From NCBI GenBank assembly GCA_964017235.1, contig OZ024931.1, positions 21,552,189 through 21,616,188 on the forward strand: a stretch of DNA of 64,000 nucleotides, read 5' to 3'. This DNA comes from Sabellastarte sp. h YS-2021. Lineage: Eukaryota; Annelida; Polychaeta; Sabellida; Sabellidae. Positions within the stretch are counted from its first letter, which is position 1. Every line of letters starts with the position of its first letter. Shown in pieces: positions 1 through 64,000 of this stretch. Position numbers and translations under genes: made by a program. Below the pieces are notes generated by a model. That model was given only the letters and a program-made list of their open reading frames with translations, did not search any database and was not told the DNA's origin.

Positions 1-3000
1 TTTGGCTGATTCTTGCTTGGCCATTACTTCTAGAAGGCCCAGTGGACAAGTGTTAGTCAGATTGGCATTTGGTTGCTTGGCACTTGCTTGTATTATGGTT
101 TCAAAGCAAAAATATGACAGCTGCCTGTCCCTAGCTATTAAAGTGGGCCTAAAATTACCAACTTTGACTTAAGTTCGTAAAGTGGAAAGTCCCAAGACAA
201 AAATCTCATTAAATTTCATTCTTGGCACATTTATAGGAGTTATCTAGTAGAATAAACAAACCCAATGGCTTTTGATGTGTTGCTTTGTCATCTGCCTGAG
301 AGTGAAGTCCTCTCAGTGTTCCAGCTGTGATATATAGGTTAATTATCTGGCACCTGTCATGTATATTTACTTTGACCTCACGTTTGACTGAGGAATGAGC
401 CATTTTGAATTCGCTTTGACCTCTCGAGTTTTGGCTTGAACTATATGATTGTGGGTTTGAATTGAGCTTATGGGAATATGCTAGAGGTATCTCACTATAA
501 TGTTACATTTTTGTTGGACACAAGACACTGAAATTTCCTGAGGAAATGACCGATACTGCCTGTGTAGCCATGTAGTAATTGCACTCTAAACATGTGCTTT
601 GTCAGTAAAAGAATGTATAGATGTTGTGTCACTGTGCACATCACTGTCGCCACCTGTATGTTGCTCGTTCTTTTTCTGACTGCTGGTTCGACAAATATCC
701 TTGCTATAAACCTACATCAATTGGCTTTTAAAGTATATATTGTTTCCACACAAATAATTAATTCAATATTGCTGTATATTAAAGTTTGTGTGGCTTGTAG
801 GTGTGTCCCAGTTGCGCAGGCATTTCTTGTTTCTGATTTTCTACATTTTAGTGTATATGAACCAGAATACCTAGTTAGGCTTATGTAGTCTAGTGATGAA
901 GCATTTTTTGAAGGTTGTAAAACTCTTTTTTTTGTGAAACTCACCAAAGTAAGTTGTATTTCTTTTTTATTTTCCTTGGTGTGCGAGTTATTTTTTCCAT
1001 AAAACCTAAGCAAGACTTGTTTGTGTGTAAGTGTTGGTAAGCAGTTTGTTTTTCTACAGCCATTGAGAGTAGAACATGTTGTAAGTGCGTGTGAATTGAC
1101 ACAATTTAGCTGAGGTGATTTGTGATTGTTTTTCACCTATATAGCACCCCACAAAGGGCAGAGTCAATAAGTAAGATGGGTAAAAATAACAGGTGAAGCA
1201 GGTAGGTCTTATTATTGCACAGTTTCTTTTAATGCAATGCTTAATGGAAACAAATCAGCTGTCTGCATTTTCCCCCCTCACAAAGTGTGTTTGTTGCCTT
1301 GGTGACCGTTTAATGATGATTTTATAATGTACAGCAGCCATTTTGTTGAAAATTGTGTACATAGAAAATGTGAATGCGTGTGTTATTCTTCTTAATATCA
1401 TAACTGGAAGCTGAAGAAATAACCATTTAGAAATGCAGCATATTGTTCATTTTTAAGCCACCCTGTCTCAATTATTTTTTGATAGGTCTTGCATGTTGTG
1501 TAATAGTATATATTAAAAATAACTGTAATATACATGTAGTATGAATATGGAATAGTTCTCAATATTATTATTAATATTGTGATATAGCCCTATATATATA
1601 CACATATATATTTATATATCCTAAATAGCAAATTATCTCAATAAACCTTTGGCCAGTTTTTCCACGGTTTCAAAGTCCACAAAGCTGCCCCTTTTGTTTG
1701 ACTATCATTGTATTGTGTAATTTGTATCCTCATAGTATTTTGTGTTATTTTTTGCCATCAGAAATACCCGGCAATTTCTTACATTGAGTATGTGTTTGTG
1801 CTTTACATGATCCCATTGAATTTTAATTCCAAATTTGCATGACATAAAAAAATACCAAAAGCAATTTAACAAGTGATAAATATCACAATCACTTAGTTCT
1901 AATGTAGCCTTATTAAATAGACTGAATGGGGGTATGTTTTAACTAAGAGTTCTAGTTGTGAATTCAGTATTTTTGCATGAATTATGGTGGTATATTTTGT
2001 AAGATCAACTGGGCATGGATAAATTAATTTGCTTGCATTCACATTTTTCATGAGAACAAAATGTCATTTACAAGCCTGCTTAATGTAGTCTCACAGAATG
2101 TTATTGAAATTAAAAATTGCAAACCATTAAGGCAAGGAAAGAGAAACATGAACAAATGTTTAGTGCTGGGAAAAAAACTGAAAAGTACAACCTCTGAATA
2201 TGGACATTGTTGTAAAGAAGATTGCTTCAGTATCTTATAATTTACTGAACCTCTTACCTGAAACCAGGTGTTTTACCTTTGCCCTGTGTGGGACAGTAGC
2301 ACATGAAAGTATGCAATGAATTAAATGTGAGGTAACGTCTCTGTTGTACTTTAGTCTATACTAGTTGCTACATCATTTGTTGTTCCATTTTGTTCCGTGA
2401 CGACATAAGATTGTTAATTCATGGATGCAGAACAATTTGTGAAAAATATTTCACAAAAGAGATCACCATAAGGAAAATATTGGAGCAATCAGACAAAAAA
2501 TATCTTTGGGAAATGTCACTTCACAAATTCCAGTGTTCCTATAAATATTTGAGGGAATTTTACTGTGTTACACAGCTTTGAAAGATTTGTGAAAAATATC
2601 TGTACTTTGCCCCTTTTTGACACTCACTATGATGGAAGTCCCAACTGTCATGGAGAGGCATAGGAGTAGTTTAAATACAGAATAGAATGAGAAAAGTGCA
2701 ACAAACACGCAACACATTTGTTTCATCATTTTAATCAGCAAGTTCCAAATTGATAGTGAAACAAAAAGCTTTTTCAGTTTTATACACTAGTTTCTCTACC
2801 TTGTTCTACTTCATTCTGAAGATGGTATTCTTCTCAAGTTCTTACCTTTTACTTCAGAGCTGCTTGCGGGTGATAGACATTGAATAGAATGTTATATTTA
2901 TGATAGTGACAGGCAAATAAATAAACATAGAAATGTATTTTATACAATTTTTTGACAATTTTTGCATCTTGTATCTGTTTAAGGAGACAGTTTTCATTTT

Positions 3001-4466
3001 TGGATGAAAGTCCTATGATATTGCTGTTTGATAGATTTGGAGGAGCTAGCTACAAGAATAAGCAAACCCAACTATTGGCTGAGGTGTTACATGTGCTCTT
3101 GTTTGACAATAAAATCCTTTATTCACAGTTATTTCTGCTTTGATATGTATCATGTGTATATTAAGATCTTTACTTGATATAACATTTGAAAGAGGTGGAG
3201 TTTTTGTATCCGTTTGACCTCTCGACTGGGCTTTGATCTTGTCATGGAATGTTTTTTCAAGCAACAATTTGGAAATTTGTTCGACACCAGGCACAGTTTG
3301 ATTGGCCATGTTTCTAGCATAAGTTGTATAATGTAAAAGAAATTCTAAGATTTAAGGTCAAAAATTAAATATAGTGATAAGTGGCAAATTGAGTGGGATA
3401 TCTGTGGATGTTGATCTATTTGCCAGTGGTTTCTACACAAAATGGCTGCTGTACATATTAAATTGTCACAATGTAGGCTAACCAATGGAATATGGATTTA
3501 TTTGAATAAGGTATGGATATTGTAATGTGTACATTCTCTTACAAAAAGTGATGAATCATACTTCATTTGTAGCAAAATTAAATGTAAAAATATAAAAAGT
3601 AAAACTAGCATTATTGTTCTGAATTAACAAATTCATATATTTGAACAAGGTTTGCACTCCAAGAATCTCTTAAGTACTTGGTGACATTTCTTTTGGTATG
3701 TGAATGTGCATATTGTAGTGTTATTCAATAAAACTGGGCTGCTTTAAGCTGACTTGAAGATTTTGGCTTGTTTGAATGTGTACTGACAAAGTTTGTGTAA
3801 ATTAAGGTAATTTATATAAATTACTTGTATCAAAATCTGTTCAACATGTTTATACCAGTAGGGTTGTGATTTTGTACAAATTTGTAATGGAATTGATAAG
3901 GCAGAGTAAGGGATTTGTGTTTGATACCCTGTGTGCTTCTAGTTTCTTTATCACAATAAGGGCTAGTTGTTGTACATTTCTAAACTATACAAAGATAATT
4001 CTGGCTGCTAGTGTGCTTAATTCTTGCATAATGTGTAAATGGGTATCTTTTTTAAAATATCTTCTTTACTCTTTGGTAAAATATCATGTAAACAGTGAAT
4101 TTCTTTGGTAAAATTATGCAAATAGTAAATGTGTAAAGTTAGAGTAACAGAAATAATGGCACTCTTTCAAATCTCTTAAAAGGTATATAAAATAGAATAT
4201 TATCTGTTTGAATAATTTTAAATTATGTTCTGATGCAGCTGAACCTAGCCAAGGTGAATGTCACTGAAGCAGCGACAAGAATACTTGAACATAATCTGTA
4301 CAAACTAATTTGGAACTTTGTGACATGAAATTTGGACTGAATACAATGTAACATCAAATAAAAGTGATCTAAAATGCAAATCTACTCAATATTTTTCAAC
4401 TTAGTCAGGTTCAGCTGCTTTAGTAAGATATTTACAGCATTGTGACATGAATTTGTGGTGTTGTAG
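1..4466. other. AT-rich intronic sequence, no exon recognised
   Basis: No RRM-coding exon or conserved ORF could be recognised; short ORFs here look random. An AT-dinucleotide-rich patch lies at 1590-1620. The stretch is probably an rbfox intron, because the first exon seen (4467) starts exactly after the RRM-coding part. Confidence 0.5.
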
Positions 4467-4572
4467 GTAAATAATGCCACTGCTAGAGTCATGTCTAAGA
4501 AAAAGACTGACCCCACCACTGCAGTGGTCAATGGTACGTACCCTGCTGCTGCTGCCAACGGTTTAGTTAATG
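4467..4572 (+). CDS. rbfox: rbfox exon with VNNATARVM (two in-frame donors)
   Basis: The acceptor is TTGTAG before 4467 and the frame begins at phase 0 with VNNATARVMSKKKTDPTTA, the segment directly after the RRM in RBFOX proteins. Two donors end the exon in the same phase: AATG|GTACGT after 4533 and AATG|GTGTGT after 4572. The extra 39 nt encode an Ala/Asn/Gly-rich 13-residue insert. Either form joins the 4922 exon by G|TT (Val). Confidence 0.88.
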
Positions 4573-7500
4573 GTGTGTATTTAAAAAGACTTTTTTATCC
4601 ATGTTGTGTTCGTTGTGTTGACTGCATTTACTTTTCAATACATAAGTCAAAGTTACCAGTTATTTTTAAAAGTTCACTGTTTTGGGACAACAATTTCACC
4701 TTTCAGGTTAACCCCATTTATCTGTTCATGGTTGTATGTTTAAGATTTTTACATTAATGTAAGTCCATGCTATTTAAATTTGTGAGAATATTTGATATAA
4801 ATGATAAACCTACAAGTTCTACAAGTTTGCAAACTATGTAATACTTAGGATACTGGAAGGCCCTCATCACTGTCCGTGTCCCGGTCATGTGAAAGTACTT
4901 AACTTGTTGTTAACCTTGCAGTTGACCTGGCATCAGCTGCTGCCCTGAGAAATGCTGTAGCATTGAGAAGTCGCATACGTCAGCCGGGACTGACAGCCAT
5001 AGCAGCTCCACCAGGGACAACCATCATCAGACCTGCAGCACTTGCTACTGCAGCTAGTGGACTTCCTTATGCCACGTATGTATAGTTCATCAGAAACATG
5101 TATTTGAATCAGTTATAACAAACAAAATAGCTTCTTACTGCAGCTTTTTAAGATTAGATATGAAAAGTATTGTTTGTTTAACCATTAAATAAGTATTGGT
5201 AGGTGTATAGGCAAGAACTGGAATAAGCTTCCAATGTAGAGCAAAATTGCAGTAGGCTTAAGATAATTACGAAAGTAAGACTTTAAATATATCATACACA
5301 TGTTGCAATTTTTACATCGGATAACAATCACGATAAGGGATTGATCGTAGTGTGGAAACAACATTTCAACCAGCATTGTAAATTTTCAATGCATGCATAT
5401 TTGTATCCACCGGATAGTATCCAGTAGATACTATGGATTACACATGAGTACGCCGCCTCCACAGTGTGTAGAGATTTTCTCGTTACCCCTCTAGAGGCCA
5501 GGGTATTATAGGTAGACTTCTCAAATTTTCAGGTTATATTCATAACCATAAAATCTTGCCTGGTAATATTTTTGGCCTTATTTTGAAAAACAAGATGGCC
5601 ACCACGGGCGTTTTTTGACTTTCAGCAAGGAGTTTTGTTGGCACTCTATAACAAAGGGAATTATAGGTAGAGATCTCAAATTCGCAGGATATGTTTATCA
5701 TTACAAAATCTTGACTGAAAGTATTTTTGGCCTCATTTTGAAAAACAAGATGGCTGCCACGGGTGTTTCTTTTCAGTCATGAAAAGTGCTTATATCTCCC
5801 TTATTATTGGTCCTACAGGTTTGGAATGTCAAACCAACCTATAGGAAATCATGGGCTGCGAATCTTCTGGTGTGGTCAGATTTGACCTTGGGCCGCCCCT
5901 TCAAGCTCAAATGAGGATAGGCAAACTTAAAAGTGCATATAACTCGCTTACTATTGGTCCTAGAGGTTTGGGATGGTAAACAACCTATAGGAAATCATGG
6001 GCTGTGAGTCTTCTGATGTGGTCAGATTTGACCTTGGATCCCTTCTTCAAGGTCAAACGAGGACAGCCAAACTTAAAATTGTTTATAACTCACTTTTTAT
6101 TAGTCCTAGAGGTTTGGGATGGTAAACCAACCTATAGGAAATCATGGGCTGGGAATCTTTTGGTGTGGTAAGATTTGACCTTGGGCCTCTCGTTCAAGGT
6201 CAAACGAGGATAGCCAAACTTAAAAGTGCTTATAACTCGCTTATTATGGGTCCTAGAGGTTTGGGATGGTAAACCAACCAATAGAAAATCATGGACTGGG
6301 AATCTTTGGGTGTGGTCAGATTTGACCTTGGGCCTCTTGTTCAAGGTCAAACGAGGATAGCCAAATGTAAAAGTGCTTATAACTCGCTTATTATTGCTAC
6401 TAGAGGTTTGGGATGGTAAACCAATCTATAAGAAATCATGGGCTGTGAGTCTTCTGATGTGGTCAGATTTGACCTTGGGCCTCTCGTTCAAGGTCAAACG
6501 AGGATAGCCAAACTTAAAAGTTCTTATAACTCGCTTATTATTGGCCCTAGAGGTTTGCAATATGAAAACAACTTATAGAAAATCATGGGCTGCGAATCTC
6601 TTGATGTGGTCGGATTTGACCTTGGGCCCCTGCTTTAAGGTCAAATGAGGGTAGCCAAACTTAAAAGTGCTTTCAACTTGCTTATTATTGGAAAATGCTG
6701 TTTATCTTCTAAACTATGTTAGTTGGCCTTTTCCGGTGGATACATCTTGCATCTGGCCACAGATGTGTCCTTGGTCTAGTTTTGTATTAATTTTAAATAC
6801 AGACAAACAAACAAAAGTAAATATAGTATAACCTGTTATCCAACATTCTATCAGCTTCATGGATTGAGAGCAAAACTTGCATGTTTTGTTTTTAATAAAT
6901 TTTATTTCCTGTTAGCTAACCTATTGAGCACAAGAAGACAACTTTTTGGGCTATTGCAAAATTTTTAAAAAAATTGCATCCACAGGTAGTGATATGGAAA
7001 ATGCTATTCCAGTCCTTATCTTGATGTATTGCCTTCGTACACACAATGGTCTACAACCTTACAGTCTACTTATACATCTTCTTATTACAGCTCATTTTAC
7101 AAATGTTGCTGTGAAAACCAGTCATTCCATGTTATGACTAAAACTTTCGGTCATTTTATGTAGTGACTTGTTTCATAGAGTGACTGTAATATTCATACAT
7201 GTATAGAGACTGCAGATCGAGATCTCTTAATCTTTATTCAGTATATTTCTAATATCATTTCCTATGGAGTTTTGAGAAAATAGTGCAGCTTATCCTATCT
7301 TTATTTGTTTTAAAGGATATTTCAGTTCTAAGATAATAGACACAGTAGATTTTACAGTGATGTGTTAAATTATCATAAGATGAATTAATTAACTGTTCTA
7401 CATGCCTGTTGAATTACAATGCTTTGGGGTATTTTGTGGGATTTTTATACTTTCATATTTCTTTCTTATCTGTTATTTAAAATTTTCTGATAACAGGTAG

Positions 7501-10500
7501 GTTTTATGCTTTTAATCAAGTAAAGCTACTGAAGTTATTGTTGATTTTGAAATAGTAATAGCTTGTGTAAATATATATATTGCTCGGTCTACATTCAGCG
7601 GCTTTTATTGCTTTACTTTAATTAAGTCTCCTTTATCTTTATTTTGGAATATTTTAAATTGATAGTCAAGGATTGTGAGTTTATATTCTCGCAGCTGAGG
7701 ATATTAAAGATTATAAATAGTTTTAGTATTTGCATGGATGTTTTTCTAAACATTTTCCAGATCTCCCCGATATGCTACCAGTGTTCTAGCAGCAGTAAGT
7801 ACAAACATACAGTGTTAACGCACACACAGGTGTTGGGTGAAAGAATCAAATTCCTGTGTTTCCTCTTTTTTTTTAACCTGGAAATTTTCCTAATTTCCAC
7901 AAGTGCACAAATACATGAGGAGGGATGGGCTTTGCCAGGAAGTGACGACGCCATAGTGTCTTGATGTATAGTGTGGAAATGGGGGTTTTAGCTTCTTTTT
8001 TTTCCCTCTCCACTGTGTGCACTCAATAACCTTTCTACAGAGCTGTTCTGTCTCAAGAGTTATCCCGATTACTAAATAATTTTTTTTGTTGCGAAATTAT
8101 TATTTCCCTTGTTTTGTTGTGTTGTTTTTTTTTAAACAACCCTATTTTACTACATTTTAGATTGAGCACAGAAGAGATGGACATATTTCAGTCCCATATA
8201 ATTTTACCAAAAAAGAAAAAAAAACATCTGCCCTCCATCTGTATCAGTTAATATATTATGTATAGTGAACCTACTCGGAATCCACATAAGACGCATAGAC
8301 TTCTGAGACTGAGGGGCTCTGGTAAATCATAGTTTGCATTGCATGCCTTACCTTACCCCTTGAATCAATTAAAATAACCTTGTTGGGGTTTTGCTGTTGA
8401 TTTTAGGGCAGTCTACCAAGACCCCTTCTTCGCCACTGCTTATGCAGCAGATCGCTACCAGGTAGGTGCTGTTTAAATCACCACCTAGTAGGCTATGCTC
8501 TGTGTTGTTTTAACAACTGTGACGTTCAAACTTTGTTCTCTGTGTACGATTTCTTAGCCCAGTCTTTTAAAGGTCATTGAAACATGTAAGACAGAACCAT
8601 ATAGTTTGACCAAAAAACAGACTCTGTGGTGTTGATTTTTTCCTGTCTCCTGATCTTTGACATTGAATATTGCAAGTGTTCAGACTTAGAGTGGGAATTG
8701 GAATTAATTAGACTTGTATTTCCTTATAAATAGCGTAACAGTCATGTGTTGGGCGGTCATCTTTTATTTATAACCCAATATTTGATCTGTGTCTCTCCTG
8801 TACATCTGTCTGTGTCATTGGGCAGCAATTTTGCAGTTACAATGTTGCTAAAAATTTGTTATAATATGACTGTATACATAAATTATCATCGGCAAAATCA
8901 GGGCATGGTTATTTCCATTATTGCCTAATCAATAAGAACTTTTAGCTGTCTTGTCATTGTGTTTAAATATACCGGTTATAGCGGCATTCATTATCGCAAC
9001 AATATGCTGTGGCTCGGGGTTTTATGTTTTGCATGATGTTCAAATTAAAGTGATTTATGTGTTTGTTAATATACAATAAAGTATGTTAATTATGTATATT
9101 TTAAATTTTTGGTCTATATATATATACAGAAAAACGTTAAAGTATATTGCAATATAAAATGTAGTTAAGTATAATATTGTTAATTTTGTGATTTTATTGT
9201 TAAGAAATGTCAGAAATATATATCAAGATTTTTCTTTCATTATACAAATCTTATTAAATAAGTATTGTGTATATATTAAGGATGGGGCATTCGATACTAT
9301 ACAATAAGATGGTCTATACACATCAGAATCATTTCTTTGGTCTATGCAACCAAATAATTGTTTTGGAGTGGGTTCATACAAATTTGTGTTTAACAATTAT
9401 GTTACAATTGACCTGTATTATATATGCAGTGACTGTAGCAGACCTGCTTGTATGCCCATTCTGGTCACAGAAGTAGCACTGTTAACAGCATTCATGGTTC
9501 TTGGTTTATAGAGATAATAATAATAGCATATAATAGAATATTGTAATTTTTACTGCAACAAATAATAGCATTGCAATATCCTGCTTAATGGCCCTTCCGT
9601 GTCCCTTTCACCTGTCTGAAGTATTCATCTTTTATGGTCATTAAAATTGCAAAATGTACTGTTTCCCTTTCATTGACAAGAATGCAGTAATTGCTGGACT
9701 TGTGATCATGAATCATGGAATTTCTGTTGTAGTAGATGATCATATCTTGGTTTTCATTAACGAGAGTTTTGAAAACTTGGCAAACTTTTTTTGTTTCCAG
9801 TCAGCCAAAGCCCATTGTTGGGAGATAATGAAACACTTTCCGTGCATGTGTGCATACATCTAAAAATCTTTGTATTCCATTAATTTATGAAGATATCTTC
9901 ACCAAATTTGCAGATAATGATGATGGATATGAAAACATGTTTCTTTTCTTAAAAAAATTGGCCACCATAGCCAGTTGTTCAAAAATCATTCATGACGTTC
10001 AAAACTAAAAGTATTACAAGAAAAGTATTACAGATTTGCACAAAAAATTTACGGCTAGAAAAGCTTGCCCGAGAGAAATGTGGGCCTCACTGGAAAGCAA
10101 AATGACTGCCATATCTTATCTTTAAGGTGAAATGGGGGTCATCAAATTAAAAAGGCCTCCTGTCTCCCTTATTATTGGTCCTGGGGCTTCAAAATGTGAA
10201 CACAATATGTAGGAAGCTGTGGCTTATTTTTTGCAATTTTCAATTTGTCCTATGACCCCTTCTTCAAGATTATCATACCAATAAGGATTATACATCCCTG
10301 TTATTGGGATTTTGGATGTGAAGACAAATTTCTTGGCATCATTTTGGAAAACAACATATCTGTCATCTTGGATTTTGTGTGACTATCAGAAATGGCACAT
10401 ATGTCGGAAGCTGTAAGAAATAGAGCAATTTTGATTGAACTTTGACACCCTTAGGGTAGAATTAGATGACCTGGTTAAAGTTCAGAAATATTTGATTTCT

Positions 10501-13500
10501 GCTGTTTCAAGATCACACTACTTAGACTTTTGCTTTGTACCCAGTGGAAGATAACCAACACGGCACTGGTCTTCTTTAAAGTAACCAGTAACATATAAGT
10601 GTTTATTTATCAACAATTTGAAGAATAATTCATTGATTTCATTATGGGAAAGTGTTTACTGATTTGATATTAATGACTTTTCATACTAAAATGTGATCCA
10701 TATATTTGATTCCGTACAAAATGTTTTGTGCATAGTGCATTTATGCTGTTATAGTGATCAAACTTTAATATAAGCTTCAGATTTTTGAGAAAAATAATAT
10801 AGCTTGTTAGGTTGTAACAGACATGTGAAATTCTGACCCCACGGTTGCAGACTTTTATTTTACACATAACTTTGCAGGGTCTTACCATAACTTAACAGGA
10901 GCTGATTTTGTTTTTCATTTGCTGTATAATTCTTCCCAATGTATGTCATGTGCTGGAATGCCTATTATAGAAAGTAAAGGGGAATGATTATTGTATATGC
11001 TGGTTATGTTTTGTTGTATTTATTGCATTTTTGTCTGTATTTGTAAGTCAGGTTAAATTTGCAAAGTTCACAAAGCTCATGTTTTGTGTCATTTGAAATG
11101 TATCTGTTAATACCTGAGTTGGTTAAGATTATTCAGTTGTTAAAATCCTTTGTAATTAAAATGAACTGTTTCTGGAAATTCATTAAACCTGACTATCAAA
11201 TACATTATGCGTACCAGTACACTACCAACCAAAACCATTACTATTATTCATGATCATGACATTTAGCGGAAGCAAATATTCATTTACAGTTTAAAAACTA
11301 CTTTCATATCAAAATTAGATGCAGATAGACAGTGACAGAGCCTTCAAGAAACTAAATTAGTACCACTGTTTTTTTTTTTCATTTAGAATAAGTTATTTAT
11401 GACTGACAGCCATGTTTACATTTATCTTTTCATTGTAATTTAAAAAACAACTTGGAAATCTCCATTTTCTACAGAGCCTGTTTGATTTATACATTTTAAA
11501 ATTATGTTCACATGGTTTTGGTATATTCTCAGCGCATGGTTGTCAAGTGGTAAAGGTAATCTGAGAACCAATATATTTAATTTGCATCTCTTTAAAAAAT
11601 GTCCTCCATTCAAAGCCCAGCCTCCACCTATGGGGCAGCCGTTGCTAGCCATCAGCAGGGTGTTTGATGATGGTATATGGATGTATCTCTATGGTGTGCC
11701 ACTGTTTTTGCTTTGTAGCCCTATGCTGCAGGCATTGCCACCCCTGCAGCCGCTGCTGCCACGAGGTATGCCATCCCAGCCATGGCATCAGCCAACATTG
11801 CCACTGCAGGGTATGTGTGCCTTCTCACCCTTTTACATACTTGTATGTATTTATACCAGATCTTGAGCCTGGCCCAATACACAAGTCTTTCAGCCTCTCA
11901 GAACTGCCCTACTCCAGCTAAGGGTGAACCTGAAAAACTATGATATGTGAAATATTTTTTAGGAAAAGCCTCCCAGTAATCTTTAGCTATGGGCATTTTA
12001 GCATCAAAAATTTGAATGGCTTCAGTTTGTTTTTCCATTAAAGTATTACCAACTTGAGACAAAAGAAGTCTTTGTACAGGCTTTCCCAAGTTCCTTCGAT
12101 CATGAGTTTTAATTCTCTTCTCTCTTGCATTGTTCTCACAACAATTTACTGTTTTTCTGCAAAGCATCCCATAATATTCAGTAAGTTTATAGGTAGTTTC
12201 ATTATGCAATAGAGTTAGGTTTTGTATTTGAGGAATCATATTTGTTTAATGACTAAAATTATTAGCTGTATGAGTAAACTATAACTGGACCTGTAGATCC
12301 CACAATTTGACTGCATGAAAACTAGTTTGATCAGTGGAGTGCTGTTAAATTGAGGCTTTACAAAGCATTTTACCTCTAAGATGGAGTAAATAAATTGGCC
12401 TTCTTGCATCTTTATTTCATAAACCAGAATATAAATTAATTTGAAACCTTTTGTTATGCTGTTATCCATTTAATAGATGGCCAAACTCTCCAAAATTATT
12501 CAGTCCTTGATTTATATGTCCTTGTGGTATTTACTTCTCATCCTTTCTGATCAGCAAAATATTTTTGTTAAGAAATGGGTCGTAATCTGAATCCATAACT
12601 AAGTTTTAATGACATCCCATAGTGTATTAAGAAATTGACAATTTGGCTTCCAATTTATAAGGCCCCTAAGCTATAGGTGTCCCTTCTAATAAATGACCAT
12701 GTTAAACAATTGCTATTGTTCTTACTAACTGCATGAATAAGCATTGGAAGCACAGTTTGTATTATCTTTAGAAATGCTTTTAAAATACCTGTAATGCACT
12801 TGTGTTACTTTAAAACAAGGATTCAGTGAATGTGTAATATGTCTCTTTAACTCTTGCATCCTGTGTCTGTATATTTAAAGTATTTCATATTTTAACTTTT
12901 AATCATTGTTTCCCTGAAAAAAAAACAACATTTGCTTGAAATAATTGAGAGCACCTTGCATGAATTTAAGAAGTTGTCATTTGAATGCTCTTAATATTAA
13001 ATGTATTGTTTTAGATTACAATTAGCCATTATTAGTTTTATGTTTGTAACAGATATATCAATGTAAATATGTTTTGTGGCATTGGTTTCCAATTATTTAA
13101 CTCATGATTTTGCCTCAGATTCAATTCATTCCTACTTGTCACACCTGACACCCATTTGACTGAATTTTTACCTTGCATGTCTTCAAACCATCTGCTTGCT
13201 GCTTAATAAACTTTAAAATTTTAAATATGATTTGAAGGGAGTGGATTACTTTTGTACCATATATTCATGATTTTTGTTCTGTTGCTAGGCCAATGGCAGA
13301 AGAAAATATTATGTTTTAACCATACATAGTAATAGATCTACAAAAATTGCAAGCAGGTTTGATGAGTAGTCGCAGATGATGAAAATTGCCAATTTGATTT
13401 AGTTTAAAAAGGTCAAAATCATGAGTGCTTTATGAATAACCTTCTAACCAACCGTTGGTCATTCCCAAATTTCATTTCTGTTGTAAAGTTTACCTGCTGG

Positions 13501-16500
13501 CTGCATTAACGGTCCATGAATCTAGCATTTCCATTGCAGCAATGTTTCTGTGCATGGATTGACAATTGCTTTTTTCAACATTGCTGTGTTTTTTTCTTTG
13601 TACAAAAACAGTTAAACCTGTAAACGTGACCAGTCTCAAGTAAACAAGATTTATTCATGCTTTTTGTCAGCCTGTTATAAATAGAAAGTTTACCCATGGC
13701 AATGTTCTTGGCTGGTCTTCAGAGTACATGTTTGACTGTTGTAACATTGCATGCATCATTCAGCAGGATAATGTTACAGAAATGAGAGTTTATGCACTGC
13801 AACCTGCCTCTGGTTTTACAAAGAATGCCCAGTGTGATGCACACAGAAATAACAAGCTTCACATAACGGATAAGAAATAATGGTACACAAATGTGTCTTC
13901 ACATTTGACTTATAAAAATGGAAAAGTGTACAGGTACCATACCAAAAAAAAACAGTCTCTGTAACATTGCACATGTTAACGGAACTTGCCATTGGTGGAT
14001 AATAAAAAAAATATCCCAATTCAACTCTTTTCTCACATGCACAGAAATGTTGCTTCACCATTCCTGAAATTTTGCCTGTGTGATGGAATGAAGTGGTACC
14101 TCTTAACACCCTTTACCATATTTTTTATCATTCTTGGTTTGAATATAAATATCTTTAGATGTCAAAAGAGAGAACATGAGGAAATTGAACAAAGTAGAAA
14201 AAACTGGTTAAGCATGTGAATATTTGTTTTCATTGCACCTGGGTTCTGATATCGACCAAACAGATCAGTCAAAATTCAGAAAAGATTGAGGCAAGTGTAT
14301 AGATTTTCCCTGATGAGGACTTCATTTTTGGTTCATGTCTTACAGATCCCTTTTATCACTATATCACAGTGTTTCTGTTCCACACCAGGGCAGTAGCATT
14401 TAAAGCCAAGAATGTTCAATGAATATGGATTTCCTCATATGCAGTGAAGGTTCCACCTCCTTGCCAACTTTTACCGCAGAAATTCAATGTTTCTTATATT
14501 TTCATGTAAATGTCTTTCTTTTTTTGTTACAACACAAAAGCTTCTTCAAAACCTTGCAAACTTCACTTGGTTGGACTGGTCACCCTCTTAGGATTTGGAC
14601 AAATCATGTTGACTTACGTTTACCCCAATTTTCTGCAGTTGAAATATGTTTACCAACGAGCATGAGGTTTTTCCCTTTGGTTCTTACCAACTTATCCAAA
14701 CATAACTTGTCTATGACTAACTAATCTGATTGTTTTTCTGTTGTTTTCTTTCAGATTGCTGAGTGAAATGTAGTATTAATACATCTTGTATTGTTCTAGT
14801 TACAGGTTACCGTGTGCGCAATCCAGACAACAATGCTTATTGAACTTTTTGACAGCAATCAAAAACCAACACAAGTACTTTGTTATAGAAAATAAAAGTT
14901 ACTGATATTGTGGTGCAAAGTTTAATCAGGTTGTTTTTATTGATATATTTCACTTGGGCTTTGTGATGACAAAAAGTTCAATATTGTTTGTTGTGTACCC
15001 TGACTGATCAGCATTATTTTACTGTCATTGTTTAGTATGTAGAGTCAAACTAACCACTGAATGCTATTGTTATCACACTTTGCACTTTGGAACAAATAGA
15101 GATGAAATTCCTTTACGTTCTGTAATTAGGACTAAGGCTATTAGGCAAAAGAAACAAGACCGGGTATCTGTTTGGCTGGAACCAACTCAAATCTTGGTAA
15201 CCTAGAAAGTATCGGTGAACCATCACAGGAGATGATGTAAATGAAATTTTAAATATCTCTTGAAAATAAGGACAATTATATTAAAAACACATCATCTAGA
15301 ACTGAATACAAGGATATGAAAAAATTCATGCTCAAAGTATGCAATCTTTAATTTTACAAAAATGGGTTATAGAGTTTACATTTGATTACTGGTATTTGTC
15401 CAAACATACTAAATTCCTTGATGCTTAATTTGTATATGTATAAATATATTTTTGAAAAATCATTAAAGGTAGAGTAAGAAATCTAAAATTCGCCAGGAAT
15501 CTAAAATTCGCCACCTCTAAAACCTTAGTTAATCTTATGAAGAAAGTGATGTTTTTGTCTAAAAATTGGTATTTTCAGTTCAAAAAGCCTTAATTTACTA
15601 TACAGTAAACAAATCTCACCATAATTCATTTATTTTATTAGTATTTTTACATGTGGCGAATTTCAGATATGTGGCGAATTTTAGATTTTTTACTCTACCA
15701 ACCTTCTATTAGAAGGGAATATTCAAAAATTCTATTTTCCCTATTTGTTCCATGGAGTCTGATGTACTGTTAGTGCCTGGTGTGGTTTGGCTAGTGACCT
15801 GATTGCTGTGTTGTCTGTACTAATCCAGTGTTTTCTCTCACTGTTATCCCATAGAACGGGTGCTCATGTCCTTTCTAGTATCTCCGCAGCGGCTCCGCGT
15901 GAATATGCAGTTGCAGCTGCAGCAGCCACTGACCCGTACCTTGGACACAGTATCGGTCCTGTAGCTGGATATGGGGTGAGTAAAGCCTCTTACAGATCTT
16001 ATTTTGTTGCAGTATAATGGACTATCTTTTCCTCTTTTTGTTCATAGATTTTAGTTGATAGATTTGGGTTAAACATTACTTTAAACAGAGGTTTTATGTT
16101 ACGATGATTATTTGACGTGGTGGAGCAAACTGGGGCATCTACTTGGCCATGATTCAGTTTTGTGAACGGAAGGGCATTGGTAAGCAATAACCAACTTTCA
16201 TACTTGAGTTTGGGGCTGAGATTCAATCCAAAATCCCCTGCGGTTTGAGGCATGTACATTAGTCTGCTTATAAAAGACAAGAATTACATTTTAAAATGGT
16301 CAACAAGTTAATACAGGCCAGAAATATGAGTATGAGTAAGGATCAAACAAGTACCCGGTACTTGCAATGCTGCTTTTTAAAGGTACCTCTAACCTCTCTT
16401 TATTTTTCTCCACCTTTAAACCTGCCATTACAATAGAATCTCAAAATTATGTTTAACCCACAAGAGACAGTCCTTTGCTCAACTTGTTTGTAACAGTTTA

Positions 16501-16955
16501 TAAAGGCTCTATTGCTGTAATGTTGTGACAAACGGCTGTAAAGCGGCTTCAATATTTCAAGTAATAAGGCATTGCAAGGGACTGAGAATTTATCACCTTG
16601 ACAGTGAAAAGGGTGCTTTATGAACTGATACTGTTTGGTGTGACAAGTACCTTTTCAAGTAGTTTGTTTCACAAAGAGAAATCAGATAATAAAGAATAAA
16701 ATGGAAGTTTTGGAACCATCCGTTTAATGTGTGAGTGACTTACATTCTTAATAGCCCTAGTTTATGGCAACTTTGTAAAGGGAAGACATTGTAGTTATAA
16801 CACTGGGTAATAAGTTAAGATGTGAAGATTTTACACTGATTTGGGTAAATAGTTTAACTGTGAGAAAATCATGCAAATAAACCTGTATATGAATGTGTTC
16901 TGTGTTTCAGGCAACCTTATACAGAGGAGCATACCAGAGGTTTGCCCCGTACTGA
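4467..16955 (+). CDS. rbfox: RBFOX-type splicing regulator, C-terminal six coding exons (partial gene)
   Basis: RBFOX (Fox-1) proteins bind (U)GCAUG in pre-mRNA through one RRM and control alternative splicing in the nucleus. The window holds the part after the RRM. The first exon starts with VNNATARVM, the conserved stretch that follows the RRM. Then come Ala/Tyr-rich exons with AVYQDPFFATAYAADRYQ and TDPYLGHSIGPVAGYG, and the protein ends in ATLYRGAYQRFAPY, the family's characteristic C terminus. Exons: 4467-4533 (or -4572), 4922-5075, 8407-8461, 11719-11765 (or -11810), 15855-15975, 16911-16955. All junctions are AG/GT and the phases agree (0, 1, 2, 0, 2, 0). With the longer donors this part encodes 190 aa, with the shorter ones 162 aa. 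The RRM exons must lie left of position 1. Family assignment is strong; which paralogue is unknown. Confidence 0.85.
4922..5075 (+). CDS. rbfox: rbfox exon, Ala/Arg-rich linker
   Basis: The acceptor is CCTTGCAG|TT and the donor CAC|GTATGT; length is 154 nt, phase 1 to phase 2. The peptide is low complexity, with VDLASAAALRNAVALRSRIR followed by a Pro/Thr stretch and an end at SGLPYAT. It corresponds to the Ala/Arg-rich linker of RBFOX proteins, which is poorly conserved between phyla. The phase match on both sides supports the exon. Confidence 0.85.
5402..6744 (+). mobile_element. TIR-bounded element with central 147-bp tandem array
   Basis: The element is bounded by perfect inverted termini: TGTATCCACCGGA at 5402-5414 and its reverse complement at 6732-6744. 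The middle holds about six units with an exact 147-bp period; the phrase GGTCAAACGAGG recurs at 6051, 6198, 6345 and 6492, with a diverged copy at 6639. Each unit carries TATAACTCGCTTATTATTGG. There is no ORF. Short termini plus a central tandem core of about 150 bp resemble the pearl-like / non-autonomous Helentron-type elements described in bivalves. It lies in the rbfox intron after the 4922-5075 exon. Confidence 0.7.
6745..8406. other. rbfox intron, no further feature apart from the 34-nt candidate exon
   Basis: The sequence is AT-rich without repeats I can name. It contains TGCATG at 7731 and 8340, and the candidate exon at 7761-7794. ORFs here are short and unconserved. Confidence 0.4.
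7761..7794 (+). CDS. rbfox: candidate alternative 34-nt rbfox exon
   Basis: This is a short open segment between a good acceptor (CATTTTCCAG) and a consensus donor (GCA|GTAAGT). It would encode S-PRYATSVLAA after completing the AC| codon of the 4922-5075 exon. Its length is 3n+1, as is that of the 55-nt exon at 8407, so it can replace that exon without changing the downstream frame; using both would shift it. TGCATG, the RBFOX binding motif, lies at 7731-7736, just before the acceptor. No transcript evidence was available, so this is a prediction. Confidence 0.45.
8407..8461 (+). CDS. rbfox: rbfox exon with YQDPFFATAYAADRYQ
   Basis: The acceptor is GATTTTAG|GG and the donor CAG|GTAGGT; length is 55 nt, phase 2 to phase 0. 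It encodes T-AVYQDPFFATAYAADRYQ, matching the conserved VYQD...YAA block of RBFOX C termini. A TGCATG hexamer lies about 62 nt upstream (8340-8345), a position from which RBFOX proteins often repress exons. Confidence 0.88.
8462..11718. other. rbfox intron with a diverged interspersed repeat (about 9890-10480)
   Basis: This is mostly unique AT-rich DNA. About 9890-10480 reads as a decayed relative of the 5.4-6.7 kb element: it has the phrase CTTATTATTGGTCCT (near 10168), 'accccttcttcaaga' after a GTCCTATGACC run, and repeated 'gccatatctt/aaaatggctgcc'-type text. TGCATG occurs at 9030 and 9843. No exon was recognised. Confidence 0.4.
11719..11810 (+). CDS. rbfox: rbfox exon PYAAGIATPAAAAAT with two in-frame donors
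   Basis: The acceptor is CTTTGTAG|CCC, phase 0. Two donors leave the same phase 2: AG|GTATGC after 11765 (47 nt) and GG|GTATGT after 11810 (92 nt). The longer form adds YAIPAMASANIATAG. Both join the 15855 exon, giving R-TGAH or G-TGAH. The Ala/Tyr-rich composition fits the region of vertebrate RBFOX that carries tissue-specific alternative exons. Confidence 0.85.
11811..15471. other. rbfox intron, no gene recognised
   Basis: AT-rich intron. A 113-codon minus-strand ORF (12239-11898) is open but matches no family I know. TGCATG hexamers lie at 12958, 13174, 13551 and 13748. Nothing else is supported. Confidence 0.4.
15472..15695. mobile_element. mariner-type MITE, copy 1
   Basis: A 224-bp palindrome-ended element that starts GAGTAAGAAATCTAAAATTC and ends with the inverse, flanked by TA on both sides (15470-15471 and 15696-15697). 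Each end holds two copies of AATCTAAAATTCGCCA or its complement. TA duplication points to Tc1/mariner mobilisation. A near-identical copy lies at 40413-40637. It sits about 160 bp before the rbfox exon at 15855. Confidence 0.8.
15855..15975 (+). CDS. rbfox: rbfox exon TDPYLGHSIGPVAGYG
   Basis: The acceptor is TATCCCATAG|A and the donor GGG|GTGAGT; length is 121 nt, phase 2 to phase 0. It encodes TGAHVLSSISAAAPREYAVA, an Ala run, then TDPYLGHSIGPVAGYG. This aligns with the YAADPYHHTIGPAATYGVG-type block near the end of RBFOX proteins. Confidence 0.9.
16911..16955 (+). CDS. rbfox: rbfox terminal coding exon
   Basis: The acceptor is TGTGTTTCAG|GC. The exon encodes ATLYRGAYQRFAPY and stops at TGA 16953-16955. 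The RGxYxRFxPY end is diagnostic for RBFOX proteins, so this fixes the C terminus. Confidence 0.92.
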   Translation, partial: ATLYRGAYQRFAPY

Positions 16956-19900
16956 CAAGGCGATGTCTTAAATAACCACGATATATAACCATGGTGTTCA
17001 CTCATCTGAAAGGTGACAACCACTTATTGCATGGCCTGAACAAACAGTTTTTTTGACTTTGAAAAAAAAACTTGAACCAAAGTAAAAGAACTGCCATATT
17101 AGTGAATTTATGGATTTGTAAAGAATCGGATTGGAGAGACTTGTTTAGTTATTTTTCATTGTCTGTGTCGTGTCTACAGAGGAGTGCTACTGTCATTAAA
17201 ATTATTATATATTACAGAGTAAATACCTACGGTCAAATCTCGGATTGCTGAATACTCACTACACACAGTACGTGGTTAGATGTGTGTTTCATGGACTGTT
17301 GGGAGAGTTTGTTTTTCTTTCATTTTTGTATAATTAGTGAAGAAATTGATCTAAGTCACTCTTGTATTTTTGTGTGTGTGTCTATACACATTGATGTATG
17401 AAGTGTTGACCATATTATCTTGAAGTATACTCCACTCTTTATCTGAACCCAACTGACACAGTTTTTCAACAACACATGTACTATTGGGTCCAAACACTAT
17501 ACTCATAAACCAGGCAAGAAACTAGATTTGTATTCAGTAAATTGATGTATGAACTAATTTTTGACCACCTTGGATAAAGACTGGATTTAATTTAAGATAA
17601 CATTCACTAGTGAACCATAAATTGCCAAATTATCATAGGTAGTAGTGTTTTGGGGGCAAATCAGAAAGTAAAATAAATCTAAAATTCTCAAAAGTAGAGA
17701 GTTTGTCTTTTCCATTATGGCAAATATGTGCACTGCGAGTGATACAGATGATGTCTTCATTCCCATTAACTTAAATGTTAAAACTTCAAGTAGAGGAGCA
17801 GAAATAAGCCATTTTGACATGGTCTTGTATATTTATTCACCTTTACTCATCATAAAAGGCACTTCCTGTGTACCTGTATCTTAAACAGAAATTACAAATT
17901 TGAAAACCTATATCAGGACTAGTAGGTTTTGCTGTTCATGTATTTGCCATAACGGAAATCTTAAATTCTCTAGAATGTGACGTAAACAACCGAGGGAAAC
18001 CCACTTACCTGATCCCACCTGCTGCCATTTAGCAATATCATTCATAAGAATATGCCCTGACCACTCTTGTGCGATAATTGGAGGACATCCTTGTTCACAG
18101 AAGATTGGTCAAGATAAGTCATAGTAATGGGCACATAAATTGTAACATCATAAAAATAAGTACTGTTACAGTAAACATTCATCATTAGTGCCTTACAACC
18201 AAAAATATCGGTTCTGAGTATCCAGAAGAGAAATGCTCACCCACCAAGGTTTTTAAAAATCGTGAATAATTTCAACAAGCATCTATCATTGCCATGATTA
18301 TTGTACTCCTGACCTTCGCAAGTATAAAGATCGGTCATATGACCAATAAAAATTATGCTCAGGTTTGCAGTCAAGAGGCAAACATACGGCAGTCAAATTA
18401 TTGAATTCCTTTCAATATGCAGGCATTAATACATAGTCTTCTGGGTTATTTTGTGAAGCAAGGATTTTGCACAATTCAGTGTTGCTGGAATAACTGTAGT
18501 GCAGTGCAACAAGTGTTACTTAACTTATTGAAAAAAAAGTGTTGTCAGTAATTTATGATAGTTTGTTATTGGTGGTGATTAACATAAGCATTTTTATTAC
18601 TCCCTGGGTGCTAAGTGATTTTCTAGTGACATTTGATGTATTTGTTGAGTATCTTGGTAGCAGTTAGAGAGCAAGCAATACTTTTATGATACAAATTTCT
18701 CGAGTAAATTTTCCCTGATGCCATGTATCTATGATTTAAATGTTTGCTTTTGCAGTTTAAGGTATTAATATGGTATTGTTTAATTTATAAAAATAGCCAC
18801 ATTTTCAGTGTCAACGCCATATATAACTCCTAAGTGGAAGAAATCATCTTAATATAAAGTAACAATTTTGTTTTGATTGAGAAGTCATATGTTCACATAG
18901 TTCCCATCACTTCTCAGAGTTCTACTGTATCAAGTGATGTAAAGAGAATTGTTTATTTTGTATGGAGATTTTTCACCAGTACAAAACCAAGCAGTTGGGG
19001 TACTGGAGTTTTGTTTGTCATGGCGTATACGGTATAAGGTTCAGCACCTGTGTATAAATGTGAATACATGTGTCAAACTGCTATAACAATGTTTGTACTA
19101 GAATAGTTGTATAGCACCTTGTACAAATGCTTCTATGGATACATATGGGAATACCAATTCAGTCAGCAGTGAATGATCCTACGTTTGGCTATTACCAGAG
19201 ATTTTGTGGCACAAAATTATAGAAGCAAAAATGGAAAACGACAACAGCCGAAATGTCAAAGTTTGGCCGACTGTTTTGATGTATCCTTAGTAAACTTGAT
19301 TATGTTTTTAATTTATAGACTGTTACAACTATGATAAGTTTATGGTGTTATATTTTTGATTTGCCGAACATAATGAGACATAGAGATTGATGTAGGCTGT
19401 CCTCTGTTATGGCAGAACATATAAAAATGTAACTTGAGCTTTCCATTGCCATAATTCTTTAGTTTTTTAGCACTATGTAACTCAACAATGTTCAACAAGC
19501 CAAATACAAAAGTTTCAATTGATCAGATAAAACTGACTTGGTAGCATTTTTTTCTTCTTCCATTTTTAGATCCAAAATTACCAGGTCCACGGGAGTGTTT
19601 GTAAAACTTCAGATGGTGGCTTTGTGAATGGTGTGTGTAATTGATAATCTTAGTCATATTTCTGGTGCTGCACATTTCTTACCATAAAATAACTGCAAAG
19701 TTTCTACCTCTCTTAACAATTATTTAGTATAGAACACTCAGACAAAACCCAAGCTCCACCGACATTTGGAATATTGGTCTTTAGCAAAGATTATAGAAAG
19801 ATATAGCTAACCCTGAAGATGTAATTTAGCTGAATATCCATGTGAAAATTTTAAAAATTTACAGATCAAAAAATTAACGACATTTTTCTTCTGCAAAGCT

Positions 19901-22900
19901 ATTCGTGCTCAACCTCAGAAAAGACTTGCTAAAATATATGCAAAGAAAGTGTTATTTCTGTTTACTTATTAGCACTGAAGAAGGTAGTATAAAATGTATA
20001 ACTACATGCATATCTTTCTCAGTGGGCTCCATAAAAGTGTGACATTTGTCCTCTATACTGGAACGTGTTTATTTTGTTATCTGAAGTTGTGTACAATTTT
20101 TACCAGTTGTGTTCTATATCTGGTGTTAATGACTAATTTATTGCTGTGTCACTGTTGAAAGACTTCTCTCTGTATGTACCAGGTGTTATTGTTGGTTCTT
20201 TGCCTGTATACTTTATATTTATATCTTACTCAACCGGATGTAATGTTGTGTAAATGGCTGTATCATATGTAGCTCTCTTCTAGAATTTCTCTTATTATTT
20301 GTATTGAATTGATGATAAAGAAACCTGGTTATTCTCGTATGTCGATAACCAATTGCAGTATTGTCTGGTGTTGGTCATATATTATAAAATTTATAAAATA
20401 AGGGAAAGTCTCATGGTTAAACTTTTTTCACTTACTTCAGTGTAAGAACTTCTAGTAAAAGTTAGTACTACAAATCAGCATTGTTTGTGGTACTGTTTTT
20501 TGGAGGATAGCTTTCGAGACAGTACCTATCCCACCTTTGTAGGATGCTAGTGTAAAATGGCTTCCTCTCAGGGCAGTTAAATGTGGCAGGCTTTTCAAAT
20601 GTCTTGAGAGGCAAATTGAAACGAGTAAATTGCATCAACTAACATGTCGAAGGTAATTGCACAGTGCAGTTACAAGATTTCTACTTCTATCATGCTATGT
20701 TTCTTCAAGTATTACATCAAGTACATGTATCTATTGTATAGTATTGTTTATTTACACCTGTGTAGTTATATATTATAGATCTATAGTTTCAGTTGTGGAG
20801 AAAGAAGTCCGATTGTTTTGTTTACACCTGAAATGATGGAACAAACCTATAAAATACTATACTATTCTGTGGGCATATGTCAAAGTTACTGTATAAACCT
20901 AGTACTCTATTTTTAATGTGTGTATCTTATGTATATCTGTAGTTTTAAACTCCCATTCTTTTTCATGCCCATCTTTCAGAGGAAGGTGCTTCTTTTGTTT
21001 ATAAGTTTTACATATGTTAGAGTTTTCAAAGCGATGATCAGTTCAAATTTCTAAGTATTATGAAGTAGGTTCTTTTTCATTTGTTTTGCAGTCTTGCCAC
21101 CCAGTTGTAAAAATATCTGCTAGTCTCAGATGTTTTGTAAACTTTAGTCACTTCAGAATCCTTTATATCAGTTTGTCAATTACTCTGCTATCTTGATGAC
21201 TTTATTGTACTGAGCCAGTTGAACATAAATTTGTAAATCCTGTAAAGCCACTATTTGCACACTCTTCCTGTTGCCTGATTATGTTAGGTTTTAGGTTATG
21301 AATTATTTTGGGTTAAAATTGATGTGTGAATGTATACCATGAAGCCGCAGATGACCCAAGTCTTCCAAATATCTCATCTGATGCTCACTATAGTTGTGTT
21401 TCATCTTTGTATAACCGCCATTTTGACATTTAAAACTTTGAAAACCTTTATCAGTAAACTTCTTGTAATCTTCTAGCCTCAAATACTGTGGCATTTTCTG
21501 CAAAGCTGCTGTAACTTGTCACATTTGAAGAGGAATTTGTTACAGTTATTCTAGATTGATAAATTATAACTTCGGAAACTGTTCATATTGTGTAAAAAAA
21601 AGTATTTGAGTAAGTTTGGAAGCAATTGCTCTTGTGTTAGTGAGCTGTTGGTAAATCTAATGTGTATTAATATTGAAGGTGTTTTTTGTACATACTTAAT
21701 TGTCATGCCAAAAGGTGTTGAATCTTCTGAAAGCATTGATCACTATAAATAAAAAATCTTGACATTTTTGCTGTACTTCCCACAAGATCTGATGTGTTTG
21801 TTGATAAAAATTCTAGTTATAATTTAATACTATTATTATTGTTTAGTATGTTACGGTTCAAAGCATAGTCATGTACATACACTGAACTAGTTAGTACTTT
21901 TTAGACTTGAGCATATTGTTGAAACTACCATTTTTGCATAGATTGTAAGAAGTATTAGTTTTTGTGACTGAGTTCATGAAGCTGAATAAGGCAATGGATT
22001 ATCACATGGAGTTCTTCACTTCTCACTAATTGATAGTACAAGTGACTGGGTCCTTAAGATGGTTTAGAATTAGGACAGCCGTAATGCTTATTATATGATG
22101 AAAACAGTGTAGAACAACCAAACATGCCAATAGTAATTACATTCTGTGTTTCAGGTGAATTGATGAAATGTATGCTTTTCACAAAAACACAACTTTGATC
22201 AAATCTGGAATATTTCAAAAATTAGAAAACAAAATATAGAGGTTTACCAGCTGAGAAAAATAGAATGTTCTGGCTATAACTTGATAGTTTATACATTGGA
22301 TACATAAATTGATTCGCTAGGTCCAGAAAAACTTAAAGTCAGTCCGTTCTTTGTTACCATTTCTCTTTTTCATTTCTCTGGAATACAAAAGGGTGAAACA
22401 AGCTAGGAGGTTTTTGTAGGTTTGTAGTGACATTGCTTTGTGTATACTCTTGGGTGTTCACTCTTGATTTTGAAATTTAGTCAAAACTAAGGTAACCACT
22501 CGTGCTTATTTTATGCATTTCTCTCAGTTCCTTTAAGTTGTCTTATGAATGAATTCTATTTTCAACGCTTACCGTACATGTAATTGGGTTGCCTTTCAGT
22601 TCGCATAGGTTTCGTATTTTTTGTGAAGATATTTGATGCACTATACAAATACATAATGCATAGGCAACATTGAAGAAAGATTTGGCAAGCTTGAATAAAT
22701 TGATACATTTCTAGAGATTATTTAACAATGATAGAGAACTTCTTATGGAGTGCTTTGTGGCATCCATTACTTTGCTGTAGCATGATATCCTTTAACCCCA
22801 CGTGGTATTGTTTCAGTGCCAATGGTTTGTGTGCATTACACTTCAGTCTGTGGCCATTACATTTAGTAGATTCAGTAAATTCTCCTTCTTGGATGGCTTG

Positions 22901-23720
22901 CTGTACAAACTTATTTGTCATTGGGGAAAGTACAAAGCACCGTTAAACTCAATGTTTCAGCTTCAGGCTGGACTAAATAAAAAATGAACAAGTTTATTTA
23001 TCAAGTTTTGGATAAGAAAAAATGAACCGAATAGAACAGAATATGCTTATTTCAAGCTATTTTTCCTGCATAAATTATCAAATATATTCATAGTTCTAAT
23101 TTCTATGCAAATATTTTGTATTTGCAGGTAAAAACTCTGGTGCATTTTGATTCTTCGTTTTTGGTTCATCACTTTTAACAGAAATATATTGCATGGTTTA
23201 CTAAAGCAACTTCAACCACATAAAATATTTGTATGTATAGTGAAAGAATGCTAGTCAGATATATAGTGAAAAAAGAGACCTATGTATTGTAGACCTGATG
23301 TACACTTAACATATTTATAAAAGTATATCCTAGTGTTTATTCTTGTTTACATCTTATTTTATTTTGGATTTGTTGTTCTGTTGGTTTCCTGTATTGTGTA
23401 AATCATGTTTTCACTCGATTGATGATGTTGAATTCAAAATATATTGTCTTATTAATATTGCACACCTTTTTCATAAGAAGTAATCTGCTTTAAACTGGGG
23501 TGCCATACTTTGTAAAACTAGTACGTAGTTATTGCCAGGATATTGCTGTCAAAAAAAATGTGTTGCTATCGATTTGATTGTTGACTGTAGAATAATGCTG
23601 ATGTAATGTAATAATGCAAATTTTTACTGAGGGGAGGGGGAGGGGGTAGGCTGGGTGGGGTAGATGTTAATCACATTTAAATTCATGAAAAATAAATAAT
23701 AAAACCTGTACTGCTAATAA
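16956..23720 (+). other. long 3' UTR / downstream region of rbfox
   Basis: This is about 6.8 kb of AT-rich sequence with no convincing coding potential, lying directly after the rbfox stop codon. Possible poly(A) signals (AATAAA) occur near 18349, 21749, 22976 and 23690-23700. Long 3' UTRs are usual for neuronal RNA-binding protein genes, but the true 3' end cannot be placed. A G-rich tract at 23631-23662 has five runs of three or more G and could form a quadruplex. The + and - strand genes converge here. Confidence 0.4.
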
Positions 23721-24939
23721 TGTTCTAGCAACAAAACTGTATTCAGAATTTTTTTAAGAGCAGTGTTCAAAGTTTATTTCTTATTTTGGGTCATAATGTA
23801 ACATTATTAAGATTCATTTTCACAGCAGATATTTTTTGGAAAAGATAATATTTATTTCTAATGTTAAGTTTAAAGGTAGTTAAAGTAATGGAGAGTTGAT
23901 AAATAAGCAAACTAGAAGTAAGACAGTGGTATTTACAAGTAAATTTATGTTTACAAAGCCTTAATAAAAACTATGTTTACAAGGTCTTAATGTAAGAAGT
24001 TTAAATTATACACGGGAGGATTTGTCAGAGGAACCATCTCTAGTAAAATATGTATATGTAGTGGCATAAATGCACAAAATCACATTGGAATAAGTAATAT
24101 TTAGCTTGCATTTTGAAAGAACATCCATATATTCAGTTATTGATCAGAGAATTTACTGTTGTTCAATATTCAAATTTATACATAATGGACTAGTGTAAAT
24201 TTAAAAAGCAACAGTTCTTATTATAACTATGGTTTGTAATAATCCAATGTTTTAACAAAGTGGTGTTCCAGTGAAACACAATGAACTGTACTCCATTTCA
24301 TATTATAAGTGTTGTTGCATTTGATGCAATAAATTCTTATTAAGTTGAAACTTTCTTTTTTTTTTGTGGAATTTGTTGCTGCTTGGAAAAAGCAATTTTT
24401 GCCACTTATATCACACATAGAAATTGAAGTTTTCACTCACATGAAGGTAATTCATTGTCAGCGGATTTTTTGACAATATCCTTTTAATTTTAAAAGAAAA
24501 CTGTTTAATATGTCTCTTTGGAGCATCATATGCAATGCAAAATAGAAATGATTGGTACACCTATATACTGACGAGACAAAGTGTGAGAACTCCAGCAATA
24601 CACCACCAGCCTGACTTCTACATGTATTGTACACACTATGCCTAGATTTAAGTAAAGGTTCAAATTATTTGGGATAACCACTTTGTAGGAACTTTTACAC
24701 CAGTAAGGCAGTCTTAAATATGGGGCATTGTCCAATAGGCAGCCAGTGGAGCGTCTTTCCAACAGTGATGTGTGTGTACTTGTGATCACTAATTGCTATA
24801 TACAGATTAATTAGTGTTGGGAAATAATGTTTGTCCCAAAACTTGACAACAAATGGGCAAGTGAACCAAGACCGTGTGGTTCTTGACCATAATTAACATA
24901 ACTATGGTCAGTGGTTGACCGTATGTAAACTGGTTATGA
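23721..24939. other. convergent intergenic region / 3' UTR of the lifeguard gene
   Basis: This AT-rich stretch lies between the two convergent genes. On the minus strand AATAAA signals (TTTATT on +) occur near 23775 and 23850, which could end the lifeguard transcript. No ORF here is convincing. Confidence 0.4.
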
Positions 24940-25092
24940 TCAGTTCTTAACCATGCCAATGATCATGAGGACATAGAGCAGGATGTTGATGATGTCCAGG
25001 TAGAGGTTCAGAGCGGCCACAATATACTCCTCTGGACTAATGGAGAACTTGTGCTTGCCACCAAGCATCATCTGAATATCTATCACAATCCA
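24940..25092 (-). CDS. Lfg: lifeguard exon 11, C terminus
   Basis: The acceptor is ATTTCAG|TGG; the stop codon TGA lies at 24942-24940. It encodes WIVIDIQMMLGGKHKFSISP, EEYIVAALNLYLDIINIL and a hydrophobic end. This is the most conserved part of TMBIM proteins. Confidence 0.95.
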   Translation of the reverse strand, partial: WIVIDIQMMLGGKHKFSISPEEYIVAALNLYLDIINILLYVLMIIGMVKN

Positions 25093-28000
25093 CTGAAATG
25101 CAGAATAAAAAGGATGTATCGTGTAATTAAATTATCCACAGAAAAGAAAAAGCAGAAGAATGATTTTACAGCTCAACTAAAATACACAAAAAATATATAC
25201 AAATAAAAGCACTCAATGAGTGCGGACCTCCACCAAGGCACGTAATAAGAAGTACATGGGGAAAATCCAGATCTTTGATATTTTTTTGTATTCACATGGT
25301 GATCCAGATCAGTCTCAAAGGTGAAAGGGATCTTAGTTTGATAAAGCTTCATCTTTCATATTTTTATGTCATCACTCTGCAGCGTGTACGTACGTGTGAG
25401 CGACTTCTCCGAAACTACAAGGCCCAGAGACATGCTGGTTTGTTTTAAGAGATAGTTTATCTATCTAGCATGAAAAATTGTTCAAGGCATGCAGATCTGT
25501 TTGCTAGAGCCATTATAAGTGAGGTACCCCCACCCTAAGTATGAAAATTTCAACACTTTATCACAATTTTCTCAGTGACTTGCAGGGATTTCTCTCATAT
25601 CTTGCACATATGTACTAGGTCACAAGTAGATTCCCTTGTGTGAGTGTCAGACCTGGATCTGTCTTAATTATTTTTTTTAAGAAAGAACATCCATATATCC
25701 ACTATTTTTAAATAGTTTTTTATGCATTAAAATTCATGAAATCATGCACTAAATCACTTATAACTTGAAAAGTATTGCATTTAGAGCATTTTGTTAGAAT
25801 ATTTTATTCAGCTACTTTTCCATGGTTACAACATAGTGAGTAACTTGGGTGTCTGTATGAATAGCAAAGAGAGTAATAGCTACTTTTGGACTTTTCAGTA
25901 ACTTCCATCATGAGTAAAATCACTTGTTACTCGAAAACTATTGCATTTAGAGAATTTTGTATAAATACATTATTCTGCTACTTTTGGGTCAGCTATAACA
26001 TAGTAAAATTTCAGACCTGTAGCTTATGGCAAAGCTGAGTAATAGCTACTTTTAGATTATCACTGTTGAGTAAATCACTTATAACTTAAAAACTATTGCA
26101 TTTAGAGTATTTTGTTTCAGTATGTTATTCACCTATTTTGGGGTCAGCTATAACATAGTGAAATTCCAGACCTGTGGCTCATTGCATAGCTGAGTAATAG
26201 CTACAATGAGGTTCTCACCGTTGAATAAATCAGTTGTAATTGGAAAACTATTGCATTTACAGAAATTTGTGTAAATATGTTGTTCAGCTACTTTTGGGTC
26301 AGCTATAACATAGTAAAATTGCAGACCTGTAGCTCTTTCCATAGCTGAGTAATAGCTACTTTGATGTTATCATTGTTGAGTAAATCAGTTGTAACTTCAA
26401 AACTATTCCAGTTAGAGTATTTTGTTTTAATATCTTATTCACCTACTTTTTGATCAGCTATAACTTAGTAAAATTGCAGACCTGTAGCTTATTTCATAGC
26501 TGAGCAATAGCTATTTGAGCTTCTCACTCTTGAGTAAATCAGTTGTAACTTGCAAACTATTATGTTAACAGTATTTTGTATAAATATGTTAGATACTTTT
26601 GGGTCAGCTATAACATAGTAATATTGCAGACCTGTAGCTCTTTCCATAGCTGAGTAATAGCTACTTTGATGTTATCACTGTTGAGTAAATCGGTTGTAAC
26701 TTCAAAACTATTACAGTTAGAGTATTTTGTTTTAATAGGTTATTCACCTACTTTTGGGTCAGCTATAACATTGTAAAATTGCAGACCTGTAGCTTATTTC
26801 ATGGCTGAGCAATAGCTATTTTGAGCTTCTCACTCTTGAGTAAATCAGTTGTAACTTGAAAACTATTACATTTACAGTACTTTGTATAAATATGTTATTG
26901 AGATATTTTTGGGTCAGCTATAACATAGTAAAATTGTAGACCTGTAGCTCATTGCATAGCTGAGTAATAGCTACTTTGATATTATCCCTGTTGAGTAAAC
27001 CAGTTATAACTTGAAAACTATTGACTTTAGAATATTTTCTTTCTATATGTTATTCACCTACTTTTTGGTCAGCTACATTATAAAACAATTACTGACCTGT
27101 AGCTTATTTCATAGCTGAGCACTAGCGATTTTGAGGTTCTCACTGTTGAGTAAATCAGTTGTAACTTGAAAACTATTGCTTTTATCACCCTACAATAGCT
27201 TAACATGTGGGACTGATTGCTGTTCCCCGATGGCCGCCAGGCCCGGCCAATGTCTAAGAAAAACAGACATTTATAGTAGGCCGTAGCCTCAGGTTGTCGT
27301 CACGTGATACACTCCATTTGTCTTCTCCTTTCTCGTTGGCCGCCGCCATATTGGAAGCTGTTGTGAAATCTCAGCCGTTTATTCTACTCTATCTCAGTTT
27401 ATACTCCGTGTTGGATGTCTGTATTTAGCCATTTTGTTTTTTTATTTTATATTCCTCATACTGTGAAAGTTTTACTGTGGCTGGATAAGTATTTTTACTT
27501 ATTTACGTGTTTTGGGCTTTCGTCTCGACTCTGGCTTGATTGATCCGGATTCGTTTTTTATTGCGTTTTCAATATGTCTTCTCACCAAAGCAATAAAGAT
27601 AATCCCCGAGCTTTAAAATGTCATCATGTCTGCCATTTATTTGATACACATAACTTTTGTCCAACATGCAGGGAAGCTGGCAAGGGAGATGATCCCTTTG
27701 TCACTTTTATTTCACCCTGTAACATTTGTGCTTCCTTTACCAAGGAACAAATGATCAAGATTACTCATAGAAAAAGATACGTTAAAAAGCAGAAATCTGA
27801 CATTCCAAAAGATGATGACGAGTTAGAACTGTTGGGTGATCAAGAGGTTGAATCCTTCTCAGGATCTCATGCAGACCTTGAAAGTGCTGCAGATCATCTT
27901 TTCACCTCTCCTCCACATCCTCGGCCCCTTGCCTTCGAGGCATTGTCATTAAAAACCCCAGCAAAATCTGCCCCATCCACCCCAGGTACTGCCTTACAGC

Positions 28001-31000
28001 AGAAAATAGAATCTAAACTTGAACAATCTCTGGGGTCTCGTTTGGACATCCAATTGGAACAGAAAATGGGTATTTTTCTGGCTAACATGCCCATGGCAAT
28101 GAAGTCTCTTCGGGAAGAGAAGCTGAAATGACCCTTTTACAACCACACTTAGGGGAAACAAGACACCAGGAACTCAGGAATTCGTCCTTTTGGCCTCCTT
28201 CCTTGTTCAAGTCTCAATTAGTGAAGGAAGGTGAAGACTTCCTCCTTAAAAAAGACACCTCGAAAGACTCCCAGGGTTTTGGACCCTATCAGAACAAGCC
28301 CTTTCGTGGTCCCCACAAGAAAAGAGGCTCCTACAGGAAATGCCCCTATGGGGGCAACTCCTCTGAAAGCAGTAACCAATCGTTTCCCTCAGGCAGGGGG
28401 AAACCGAATTTCAGAGGCTCCAGGGATCGTTTGCGACCCCACAATAGGGGAAGAGGGCGTGGAAACCCCTCCCCCCAATGACTCCTTAAAAGCCTCCCTC
28501 AGTCCACCAGTAGGAGGTCACCTCCGTTCTTTCAGGAGAGAACAAACAAACAAATGTTCATCAAACGTGTTAAACATTATCACCAATGGCTACATACTGC
28601 CATTCCTCTCAAAACCAAACTTGGTCAGATTCCCTCTGATTCTGTCAGAATACAAGGCACTTCAAAAAGACCAAGATCTGGCCGATTGTATCCAGTCTCT
28701 TCTGTCAAAGAACGTAATCAAGAGAGTGGAAAATGTAAAATCTCTCGGGTTTTACAGTCACCTGTTTCTAGTCCCCAAACCTCACCAAAGGTGGAGGCCA
28801 GTAATACACTTAAGGAGGCTCAACACTTTTCTACACGTAGAAAAGTTCAAAATGGAAGCTCCAGATTCCAGGGGAATGGGTATCGTCGATAGATCTGTCG
28901 GACGCTTACCTTCACATCCCCATCCACCCAAACTCAAGGAAATACCTAGGGTTTTGCCACAGGTCACAGGTGTTCCAGTTCACCTCCCTTCCTTTCGGAC
29001 TAGCCACAGCCCCCCAGGTCTTTACAATGATTGTAAAGGAAGTGAAGCTAATGGCCCTCTCCAGAGGACTCAGACTTCACCAATACCTGGACGACTGGCT
29101 GATCAGGTCCCAGTCTCGGGAGGAAGCCCAAGTGAACACTCCGGCAGTGGTAGACCTAACCCAGTCCTTGGGTTGGATAATAAATCAGGAAAAATCAGAA
29201 CTGAAACCTACTCAGGTGTTTTCGTTCGTGGGCTACAAATACCATCTAGATTCAGCCCTTGTAAAACCCACTCAAGAGAGATGGGGTCAAACTTCAGGAT
29301 TTGATCCTGTGTCTCAAGTCAAAACATGTTTTATGATGTTCAAGATGTTTGATGTCACTGATTGGGTTGCTTGCCTCAACGGAGAAAATTGTCCCGGAGG
29401 GACGCCTTCACATGAGGCCCTTTCAGTTTCATCTCAAGGAGCACTGGAAATATCCTCAGTTGCTGGACAGCCTCCTTCCTTGGACAGAAACAATTTCTGC
29501 ACACCTATATTGGTAGCAGAACCCCTCAAACGTGATGATAGGTGCGGACCTTCATCCCAAAGACCTCAGCATCTAACTCTTTACAGACGCCTCAAACGTA
29601 GGTTGGGGCGCACACTTAGACCAAAGTTCTACAAAGGGTCTGTGGTCAGATGTGGGAAAAAGGCTACACATAAATGTTCTAGAGTTGAAGGCGGTCTCTC
29701 TGGCCCTTCGAAACTTCAAGGACCAGAGTCAGAACCAAACAGTGCTAGTTGCAATGGACAACTCAACAGTGGTAGCCTACATAAACAAACAAGGAGGAAC
29801 TCAATCAGCGGAGATGTGTGCACTCCTGTGGAAGATCATGACATGGTGCCATCATTTTCACATAACATTGAAAGCCAGACACATCCCTGGGTGTCTGAAT
29901 GTGATGGCCGACCTTCTGTCCAGGTCGAACCAAGTGCAGTCAACAGAATGGTCGTTGCATCTGCAGGTGTTAAAACAGATCTGTCCAAAGGGGTTCACAC
30001 CTCATGTAGATCTATTTGCCACTCATCTGTACCACAAACTTCCACTATACATGTCTTCAATCCCAGACCCAAATGCTTGGGACATAGATGCTCTGAACAT
30101 AGACTGGACAGGTCTCACTGCTTATGCTTACCCTCCGACGGCTCTCCTTCACAGGGTGATCCAAAAAATCAGGAAATGCCACTGCCTGATCATCGTGATA
30201 GCCCCAGGCTGGCCAGGGATGCCCTGGTTTTGGGACCTAGTACAGCTCTCAACAGAGATCCCACTGCAACTCCTGGTGTCAACAACTCTCCTCAAATAGT
30301 CCCACAATTATGTGTTCCACAACAATCCTCAACATCTCAACCTCCACGCCTGGTCTCTAGGAGTGGACAGCTCCAAGAATGAGGCTTCTCTGTGGAGGTG
30401 GCAGAGAGAATTGCTGCACCTCAGAGGTCATCAACAACAGGTGAAACAAATCTCACATTTTTTCATATACCTGTACCAAGATCTAAATAGGCGCCCCACG
30501 ACCATTGATGGTTACAGGACAGCCATTGTTGACACCTTGGGCCCAGCGGGCCACCATATTGCACAAAGTTCAGACCTTCACAGGTTACTCTCCAGTTTTC
30601 ACAGGGATCGTCCCAAAAGTTCCAGGAATCTTCCTAAGTGGAACCTTTCTGTTGAGCTCACAAAAGCACCCTTTGAGCCTATGAAAGACACAGACATCAA
30701 ACATCTTACTCTCAAAACTGCTTTCTTGCTAGCTTTGGCCTCCGGCAAGCGCCGCAGCGAAATCCATGCCTGGGTTGCAAACAAAGTATCTAATCTAGGC
30801 CTATGGAAAAAGGTTGCCTTGTTCCCTTCTTCTGACTTTATGGCCAAAAACCAACTAGCAAGAGAAGGTTCCCAAAGTGTGTCCCCAGTGACTATTCGTG
30901 CTCTGACTACCATTGTAGATAGACAATTCAAAGAAGACAGGACCTTGTGTCCAGTGCAGGCCCTGAGGTATTATTTAGACCGAACCAAGGACCTGAGAGG

Positions 31001-34000
31001 TTCCCGGTCCCTCCTTTTCATCTCCTTCAAGAAAGGACATACCTCAGACATCAGACCCGCTACTCTCTCTTCTTGGTTGAAACAAACCATTCTACTTTGT
31101 TATAAACAAGCAGACCAACAAGCCTTGGACTTGGTCCAAGTCAAAGCGCATGACATTAGGGCCTTCACGGCTTCAAAGGCCTTTTACGGTGGGGTATCGG
31201 TGGACCAAATCATGCAAGCCTGTCACAGGAAAGCTCACAACAAATTTACAAATTTTTACCTAAAAGACCTTACTTGGTCAGACAACGACGACAATATGTA
31301 TCTGGGGCCAGTAGTAGCGGCACAACAGGTCCTAGACCCTTACCCTCAGACCAGTCATCCTCGGAAAGAAAAGAAGGGGGGGCACATCCGCTGCAACCAA
31401 GTCTTCAGGAGTCTAACCCAGGGTCTAGGTATAGGTTTACCTCATCAGGGTGTTTGGGTAAGGTCTTTATATTTTTAATTTAGTATTGATTGTATAATGT
31501 ATTAAGGACTTATTAAGGTTGTCATTAATCTCATTCTAGGGTGACAATAAGTTGTGAATCTCCAAGCCTAGGGCTTAGATTTTCTTTTGTGATAGCCCTA
31601 GGGGCTTTACTCCTTCAAAGTGTATATAGGCTACACTTCTCTCCTATCAAAACACCCAGACAGTTTTTAGCACTGTCAGTCATTCATTCAGGGTTTTTGG
31701 CTTTTTTTACAGGCCTGATCACCGTGATTGGGGCACTGTAAACGGAACTCAGACTGGTATTTTCTAAGTCTCATTCTTTTTATTATTTCAAAATCTAAGA
31801 AAAACTAGACATTCTTCCAGTCTCAGCTGTAATCCTCCACCATGCGGTTGGATTCAGCAATCAGTCCCACATGGTAAGCTATTGTAGCGCAATAAAATTT
31901 AAAATTTTAATTACTTAAATGTAGCTTTTATAAGCTACAAGCTGAGACTGAGAAGAGTCCCACCCTGCCTCCCCGCTGTATTACAGCTGAGAGGGTATGG
32001 TTCTAAATTTCAACAAGAAAGGAGAAGACAAATGGAGTGTATCACTTGACGACAACCTGAGGCTAAGGCCAACTATAAATGTCTGTTTTTCGTAGACGTT
32101 GGCCAGGCCTGGCGGTCATCCGAGAACAGCAATCAGTCCCACATGGTAAGCTTGTAGCTTATAAAAGCTACATTTAAGTAATTAAAATTTTCAAATTTAC
32201 AGTATTTTGCATAAATATGTTATTCAGTTACTTTTGCGTCAGCTATAACATAGTAAAATTGCAGACCTCATTGCATAGCTGAGTAATATCTACTTTGATA
32301 TTATCACTGTTGAGCAAATAGTTGTAACTTGAAAACTATTGCATTTAGAGAATTTTGTTTAAATATCTTATTCATTTACTTTTGAATTAGCTATAACAAA
32401 GTAAAATTGCAGATGTGTATCTCGTGGCATAGCTGAGTAATAGTTATTTTTTTGCGCTACAATAGCTTACCATGTGGGACTCAATGCTGTTCTCTGATGG
32501 CCGCAAGGCATCAGGCCAAGGTCTAAGAAAAATAGACATTTATAGTTGGCCGTAGCCTCAAGTTGTCCTCTCGTGGTACACTACGCGATTTCTTCCTACT
32601 TTCTCGTTGGCCACGTGATTTGTAGCATCTGTCATTTACACAGATATTTAAGCGTCACGCAAGGGGCGCTTTTTTGTGTATAGGAGAAAATCAGGCTCTG
32701 CCGGCTCCACATTTCGTTTTCCTTATAAATCTATAACCGTTGGGCGGATTCTTTTCAAATTTGGCAGGTGCATGCAGTAGCCTTGGGGAATTTTTTTGAA
32801 TATGCTGCAGTGACATTTTGACCAATCACATGACCAAAAAAGGGATTTTATCAATTCACCTGAAACTTGGCAAATACATTCATTCTATTAAAATCTGGAA
32901 ATCATTAGATTTCAGTACGAATTTTCCAAATAAGGAAAACACAAAAATGCTTATATCTCGAAAACCGTGCGAGATAGAGCGATTTCGACAAAATTTTTGA
33001 CCTGCAAGGTATATCTTCAGAGTGGCCATCCCAAGTTTCAAAAATTTTTGTCTTGCCCAAAATGGCGGCCATTTTGAATTTTAGAATTTTTCGCAAAAAA
33101 TTGCAAAACACAAAAATGCTTATATCTCGAAAACCGTGCTAGATAGAGCAGACTACGCAGACTTTGCTTGCCACAACAGTATAAGGCTAAAAGCAGAGCA
33201 TTTTCTTAATACTTTAGCACTCCCCTTTATATCCTTTTCGGGACGCTACTGCAAAAACATTATGTTTTTTTTTTTTGCAAGCGATCCTCTAGTTTCATCT
33301 ATTTCTCAGCACATACATATTGTTGGATGTTAATTTTTGGTCATTTCATGTATTATATATCATAGATTATTCTGTAAAATTTCCATTTTGACAGGATAAG
33401 TATATTTTATTATTTTCGTGTGTTTTGAGTTTTCCTCAGTTCAGGCTTTCATCTACATCTTTTTATTGCTTTTCAAGATGTCTGCCCACCAAACGAATAA
33501 AGATAAGCCTAGATCTAGTAAGTGTCGTCACTTTTGCTTCGCGTTTGACACACATAATTATTGCCCTACCTATAGGAAATCTGGCAAGGGTGATGACCCC
33601 TGTGTCACTTTTGAAAATCCATGTGAAATATGCACTTCGTTTACAGAAGAACAAATGTTGAAAATTTCACAAAGAAAATGCTATATTAAGAAGCAAAAGA
33701 GGGACACTTTTAGGGGATGACGTGGATTCATTTACTTGTTCCCATGTAGACCTTGAGAGTGCTGCAGATAACTTATTTACCTCACCCCCGCGTCCTCAGC
33801 CCCTACCCTTCAGTTCATTGTCCATCAAAACACCAGCAAAAACTGTCCCACCCACCCCAGGTACTGCCTTACAGCATAAGATTGAATCAAATTTAGAAAA
33901 ATCCCTGGGTAACACACTAAACATCCATTTACAGCAGCAAATGGGTTCTTTCCAGGAATCTATGTTAGAAGCACACTAACCTGAAACTTGGCAAATACAT

Positions 34001-37000
34001 TCATTCTATTAAAATCTGGAAATCATTAGATTTCAGTACGAATTTTCCAAATAAGGAAAACACAAAAATGCTTATATCTCGAAAACCGTGCGAGATAGAG
34101 CGATTTTCGACAAAATTTTTTACCTCCAGGGTATATCTTCAGAGTGGCCATCCCAAGTTTCAAAAATTTTTATCTTGCCCAAAATGGCGGCCATTTTGAA
34201 TTTTAGAATTTTTCGCAAAAAATTACAAAACACAAAAATGCTTATATCTCGAAAACCGTCCTAGATAGAGCAGACTACGCAGACTTTGCTTAAATAGAGA
34301 CTGTTTAAATGTTTAAGTAGAGAAAGTAATGTCTAAGAGAAAGATAATGCATGTACTCTTTATCTACACCTGGCATGGCCGAATTATGGTTTAGATGTTT
34401 TGAATATTACCATGCATACAAAATTGGTAATACATTTAATGAATGCTTATGTGTGGTGTTGGAGCAAAATCTGCAGCTCACTTAATGAAATTCAATCTGG
34501 TGCAATGGGAAGTTGTAAAAATAAAATTCTAATATGACTTTAACAGTGCTTAATCTGCATCAAAAGACAGACCCAAAGGTGCAACAAGATTTTAAAGGTC
34601 AAGGTCACTACGACAAGGTCAAAGGTCAAATCAAGGTCACACCATGATGCTGCACACCTACAACCCCTAACCAATGTCTCTACCAAGCATCAACTTCCTA
34701 CACCTTACGGTTTCCGAGATATAGCCCGGACAAGATTTTATAGGTCAAGGTCACTACGGCAAGGTCAAAGGTCAAATCAAGGTCACACCATGACATTGCA
34801 CACCTACACCCCCTAACCAATGTCCCTAGTAAGCATCAACTTCCTACACCTCACGGTTTCCCAGATATAGCCCGGACAAGATTTTATAGGTCAAGGTCAC
34901 TATGGCAAGGTCAAAGGTGAAATCCTGGTTAGACCATGACATTGCACACCTACACCCCCTAACCAATGTCCCTACCAAGTATCAACTTCCTACACCTTAC
35001 AGTTTCCGAGATATAGCCCGGACAAGATTTTATAGGTCAAGGTCACTATGGCAAGGTCAAAGGTGAAATCCTGGTTAGACCATGACATTGCACACCTACA
35101 CCCCCTAACCAATGTCCCTACCAAGTATCAACTTCCTACACCTTACAGTTTCCGAGATATAGCCCGGACAAGATTTTATAGGTCAAGGTCACTACGGCAA
35201 GGTCAAAGGTCAAATCAAGGACACACCATGACGTTGCACACCTACACCCCCTAACCAATGTCCCTAGTAAGCATCAACTTCCTACACCTCACGGTCTCCC
35301 AGATATAGCCCGGACAAGATTTTATAGGTCAAGGTCACTATGGCAAGGTCAAAGGTGAAATCCTGTTCAGACCATGACATTGCACACCTACACCCCCTAA
35401 CCAATGTCCCTACCAAGTATCAACTTCCTACACCTAACAGTTTCCAAGATATAGCCCGGAGAAGACTTTATAGGTCAAGGTCACTACAGCAAGGTCAAAT
35501 CAAGGTCACACCATGACGTTGCACACTATACCCCCTAACCAATGTCCCTACCAACTATCAACTTCCTGCACCTTACGGTTTCTGAGATATAGCCCGGACA
35601 AGATTTTCAAACTCAAGGTCACTACGGCAAGGTCAAATCAAGGTCAGACCATGATGTTGCACACCTACACCCCATAACCAATGTCCCTACCAAGTATCAA
35701 CTTCCTACACCTTATGGTTTCCAAGATACAGGCCGGACAAACTTCTTCCCGCCGCCCGCCCACCCACCCATCCGGACACCATGGGTGAAAACAATACCCC
35801 GACAGCCCTTAAGGGCTGTGGGGTAATTAGTGGGGTAATGATCAACTGAGCCACCCAGTACACAGTATATACAAGCTTAACAAGTTGTGCCTAAGGATAC
35901 ATGAACCCTCGCCCATGGATAGTACTGAAAAAAAATTCTTGATATTCATTTCATTTACGATCGACTTTCCCTAGGACTAAACTATGTGTAGACCCCACCT
36001 CCTTGAATGGATCTTTCAAGATATGGGCATGGACAAACAAGCACACAAACAGACTCGATTACAATACTATCGTCCCTTCCCTACAGAGGACAAGTGTAAT
36101 AGACAGCCAATTTAGTTCAGCTACCTAAAACATGATATTTGAGTGACAGATGCAAAAGACTTATCAGGGAAATATTTCTAAGACTCTTAAATTGACTAAA
36201 TGAATACATTAAGGCAGAAGGTTTAGTATTTCATGAAACTTACCAATGAAAATAAGGCAGCTCCAAGACAGGCATAGAAGATGTAGAGTATCTGAAAATA
36301 AAATGACAAAACTCCATTAGATTGCTGCTCATATCCCATAGAGTAAGAGGCATGAAGTTTTACCACAGTATATGACATATGCTGCTTGAGGGCACCCAGC
36401 AAAGGAAGGCAAAGTCATCAAAGTTTTGGCAATTTTGTTTAACTGGAGATCAGAGGCAGAAGTGTGCTCACAATTACCCAACACTTAAATATAAGGGGGT
36501 TTTCACACTGCCATTTCAAACACTATAGGAAATTTTGCATTACTCACTCTGCAGTTAAACCCTGTTGTTACATATATGGGCACTGTGTCTGTGCATAATT
36601 TAGTCTAAGCTTTATATATGTATTAACATTTAAAGTAAGGGAGTTATTGATTTTTGTGTTATGATGTTTATTGATCTATTTATAGACTGGAGGGAATCCC
36701 GCTAGGCTAACCCCAGTGATGCTATTAATAGATTTAGGGAAACCCTGTAAGCTACCTGTAGGTTCTAGAACTTCCTCACTTGATCTGATTACTGATCTTA
36801 ACTTCAAGTTGGTTCTGTAACATTCTAGATGCTTCCATAACCATATTTAAGGACTGTACATCTGACCACAAGTGAACTTAGTATTCGCTGGCTATAAGGA
36901 AGGCTATTGTGTCTTAGAATTAATATTGAAGTGGACATAAACTGCTGGTGTTGTTGTGAACTTTTGCTGGAGTGAACTTTCTACAGTGTCTGGATAGATC

Positions 37001-40000
37001 TGCTGTACTTTGGATATTACTTATTTTATACAGTGTGTAATTCTACAAGAGAGTGGATTTTTTGCATTTTGGACATTGTCCACATCTTGGAGCAGACAGT
37101 ATAGTTGTGCAAACTCGATGAATATCTCTATAAAGACATTTTGTGTGATTGGATATCTAAAGGATCACAGGATAAGGACATTTTGTGTTATGGAACATTG
37201 AACAGATCACAGGATACAGATATATCTGTGTGTTAGTGGACATTGGACAGATCACAGTACAGATCACAGGATAGATTGCTGGATACAGTGGATAAATTTA
37301 ACTGTCAGTAATTACAGTGGTCAGGTCAGATAGGTTTCATTATTGTAATATTGTATGTACCGTTGAGAGCATACTAGTTGACTGTAGTCATTATTTTAAT
37401 TGTTAAATAAATTTTTTTAAGTTAAACTTTTTGTCTTTTCCTGTTGCAACTTAAAAGCGGCCGGTAACTGCTACCTTGCTTGCCCTGTGACCGTAACACC
37501 TGTGATGCCAAATCTTCTGGTGTCACAAAGTATACTTTTACTTAAAAACTAATTCCACATAACTGGTCATGGTGTGGATGTCCATTCAAATGGAATTTCT
37601 ACTTGTCAGTGTTCTCCTTAAAGAGGTTAGACTGTTAATGTGTTCCTAACAATAATTGGATATGTCAGACATATACAAACATACAAATGGCACGCATAAC
37701 CATTTTACCAAATCTTTGGAAAATACATTTAGAAGCTCAAACTTTAACTATGAAAATTGACACATAATCCTCATTTAAATGTGTTTCTATACTCAGAGAT
37801 AGCAGATTACAAAGATTGGAAGTGTACTGATAACAAGCAACCTGCAGAGCGCAAGTCTCAGCTGTGAAAATATAGAGCAACAAAGACACACTTTTGCAAG
37901 TGGTGAACCTAACGCCTTGAAAACTGACAAGTAACTAAGAAGAGACAAGATATGTTCTTTGTAAAACAAAAAGTTTCAGTTTTCAGTCAGAAACAGTTGC
38001 ATGTCCAGTTTATAAAGTTCATATTAAATTCATTTCAACAAGTGTTTCTCATTTGATGCCTCAAAACTCTGGAATGATTTGCCACTGGAAATTTGAACTG
38101 CTCCCACACTCTCATGTTTCAAAAGGTGACTTAAAACTTAATTGTTTCAGATGTCTTTACCTCCCTAGGCTTTCTTACTACAGAGCACCTATGGTCTGGT
38201 GACGACCTTGTATTATGTTTTACGACTTCTGATTTATGCATTAGGATTTGGACGGTGTGCCTTTGAATCTGCAAGTTCAGAGATTAAGCACATGGATACC
38301 TGATACCTGATGTCCAATATATCAACTTAAAATGACCATGCTCATTCATTATATGATTTCCACCAGTTGTACTGTGAGAGCAATTATTGATTGCCTCTGT
38401 TGGGAGTCGATCCCAGTGCCTTTGAATTACACACAGAAATAAAACACGTCTGACTCTTTAAACAGCTGAGCTCAAGGAGAATCCACAAAAACCCAGAGGC
38501 CGGTTTCACAAAGCCTCCTTTGGAAAGGACATCCTTTAGTAAAGGAAGGTCATTTTTATTCCTTTGGGAAGGCCACCTTAAAATTCAGTTTCACAAAGCC
38601 TCCATTAACCCCCCTTTTCAAAGGTTTTCTTGAAACTTAAGGAGGGAGCAAATGTTCATTAAAGTTGTTAAACACTGAAGGACACTTCCTTAAATTTAAT
38701 GTAGGTCCTTAGCTTCCTTGAAATTTAAGGGAGTTTTCAGGGTCTCCTTTAAGTAAGGAGGCTTTGTAAAACAGATTTTTTGAAGGAGGGAGAAATTCTA
38801 GGAAATCCTTGAAATTAAGGTGACCTTTATCTGAATGAGGCTGCATGAACTGGCTCCTGGTGTTAACATACGGACACATGTGAGGATATTACATACCACC
38901 TCGCAAGAAAAGACCTGTCCCAAGGTCTTACATGAATACATTTTTACACATAATCTCACTTGGATGTGAGAGGAGGGGGACCTTGAGTCATCTCACCATG
39001 CTTTGCCCAATGGGCTAGAGGGTGTAACTCAGCAGAGTAAGAGACAGATGTTACGCTCTCCATCTTTATATACTTTAATCAGAAACAAAAGCCACAAGTC
39101 CTACATCTACCCCAATTTCCTACTGAATTTAGAATTTTGCATCCTAAGAGACAGAAGGCCATAAGGCCATAAGAAAGTCATAAGGCAGAGTGTGCTCAGC
39201 TCCAGAACTGTGAGCTTCTGTGGAACATCTTTCCTTTGATTGGCTATTTAGATTGTCCAATAGTGAGTTTTTTGACAGCACTGCTGGCTCTGCCTGCTCA
39301 ATAATTAGAAAGAGTAACAGCGCCCCATTTTGAAATCTATTTGTACAACAGCTATATTTCTTAGGAAAGTGTGATATTACACAGTGCATTTATAGCATAG
39401 CAAAGCACCCTCATTCTGTATTTATTCCTAAAATAAATGGGCATGGTGGCGTGGTGGGTAACACAGCCGCCTCTCAGCTCTAAGTCTTGGGTAAGATTCC
39501 CAGCCCAACCTGAATTGGGAAGAATGGTAGTTACATTCTGGTGCTCGATAGTTGCAGAAGTAACTAGTAAGTACAGTTGAACCTTTATTATCCGACCCCC
39601 TTGTGGGAGTAACAATTAGGCGGGATAATAGAAAGGTCTGATAGTAGACAGGTCAGATAAAAGAAAGACTAAAATAACAGGTTTAAATGGATTTGGGAGA
39701 GTGGGTTTGAGGTCAAATAATTGAAAAATCAGATCATAGCAGATAATAGAGGGTCTCTTGTACTACTTTCCTTCATATTCTCAATTACTCCTCCTAATAT
39801 GTCCCATACAATGTGTTTAAAAGTGACATTAGATCCAAATCATCACTAAGCAAATCCTGTGTCATATACATGTACATGTATATACTTACCTCTGATCTGA
39901 ATATTGCACACATAAGGCCAAACCCAAGCAGGCCGAATGTGAGGACACACATTACTCCGACACCAGCGGTGAAGTCAAACTGTACAAAGAAAATACTGTA

Positions 40001-43000
40001 ATTTTTGTAATAAATTCACCAGGAATATGCATTTTTACATAAGGGTGGGGTTGCTTTATAACCTGAACTTTTAAATTCTTTCATTCAGCTTTCTCTTTCA
40101 TGATTACAACTTACTTTCTGTAGGTTAACAAGCATACCTGACAAAATTAAGATTACAAAGTATTTTGCTGCATACTTTTAATTGTGCAGAGCTATTTTAG
40201 AAAACAGAACATATATGATAATATTTATTTATGTCTTATTAAAATTTTGCTTCATCTTTATGATATATAAGTTTAAAACTGAGAAACTGTAAAATTTACT
40301 AAGCATGTCACAACCGAGTACCATGTGCTTCAGTTTCTGACCCTTGAAACCTTATCTCAAGTGTTGGGGAGTCATTATTAGAGAGGCAGCCCTAAGTACC
40401 GAATTTGTAGTAGAGTAAGAAATCTAAAATTCGCCAGGAATCTAAAATTCGCCACCTCTAAAACCTTAGTTAATTTTATGAAGAAAATGATGTTTTTGTC
40501 TAAAAATTGGTATTTTTCAGTTCAAAAAGCCTTAATTTACTATACAGTCAACAAATCTCACCACAATTCATTTATTTTATTAGTATTTTTACCTGTGGTG
40601 AATTTCAGATATGTGGCGAATTTTAGATTTCTTACTCTATACAGAATGTGCAAAAACTCTTTGCCACATTAATAGATCACTTTAGATTTACTTCAACAAT
40701 GTAGTTTTACAAGGATCCAGTGCTTGATGTTTTTAAATAAATACAAATACATGTACATTAATTCATGCAATGGTGTTTTCATACTGATATCCAAGTATTG
40801 CTTTAGAAATTACAGACATATAATGGCACATAATTTAATATATTGGGAAGTATTTTACATGAGTTGATGTTCAAGCTACCCTACTAAACTGAAACACATT
40901 GCAATATTTGTATTTTATTTGGAAGAATATAGTGAGACACTAAAATTTTCAAGTTTTGCACAATAAAAATACTTTTATCATTTTTTTTTTTTTGCAGTTT
41001 CAAAATAAATAACCAAATTACTTTGGCAAAGGTACAGCTGCAGAAATTAGAAAACAAACCAAGACATATTAGAAAATATACATACTTTGTTCTGAAATCC
41101 TAGTGCCATCATGCCAAGTGTTATTATCTAAGGCAACAAAAGAAAAACTCATTTAAAAATGCTTTTATGAAATAGACTTGAAATACTTCTCGATGTTCAA
41201 AACCTGTATTCAGTAGGAGCGGTCGAGATGAGAAATGAACACCTTAAAATTTCTACACATTAGATTACAGAGTCATGATACAAAAGTGGACACACAAAAT
41301 GTTTTAGCATAGAGATTAACTGATCTTACCTTTTAACCCAAATTTATCTTCTCAATTTTCCCTTCAGTTTCATTGGTTTTCAGACAAATACAACTTAATT
41401 TTTTTGTAATACATTTAGTTAGGATAAAAACAAATCCTTCTGTGACCTGTGTCATATGAAAAGAATTATAATTCATGTAAAGTCTACATGTGCTTATCAT
41501 GGATTCACAATATAGTATTCTGCTATACCTTAATTATGGATAAAAAAGGTAAAATAATACAATTCTAATTCTTATGGCTCAGTCACACTTTCCTGATAGT
41601 TTTATCTGTACATATTTGTTTTCTCCTCGATCATTACATCCTTACGGCTCCAAAATGAGACCCTCATACCTGGGTAAGAAACAGGCCACCATAAATATCT
41701 ATACCTCCCTGTCCCCTCCAGCACCTGTATTTATGTGTACAGCTTGTGAAGAAGGCTCCCAGTTAGTTTTTCAACATTTACAAACTGCAGCCCTGAATGC
41801 AAAATGTTTTCTGAGTTGTGTAGATTGCCTATGAGGACAACCTAAGCAAATGCAAATCCCAACGAAGGCATTTTACCAAAGTACAAAGTGGACCAAACCA
41901 CAGCCAAAAGTAGACAAATCCATTTGGTTATAGCTCATGACTGTAGTAACTAAAGATGTGAACTAGGTATAAGAGAACTTTGATAGTGCTTAATCTCAAT
42001 CAGAAAACAGACTCTGAAGCATTTCAGAAAGACAAAACATGCAAAACTGTTTTACCAATGTAATGCCAACTGCCATGAGGACCTCTTCTGCATCATAGGT
42101 TCTGTGAAATACAAATGGATGTTCAAATTCACTTGGAGAAATTTTAAAACACAAGCACACCCCCATAACAAAATAGCATGTCACAAGTATCAAATGAAAT
42201 CATAAATGTGATCTTCAGAACTGCAACTGCCCTGTGATATGATATAGAAATTAATTAACATTTAATTTAGAAATTACATGTTTTGCCAGTTTGCCCGCCC
42301 TTTTTCAACAGGGGTGGTCATAACTGCCTCCCGAATTATGAAAAGTGGAGGATGACAACTCACAAATTTGAAACTGGGATGTGAATATTGTTAATTAAAA
42401 AAAAATTAAAGACCAGAAATGGATCACAAGTGGATTCTTGAAAGGATATATACACTTGGCTTTGATGTAACAGTTATAATAAGGATATGAATGTCTTTTC
42501 CAGGTCATGCTTGTATTAAATGTACCCCCAATATTATATTTGAAGGACTCTCCAGGTCAAAATATAATAACAGTATTTTTATATAAGGCAGTACAGAACA
42601 GGATGTACAATTAAAATGAAGCAAATCTAAAAAAATGATAGAACAGAACAAAACAATCATTCACAACAAACCACTCAGTTCATTGTCATTTATAGAAAGT
42701 TTGGCCTTTTTTGATACAATTTTTGGTTTTATCTATTTTCACTGTTACATGCTGGGCTTCATAATCCAGTGACAACATTTTTCATAATTTATTGCAATAA
42801 TTATAAATTACCAGATGGCTTCATCATATATTGTGTGCAATTATACTTACGTGGCTATACAACCCAGCATGGTTCCCATGGCAATAGTCTAAAAAAGTAA
42901 GAAGTAAAAGAATATGTATTGTAGTACAGTGTAGTACAGATCTTTGGTTTAATTATGGTTTTTAATCTCTTCTGAAATAATTTACACAGTGCATAGTGAT

Positions 43001-46000
43001 TTGAACTTCCCTGAGACAAGAAGGAATAGATTAGGAATATTACATGAAGTTGGAAAATTTTATCAAAAACTTTTTAAAGCTAGGGGAGTCAATCAAACCC
43101 TCTTTATAGACTCTTTATTTAATTCAAAATCTGTAACTAAACCTTCAGAGAACCAGCTGAATAAGAAGGAAATTTTAAAGAACAGAAGAGTTAGCGACTT
43201 TCTTAAAATCAATGAAAAATAACCAATCCCCTGGCATAGATGGATTCCCAAGAGAATTTGATAAAGTGTTTTGGGCCAACTAAAATTTATAATTTTACGA
43301 GCACTTAACACAGGATATGATATTGGTGAAATATCCAGCACTCTGAAGTAATGTAATATGTTATGCGTTCCAAAGGGCAATAAACCCAGAAATCTGTTGA
43401 AAACTGGAGGCCGATATCCCTCCTGTCTGTAATCTATCTGGGTGTTTAGACTAGTGATTCAACTGGGGCTTACACAGATTGAACCAGATTGGAGACTAGT
43501 CTGAATGCTCACAATCCGGGTTGACAAGGATAAATGTCAACCCCACTCAAGAGGTGGATTGAAGCAGATTGGCTCAACCCTCTTTGTAGTGTGAACCCTC
43601 TCAATCCAGGTTGACAAGGGTGGAGTGTGTTGGTACTGTAATTAATTGATTTACTGCCTTCAATCCTAACTTAAGATTTATGTAAATATAGCTTAATCCT
43701 TTGTAAGCAGGAACCTAATTAACACAAAGGCCACCAGGCACGATTGCTGTGTCATTTCTATATGATTGCAATTTGGTGTAAAATGAATATTTGTAATTAT
43801 AGTAAGATGATCTGATAAGCAGAACTATTCCAAAGGATTGCAATTAGTCTGTTGCTGAAAAAGTGGGAAAATCTTAAACATATAATCTTCTCTTTGATTA
43901 ATTATAAAAACTTTAAAAAAAATATTTATCTGAATGGTATCTAATACAAAATTGGGATCTTTTATAGTTTTAGCAATGTAGAAAACTAATTGTAATTTAA
44001 AAAATTCACATGCATTACATTAAGCTAAATTTGGAGGCTTTACTGTACTCAGTTATTGATACTTCTCGATCCAGGTTAAACTCTGTAGTGTGGACACTCA
44101 ATCCGAATTGAGATGAATCTGCTTCAATCTGATTCAACCCTCGATCCTTGTCAACCCGGATTGTAGTCTGAACAGGGTGTATAAGATGAAATCATTCATA
44201 ATAGCAAACAGACTAAAATCAGTTCTTGATACCATCATGTCAGAAATGCAAACTGGATTTCTAAATAAGAGGTTTAATTGTGAAAATGCCTGCCTGATCT
44301 ATGACATTCTACATTTCACAGAAGAAAAAAGCATTCTAGGGCTACTTGTGCTCATAGACTTTGAAAAGTTTTGGACTCCGTGTCATGGAATTTCCTATAT
44401 GAGCTGGGATTAGATGTGATCTTAAAACGTCAGTGTGTCTCTCACTATATCACTTACTTTGACAATATAAAAGTCATACTACTGTGTTTTGGGAGACATA
44501 AATGTATATTATTGTGAGAAGGATTCAAACCAACAATCAAAGATGCAAGAGCCAAGTGTTTATTTGTCAAAGTGGATGACAACCAGGCTATTGAGGCCCA
44601 AGGAAAATGGTGGACGAGGCAGAAGAACTTACAATGATGCCTAAGAAGATGAGGTTGAGAGGCACCTTCCTTCTCAAGTCTCCTGCACAGACCAGAGCGA
44701 TGACTGCCACAATATACACACAGCTATGGTCATAGATCACAGGTGTTAATTATATAAACATCAACAGCATGGCATGTCAAAACAAATTATAGACTTGTAA
44801 GTAATTACTTGTGTCTTGGTAGTTTTGTTATTCTATCAGTTATCAATTTATAGCTTGGTTTTGCTACATTTTTTTTTGCATTTGTAAAGTTTCTACAATT
44901 TTTGTTAAAAAGTTTTCAAATTTCATGAACAGCATTTCAAATTCTGTCAAAAGGATGCTGAATTTCAAATTCTGTTGAGATAACTTCAAATCCCTCCAAA
45001 CCAATAGGATATAAGGATTGGAATTTCTGGTGATAAATTTCTGTCAGATGTTTATTAAATCATGTAACAACATAATGTACACATATATTTTTTGGTAAAG
45101 ATATGAAAAACAACAAACACTAAAAACATTGCTGTAAATTTATATATGTGGTACACCTGTAACCCTATTTTAGTTATTCTATACTGATAACACAAGAAAT
45201 ACTAGTACTTCGACACTATCGACCATGACATTCTTTTTAATTCCCTAAGAGATTGGTTTGGGGTTGATGCCACTGTGTTGAGGTGGATCAGATCCTATCT
45301 CTCAAACCGGAAACAGAAGGTTAAATTAGGAAATAGCTTTTCAGATGTGTTCTCACTTCCGTATGGTGTGCCTCAGGGTTCTGTCCTGGGCCCCCTCCTT
45401 TTTACCCTTTACACAACCCCTCTCAGTAATATCATTTCCAATTTCAATGTCACCCACCATCTATATGCTGATGACACCCAAATATATCTAGCATTGGACA
45501 ATAGGAATTTTGATTCCAGTTTCGCTGAGCTTACAGAGTGTCTCACATGTATCCAAAACTGGATGGCTGGCGTGAAATTGAAACTCAATCCCGAGAAAAC
45601 TGAATTTATTATAATAGGTGATAGACAAGCCAGAGAGTCCCTCATTAATAAATTCCCTACTCAACTTCTCGGAAATTCTATTTCCCCTACTGATACAGTC
45701 AAGAACCTGGGTGTAATTTTTGACTCTGGAAACACCTTTTCCAACCACATAACTAATATGTGTCGAGCCTGCTACTACCACCTTAAGGACCTAAGACGTA
45801 TTCGTAAATTCCTCAGTGTGGAAACTGCAGCCTTGCTTGCAAACTCAATGATCAGTAGTCGACTTGACTACTGCAATTCCCTACTTTATGGCATCAGTAA
45901 GTACAATGTTGCTAAACTCCAAAAGATACAAAATGCCCTTTGTAGAATTGTTTTTAGACTTGATAGAACTAGCCATGTCACTCCTTTTCTTCAAAAACTA

Positions 46001-49000
46001 CACTGGCTTCCTATCACTTACCGTATATTGTTTAAGTACAATCTAATTACTTTCAAGGCTATAAATTTCTCTCAACCCATATACCTATCATCCTTGATCA
46101 AAACCAGTTGTCTAACACGTGGAAATCGTCTTTCTCTTTCCTCAGCCTCTCACAAAAAGGCCATCGGTAGGAGAGGTTTTGTAGTGGCTTCCCCCATAGA
46201 ATGGAACAGACTCCCACAATCAGTACGATCACAACAAACAATAACAGGTTTCCGTAGCCAGCTAAAGACCTACTTGTTTAGATTAGCATATCCTCCACCA
46301 TAGTACATCTCCCTGGCGGGCGCTAACCTTGGATCATGACCTCGAACGTCCCTCGACTTTCCCTTTTTGATTTCAAGCGCATTAGAGGATGTTGCATCAA
46401 TTTTGCGCTATATAAATGTTTCTATTCTATTCTATACTTAATATGATGTAACAACAGTGGTAAAAAGTTATACATAAAGATATGTCACATTGTACACAAG
46501 TTAAGAATGACATCAAGCTAGTTCTAACTAAAGTTAGAAGATTTAGAGTCTCTTACATAACATTTATCAATTATACTTTGGGCAGTAATAGTATAATTTA
46601 TTCAACATTAGCCTTGAAGTTCATCAGATGAGTTATGACATAATTAATTGCATATAGTTTGCTTGCAAAGACTATATTTCAGTTACTGAAAATATCTAAA
46701 TTTGTATATACTGATGTCACATATATACTGTGACATATATTTGGAGGGTGTTTAGGAAACATAAAACTGTCAACATTTTGTGAAATTCATCACAGAGAAA
46801 CCCCCTTTATTTTGCTTTGAACAATAAGAACTTTCTATCACTTTTGCAACTATTGTAGGCCACTTATTTTATTCAAAGCTTATTTTATGGAGCCCCTAAA
46901 GTGACAATATGTTGTTCCCTCAAGATATTATCTCATTACCTCAGAAACAAGATAGTATCTTCTGGAAAGGACTTACAATCTTGATGTAATGAGGAACTTT
47001 GAAAGATTTGGCCACTTAAATATCATTTTAAAGACTCTATAAATTTTTATAATTTTTTTTTAAATTTTAAATACTTATAAGGAGTGTCTACAGCAAAAAA
47101 CTTCCAGATACTGTAGTGGACCATATGTATCACACCAATAAAATTCAATAAATTCAGCATACAAGCCCTCTTTACACTGAAGCCAATGGTGAACACAATT
47201 TTAAGATTAGGCCAGAACTAAGGATGTTCTGTTCATTAATCCAATCTGTGTTCTGTGAATCTGTGAAATGGGCTAACCTCGAAGTTACACACACATGACA
47301 CCCACGTTACACATGCCAGGGCCGTAGAGAAGAAATTGGTATGCGATTTAATTTCCTTGTGGTCATAGAAATGGCTGACATAGAGCTAGGCCACAAGATT
47401 GCCTTGCTTTGTATGTAAAACATTCTTGCAAACATCTCCTTCTCCCACAAACTGGCTACGGATATAAATGTCACAAAAAAAATCATATAGTCCATTCGTG
47501 TTGTAGGCCATATGGCGGAATGTAATAATAGCTTGACCTCCGACAAGAGTTTATGTTTTTGGGCGCAAGTTCTGTTCAATAACTCCACCAAGAGGTTATG
47601 TTTATGGGTGTGTTCATTTATCCGTCTGCTTGTTTGTTGATTTCTTGGTCTGTGTTTTGCCACAACTACAAAAGTAATGAGTGGATCTTTCTGAAATGCT
47701 TTATGACCAAAGGAAGAAGCGCTTATATTTTTGAACAGATTAAAATCATATTCTGGGCACAAAACAATCCTGAATTTTCAACAATCCCACTTTCAATGAT
47801 TTGGCTTTCTGGTTGACATTACACTAAAAGAAATATGCAGGTCATCATGCGCTTTTTTATGTGTGTAGGGCCTGACTTGAGGAAGAAATCATTTTTACAT
47901 ATTCTAGATTAAAAAATCACAAATTTTCAGAATGCCTCCCCTGGTCGAGGGCTCATTTAGTGTCATCATCGATGTAAACAGACAGTATATATCAAATGAT
48001 TTTGCACTGTATTATCAGATCTCAATACTGCATTTGTGCCTTCTTAAATCTTGATAAGATAATTCTTAACCAGGAGTTCTTGGAAACGGATTAAGTTTCA
48101 ATAAAGCATCGCTTCAGAAGACCGCCCATTTACTTTTGAAATGAAAGAATTCCATTTGGCAGAGCTCCACTTGTAGATGTTAAGTTGTCCAAGCAGTAAC
48201 TTCAAAACAGATAAATAGTACTTAAAATTACATCAAGGTAGTTTACTCCCCTCATTTACTTGAACATGTGACTTGAAACTGGGTTTTTTTCCTCACTCCA
48301 TTTATTAAATATGATTAAGACCTGGGTTTTTCACCAAATTTACTCGAACCGTGTGACTTAAACCCAGCTTTGAAACTGTATTTATTCAAACCATTTGACA
48401 TAGCTGTGTTTTTTAACCCATTTATTTATCTTCACTGTGTAATTCGAACCAAGTTTAAACTTATGGAAGATGGTAAATTGAGAAAATACTGATAGTCATA
48501 TGACAAATGAAATATTGACTATGAGTTTGCTCACTCTGTACCAAGGTTCAGCATCAATTAAAACAACTTACTGAAGGGTCAACATCAACTGAAAATGGAC
48601 TTTCAGACAAGCAAAGGATTCAGAACACACTCATACATATTAGAAGATATTGGCTGCTCAGGCTGTCTTAAATTAATTTTTCTTAACTTTCAAAGAAACT
48701 ATAGCCTTTGGCAAGGCTAGAAATCAGACTAAAACAGTCTTACACATGCTATAGTGCATGAAAACTCCTTGCCTTGGTTCATATATAGAGACATAGTTTT
48801 AATTTAACAACCTGCTAATAGCCTGTAGCAATAACAGCTGTTAAGCAGGAAATCACATCACTTTAAAACATTTGGCAATCTAAAACCTAAGGTAATGTCA
48901 GTTAAGGTTTTTTGTGATTAAAATCAATGTGTACTTACATTGCAGTCAGATACACCCATATATGATCACTGGCATAATCTTTGATGTCATCCCTGGAAAC

Positions 49001-52000
49001 CAAAATGCAAAACATTTAGCAAAGAAACAATGTCACTTAAGTTTTGCATTACCATAATGCGACATACAATTATAACATCCTATTAATCTTTGCATGTTTG
49101 GATTACTACATTTCTGAGTTTTTAAAATGTGAAAATATTAAATGTGTGTAAGTACATGACACAAACATGAAAATGCACATGACTCATCTACTGCAGGTTG
49201 AACATAAACAATGCCCGGACCATAATTAAGAGACATATGCTAATTATAGATAAGTAGGTCACAAAAACATGATAATACACATGACTCATCTACTGCAGGT
49301 TGAACCTAAACAATACCCAGACCATAATTAAGAAACATGTGGCAATTATAGGTAGTAACTCACACAAACATAAAGATGCACATGACTCCTCCAGTCACCA
49401 CAAGCATCACTGCCAGAATGGCAAACACCTTCTTGATAAATGCTGAAACAGAGTGTGATGGAGTAAGTAAATTAAATCTGCCAACAAGTAAATAAATTGA
49501 TGCTTCTTGGTAAAACTGAGGGCAGTTTAGTTAAATTATATTATTAAATTTTATATTTCATGACATACTCTAATGTCACTCCAAATCCATTTGTTAACCT
49601 ATTGTGATTGTGACAGCAATGAATGTAAAGGACAGGTATAACTCAAAGTCCACCACTTTTTCCCATGAATACCTAGCTCTCCACTCCCCTCCCCTTGAGT
49701 ATTGCAATATTGGCACTGAACATAACTAGTGATCTTCACTATCTGCAAAAATAGCATCAGAGATTCCCATACCCCACAGCCTGGGGAAATAGTTTTGATA
49801 CCATGAGATATAGAAGAAATGAAACAGTACAAAGATCAAGACACTTTCACATCAAATGATGTCATTTATGTAAAGGTTCAAATAATGTTAGTAGAGGAAA
49901 TAATGTTTCAGAGAGAAAATGTCTGTAAATTATGAAACTGTAAAATTTATTAATTGAAGTATAGCTACCAATAGAAATAGCACAATTAAGTGAAACTACA
50001 TACAATAATCAGTTACAGCAATCCATATGTCTTTGTCATAAGAGAAACATATCTCAATTATGGCAGGTGAACACGTACACTTTTGGCAGGTTAAAGATCA
50101 CACCATGACTTAGCATACCTGCACCCCCAACCAATTACCCATGCAAGAATCAACTTTCTACACCTTTTCACAAATTTCCCTTTTTATAGTTTCTGAGATA
50201 TGGCCCAGACAAGATTACAAAGGTCAAGGTCACTACAAGGTTAAATCAAGATCATTGCTCACCTACACCTTATAGCCAATGTCCCTAACAAATATCAACT
50301 TTCTACAACTCCGAAACATAGCCTAGACAAGATTTTTAAGTTCTAGGTCACTGCAGCAAAGGTCAAAGGTCAAATCAAGGTCAAACCATGACACTGCATA
50401 CCCAAAGCCCTAACTAATCTCCATACCAAATATCAATCTTTTACACCTTACAGACTTTGAGATATAGTCTGGATAGATTTTAATGGTCAAGGTCACTTCA
50501 GCAAGCTCAAAGGTCAAATAAAAGTCACACCATGACGCTGCACACCTACACTCCCTAACCAATGTCTCTACAATGTATCAACTTCCTACACCTTACACTT
50601 TCTAAGATATAGCCCAGACAAGATTTTAAAGGTTAAGGTCACTACAGCAATCTCAAAGGTCAAATCAAGGTGGTACCATGACATTGCACACCTACACCCC
50701 TTAACCAGTGTCCCTACCAAGTATCAACTTCCTACAACCTAGTGTTTCTGAGGTATAGCCCGGACAAATTTTTTTAACTCAAAATGAGTACGGCAAGGTC
50801 ACAGGTCAAATCAAGGTAACACCATGACATTGCACACCTATACCTCCAATTGGCTCCAACTAATGTCCCTACCAAGGGTCAACATTTTACACCTCAGGGT
50901 TTCTGAGATGCAGCCCCGATAGGCTTTTTGCTGTCACCCAAATGCCCATCCAGGCACCATGGGTGAAAGCACTACTGGCACAACCCTTAAAGGCTGTGGG
51001 GTAAGAATTTAGTCTAGCCTGGGCATTCAACTCACTGAACTAGCCATGTAGTAAAACTGTATTCAATATGTTAAGCAATGAACACATTACACTGGACTGC
51101 ATATGCTGACAATTCGGTAGCCAGGTCAGGCTGCACTACTGGAAACCTGCCCTGTAGCACATCCTTCTTCAGCTGGAGAGAGAACTGGTAAACCACAACA
51201 GTGCATTTCTACACCCCCTAATCAATGTCCCTACCAAATATCAACTTCCTACACTTTACGGTTTCTGAGATATAGCCTGGAAAAATTTGCAAACTCAAGG
51301 TCAGCAAAGTCACAGGTCAAATCAAGGTTACAAAATGATGTACGCTTACAATCATCAACCAATGAACCTACCAAGTATCAACCCAGTAAACATTACAAAC
51401 GTTTATAAACGTTTATAAACCTAACTAGCAACGGTTTAGATTAGGTTTAAAATGATGGGTCCCTAAACGTTTGCCTATAAATGTTTAAGCATAAACGTTT
51501 ATAAACGTTTATAACATTTATACATAAACATTTATAAACGTTTATACACGTGTTTAAAATCTGGAGAAATATTTCTGTAAGTCTATCTTGCTGTATCACT
51601 GTTGTTTGAAGCCATCATTACATTCTAAGTAGATATATAGAAGTATATAATTTGATGATATTATATACTTTTATATCTTTACTTAGAATATAATGATGGC
51701 TTCAAAGAACAGTGATACAGCAAGATATAGTAACATAAATATTTCTCCAGTTTCTCTCAAAATGGCTGTGCTGATGTCATCATCCCAAATGAAAGCGAGG
51801 TTAAGATATTCTTCACTCTTTGTAAAACATTTAAAAACGTTTATAAACCAAACTAATGTTGCTGAAACATTTATAAACCCATAATATTGAATAATTGTCA
51901 ATATTTAGGTTTATATTTGGTTTAAAAACGTTTATAGGTTTACTAAACGTTTATAAATGTTTGCTATGTTTACTGGGAACTTCCTACACCGAATGGTTTA

Positions 52001-53932
52001 TGATATATAGCCCAGACAAGATTTTACAGGTCAAGGTCACTACAGTAAGGTCAAAGGTCAAATGAAGATCGCACCATGACATAGCAGATCTACACCACTT
52101 AACCAATATCCCTACTAAGTTTGAACTTCCTACACCTTACAGTTTCTGAGATAGAGCCTGAACAAGATTCTCAAACTCAAGGTCACTGCAGCAAGGTTAA
52201 CGGTCAAATCAAGGTCACACCATGATGTGACACACCTACTCCTTCTAACCAAAGTCCCTACCGAGTATCAACTTCTTACACCTTTCATTTCTAGGATATA
52301 GCCTGGACAAGATTTTAAAGGTCCAGGTCACTACAGTAAGTTCAAAGATCAAATCAAGGTCACAGCATGATATTGCACACCTACACCTCCAACCAATATC
52401 CCTACTAAGTTTTAACTTCCTACACCTCATGGTTTCTAAGATACAGCCTGGACAAACTTTTTGAACTCAAGGCAGTACAGCAAGACAATACTCGCACAAG
52501 TTACAAGTCTACCGATGCTGAACTTGACTTTAATATTTCAATCATTCACAAACTTACCAAGTCTTATGGCTTTTTCTGAAAACCCTGTGAGATTGTTGTC
52601 CCAGTTCTGACCAGATTCCTCATCTTGTGCTAACAAGAAATGAGAAAAAGAAAGACTTTATCACACAAATTATATATAAGTGTTCAGTAGATATTGACTT
52701 AGCATCACTTTGAATATTTTGAACACATATAGGTTATAATATGTAGTTGGTTGGAAGGAGGTAGGCTGTGTATAGATATGGTATTCACCAAATACTACTT
52801 GATCGAGGTTCTACACTGTAATCCACTGGGTTGCAACCAGAAACTATTAAGTGTAGATGCACTGAAAGAAAGAGTTTTCTATGGAGAGGCTGATAAGAGA
52901 ACTCATTTTTCAGGGAATGTTTGTTTGAGCTGATAGCTGAGATGCATTTTGCTCATTTTTAACTTCTCTGGTCAAAGAAATACACTTTAACTCTCTACTA
53001 ACTTCAAGTCACCCACAGCCTGAACCAAAATAATGACAAACTCAAGAAAATAAAATCAAGCCTTCAATCATGTACCACTCAAGGCAGTAGTGTTCAACAT
53101 TACCAGAAAAAACTTTTTGTGTTTCAAATCTGTTAAAAATATGCAAACACTCCAAAAGGACATCAGTTATGCATAGTATAAATAAAAAATCAATAACAAT
53201 AATAATACTCTGATATGGGACCCATATTTATCCTGTAGCTGTATGATTCTGGAATAATAATTTTGTTCTAATCATTTTATCATCTGCTACTACTAACAAT
53301 AATAGCTAATAATAATAATAATAGTAGCATTTATAAAGCCCTAAATTGAACTGATACATCATGTAAAGTGATATTGCCCAAGAAAGGAAAAGTCTGTTTC
53401 CAAAAACAGGTATTAATCAGGCTTTCCTGACACTTCTGGTGAGTTCTAAAACCAATTAAAATGTCTTGTGACATAATAACTTTGAGAAGTTACAATTCTC
53501 AATGCTGAGGACTACATATATCATTTGTGTGTCATCTACATACAGGCAGTAATTGATATTAAACTTTGCTGAAACAATTAAGCACTATCAGAATATGATT
53601 AGATTACCTTGCTGACTGTATTCCTGTGCATTCTGCCCTCCTACTCTGTACTGGTGTTGGTGAGCTGCCATACCACCCACTCCTGCTGCCCACTGAGCAC
53701 CCTGAGCTTGAGGCATCATTGTTGTCTGCCCTGCCATCGGCTGAGTGCTCTGGGGTTGGGGCATCATGGCTTGCCCAGCTGGTGGGTAGACATTAGAGTA
53801 TGGAGGGGGCTGGCCAGACACTGGCTGAGGGGGCTGGTCAGACACTGGCTGTGGCTGCTGGGAGTCAAGCTTATTGGAGCTGGGATCTGGGAAGCCAGGA
53901 GAATAGGAGGGAGGGGCACTTGGGGCAGCCAT
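24940..53932 (-). CDS. Lfg: Protein lifeguard / TMBIM family (GRINA/FAIM2-like), complete 11-exon CDS
   Basis: TMBIM/lifeguard proteins are multi-pass membrane proteins of the ER, Golgi or plasma membrane that modulate Ca2+ and inhibit apoptosis. Joining minus-strand exons 53932-53608, 52629-52558, 49442-49364, 48992-48939, 44723-44633, 42888-42851, 42101-42056, 41127-41086, 39979-39890, 36291-36244 and 25092-24940 gives 1038 nt with no stop: 345 aa. Residues 1-109 are Pro/Gln-rich with PPSY and PPPY motifs. Then come NWDNNLTGFSEKAIR and hydrophobic segments near 137-158, 168-190, 196-219, 225-243, 250-275, 280-303 and 319-342. The C-terminal part has the family signatures MMLGGKHKFSISPEEY and ALNLYLDIINILLYVL. 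Length fits the family (about 310-370). All junctions are AG/GT. Which subfamily member it is remains open. Confidence 0.93.
25190..25680. repeat. interspersed repeat fragment
   Basis: The text resembles repeats seen elsewhere in the window: AGTGCGGACCTCCACCAAGG, a GATCCAGATCAG-type phrase, and CTTCTCCGAAACTACAAGGC (compare 47.6 and 58.2 kb). There is no ORF. It is part of the last lifeguard intron, next to the 154-bp array. Confidence 0.4.
25690..27179. repeat. tandem satellite of about 154 bp, left part
   Basis: About nine to ten diverged units. The phrase GAGTAAATCA(G/C)TTGTAACTT recurs near 26068, 26222, 26377, 26531, 26682, 26836, 26990 and 27148, and each unit also has GGTCAGCTATAACATAGTA and GACCTGTAGCT. 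It is interrupted by a DIRS element at 27180 and resumes at 32199. Confidence 0.85.
27190..27340 (+). repeat. DIRS left inverted terminal repeat
   Basis: The sequence from CTACAATAGCTTAACATGTG to TTCTCCTTTCTCGTTGG pairs with the reverse complement of 32011-32153 at roughly 90 per cent by eye. Confidence 0.85.
27574..28131 (+). CDS. DIRS ORF1 (GAG-like, Cys/His-rich)
   Basis: 185 aa starting MSSHQSNKDNPRALKCHHVC. A Cys/His cluster (residues 16-51: CHHVCH, DTHNFCPTC, CNIC) suggests a metal-binding fold typical of the first ORF of DIRS elements. An acidic, Ser/Pro-rich middle (TPAKSAPSTPGTALQ) and a Glu/Gln-rich end follow. The stop TGA overlaps the next ATG as ATGA (28128-28131). A decayed homologue lies at 33478-33978. 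It is probably the nucleocapsid-like protein of the element. Confidence 0.75.
   Translation: MSSHQSNKDNPRALKCHHVCHLFDTHNFCPTCREAGKGDDPFVTFISPCNICASFTKEQMIKITHRKRYVKKQKSDIPKDDDELELLGDQEVESFSGSHADLESAADHLFTSPPHPRPLAFEALSLKTPAKSAPSTPGTALQQKIESKLEQSLGSRLDIQLEQKMGIFLANMPMAMKSLREEKLK
28128..28481 (+). CDS. DIRS Arg/Gly-rich ORF
   Basis: 117 aa overlapping ORF1 by ATGA. The C-terminal half is Arg/Gly-rich (FRGPHKKRGSYRK, GRGKPNFRGSRDRLRP, NRGRGRG), a composition common in RNA-binding gag-like tails. It may be the displaced C-terminal part of ORF1 after a frameshift, or a coupled second ORF. Which one cannot be decided from a single copy. Confidence 0.5.
   Translation: MTLLQPHLGETRHQELRNSSFWPPSLFKSQLVKEGEDFLLKKDTSKDSQGFGPYQNKPFRGPHKKRGSYRKCPYGGNSSESSNQSFPSGRGKPNFRGSRDRLRPHNRGRGRGNPSPQ
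28485..29300 (+). pseudogene. DIRS reverse transcriptase (frameshifted)
   Basis: Two frames carry one RT. The first has FYSHLFLVPKPHQRWRPVIH and LRRLNTFLHVEKFKMEA. After about 28855 the frame changes to EWVSSIDLSDAYLHIPIHP, FTSLPFGLATAPQVFT and HQYLDDWLIRSQS. The YLDD catalytic motif is intact, as is the SIDLSDAY motif A. A second frameshift around 29300-29390 separates it from RNase H. The break makes this copy non-coding for a full enzyme. Confidence 0.85.
29349..30299 (+). pseudogene. DIRS RNase H domain (stops in frame)
   Basis: The frame contains LHMRPFQFHLKEHWKYPQLL, then LFTDASNVGWGAHLD, ELKAVSLALRNF, VLVAMDNSTVVAYINKQGG and ARHIPGCLNVMADLLSR. The acidic residues of RNase H (TDAS, ELKAV, MDNS) are visible. 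In-frame stops fall near 29513 (TAG) and 29573 (TAA), before the core. The last 215 codons, from 29652, are open. Confidence 0.8.
30312..31478 (+). CDS. DIRS tyrosine recombinase, intact ORF
   Basis: 388 aa, the integrase-equivalent of DIRS elements: it inserts a circular cDNA by site-specific recombination rather than by an integrase. The N-terminal helical domain includes YLYQDLNRRPTTIDGYRTAI. The catalytic core has the first Arg in ASGKRRSEIHA, the HDIR box (VKAHDIRAFTASKAFYGG), and the nucleophile region HNKFTNFYLKDL with Tyr. The residue before the usual box-II His/Trp position reads ACHRKAH. The ORF starts 13 nt after the RNase H frame ends. The last 50 or so residues look unconserved. 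No stop interrupts the domain. Confidence 0.88.
   Translation: MFHNNPQHLNLHAWSLGVDSSKNEASLWRWQRELLHLRGHQQQVKQISHFFIYLYQDLNRRPTTIDGYRTAIVDTLGPAGHHIAQSSDLHRLLSSFHRDRPKSSRNLPKWNLSVELTKAPFEPMKDTDIKHLTLKTAFLLALASGKRRSEIHAWVANKVSNLGLWKKVALFPSSDFMAKNQLAREGSQSVSPVTIRALTTIVDRQFKEDRTLCPVQALRYYLDRTKDLRGSRSLLFISFKKGHTSDIRPATLSSWLKQTILLCYKQADQQALDLVQVKAHDIRAFTASKAFYGGVSVDQIMQACHRKAHNKFTNFYLKDLTWSDNDDNMYLGPVVAAQQVLDPYPQTSHPRKEKKGGHIRCNQVFRSLTQGLGIGLPHQGVWVRSLYF
31855..31943 (+). repeat. DIRS internal complementary region
   Basis: The first half is the complement of the left end (CAGCAATCAGTCCCACATGG onward to TATTGTAGCGC). The second half is the complement of the right outer extension (AATTACTTAAATGTAGC...). 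Together they form a splint across the joined ends, the hallmark that lets DIRS elements complete their termini. Confidence 0.8.
32011..32153 (+). repeat. DIRS right inverted terminal repeat
   Basis: Inverse of the left terminus. It is followed by an outer AT-rich extension (32154-32198) that pairs only with the internal complementary region, as in DIRS-1. Confidence 0.85.
32199..32452. repeat. satellite of about 154 bp, right part
   Basis: This continues the 25.7-27.2 kb array after the DIRS insertion: it starts ACAGTATTTTGCATAAATAT and includes GTCAGCTATAACATAGTAAA. It is cut again at about 32450 by the left end of a second DIRS copy. Confidence 0.8.
32858..33169. repeat. 312-bp repeat, copy 1
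   Basis: Runs from ACCTGAAACTTGGCAAATAC to GCAGACTTTGCTT and is nearly identical to 33979-34291. It contains two internal copies of GCTTATATCTCGAAAACCGT. Sequence to its left (32636-32857) looks like more of the same element. Confidence 0.85.
33478..33978 (+). pseudogene. DIRS ORF1 remnant
   Basis: It starts MSAHQTNKDKPRSSKCRHFC and keeps the Cys/His pattern (DTHNYCPTY, CEIC). A frameshift or stop near 33718 splits it; the second half continues with HVDLESAADNLFTSPP and TPGTALQHKIESNLEKSLG, aligned to 27870-28070. It is truncated after MLEAH. One Cys of the CPTC motif has become Tyr. Confidence 0.8.
33979..34291. repeat. 312-bp repeat, copy 2
   Basis: Direct repeat of 32858-33169, ending at the same 3' sequence. 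It truncates the second DIRS copy. The shared 3' end with different 5' ends is what 5'-truncated retroposons or partial DNA-element copies give. Confidence 0.85.
34580..35830 (+). repeat. exact 146-bp tandem array with hairpin tail
   Basis: About eight units; TAGGTCAAGG recurs at 34741, 34887, 35033, 35179, 35325 and 35471 (146 bp each; 34595 has AAGGTC). Two sub-variants alternate: GGTCAAATCAAGGTCACACC and GGTGAAATCCTGGTTAGACC. The array ends in a GC-rich tail with a near-perfect hairpin at 35797-35823. There is no ORF. It is probably a non-autonomous Helentron-like or pearl-like element. Confidence 0.85.
36244..36291 (-). CDS. Lfg: lifeguard exon 10
   Basis: 48 nt. The acceptor is TTTTCAG|ATA and the donor TTG|GTAAGT. 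It encodes ILYIFYACLGAALFSL, the YxCLGALLFS helix of the family. Confidence 0.93.
36657..37498. mobile_element. candidate solo LTR
   Basis: Starts TGTTATGATG and ends CCGTAACA, so the ends are TG...CA with an inverted TGTTA/TAACA. A TATTTAAGG box (about 36855) and AATAAA (about 37407) sit in the order of a promoter and polyadenylation signal. It contains short internal repeats of GATCACAGGATA (37165-37285). No target duplication was found and no internal ORF is present. It could be another kind of repeat. Confidence 0.35.
38393..38483 (-). repeat. tRNA-derived fragment (SINE head)
   Basis: On the minus strand GAGCTCAGCTGTTTAAAG resembles an A box and GGGATCGACTCCC a B box, about 50 nt apart. 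It does not fold into a complete tRNA, so it is read as a SINE head or tRNA pseudogene. It directly abuts the MITE at 38493. Confidence 0.5.
38493..38860. mobile_element. MITE with imperfect terminal inverted repeats
   Basis: The left end CCAGAGGCCGGTTTCACAAA pairs imperfectly with the right end (reverse complement CCAGGAGCCAGTTCATGCAG, both then GCCTC). About 368 bp, rich in AAGGAGG/CCTCCTT internal repeats, with no ORF. Confidence 0.55.
39439..39571 (+). repeat. tRNA-derived SINE
   Basis: GGCGTGGTGGGTAACACAGC resembles an A box and GGGTAAGATTCCCA a B box. A non-tRNA tail follows. It does not form an intact tRNA. Confidence 0.6.
39574..39760. mobile_element. pogo/Tigger-type MITE
   Basis: The left end CAGTTGAACCTTTATTATCC and right end (reverse complement CAAGAGACCCTCTATTATCT) match the pogo/Tigger terminus pattern. 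It is flanked by TA on both sides (39572-39573, 39761-39762). About 187 bp, no ORF. Confidence 0.7.
39890..39979 (-). CDS. Lfg: lifeguard exon 9
   Basis: 90 nt. The acceptor is GTACAG|TTT and the donor GAG|GTAAGT. It encodes FDFTAGVGVMCVLTFGLLGF then GLMCAIFRSE, helix 5. The DFT motif is family-typical. Confidence 0.93.
40413..40637. mobile_element. mariner-type MITE, copy 2
   Basis: Near-identical to 15472-15695, with TA on both flanks (40411-40412, 40638-40639). It lies in the lifeguard intron between exons 9 and 8, about 450 bp from exon 8. Confidence 0.8.
41086..41127 (-). CDS. Lfg: lifeguard exon 8 (42 nt)
   Basis: The acceptor is CCTTAG|ATA and the donor AAA|GTATGT. It encodes IITLGMMALGFQNK, equivalent to the LTLFAFQTK-type end of helix 4. 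Confidence 0.9.
42056..42101 (-). CDS. Lfg: lifeguard exon 7
   Basis: 46 nt. The acceptor is TTTCACAG|A and the donor TTG|GTAAAA. It encodes TYDAEEVLMAVGITL; the YDxExVLMAVGIT motif is strongly conserved in lifeguard proteins. Confidence 0.93.
42851..42888 (-). CDS. Lfg: lifeguard exon 6 (38 nt)
   Basis: A very short exon. The acceptor is TTTTTTAG|ACT and the donor AC|GTAAGT. It encodes TIAMGTMLGCIA-T, the end of helix 3. Confidence 0.9.
42995..44520 (+). pseudogene. L1/Tx1-like LINE reverse transcriptase remnant
   Basis: Fragments of an L1-type ORF2 in shifting frames: LHEVGKFYQKLFKARG (about 43040), KSMKNNQSPGIDGFPREF (about 43205), PKGNKPRN with GGRYPSCL (about 43372-43430), then after a 730-bp insertion YKMKSFIIANRLKSVLD and ETQTGF-like MSEMQTGFLNKRFNCENACL with LLVLIDFEK. 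These are the conserved blocks before the RT active site. Stops and frameshifts make it dead. It lies antisense in the lifeguard intron between exons 6 and 5. Confidence 0.8.
43446..44174. mobile_element. non-autonomous DNA element inside the L1-like remnant
   Basis: About 729 bp, flanked by GGGTGT on both sides (43440-43445, 44175-44180). Its ends are TTAGACTAG... and ...TAGTCTGAACA, a short inverted match. Subterminal CAATCCGGGTTGACAAGGAT (about 43502) has an inverted counterpart near 44143-44162. Removing it plus one GGGTGT restores the L1-like frame as ...IY-LG-VYKMKS. There is no ORF; superfamily not assigned. Confidence 0.6.
44633..44723 (-). CDS. Lfg: lifeguard exon 5
   Basis: 91 nt. 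The acceptor is CATAG|CTGTG and the donor ATT|GTAAGT. It encodes ICVYIVAVIALVCAGDLRRK then VPLNLIFLGII (helices 2-3 and the basic loop between them). Confidence 0.92.
45209..46303 (+). pseudogene. LINE reverse transcriptase, C-terminal part (open but truncated)
   Basis: An uninterrupted frame of about 364 codons to TAG at 46303. It contains WIRSYLSNRKQKVKLG, YGVPQGSVLGPLLFTLY, the catalytic YADDTQIYLAL, LKLNPEKTEFIIIG, KNLGVIFDSGNTF, and the typical tail GRRGFVVASPIEWNRLPQSV plus FRSQLKTYLFRLAY. The absence of stops suggests a fairly recent insertion. N-terminal endonuclease and RT fingers are missing, so it cannot encode a working protein. Confidence 0.88.
45209..46436 (+). mobile_element. 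CR1/L2-like LINE, 5'-truncated 3' end
   Basis: Starts inside RT motif A (FDTIDHDILFNSL) and runs through the RT C-terminal part to the element's 3' end: a short 3' UTR with TTGCGCTATATAAATG and a TTCTA microsatellite tail. Such GCGCTATATAAAT plus microsatellite ends are characteristic of CR1/L2/Jockey-group LINEs. The 5' truncation is the usual fate of LINE copies. It lies antisense in the lifeguard intron between exons 5 and 4. Confidence 0.85.
46440..47579. other. lifeguard intron, nothing recognised
   Basis: AT-rich, no repeats or exons I can name. The minus-strand ORF at 47762-47307 overlaps the dispersed repeat that follows and shows no family motif. Confidence 0.35.
47580..47960. repeat. 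old interspersed repeat, copy A
   Basis: Shares ordered phrases with 58195-58600: GACCAAAGGAAGA, ATCATATTCTGG, AATTTT-rich joins, TTTGGCTTTCTG and a CCTCTGGT-like end. It diverged long ago; no ORF. Class unknown. Confidence 0.5.
47961..48938. other. lifeguard intron with degenerate short repeats (48240-48450)
   Basis: 48240-48450 repeats a loose unit of about 60 bp with CATTTACTTGAACATGTGAC / TTTACTCGAACCGTGTGAC. The rest is unremarkable AT-rich intron. Confidence 0.35.
48939..48992 (-). CDS. Lfg: lifeguard exon 4
   Basis: 54 nt. The acceptor is TTCCAG|GG and the donor AT|GTAAGT. It encodes VDDIKDYASDHIWVYLTA, the luminal loop and the start of helix 2. Confidence 0.92.
49364..49442 (-). CDS. 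Lfg: lifeguard exon 3, first membrane helix
   Basis: 79 nt. The acceptor is TTTCAG|CA and the donor GT|GTGAGT. It encodes AFIKKVFAILAVMLVVTGGV plus MCIFMF, the first hydrophobic segment. Confidence 0.92.
50080..51005 (+). repeat. diverged 146-bp-type tandem array with tail
   Basis: Five or six units related to the 34.6-35.8 kb array (phrases CATGACATTGCACACCTACA, CCAATGTCCCTACCAA, GAGATATAGCC). It ends with the same kind of tail: CACCATGGGTGAAAGC...CAACCCTTAAAGGCTGTGGG (50956-51001). It is older than the other array by eye. It lies in the intron between lifeguard exons 3 and 2. Confidence 0.75.
51205..52490 (+). repeat. diverged 146-bp-type tandem array, split by a fold-back element
   Basis: Further units (CACCCCCTAATCAATGTCCC at 51213 onward) to about 52490, interrupted at 51375-51975. 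No GC-rich tail is seen at its right end. Confidence 0.7.
51375..51975. mobile_element. palindromic fold-back element with CCCAGTAAACAT termini
   Basis: Terminal inverted repeats CCCAGTAAACAT (left) and ATGTTTACTGGG (right). Inner arms form a long palindrome centred near 51655 (left arm about 51565-51650, including TCTTGCTGTATCACTGTT and TTTGAAGCCATCATTA; right arm about 51660-51750). The flanks carry many copies of AAACGTTTATAAACG, itself palindromic. The host array reads TATCAA / AACTTCCTACAC across the junctions, so the insertion is clean with a 2-bp AA overlap. No ORF. Confidence 0.75.
52558..52629 (-). CDS. Lfg: lifeguard exon 2
   Basis: 72 nt. The acceptor is TTAG|CACAAG and the donor CTTG|GTAAGT. 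It encodes AQDEESGQNWDNNLTGFSEK followed by AIRL, the conserved run just before the first membrane helix. Confidence 0.92.
52630..53607. other. lifeguard intron 1, nothing recognised
   Basis: AT-rich with short AAT microsatellite tracts (near 53307-53325). No repeat or exon identified. Confidence 0.35.
53608..53932 (-). CDS. Lfg: lifeguard exon 1, Pro/Gln-rich cytoplasmic N terminus
   Basis: The ATG at 53932-53930 sits in a favourable context (GAC ATG GC). The 325 nt encode 108 residues plus one base. Sequence starts MAAPSAPPSYSPGFPDPSSN and has PPPYSNVYPP, then Gln/Met/Pro-rich text. PPxY motifs bind WW-domain ubiquitin ligases in other proteins. The donor is AAG|GTAATC. Confidence 0.92.
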
Positions 53933-54420
53933 GTCTATATGTCACAGATGGAACTGCTATGATCTTCAAAATCTGCCTTTGAAAGCCAGTAAATGCAGTG
54001 TGTGACAATTACTTAAGATGGCTGTTGGATTGCAGAACCTGTAACTGTGTAAAGGTTTTTGAGATCAATTAATTAAGTAAAGTCTACAGCTCTGAAGTAA
54101 AATTTATTTATTTATTTATTTTTTGCCTTGTAGTATTTCAGAACCATACACAAATCAGTTAAGTTAAACATCCACAGAGAATATATCATGTATTAATTAA
54201 TACCTAAGAATAACAAGGACCACAAGACCACCTGTGTTGAAAAGATCAACTACATTTTTGACATACAATATCATTCAGGCATATCATTCATCACATAGTG
54301 AATCAATGGAATAAATTTTAAACAATGAGCCCTTTTAACAAATTACTCACCTGAGAAGGAGAAATCCCTTTTAAGCAGAAGTAAATATAAGGTCCTCAGT
54401 TGAATTAGATGATTAAACTT
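53933..54420 (-). other. possible 5' UTR exon and intron of the lifeguard gene
   Basis: A consensus donor CTCAG|GTGAGTAA sits on the minus strand at 54351/54350, and an AG acceptor lies 2 nt before the start codon (exon would begin at 53934). A non-coding first exon ending at 54351 is therefore possible, but the acceptor lacks a pyrimidine tract. Low confidence. Confidence 0.25.
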
Positions 54421-55450
54421 TGTTTTTCTGATATCTGGAGATCCTGTTAAATTTATACTAAATGGGGTTAAACTGTACATTTGGTTATATATGAAATTAA
54501 ATAGATAAACTGCCGACATATAAAATGAAAAGAGATACTACCTTCCAGTTTCCCCATATATACCAGTTATTAACAATATATATTTCTGTACCAAAATTAA
54601 GACTTTGCTTCACCCTATTGCACCTGGATACTTTTTAATCATGAGTTAAATGATTGTTTAGGTGACTATGAAGAGAGTTACTTTCAAGAAAATAATAAAA
54701 ACAATACAGGACAATATAACAACAAGGTTCAAACAAAGGAGTAAAATTGAAATAAATTCTCCTTAAAAGTTACTACCATATGTAATTATCAGTGAGGAAA
54801 CAATGATTTCCCTGAAGCAGTAATACAAAATTATGGAACAGTTACCTGTTAATTTATTTCTTTGGAACACTGTCACTATCCACATGAAAGCTTTTAACAG
54901 GATGTAACTGTTTCCTTGTGTTACAAAATATCAGCCTTTGACCAATATCCCACATAATAAAATGACAATCAATGACATGTAAACATTGTTATCACTTAGA
55001 GTTTCTTATCGGTTAACAAATGTAGGGAATCAATAAAGCTGTACAAAAAGTCATTATTTTTACAATGAATATATTAATTACTTCATTACTTGGATTGTAA
55101 CTACTTCCTCCTTTAACATAGTGGAAATTTAGGGTGATAAATTTTGGTGAATTTACAGGACCTAATATCTCCATTATGAATGCAGTTTTGCATATGTTGA
55201 TAATTCAAATAATAAAAATGTTCTCCCTTTGTTATTATACTCAGATACTATTCGTCTAGTAAGTATAAATTACTTTTACAGTCACTCATTTAAGAAAATC
55301 CTGGTGATCAACATTTGGGTCTCTATTGCAACAAGAGTGAAAAGTCTTTCGGTCGCCACATGTGAGCTGCAAAGCTATGAGAGGCAGGAGTAGTGCACTA
55401 GAATTTATGAAAATGTGATGACGAAAACAAATTCTGAGTCAGACACATCC
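54421..55450. other. upstream of the lifeguard gene, nothing recognised
   Basis: AT-rich sequence without conserved ORF. The promoter of the lifeguard gene probably lies here or near 54.4 kb, but no core element can be defended. Confidence 0.3.
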
Positions 55451-55552
55451 GCATACCTGGCTTAGAAGTCAGACGGTCACCCATCCAAGTACTAACATAG
55501 TACATCACTGGTAACTTAACATTAGATGGATAGTCATCACGCCATGCCACAA
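55451..55552 (-). repeat. 5S rRNA-derived sequence (5S pseudogene or SINE3-type head)
   Basis: The minus strand reads GTTAGTACTTGGATGGGTGA then CCGTCTG, matching the 3' half of 5S rRNA (GGTYAGTACTTGGATGGGTGACCGCCTGGGAATACCGG-like order). Upstream TGTTAAGTTACC resembles the AAGTTAAGCA segment. The 5' third is too diverged to be a working gene. Confidence 0.75.
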
Positions 55553-55874
55553 TTTAGGAAAGTCCAGTGACAAAAAATAAATTTTAAAAAAAATGTAAAA
55601 AAAGTGATCTCTAGACACGCACGCTCGCATTAAAAATTAACTGGCTGAATACTTCAAACATCTGATGTTGACCACATATCATAGAATAATGGTCTCTACA
55701 CACTGTCACAAAGTGTTGTTGCCGAGTACCTGTCCCAATATGACTGTGGCTGGTCAACTGGACATGAAACCCAACTTGCACTTTGTCTGGTCACTGACGA
55801 TGATACTAGTTGACCCAGTAAAATGAAGATGGAACCAAGATAATATACCCTCATCTATGCATACCAGAAAGAGG

Positions 55875-56110
55875 ACTCAGTAGTGTAGCGGTTAAAGTGC
55901 TCACCTTCAACCTCTGAGGTCACCAAATGGAATCCTGGCCTGGGTGCTTCATGTTGGAAAGTTGGTAGTTATTTGCCAATGCCTGGTGGTTTACAGGGCA
56001 GAGTCTTGACCTAGTATGCACTGGTTCCTCCACCCATAAACTACCCATCACAATATGAACCTGGCTGTTGAACTACAATGATACAATCTGACTTGATGTA
56101 ACACAATTTT
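55875..56110 (+). repeat. tRNA-derived SINE
   Basis: GTGTAGCGGTTAAAGTGCTC resembles an A box and TGGAATCCTGGCC a B box. A conserved-looking body (GGTTTACAGGGCAG, CACTGGTTCCTCCACCC) follows and ends in a T-rich stretch. It is not an intact tRNA. Confidence 0.65.
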
Positions 56111-57581
56111 TATTTTGAACAATTTGCGGAGTTTATTGGAACAGTACGCCAGGTACCATCAGCATGTACTGTTGATCTCAAGTGAAAATGGCCATAACTT
56201 CCTTATACCTGTTTGATTTTGAAAGCATTTTCGCTGTTTTGTCCATGGTAATGATGGTTAATATGCGAATGTATCAAATCATATTGTGTTGGATTGGTTT
56301 GTTGTGTATTTGCCTTTAGGTGGTTACCTGTAGTCACTGACAAATTTATGAGCCCAAAATTCTTAAGCCTTAGCCAATACTATATCTTAGCCCTGACTTA
56401 AGTTTGAGACTTTTGTCCCAGCCACATTAAATCTAAATTTTGGATTTAGGAAAGGATTTAAGCCCAAACTTAGCTAAGACTTTTGTTTTAGCCAAGTTAC
56501 ACATAACCAATGCTTACATTCATGTGAAATACAGTAAAAACAACCAACTAATGCATTTATGCAGAAGTGCAAAACACAGGAATGACCTCTGTGAATGAAC
56601 AAAGTACATAGATTTGAAAATTGATGGAGACACCCTCCTAGGTGCTGATGCCCAAGAAGGGCTTATCCATTTGCCAGATGGAAGCTGTCTATGTTAGCTT
56701 TCAATATACAGGAGAATAGCATGAAAGGGATAGGCTTAACTGAATGGATGCTCAATTTGGAATATCTGTTGGCTTCTAAACACCAAGTCCAAATATTTTC
56801 GTAAACAAACTAGTGTGTGATCTATGCACTCCTAAAACGCCTTTGATCAAAAATTTAAAAAAAATGTTGAATTCTTTTGAAAAACTTAGTTTTCTGACCA
56901 ATTCTAAGTTAAGCAAACACCTTTTGTGGATTGAAAGTTTAGATCTCTATTCTAACTCTAAGTCTTAATTAATGTCAAAAAATCAAGAGCCTAAAGTCAG
57001 ACACAAAACCTTTTGTGAATCCCAGTTTTTTAAACATGCTTGAGGGAGTCAATTATGTGCTGGTTAATTGGTGATGATATAGAAGAGGCATCATGTGTTT
57101 TAGAGGAATACACTTTTAACATCAACACAGCTAAAGAGGAGCTCACACTTATCTGTTCAAGTGTGTCCTTCTGTCACTGCATCCATTCAGCTGGCTTCCC
57201 AATATATACAAATCCCTTTCCCAATTATAAAAAAAATGGTCCAGACTTCTGGATTACATATCCAAATTGGTTTTTAGGGTATTTTGGACACAAACAGTAA
57301 GACTCAGTTCATGAAATAAGTAAAGCAGAGAAAAACAGTTTATATTTGCATGGCAAGGCAGTGATGCACTTGTATTGCTCTTTGTAACTTTTTGGTGAAT
57401 TTTTATTCATCAAATCTAAGACATCTGATCATTTATGTACTATCTCTATCAATAATGGCAAAGAATAATTCTATTATATTGTCATAGAAATTCATAGAAA
57501 GGAGGGCACATTTTCCCAAAAAAACATTTTTGATGCAAAGAAAATACTGGTGCATTTGGTTGGTTTTTTTTAAATTTAACA
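56111..57581. other. no gene recognised
   Basis: AT-rich. 56340-57010 contains repeated phrases of the type TAAGCCxxAACTTAGCTAAG and could be an old element, but no ends were found. Confidence 0.3.
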
Positions 57582-57899
57582 CTGGAAACTCTTCAAGAAT
57601 TTTACATTATGTATTTTTAGAAATGCCTCCACTTAAGTGTGTCAAACTTGGTCATTCACAGACCAAAAACATCCATAATCTGACTTGAAACCATTTAAGT
57701 TATGCTACATTTTAAGAGACATTTTTGCATGAAAAATAACCTGGAAACTCTTCAAGAATTTTATATTATGTATTTTTAGAAATGCCTCCACTTAAGTGTG
57801 TCAAATTTGGTCATACACAGACCACACACATCCATAATCTGACTTGAAACCATTTAAGTTATGCTGCACTTTAAGAGACATTTTGCATGAAAAATAACC
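57582..57899. repeat. tandem duplication of a 159-bp unit
   Basis: CTGGAAACTCTTCAAGAATT starts both copies (57582 and 57741); both end in CATGAAAAATAACC. They are nearly identical, so the duplication is recent. Confidence 0.85.
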
Positions 57900-58194
57900 C
57901 ATACACTTGTACTCCTCTTTATCCAGTCCAGATCAAAGTCAAATTATATCGGATTGTAACTTGATGAGGGATGTGTCAGATGTGGTAGGTGTGCCAGTGA
58001 CCCCCACCTGTTCAGGGTTGTAGCCGGTCTAAATGAAAACATATCTGTTACACCAGAGGAATGTGACTGAGTCTTACATGAGCTGTATACCTTTTTTCAC
58101 CATAATTAATAATACTTCTGATTGTAACTTAAAACCACACTCTTTCATTGACAAAAATGATATTAATAGATTCTATTTTGCATACAATTTAGTG

Positions 58195-58600
58195 ATTTAT
58201 GTTTTTATGGCGTTTTCATTTGTCTATCTGTTTGTTTGTGTTCAAGATAACTCCAAAAATAATGATAGGATCTTCCTTGAAGTTTTGCATGTGGTTAGGG
58301 ACTGACCAAAGGAAGATTTAATTAAATTCTGGGAAAGATCCAGATCATATTCTGGATACAAAAAAATCCAAATTTTAGAAGGTCCCATTAATAGTTTTCT
58401 CAATGACTTTGGCTTTCTGCTTGTCATTACTCCTACTTAGTATTGCAAAGATCTTTATGATTTTTTTGTATGTGGCCAGTGCTTGGCCCCAGGAAAAATA
58501 GATTGCATTTTGGGAAATATCTGGATTCTACACTGGATACATAAAATATATCAAATTTTGGGAAACATTCCTCTGGTGGTGGTATGAGCTCTGTGAGTGT
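58195..58600. repeat. old interspersed repeat, copy B
   Basis: Shares the order of phrases with 47580-47960 (GACCAAAGGAAGA, CATATTCTGG, TGGCTTTCTGCTTG). No ORF. Also loosely related to 25190-25680. Confidence 0.5.
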
Positions 58601-59063
58601 TTTCCATTCTAAGACATTAAAAACAGATGCATTAAACAATCTGATTGAGGCTTCTAGAAACAATAGTGGCCAAAACAGTTAAAATAATAATATTCATTGG
58701 TACATTATGATCACTGATTGCTTACTTAAAGAAGTATTTCCTATGTAATCACCATTTGTGTCCAATCTAATGTAATCAGACATCGATTGCAAATTAATCT
58801 TTGGTACTTGTGGATTTGAAGGTGCATAGAAGAGAACAATTATACAGAATTGTATGACTATAACAAGCATCTCCTCAACCACAGAGATGCTAAGAGACAA
58901 ACATAGTCAACAGGGAAATGAAGGACCTGTTGTATATTGTATATTTATAGTATAGACCTTATGCATTCCCTGATATAGGTGGAAACCCCCAATGTTATTG
59001 TAAACAGAGCACACAGCACTCATTGTTGTAGGAAGACTTTTTGTGTGATGGGAATTCAAATCT

Positions 59064-59690
59064 GGGAAATTGGCCTCCTAGAAAAATGGCCTCCCCCAAA
59101 TTAGTGGGGGTAGAAAATTGGTCTCCCTGAAGTTTTTTTTATGATAATAAAAAATGTCCAGGTATTTAAATCATTCTTCATTGTAAATTTAATAATGTAA
59201 TTTTAAAATAAAAAAAAATAAAACAGGAAATATGCAAACAAGTATTCGACGTAAACGATCAAAGGTACTCTTTCTGTAATTTTCATTCAAATTTCTATTC
59301 AGGATTACAAAATCAAAGATTTTAAATTCCTTTGTTTAACTACTGAGGATTAAAGAATAATAATAATGTTCCTGTATGTACCTTGTGGCATTTAATTTCA
59401 AAGACATGTATGTGATTGAACTATACTCAGGAGCCATTCAAATACTTACTCAGGATTACAAGACCAAAGGTTTAATTCCTTTATGTAACTACTCAGGATT
59501 AAAAACTTAAAGAAACGTTCCTTTGGCCACTTAATTCTGAAAGAAATGTGAAACACTTTTTCATTTAGACTATATTTATGCCTACCATATTATTCATTAT
59601 CATGAAGAAATAAAGTTCAGGGAAGCCAATTTTCCACCCCCACGAATTCGGGGAGGCCAATTTTCCAGGAGGCCAATATTCCAAAACTTA
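59064..59690. mobile_element. fold-back / MITE-like element with TIRs of about 65 bp
   Basis: The left arm 59064-59130 (AATTGGCCTCCTAGAAAAAT, CCCCCAAATTAGTGGGGGT, GAAAATTGGTCTCCCTGAA) pairs with the right arm 59616-59690. The interior is AT-rich with two loose direct repeats (AGGATTACAA... at 59301 and 59453). No ORF. It sits just upstream of the Harbinger remnant. Confidence 0.7.
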
Positions 59691-60124
59691 AGCATTTTAA
59701 CCCAATGGGGGTGTTCTACTAGAACCAATCCTATAACTGCTCTAGGGTGGGTTGCAAAAGTTGTGGAATCGGGGATGAAAGCCACAAAAAAGCATGTGAA
59801 AATGCTGGGTCGGTTACATCTCTCCGACAGGACGTAGTATATACTGAAATCCTGGAGTTGGAATCCAGAGTCGGGACCAAAACTATACAAACTCCCCTGG
59901 GCTGGCAAAAAACCATCGTTTCTCACTGCAAAGATGCCTGCTACACATCACAGGGAAATTCTAGATCGGCTTAGGGTACTCTCGGTTTTTATTGAGTTTA
60001 ATAATTTGATTTGCATCATGATGAAAAGACAGAGAAGGAACACATTTGAACCCAGCACCATCACCTGCCCTACAGCCACCACCAAAGCCTTAGTGCCAGC
60101 CAGCCCCCAAGAGAAGAAGAAAGC

Positions 60125-60976
60125 CACCAAACTCCTAACTCATGCCATAGATCCTTCAAAGACAAGAAAAGGATGCAACATATAACCTCCTGGCCAACCT
60201 CACACACTCTGACATCCCAGGATACCAGCATTTTATCAGGATGATACCTGCCTTTTTCGACCTCATCCAAGAATACTTACACCATCGAAGCATATCGCCA
60301 TGTAGAAGCCAAAGAAATATCACGCAGTGACTATTACAACTACAAGGGCTTCTTTTCCCTGGTTGTTCTGGCCCTGGTTGATGCAGAATAAAGGTTCCTG
60401 TGGATAGTCTGTGAGTCAAGTGGTTCCTGCTCAGATGCACAGATTTTCAACAGAAGCGATTTAAGGGAGAAGATCGAAGATGGCAGCTTGGGGCTTCTGG
60501 TACCTGAACCCCTGGTTGAGGGAGGGCCAGAGTTACACTACTTCTTGCTGGGTGATGACGGATTTGCCTTAATGTCATGGATGGTGAAACCCTACAGCAG
60601 AAGGCAACTGACAAGGGTAGAAAGAATAGCCAACTATAGGATCTCCATATGCAAGAGGGTGGTGGAAAACGCCTTAGGAATATTAGTGAGCCGGTTCAGG
60701 GTACTACTGGGCACTATGGAGCAAAGGCCAAGGGTTGTCAGAGACATTGTGTTTACGTGTGTGGTGTTGCATAACATGCTGAGGACATGTTACGGTGGGG
60801 CAGACAGGGCACCAACCCCAGCAAATGTTGTAGCGGCCAAACAAAATGAACAGGCGGTGTACGTCCCAAATGAGAACTACAGGAATCTTTTGAGGGAGGC
60901 CAAACACCAACAAGAACTAGTGAAAGACTACTTCAATCATGTGGGGGCATTGGCTGGGCAGGAGGACAGGATCTGA
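60125..60976 (+). pseudogene. PIF/Harbinger transposase (HARBI1-like), internally deleted
   Basis: Shifting frames hold the N-terminal block NLLANLTHSDIPGYQHFIRM, then, after a deletion of most of the helix-turn-helix/linker region, SDYYNYKGFFSLVVLALVDA, a stop (TAA at 60389), RFLWIVCESSGSCSDAQIFN, LLGDDGFALMSWMVKPYSRR and KRVVENALGILVSRFR. These are DDE_Tnp_4 landmarks: the second Asp (GDDGF) and the Glu (VVENALG) are present. The first Asp (IDGKH-type motif) is damaged by a small deletion near 60282. The last 162 codons (60488-60973) are open. Confidence 0.85.
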
Positions 60977-60979
60977 GAT

Positions 60980-61670
60980 GTGTCAACCGACAATCCTTGG
61001 GGCAGAAGCTGGCATCTATCAGTCCTTTTCAGGACTACTATCAGTTCTTTTCAGGACTAACCAATTACTCCAAGAACTTTTATTTAAGCTGGTGTTGCTC
61101 AAACTTCCAACAAATTTCCAAAGAAATCCAATTCATTTCCAACAAGTTATGTCCAAATGACCCCCCCCCCCCCCTTAAATGTAAAATTTCTAAATATTTT
61201 TTCAATTATTTTTGCACAAAATTGCAAGATATTTTAAAGTTCAAAATCTGCAAAATATCTTAGGGGAAACTAAAAGTTGCTCAAAGGGTCAAAGGTCACA
61301 AGGTCGAATCCAAAGGTCAAAATATTCCCCATAATGTCAGACCTTCTTTGAAGTATAATTTTTTTATATACATTTTTAATTTGGGGGGCAGGCCAAAATG
61401 TCATTGCCTTTGCCCCAGATTTTCCCACACTTTGTTAAAGTTTATTATCAATTTTTTTTTCTTTTTAAAATTTTGTTTCCAAAGTTGTTAAAGTTTTTTT
61501 TTATTAATTTTTTTTTTATTAATTTTTTTCAAAACTGTCAAAGTTCCAAACATTTTAACGTTCTTTTTTAAAAGTTAACATTCTTTTGAAAAGTTTTTTA
61601 ACTTCAAACTTTTCTTGAATCACACACTCATTCATTCATTCATATTGTTTTTGTGCTTGGGGCCAGTGTT
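60980..61670. other. low-complexity spacer of the Harbinger element
   Basis: Contains a C16 run near 61159-61175 and long T tracts (61440-61540). No ORF. Confidence 0.4.
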
Positions 61671-62088
61671 TTATGTGGGGTGGTGTAATGCTTCTTGTTT
61701 GGGAATTTTTTTTTTTTTGAACAGCAGCTGATAAATTGTTTTTGGAAGATTCGGGTGGTCCTGAAAAGGACATTTAAATTGTTTACAGCAGTGGTCCTGA
61801 AAAGGGCTGATTGGAGGCATGGCAGTGGTTCTACTGCGGCTGCTGTTTGGTGTCAGCTGACTGCAGAGGAAGCTGGGGCAGGGCTGCTGGCTGCTGATGT
61901 TCTTGCTGTGAGGCGTAGGTGGTTGGAGAAGAGGCAGCTGGTGCTGGGGTGTCAGCTGGTGTGTCAATCTGTTGGTAGCTCATCACAGACTGAAGATTTT
62001 TAAAGAGGAGCTTTGTCATGGTCAATATGAATGTAAGTGGTCTTGAAGGTCCAGCCTGTTGGTCATCAATGACTAGGAAGGAAGTCGG

Positions 62089-62647
62089 CTACCCTCTGGA
62101 TAGCTGTTGCTGTGTTTTGCTTGCACTTGGCTCTGCTGAGTGGGTTGGATGACTTGGCTTGAAGGAATCTGTGTCTCCGGGATGGTTAAGATGTATTCCC
62201 TTGCACACTTTGACAGACAGCTTGTGACTGTTGGAGAAATGCTCCCAGAGACACTCCTTCCTTACTTTGTCCTTGAAATGTTCATTAGTCTTGTCGTACA
62301 ACTCCTCGTTGTCCTTCATGAAGTCCACAATAGCTTCCTCGTCCAAGTCCGTCAGGTAGATGTAGGTCATGTGATTGTGATGGTCCCACCTCTCCTTGAG
62401 CCTCTGTTTCTGTGTCACTTTTCTCGATTCTGGGCCTTTTTTCTTGAACTCCCTCCTCCTGCAAGTGTTTCTCCGCACTTGCCTCCTCCTCCCTCTGTTG
62501 CTGTTGGTGTGCATCCTTCCTTTCTCTTGCCTCCCTTTCATCCTTCCTCCACTAAACATCTGCTGCTGTGTCCCCCAGCTCAAATTTAGAAACACTGTCA
62601 GTGGGAGCTTCTATGTTTCTCACTCTTCTGCCTTTCTTAGGATCCAT
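62089..62647 (-). pseudogene. Harbinger-associated MADF/Myb-like protein (broken)
   Basis: The ATG at 62647 begins MDPKKGRRVRNIEAPTDSVS, reaches a TAG, continues with a Glu/Gln/Arg-rich coil (WRKDEREAR..., QQQQREEEASAEKHLQEEG), then changes frame to WDHHNHMTYIYLTDLDEEAI and KDNEELYDKTNEHFKDKVRK plus ECLWEHFSNSHKLSVKVCK. The last part is a MADF-type DNA-binding domain. PIF/Harbinger elements carry such a second gene beside the transposase. Here the two are convergent, 1.1 kb apart. The Pro/Gln-rich minus-strand text at 62025-61671 may be its C-terminal tail. Confidence 0.75.
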
Positions 62648-64000
62648 TGTCAAATAATAATCAGCGTTCTTGTAAAAAACAAAAGCCTAAAAACAACAGT
62701 CAGCCAACTTCTAAAACTCAACACTGCCCTAGATCATTGTAAAAAACAATCTCCTATTCTTGAAACACTGCCAGACGTAAGTCGTTGGATGCCAGATTCT
62801 ATATGATGTATTTTCCACACCGACTCGCCTTATATAGTCACAGATTTCATCAGAAGACAAGCTATGGGTAGTTATAAATGAAGCCGGCTTGTCCTACACA
62901 GTTCCTGGTTTTTCTGTTGTCTAACCGTCTTGTCAGTTTTGTGTTACAGCTTGTCTGTATGTTTTCACAGCTTTTCCTGCTGACATGATACCGACTCTAT
63001 GGTTGAAGACTGGGAGACTTCCCATCTTTACTGGATGTGTCCAAGTCAGGTTGGTTATGTTTATGACAGGCCTGTTTACTTTCAAGTACAGTCGGTTTGT
63101 GTTCACAGACTGTCTGATGGTGGAGTGCTGGTACTTAACCAAGACACGACAGCAAGTTTTTCAAGGCAAGACAATAACAGTATTGGACAAGACGGTAAGT
63201 GTATACCGACAATCAATAGAGATCCACGACAGGATGGTTTCCAGGTGGGCGGAGACACAGTCTGGATACAGAGTCGTGGGGGGTTGGTGAAATATCAAAC
63301 TTGTTTGAAATTTTGCCGATCCACCACAATAACCGGGAAACTACAAACAACCATAACCGACTCATTACTCCCAACCTTCAAAAAATACCTAGTTACTGAC
63401 AAGTCGGCTCCAGTGGAACACCCCCAAAAACTATTTGTTCATACTGTTTTAAAAGATATACATTAATAAATCTTAAAATACACATTGTAAACAATATACT
63501 TGGACAACAGTTGTTGAATGCACTGCAAGTAAAAGAAACACTATTTGAAAAGAATTGGGAACATTTCAAAACTGTATTGAATCCTTTGTTAGAGACAAAA
63601 GATACAGATGAAACTGAACTCTTTTTTCTTCCTTTTTTTCTTTTTTTTTTGGCAAATTTGTATACAGAGTCACAGCTGTCACAGCAATTTAATTAAATTG
63701 TATTACTCTGGTCTGGCATGTTGGACAACAAATGGTTTCACAAGAAACAAGATGTGTGTTTAGTCTAATAGTTGGTAAAAAACACAGGTTCAGTAGTGAA
63801 AGTATTTCAAGATTTACATATTCTCTTTTGTAATTGATGGCAATCTGCTGAAACATAGATTTTGAATTTAAAATAAAAGAATCTATGAAACAATCTGAGT
63901 GGAATGCCTATCCAGATTTGGCTCAGTATGTCTTTCATAGTGTAGGGCATGTTACTCCTATGAAAAAAGTCCTTAATTCTCTTATCTTGCAGTGGGTGAT
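62648..64000. other. no gene recognised
   Basis: The 155-codon + strand ORF at 62999-63466 and its neighbours have no recognisable domain and look like chance ORFs in less AT-rich DNA. The remainder is AT-rich. Confidence 0.3.

Follow-up and report, generated by a model that had tools for sequence, protein, structure and literature searches.

Vertebrate RBFOX1 and RBFOX2 carry in the C-terminal region a pair of mutually exclusive exons of 40 and 43 nt, B40 and M43, used in brain and in muscle, respectively (PMC9153194; for the brain and muscle use see also PMC8559713). Does the Rbfox gene of Sabellastarte have a comparable pair, that is, can a 34-nt stretch lying in an intron of this gene take the place of a known exon of 55 nt in the coding sequence of the C-terminal tail? 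The question is discussed here for a 64,000-nt stretch of DNA which begins at position 21,552,189 of its contig and is called the window throughout, together with the exons of the same gene which lie just before it. The reading that is considered somewhat more probable than the others together is that the 34-nt stretch is a real exon, used instead of the 55-nt exon, possibly under the control of RBFOX itself. When titles and the openings of abstracts were searched with loose terms, none among the papers listed dealt with C-terminal exclusive exons in invertebrate Rbfox, which is weak evidence of absence.

The Rbfox gene and its surroundings

Judged by its sequence, the gene around the 34-nt candidate is an Rbfox orthologue, and the identification made in an earlier note on this DNA is borne out by the match of the RRM to RBFOX structures. 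The RRM, put together from the exons of 138, 54, 93 and 106 nt, scores 137.9-143.5 bits against structures of RBFOX1, RBM9 and Ataxin-2-binding protein 1, the residues VNNATARVM of the 106-nt exon being among those that match, as compared with 113.6 bits against the worm ASD-1 and 76.3 bits against the next best protein. In addition, a human RRM sequence was used to search the genome (1.79 Gb in 647 contigs), and the top match was this gene, with 75% identity around the 93-nt exon; among the 29 other matches listed, one was the 138-nt exon of the same gene and 28 lay elsewhere with an identity of 45% or less. The protein thus has a Fox-type RRM, and it terminates in ...YRGAYQRFAPY with the FAPY end, which is reported to be a nuclear-localisation signal in mammals (PMC7214753). 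The Pfam family Fox-1_C (PF12414) was matched by neither isoform at E values up to 1, nor by the C-terminal part of the protein at E values up to 10. Tails of both vertebrate kinds, as assumed for human RBFOX, match the same model at 115 and 101.7 bits, and because these tails match and the Sabellastarte tail does not, the model appears to be narrow and is not treated here as defining the Rbfox family. The exons and motifs are collected in Table 1.

Table 1. Exons of the Rbfox gene and UGCAUG motifs close to the candidate exon, in window coordinates (negative numbers lie upstream of the window)
Feature	Position	Strand	Basis
138-nt RRM exon	just upstream of window		
54-nt RRM exon, QYGPILDVEIIFNERGSK	just upstream of window		
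93-nt RRM exon, GFGFV...RKIE	-516 to -424		
Rbfox coding exon, 106 nt, RRM end and linker VNNATARVMSKKK...	4467..4572	+	AG/GT borders, in frame with upstream 93-nt exon
Rbfox coding exon, 154 nt, ends in phase 2 (...LPYA + AC)	4922..5075	+	borders, translation
UGCAUG, starts 30 nt upstream of 34-nt exon	7731..7736	+	motif scan
Candidate alternative exon, 34 nt, (T)SPRYATSVLAA	7761..7794	+	AG/GT, phase 2 to 0, no stop, coding composition
UGCAUG, starts 67 nt upstream of 55-nt exon	8340..8345	+	motif scan
55-nt exon, (T)AVYQDPFFATAYAADRYQ, putative counterpart of vertebrate B40/M43	8407..8461	+	borders, similarity to assumed vertebrate sequences
Rbfox coding exon, 92 nt, entered in phase 0	11719..11810	+	borders, translation
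Rbfox coding exon, 121 nt	15855..15975	+	borders, translation
Last coding part, ATLYRGAYQRFAPY and stop, FAPY end	16911..16955	+	translation

Some further features of the locus may be recorded. At the junction of the 138-nt and 54-nt exons the RRM reads LMG-AHL-QYG, in which the three residues AHL are extra in comparison with human RBFOX; they reflect either a true insertion or a donor of the 138-nt exon that was set wrongly. The same two exons have tandem NAGNAG acceptors, TTCAGCAG and TTGCAGCAG, at about -5411 to -5405 and -4113 to -4107 of the window, which could add or drop one Gln; a choice with or without Gln at acceptors 3 nt apart is described for Rbfox3 (PMC3126832). In the intron before the 34-nt exon, a 147-bp unit is repeated in tandem about seven times (5685-6712), two-unit stretches of the array being 61-90% identical to the reference one, and a stray core copy is located at 10150-10215. 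Downstream of Rbfox there are two RVT_1 reverse transcriptases and one DDE_Tnp_4 transposase (28841-30382, 45206-46303 and 60392-60976), and the open frame at 30300-31478, beside the first reverse transcriptase, gave no Pfam match. A mobile-element origin of the 34-nt exon itself was rejected: 161 bases had a single match in the genome, namely itself, in a search that skips very common words.

The 34-nt stretch as a candidate exon

The lengths of 34 and 55 nt, both 3n+1, the coordinates and the AG/GT borders given in the earlier note proved exact on recheck. The 34-nt stretch is bordered by tttttctaaacattttccag on the one side and gtaagt on the other, its partner donor following 5075 and its partner acceptor preceding 11719, and both exons lead from phase 2 (GCC AC before) to phase 0, as had been claimed. 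Translation of all four combinations also confirmed that one exon alone keeps the frame and that both or neither breaks it. With the 34-nt exon alone the protein reads LPYAT-SPRYATSVLAA-PYAAG...FAPY and with the 55-nt exon alone LPYAT-AVYQDPFFATAYAADRYQ-PYAAG...FAPY, each in frame to ATLYRGAYQRFAPY and the stop. With neither exon the frame is shifted, FAPY is lost and a stop appears 14 nt before the last junction, and with both exons a stop lies 100 nt before that junction. Selection for the open frame of the mRNA with neither exon over the next two exons was considered and found no support: when the real synonymous codons are shuffled, 34% of the sequences are as open (8% when synonymous codons are drawn evenly).

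The acceptor at 7761, said to be good, is indeed so: it scores 5.05 bits, more than six of the seven known exons scored, the sole known exon above it being the 93-nt RRM exon (6.23 bits). The donor at 7794 had been called a consensus donor, which is right for positions +1 to +6, where it is perfect, but slightly generous as a whole because the 34-nt exon ends in A; it scores 2.18 bits and agrees with CAGGTAAGT at six of nine positions, the five other window donors counted agreeing at five to eight. Both scores fall within the range of the known exons of the gene, as measured with generic metazoan splice matrices which were checked against the exons of this gene alone. RNA folding is ordinary around the 34-nt exon (z -0.53; 48 of 200 shuffles fold as well) and weak around the 55-nt exon (z -1.70; 13 of 200 as good).

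Splice strength and frame were, however, rejected as proof of an exon, and the corresponding argument of the earlier note is insufficient alone, because null sequence and shuffles match it. Null sequence was taken from four places of 10 kb before the gene, from six others and from the window beyond 21,000, making 286 kb with both strands counted; it holds 69 frame-compatible pairs of splice sites, or 0.24 per kb, and 17 of them are as strong in sum. Dinucleotide shuffles of the two flanking introns give a pair as strong in 68 of 400 cases and any pair in 232. About 1.6 pairs are expected in these two introns (6.6 kb), and two with at least 1 bit at each end are found, 7761-7794 and 9805-9847. 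The latter, of 43 nt and with a similar splice score in the next intron, was rejected as coding (QSPLLGDNETLSVH, log-odds -7.8).

The peptide was also judged by composition, as a score in log-odds bits relative to the amino acids used in the remaining Rbfox tail exons. The 34-nt candidate, the peptide of which has 11 residues only, obtains 8.5 bits, or 0.77 per residue (8.52 with the complete training protein, the other composition runs having used a protein one Ala short), a value reached by none of the 69 null pairs (best 3.1) and none of the 400 shuffles; known same-phase exons give 0.73 and 0.77 per residue in the training set, and 0.44 and 0.55 when left out of it. The other two frames of the stretch score -12.3 and -4.7, and the -4.7 frame has a stop. 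Of the 56 pairs that a first scan gave in 228 kb, gene included, only the 121-nt and 55-nt exons outscored the candidate in total. Moreover, the nine known exons enclose eight introns (21.5 kb), and when these were scanned for any effect on frame, with acceptor and donor of at least 0 and a length of 15-250, no stretch other than 7761-7794 attained a log-odds of 4 or more, although an acceptor with the low score of the 106-nt exon (-1.07) would escape such a scan. Among the stop-free 34-mers on the + strand of the window outside exons, which overlap and are not independent, 49 of 32,909 reach 8.5, and the full score is attained by 49 of the 7,125 (0.7%) with at least 50% G+C. The signal leans on three alanines, and with Ala left out 1,258 of the 32,909 (3.8%) are as high. 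By this composition and the adjacent UGCAUG, the 34-nt stretch resembles a genuine coding exon, and the probability that it is one is considered high.

UGCAUG motifs and the proposed switch

In the 22.4 kb that cover the gene, UGCAUG is found 21 times on the sense strand, where 5.7 would be expected by the rate in the window beyond 21,000 (Poisson P 7e-7), and seven times on the antisense strand (sense versus antisense, P 0.013), and it ranks first there among the 180 permutations of its letters. No enrichment is seen over the whole window on both strands (43 found versus 46 expected), and 37 of 1,696 hexamers, those shown being mostly T-rich, have a stronger strand bias. The motif is within 100 nt of four of ten exons, that is, the nine known ones and the candidate (P 0.05 at the gene's own density): at +20 of the 54-nt exon, at -33, -9 and +2 of the 93-nt exon, at -30 of the 34-nt exon and at -67 of the 55-nt exon. 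At the same density, a motif no more than 70 nt upstream has a chance of 6% for the 34-nt exon alone and of 0.4-0.7% for the 34-nt and 55-nt exons both, and only one of the 69 null pairs has one within 75 nt upstream. In having the motif, a putative binding site, close by, the two tail exons resemble exons autoregulated by RBFOX.

At the 93-nt RRM exon, the motifs at -33 and -9 of the 3' splice site and at +2, inside the 5' splice site (GTGCATG), lie within -549 to -417 of the window (contig positions 21551639-21551771). The mammalian counterpart, RRM exon 6 of Rbfox2, is reported to be repressed by RBFOX proteins to yield a dominant-negative form, and an equivalent alternative exon is said to exist in the Drosophila Fox homologue (PMC3126832). 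Because UGCAUG surrounds the 93-nt exon, self-control of RBFOX over its own pre-mRNA may be old.

Mutually exclusive use of the two tail exons is considered somewhat more probable than not. The intron between them is 612 nt, which is too long for steric exclusion between exclusive exons, and therefore exclusivity would need regulation or decay. In the mechanism proposed, the 34-nt exon would replace the 55-nt exon, either of them keeping the frame and the FAPY end, and 18 residues (AVYQDPFFATAYAADRYQ, with three Tyr and two Phe) would be exchanged for 11 (SPRYATSVLAA, with one Tyr). The exchange would fall in the C-terminal tail of low complexity, the part that drives the mammalian protein to assemble with other splicing factors, and a nuclear form that assembles more weakly would be a plausible product of the 34-nt exon. 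The RBFOX tail is described as disordered and Tyr-rich, and as assembling with LASR components to mediate exon inclusion (PMC10551640; PMC5778076). Skipping of both exons would lead to a frameshift and loss of FAPY in an mRNA which should survive, because its stop is only 14 nt before the last junction, and the product would presumably be cytoplasmic. Inclusion of both, with the stop 100 nt before that junction, would give a likely substrate for decay, and if the 50-55-nt rule of mammals (PMC3126832) is assumed, this would be the only one of the mRNAs targeted. RBFOX protein may bind the UGCAUG at -30 and -67 and repress both exons; repression is proposed because upstream binding favours skipping, as is reported for Rbfox binding in the upstream intron, which preferentially results in skipping (PMC10551640). 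The choice of exon would then track the RBFOX level and may differ among tissues.

In its widest form the proposal is a homeostatic switch of four states, namely, a Tyr-rich tail (55-nt exon), a Tyr-poor tail (34-nt exon), a cytoplasmic form devoid of FAPY (neither) and a decaying mRNA (both), in which RBFOX would read UGCAUG before two unrelated 3n+1 exons of its own pre-mRNA and which would have arisen separately from B40/M43 at the same exon position. This is put forward tentatively, being more doubtful than otherwise. If it is true, exclusive exons would switch the tail of RBFOX, a splicing factor of nerve and muscle, in animals other than vertebrates as well; the place would be the same and the partner exon unrelated, so lineages would have solved one control problem at one place twice. 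One splice choice would tie together tail chemistry, nuclear localisation and mRNA stability, and the idea of tail switching as an old requirement, met by separate exon gains, would become testable.

Other explanations of the 34-nt stretch have to be weighed. It would be a pseudo-exon, unspliced, if chance splice sites happened to surround a short alanine-containing frame, and this finds encouragement in the density of frame-compatible pairs in null sequence, the number of them expected in the two introns, the 9805-9847 pair with about the same score and the unexceptional composition once Ala is set aside. However, a composition like that of the candidate was met with in no null pair and no shuffle, the only such stretch found in eight introns is also in the right frame, and its UGCAUG at -30 may be compared with that at -33 of the 93-nt RRM exon; a pseudo-exon is considered unlikely. 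It is a little less likely still that the stretch is a real cassette which shifts the frame, being spliced together with the 55-nt exon (89 nt) to produce FAPY-less or decay-prone mRNA. The position of the stop in the mRNA with both exons fits such a cassette, and precedents in Rbfox genes are A53 (PMC7214753) and the cryptic exons 5* and 6* of Rbfox2, which lead to decay (PMC3126832). Yet a poison exon needs no coding-like peptide, whereas the 34-nt stretch has in-family composition and no stop in the right frame, and its length belongs to the one third of lengths that can replace the 55-nt exon in frame. Replacement of the 55-nt exon by a real 34-nt exon is the preferred reading.

Relation to B40, M43 and other Rbfox exons

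For comparison, human B40 was assumed to encode VVYQDGFYGADIY and M43 VVYQEPVYGNKLLQ; five pieces of these sequences were looked for in literature text, and none was printed in the papers searched. The vertebrate exons are taken to lead from phase 2 to phase 0 because these peptides agree with 1+39 and 1+42 nt. The 55-nt exon is similar to both, none of 2000 shuffles being as good in either comparison, and its VYQDPFF corresponds to VYQDGFY and VYQEPVY in the assumed vertebrate sequences. The 34-nt exon gives P 0.31 with B40 and P 0.03 with M43 (several tests, uncorrected), the latter through a weak match of PRYATSVL to PVYGNKLL, and among the other exons of its own gene the best match is the 121-nt exon (APREYAVAAAAA, P 0.03). 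Typical mutually exclusive exons are duplicated, similar pairs, and B40 and M43 resemble each other (VVYQ...), but the 34-nt and 55-nt exons, unlike such pairs, have no clear similarity, and origin of the 34-nt exon as a duplicate of the 55-nt exon is unsupported (protein P 0.08, DNA P 0.08; DNA with 100-nt flanks P 0.54). The 55-nt exon contains VYQ and leads from phase 2 to phase 0, while the 34-nt exon has the phases and not VYQ.

The earlier note had suggested that the two exons may be an equivalent of the vertebrate pair, and this stands for the position and for the resemblance of the 55-nt exon but not for descent, the 34-nt exon having no clear similarity. It is concluded from these alignments that the 55-nt exon is probably the counterpart of an ancestral single VYQ exon. 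Since the 55-nt exon aligns with B40 and M43 and the 34-nt exon does not clearly do so, the latter, if used, looks like a separate gain, a separately arisen analogue at the same position, and the vertebrate pair seems to have arisen later, when a single ancestral exon was duplicated, because VYQ is common to B40, M43 and the 55-nt exon and is lacking from the 34-nt exon. That both pairs descend from the same ancestral exclusive pair is very improbable: the equal position and phases (those of vertebrates being as assumed above), the resemblance of the 55-nt exon and the weak match to PVYGNKLL would agree with it, whereas the 34-nt exon is without the common VYQ and is as good a match to the 121-nt exon of its own gene as to M43. 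Convergent gains of such pairs across phyla are described in a survey of tandem-duplicated exons in human (PMC9741552); the word RBFOX is absent from its main text, and the view of B40/M43 as a duplicated pair is neither strengthened nor contradicted by it.

Even in vertebrates the exclusivity is not absolute, as B40 rose in muscle without a matching fall of M43 (PMC9153194) and Rbfox2 of rat brain may be devoid of the 40-nt exon and yet have no 43-nt exon in its stead (PMC5577181). Skipping of B40 or addition of A53 is reported to cause a frameshift and loss of FAPY, giving a cytoplasmic protein, though nuclear protein with A53 was seen when an N-terminal signal was present (PMC7214753). The proposed switch resembles mammalian Rbfox1 A53, the protein of which is reported to be cytoplasmic (PMC7214753), in a change of the tail frame that removes FAPY, and differs from this added cassette in that the frame would be lost by skipping or including both 3n+1 exons. 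With exon 6 of Rbfox2, the RRM exon under autoregulation (31 residues in Rbfox3), it shares UGCAUG motifs close upstream, possibly repressive, and the present gene has an exon of 93 nt, or 31 residues, with the motif at -33, -9 and +2. Unlike the tail switch, loss of exon 6 leaves the frame intact and takes away part of the RRM. With B40 and M43 of vertebrate RBFOX1/2 the candidate pair agrees in gene family, C-terminal position, 3n+1 lengths and in keeping the frame and FAPY with either exon, and it differs from them in the lengths themselves, in the absence of VYQ from the 34-nt exon and in a tail that does not reach Fox-1_C.
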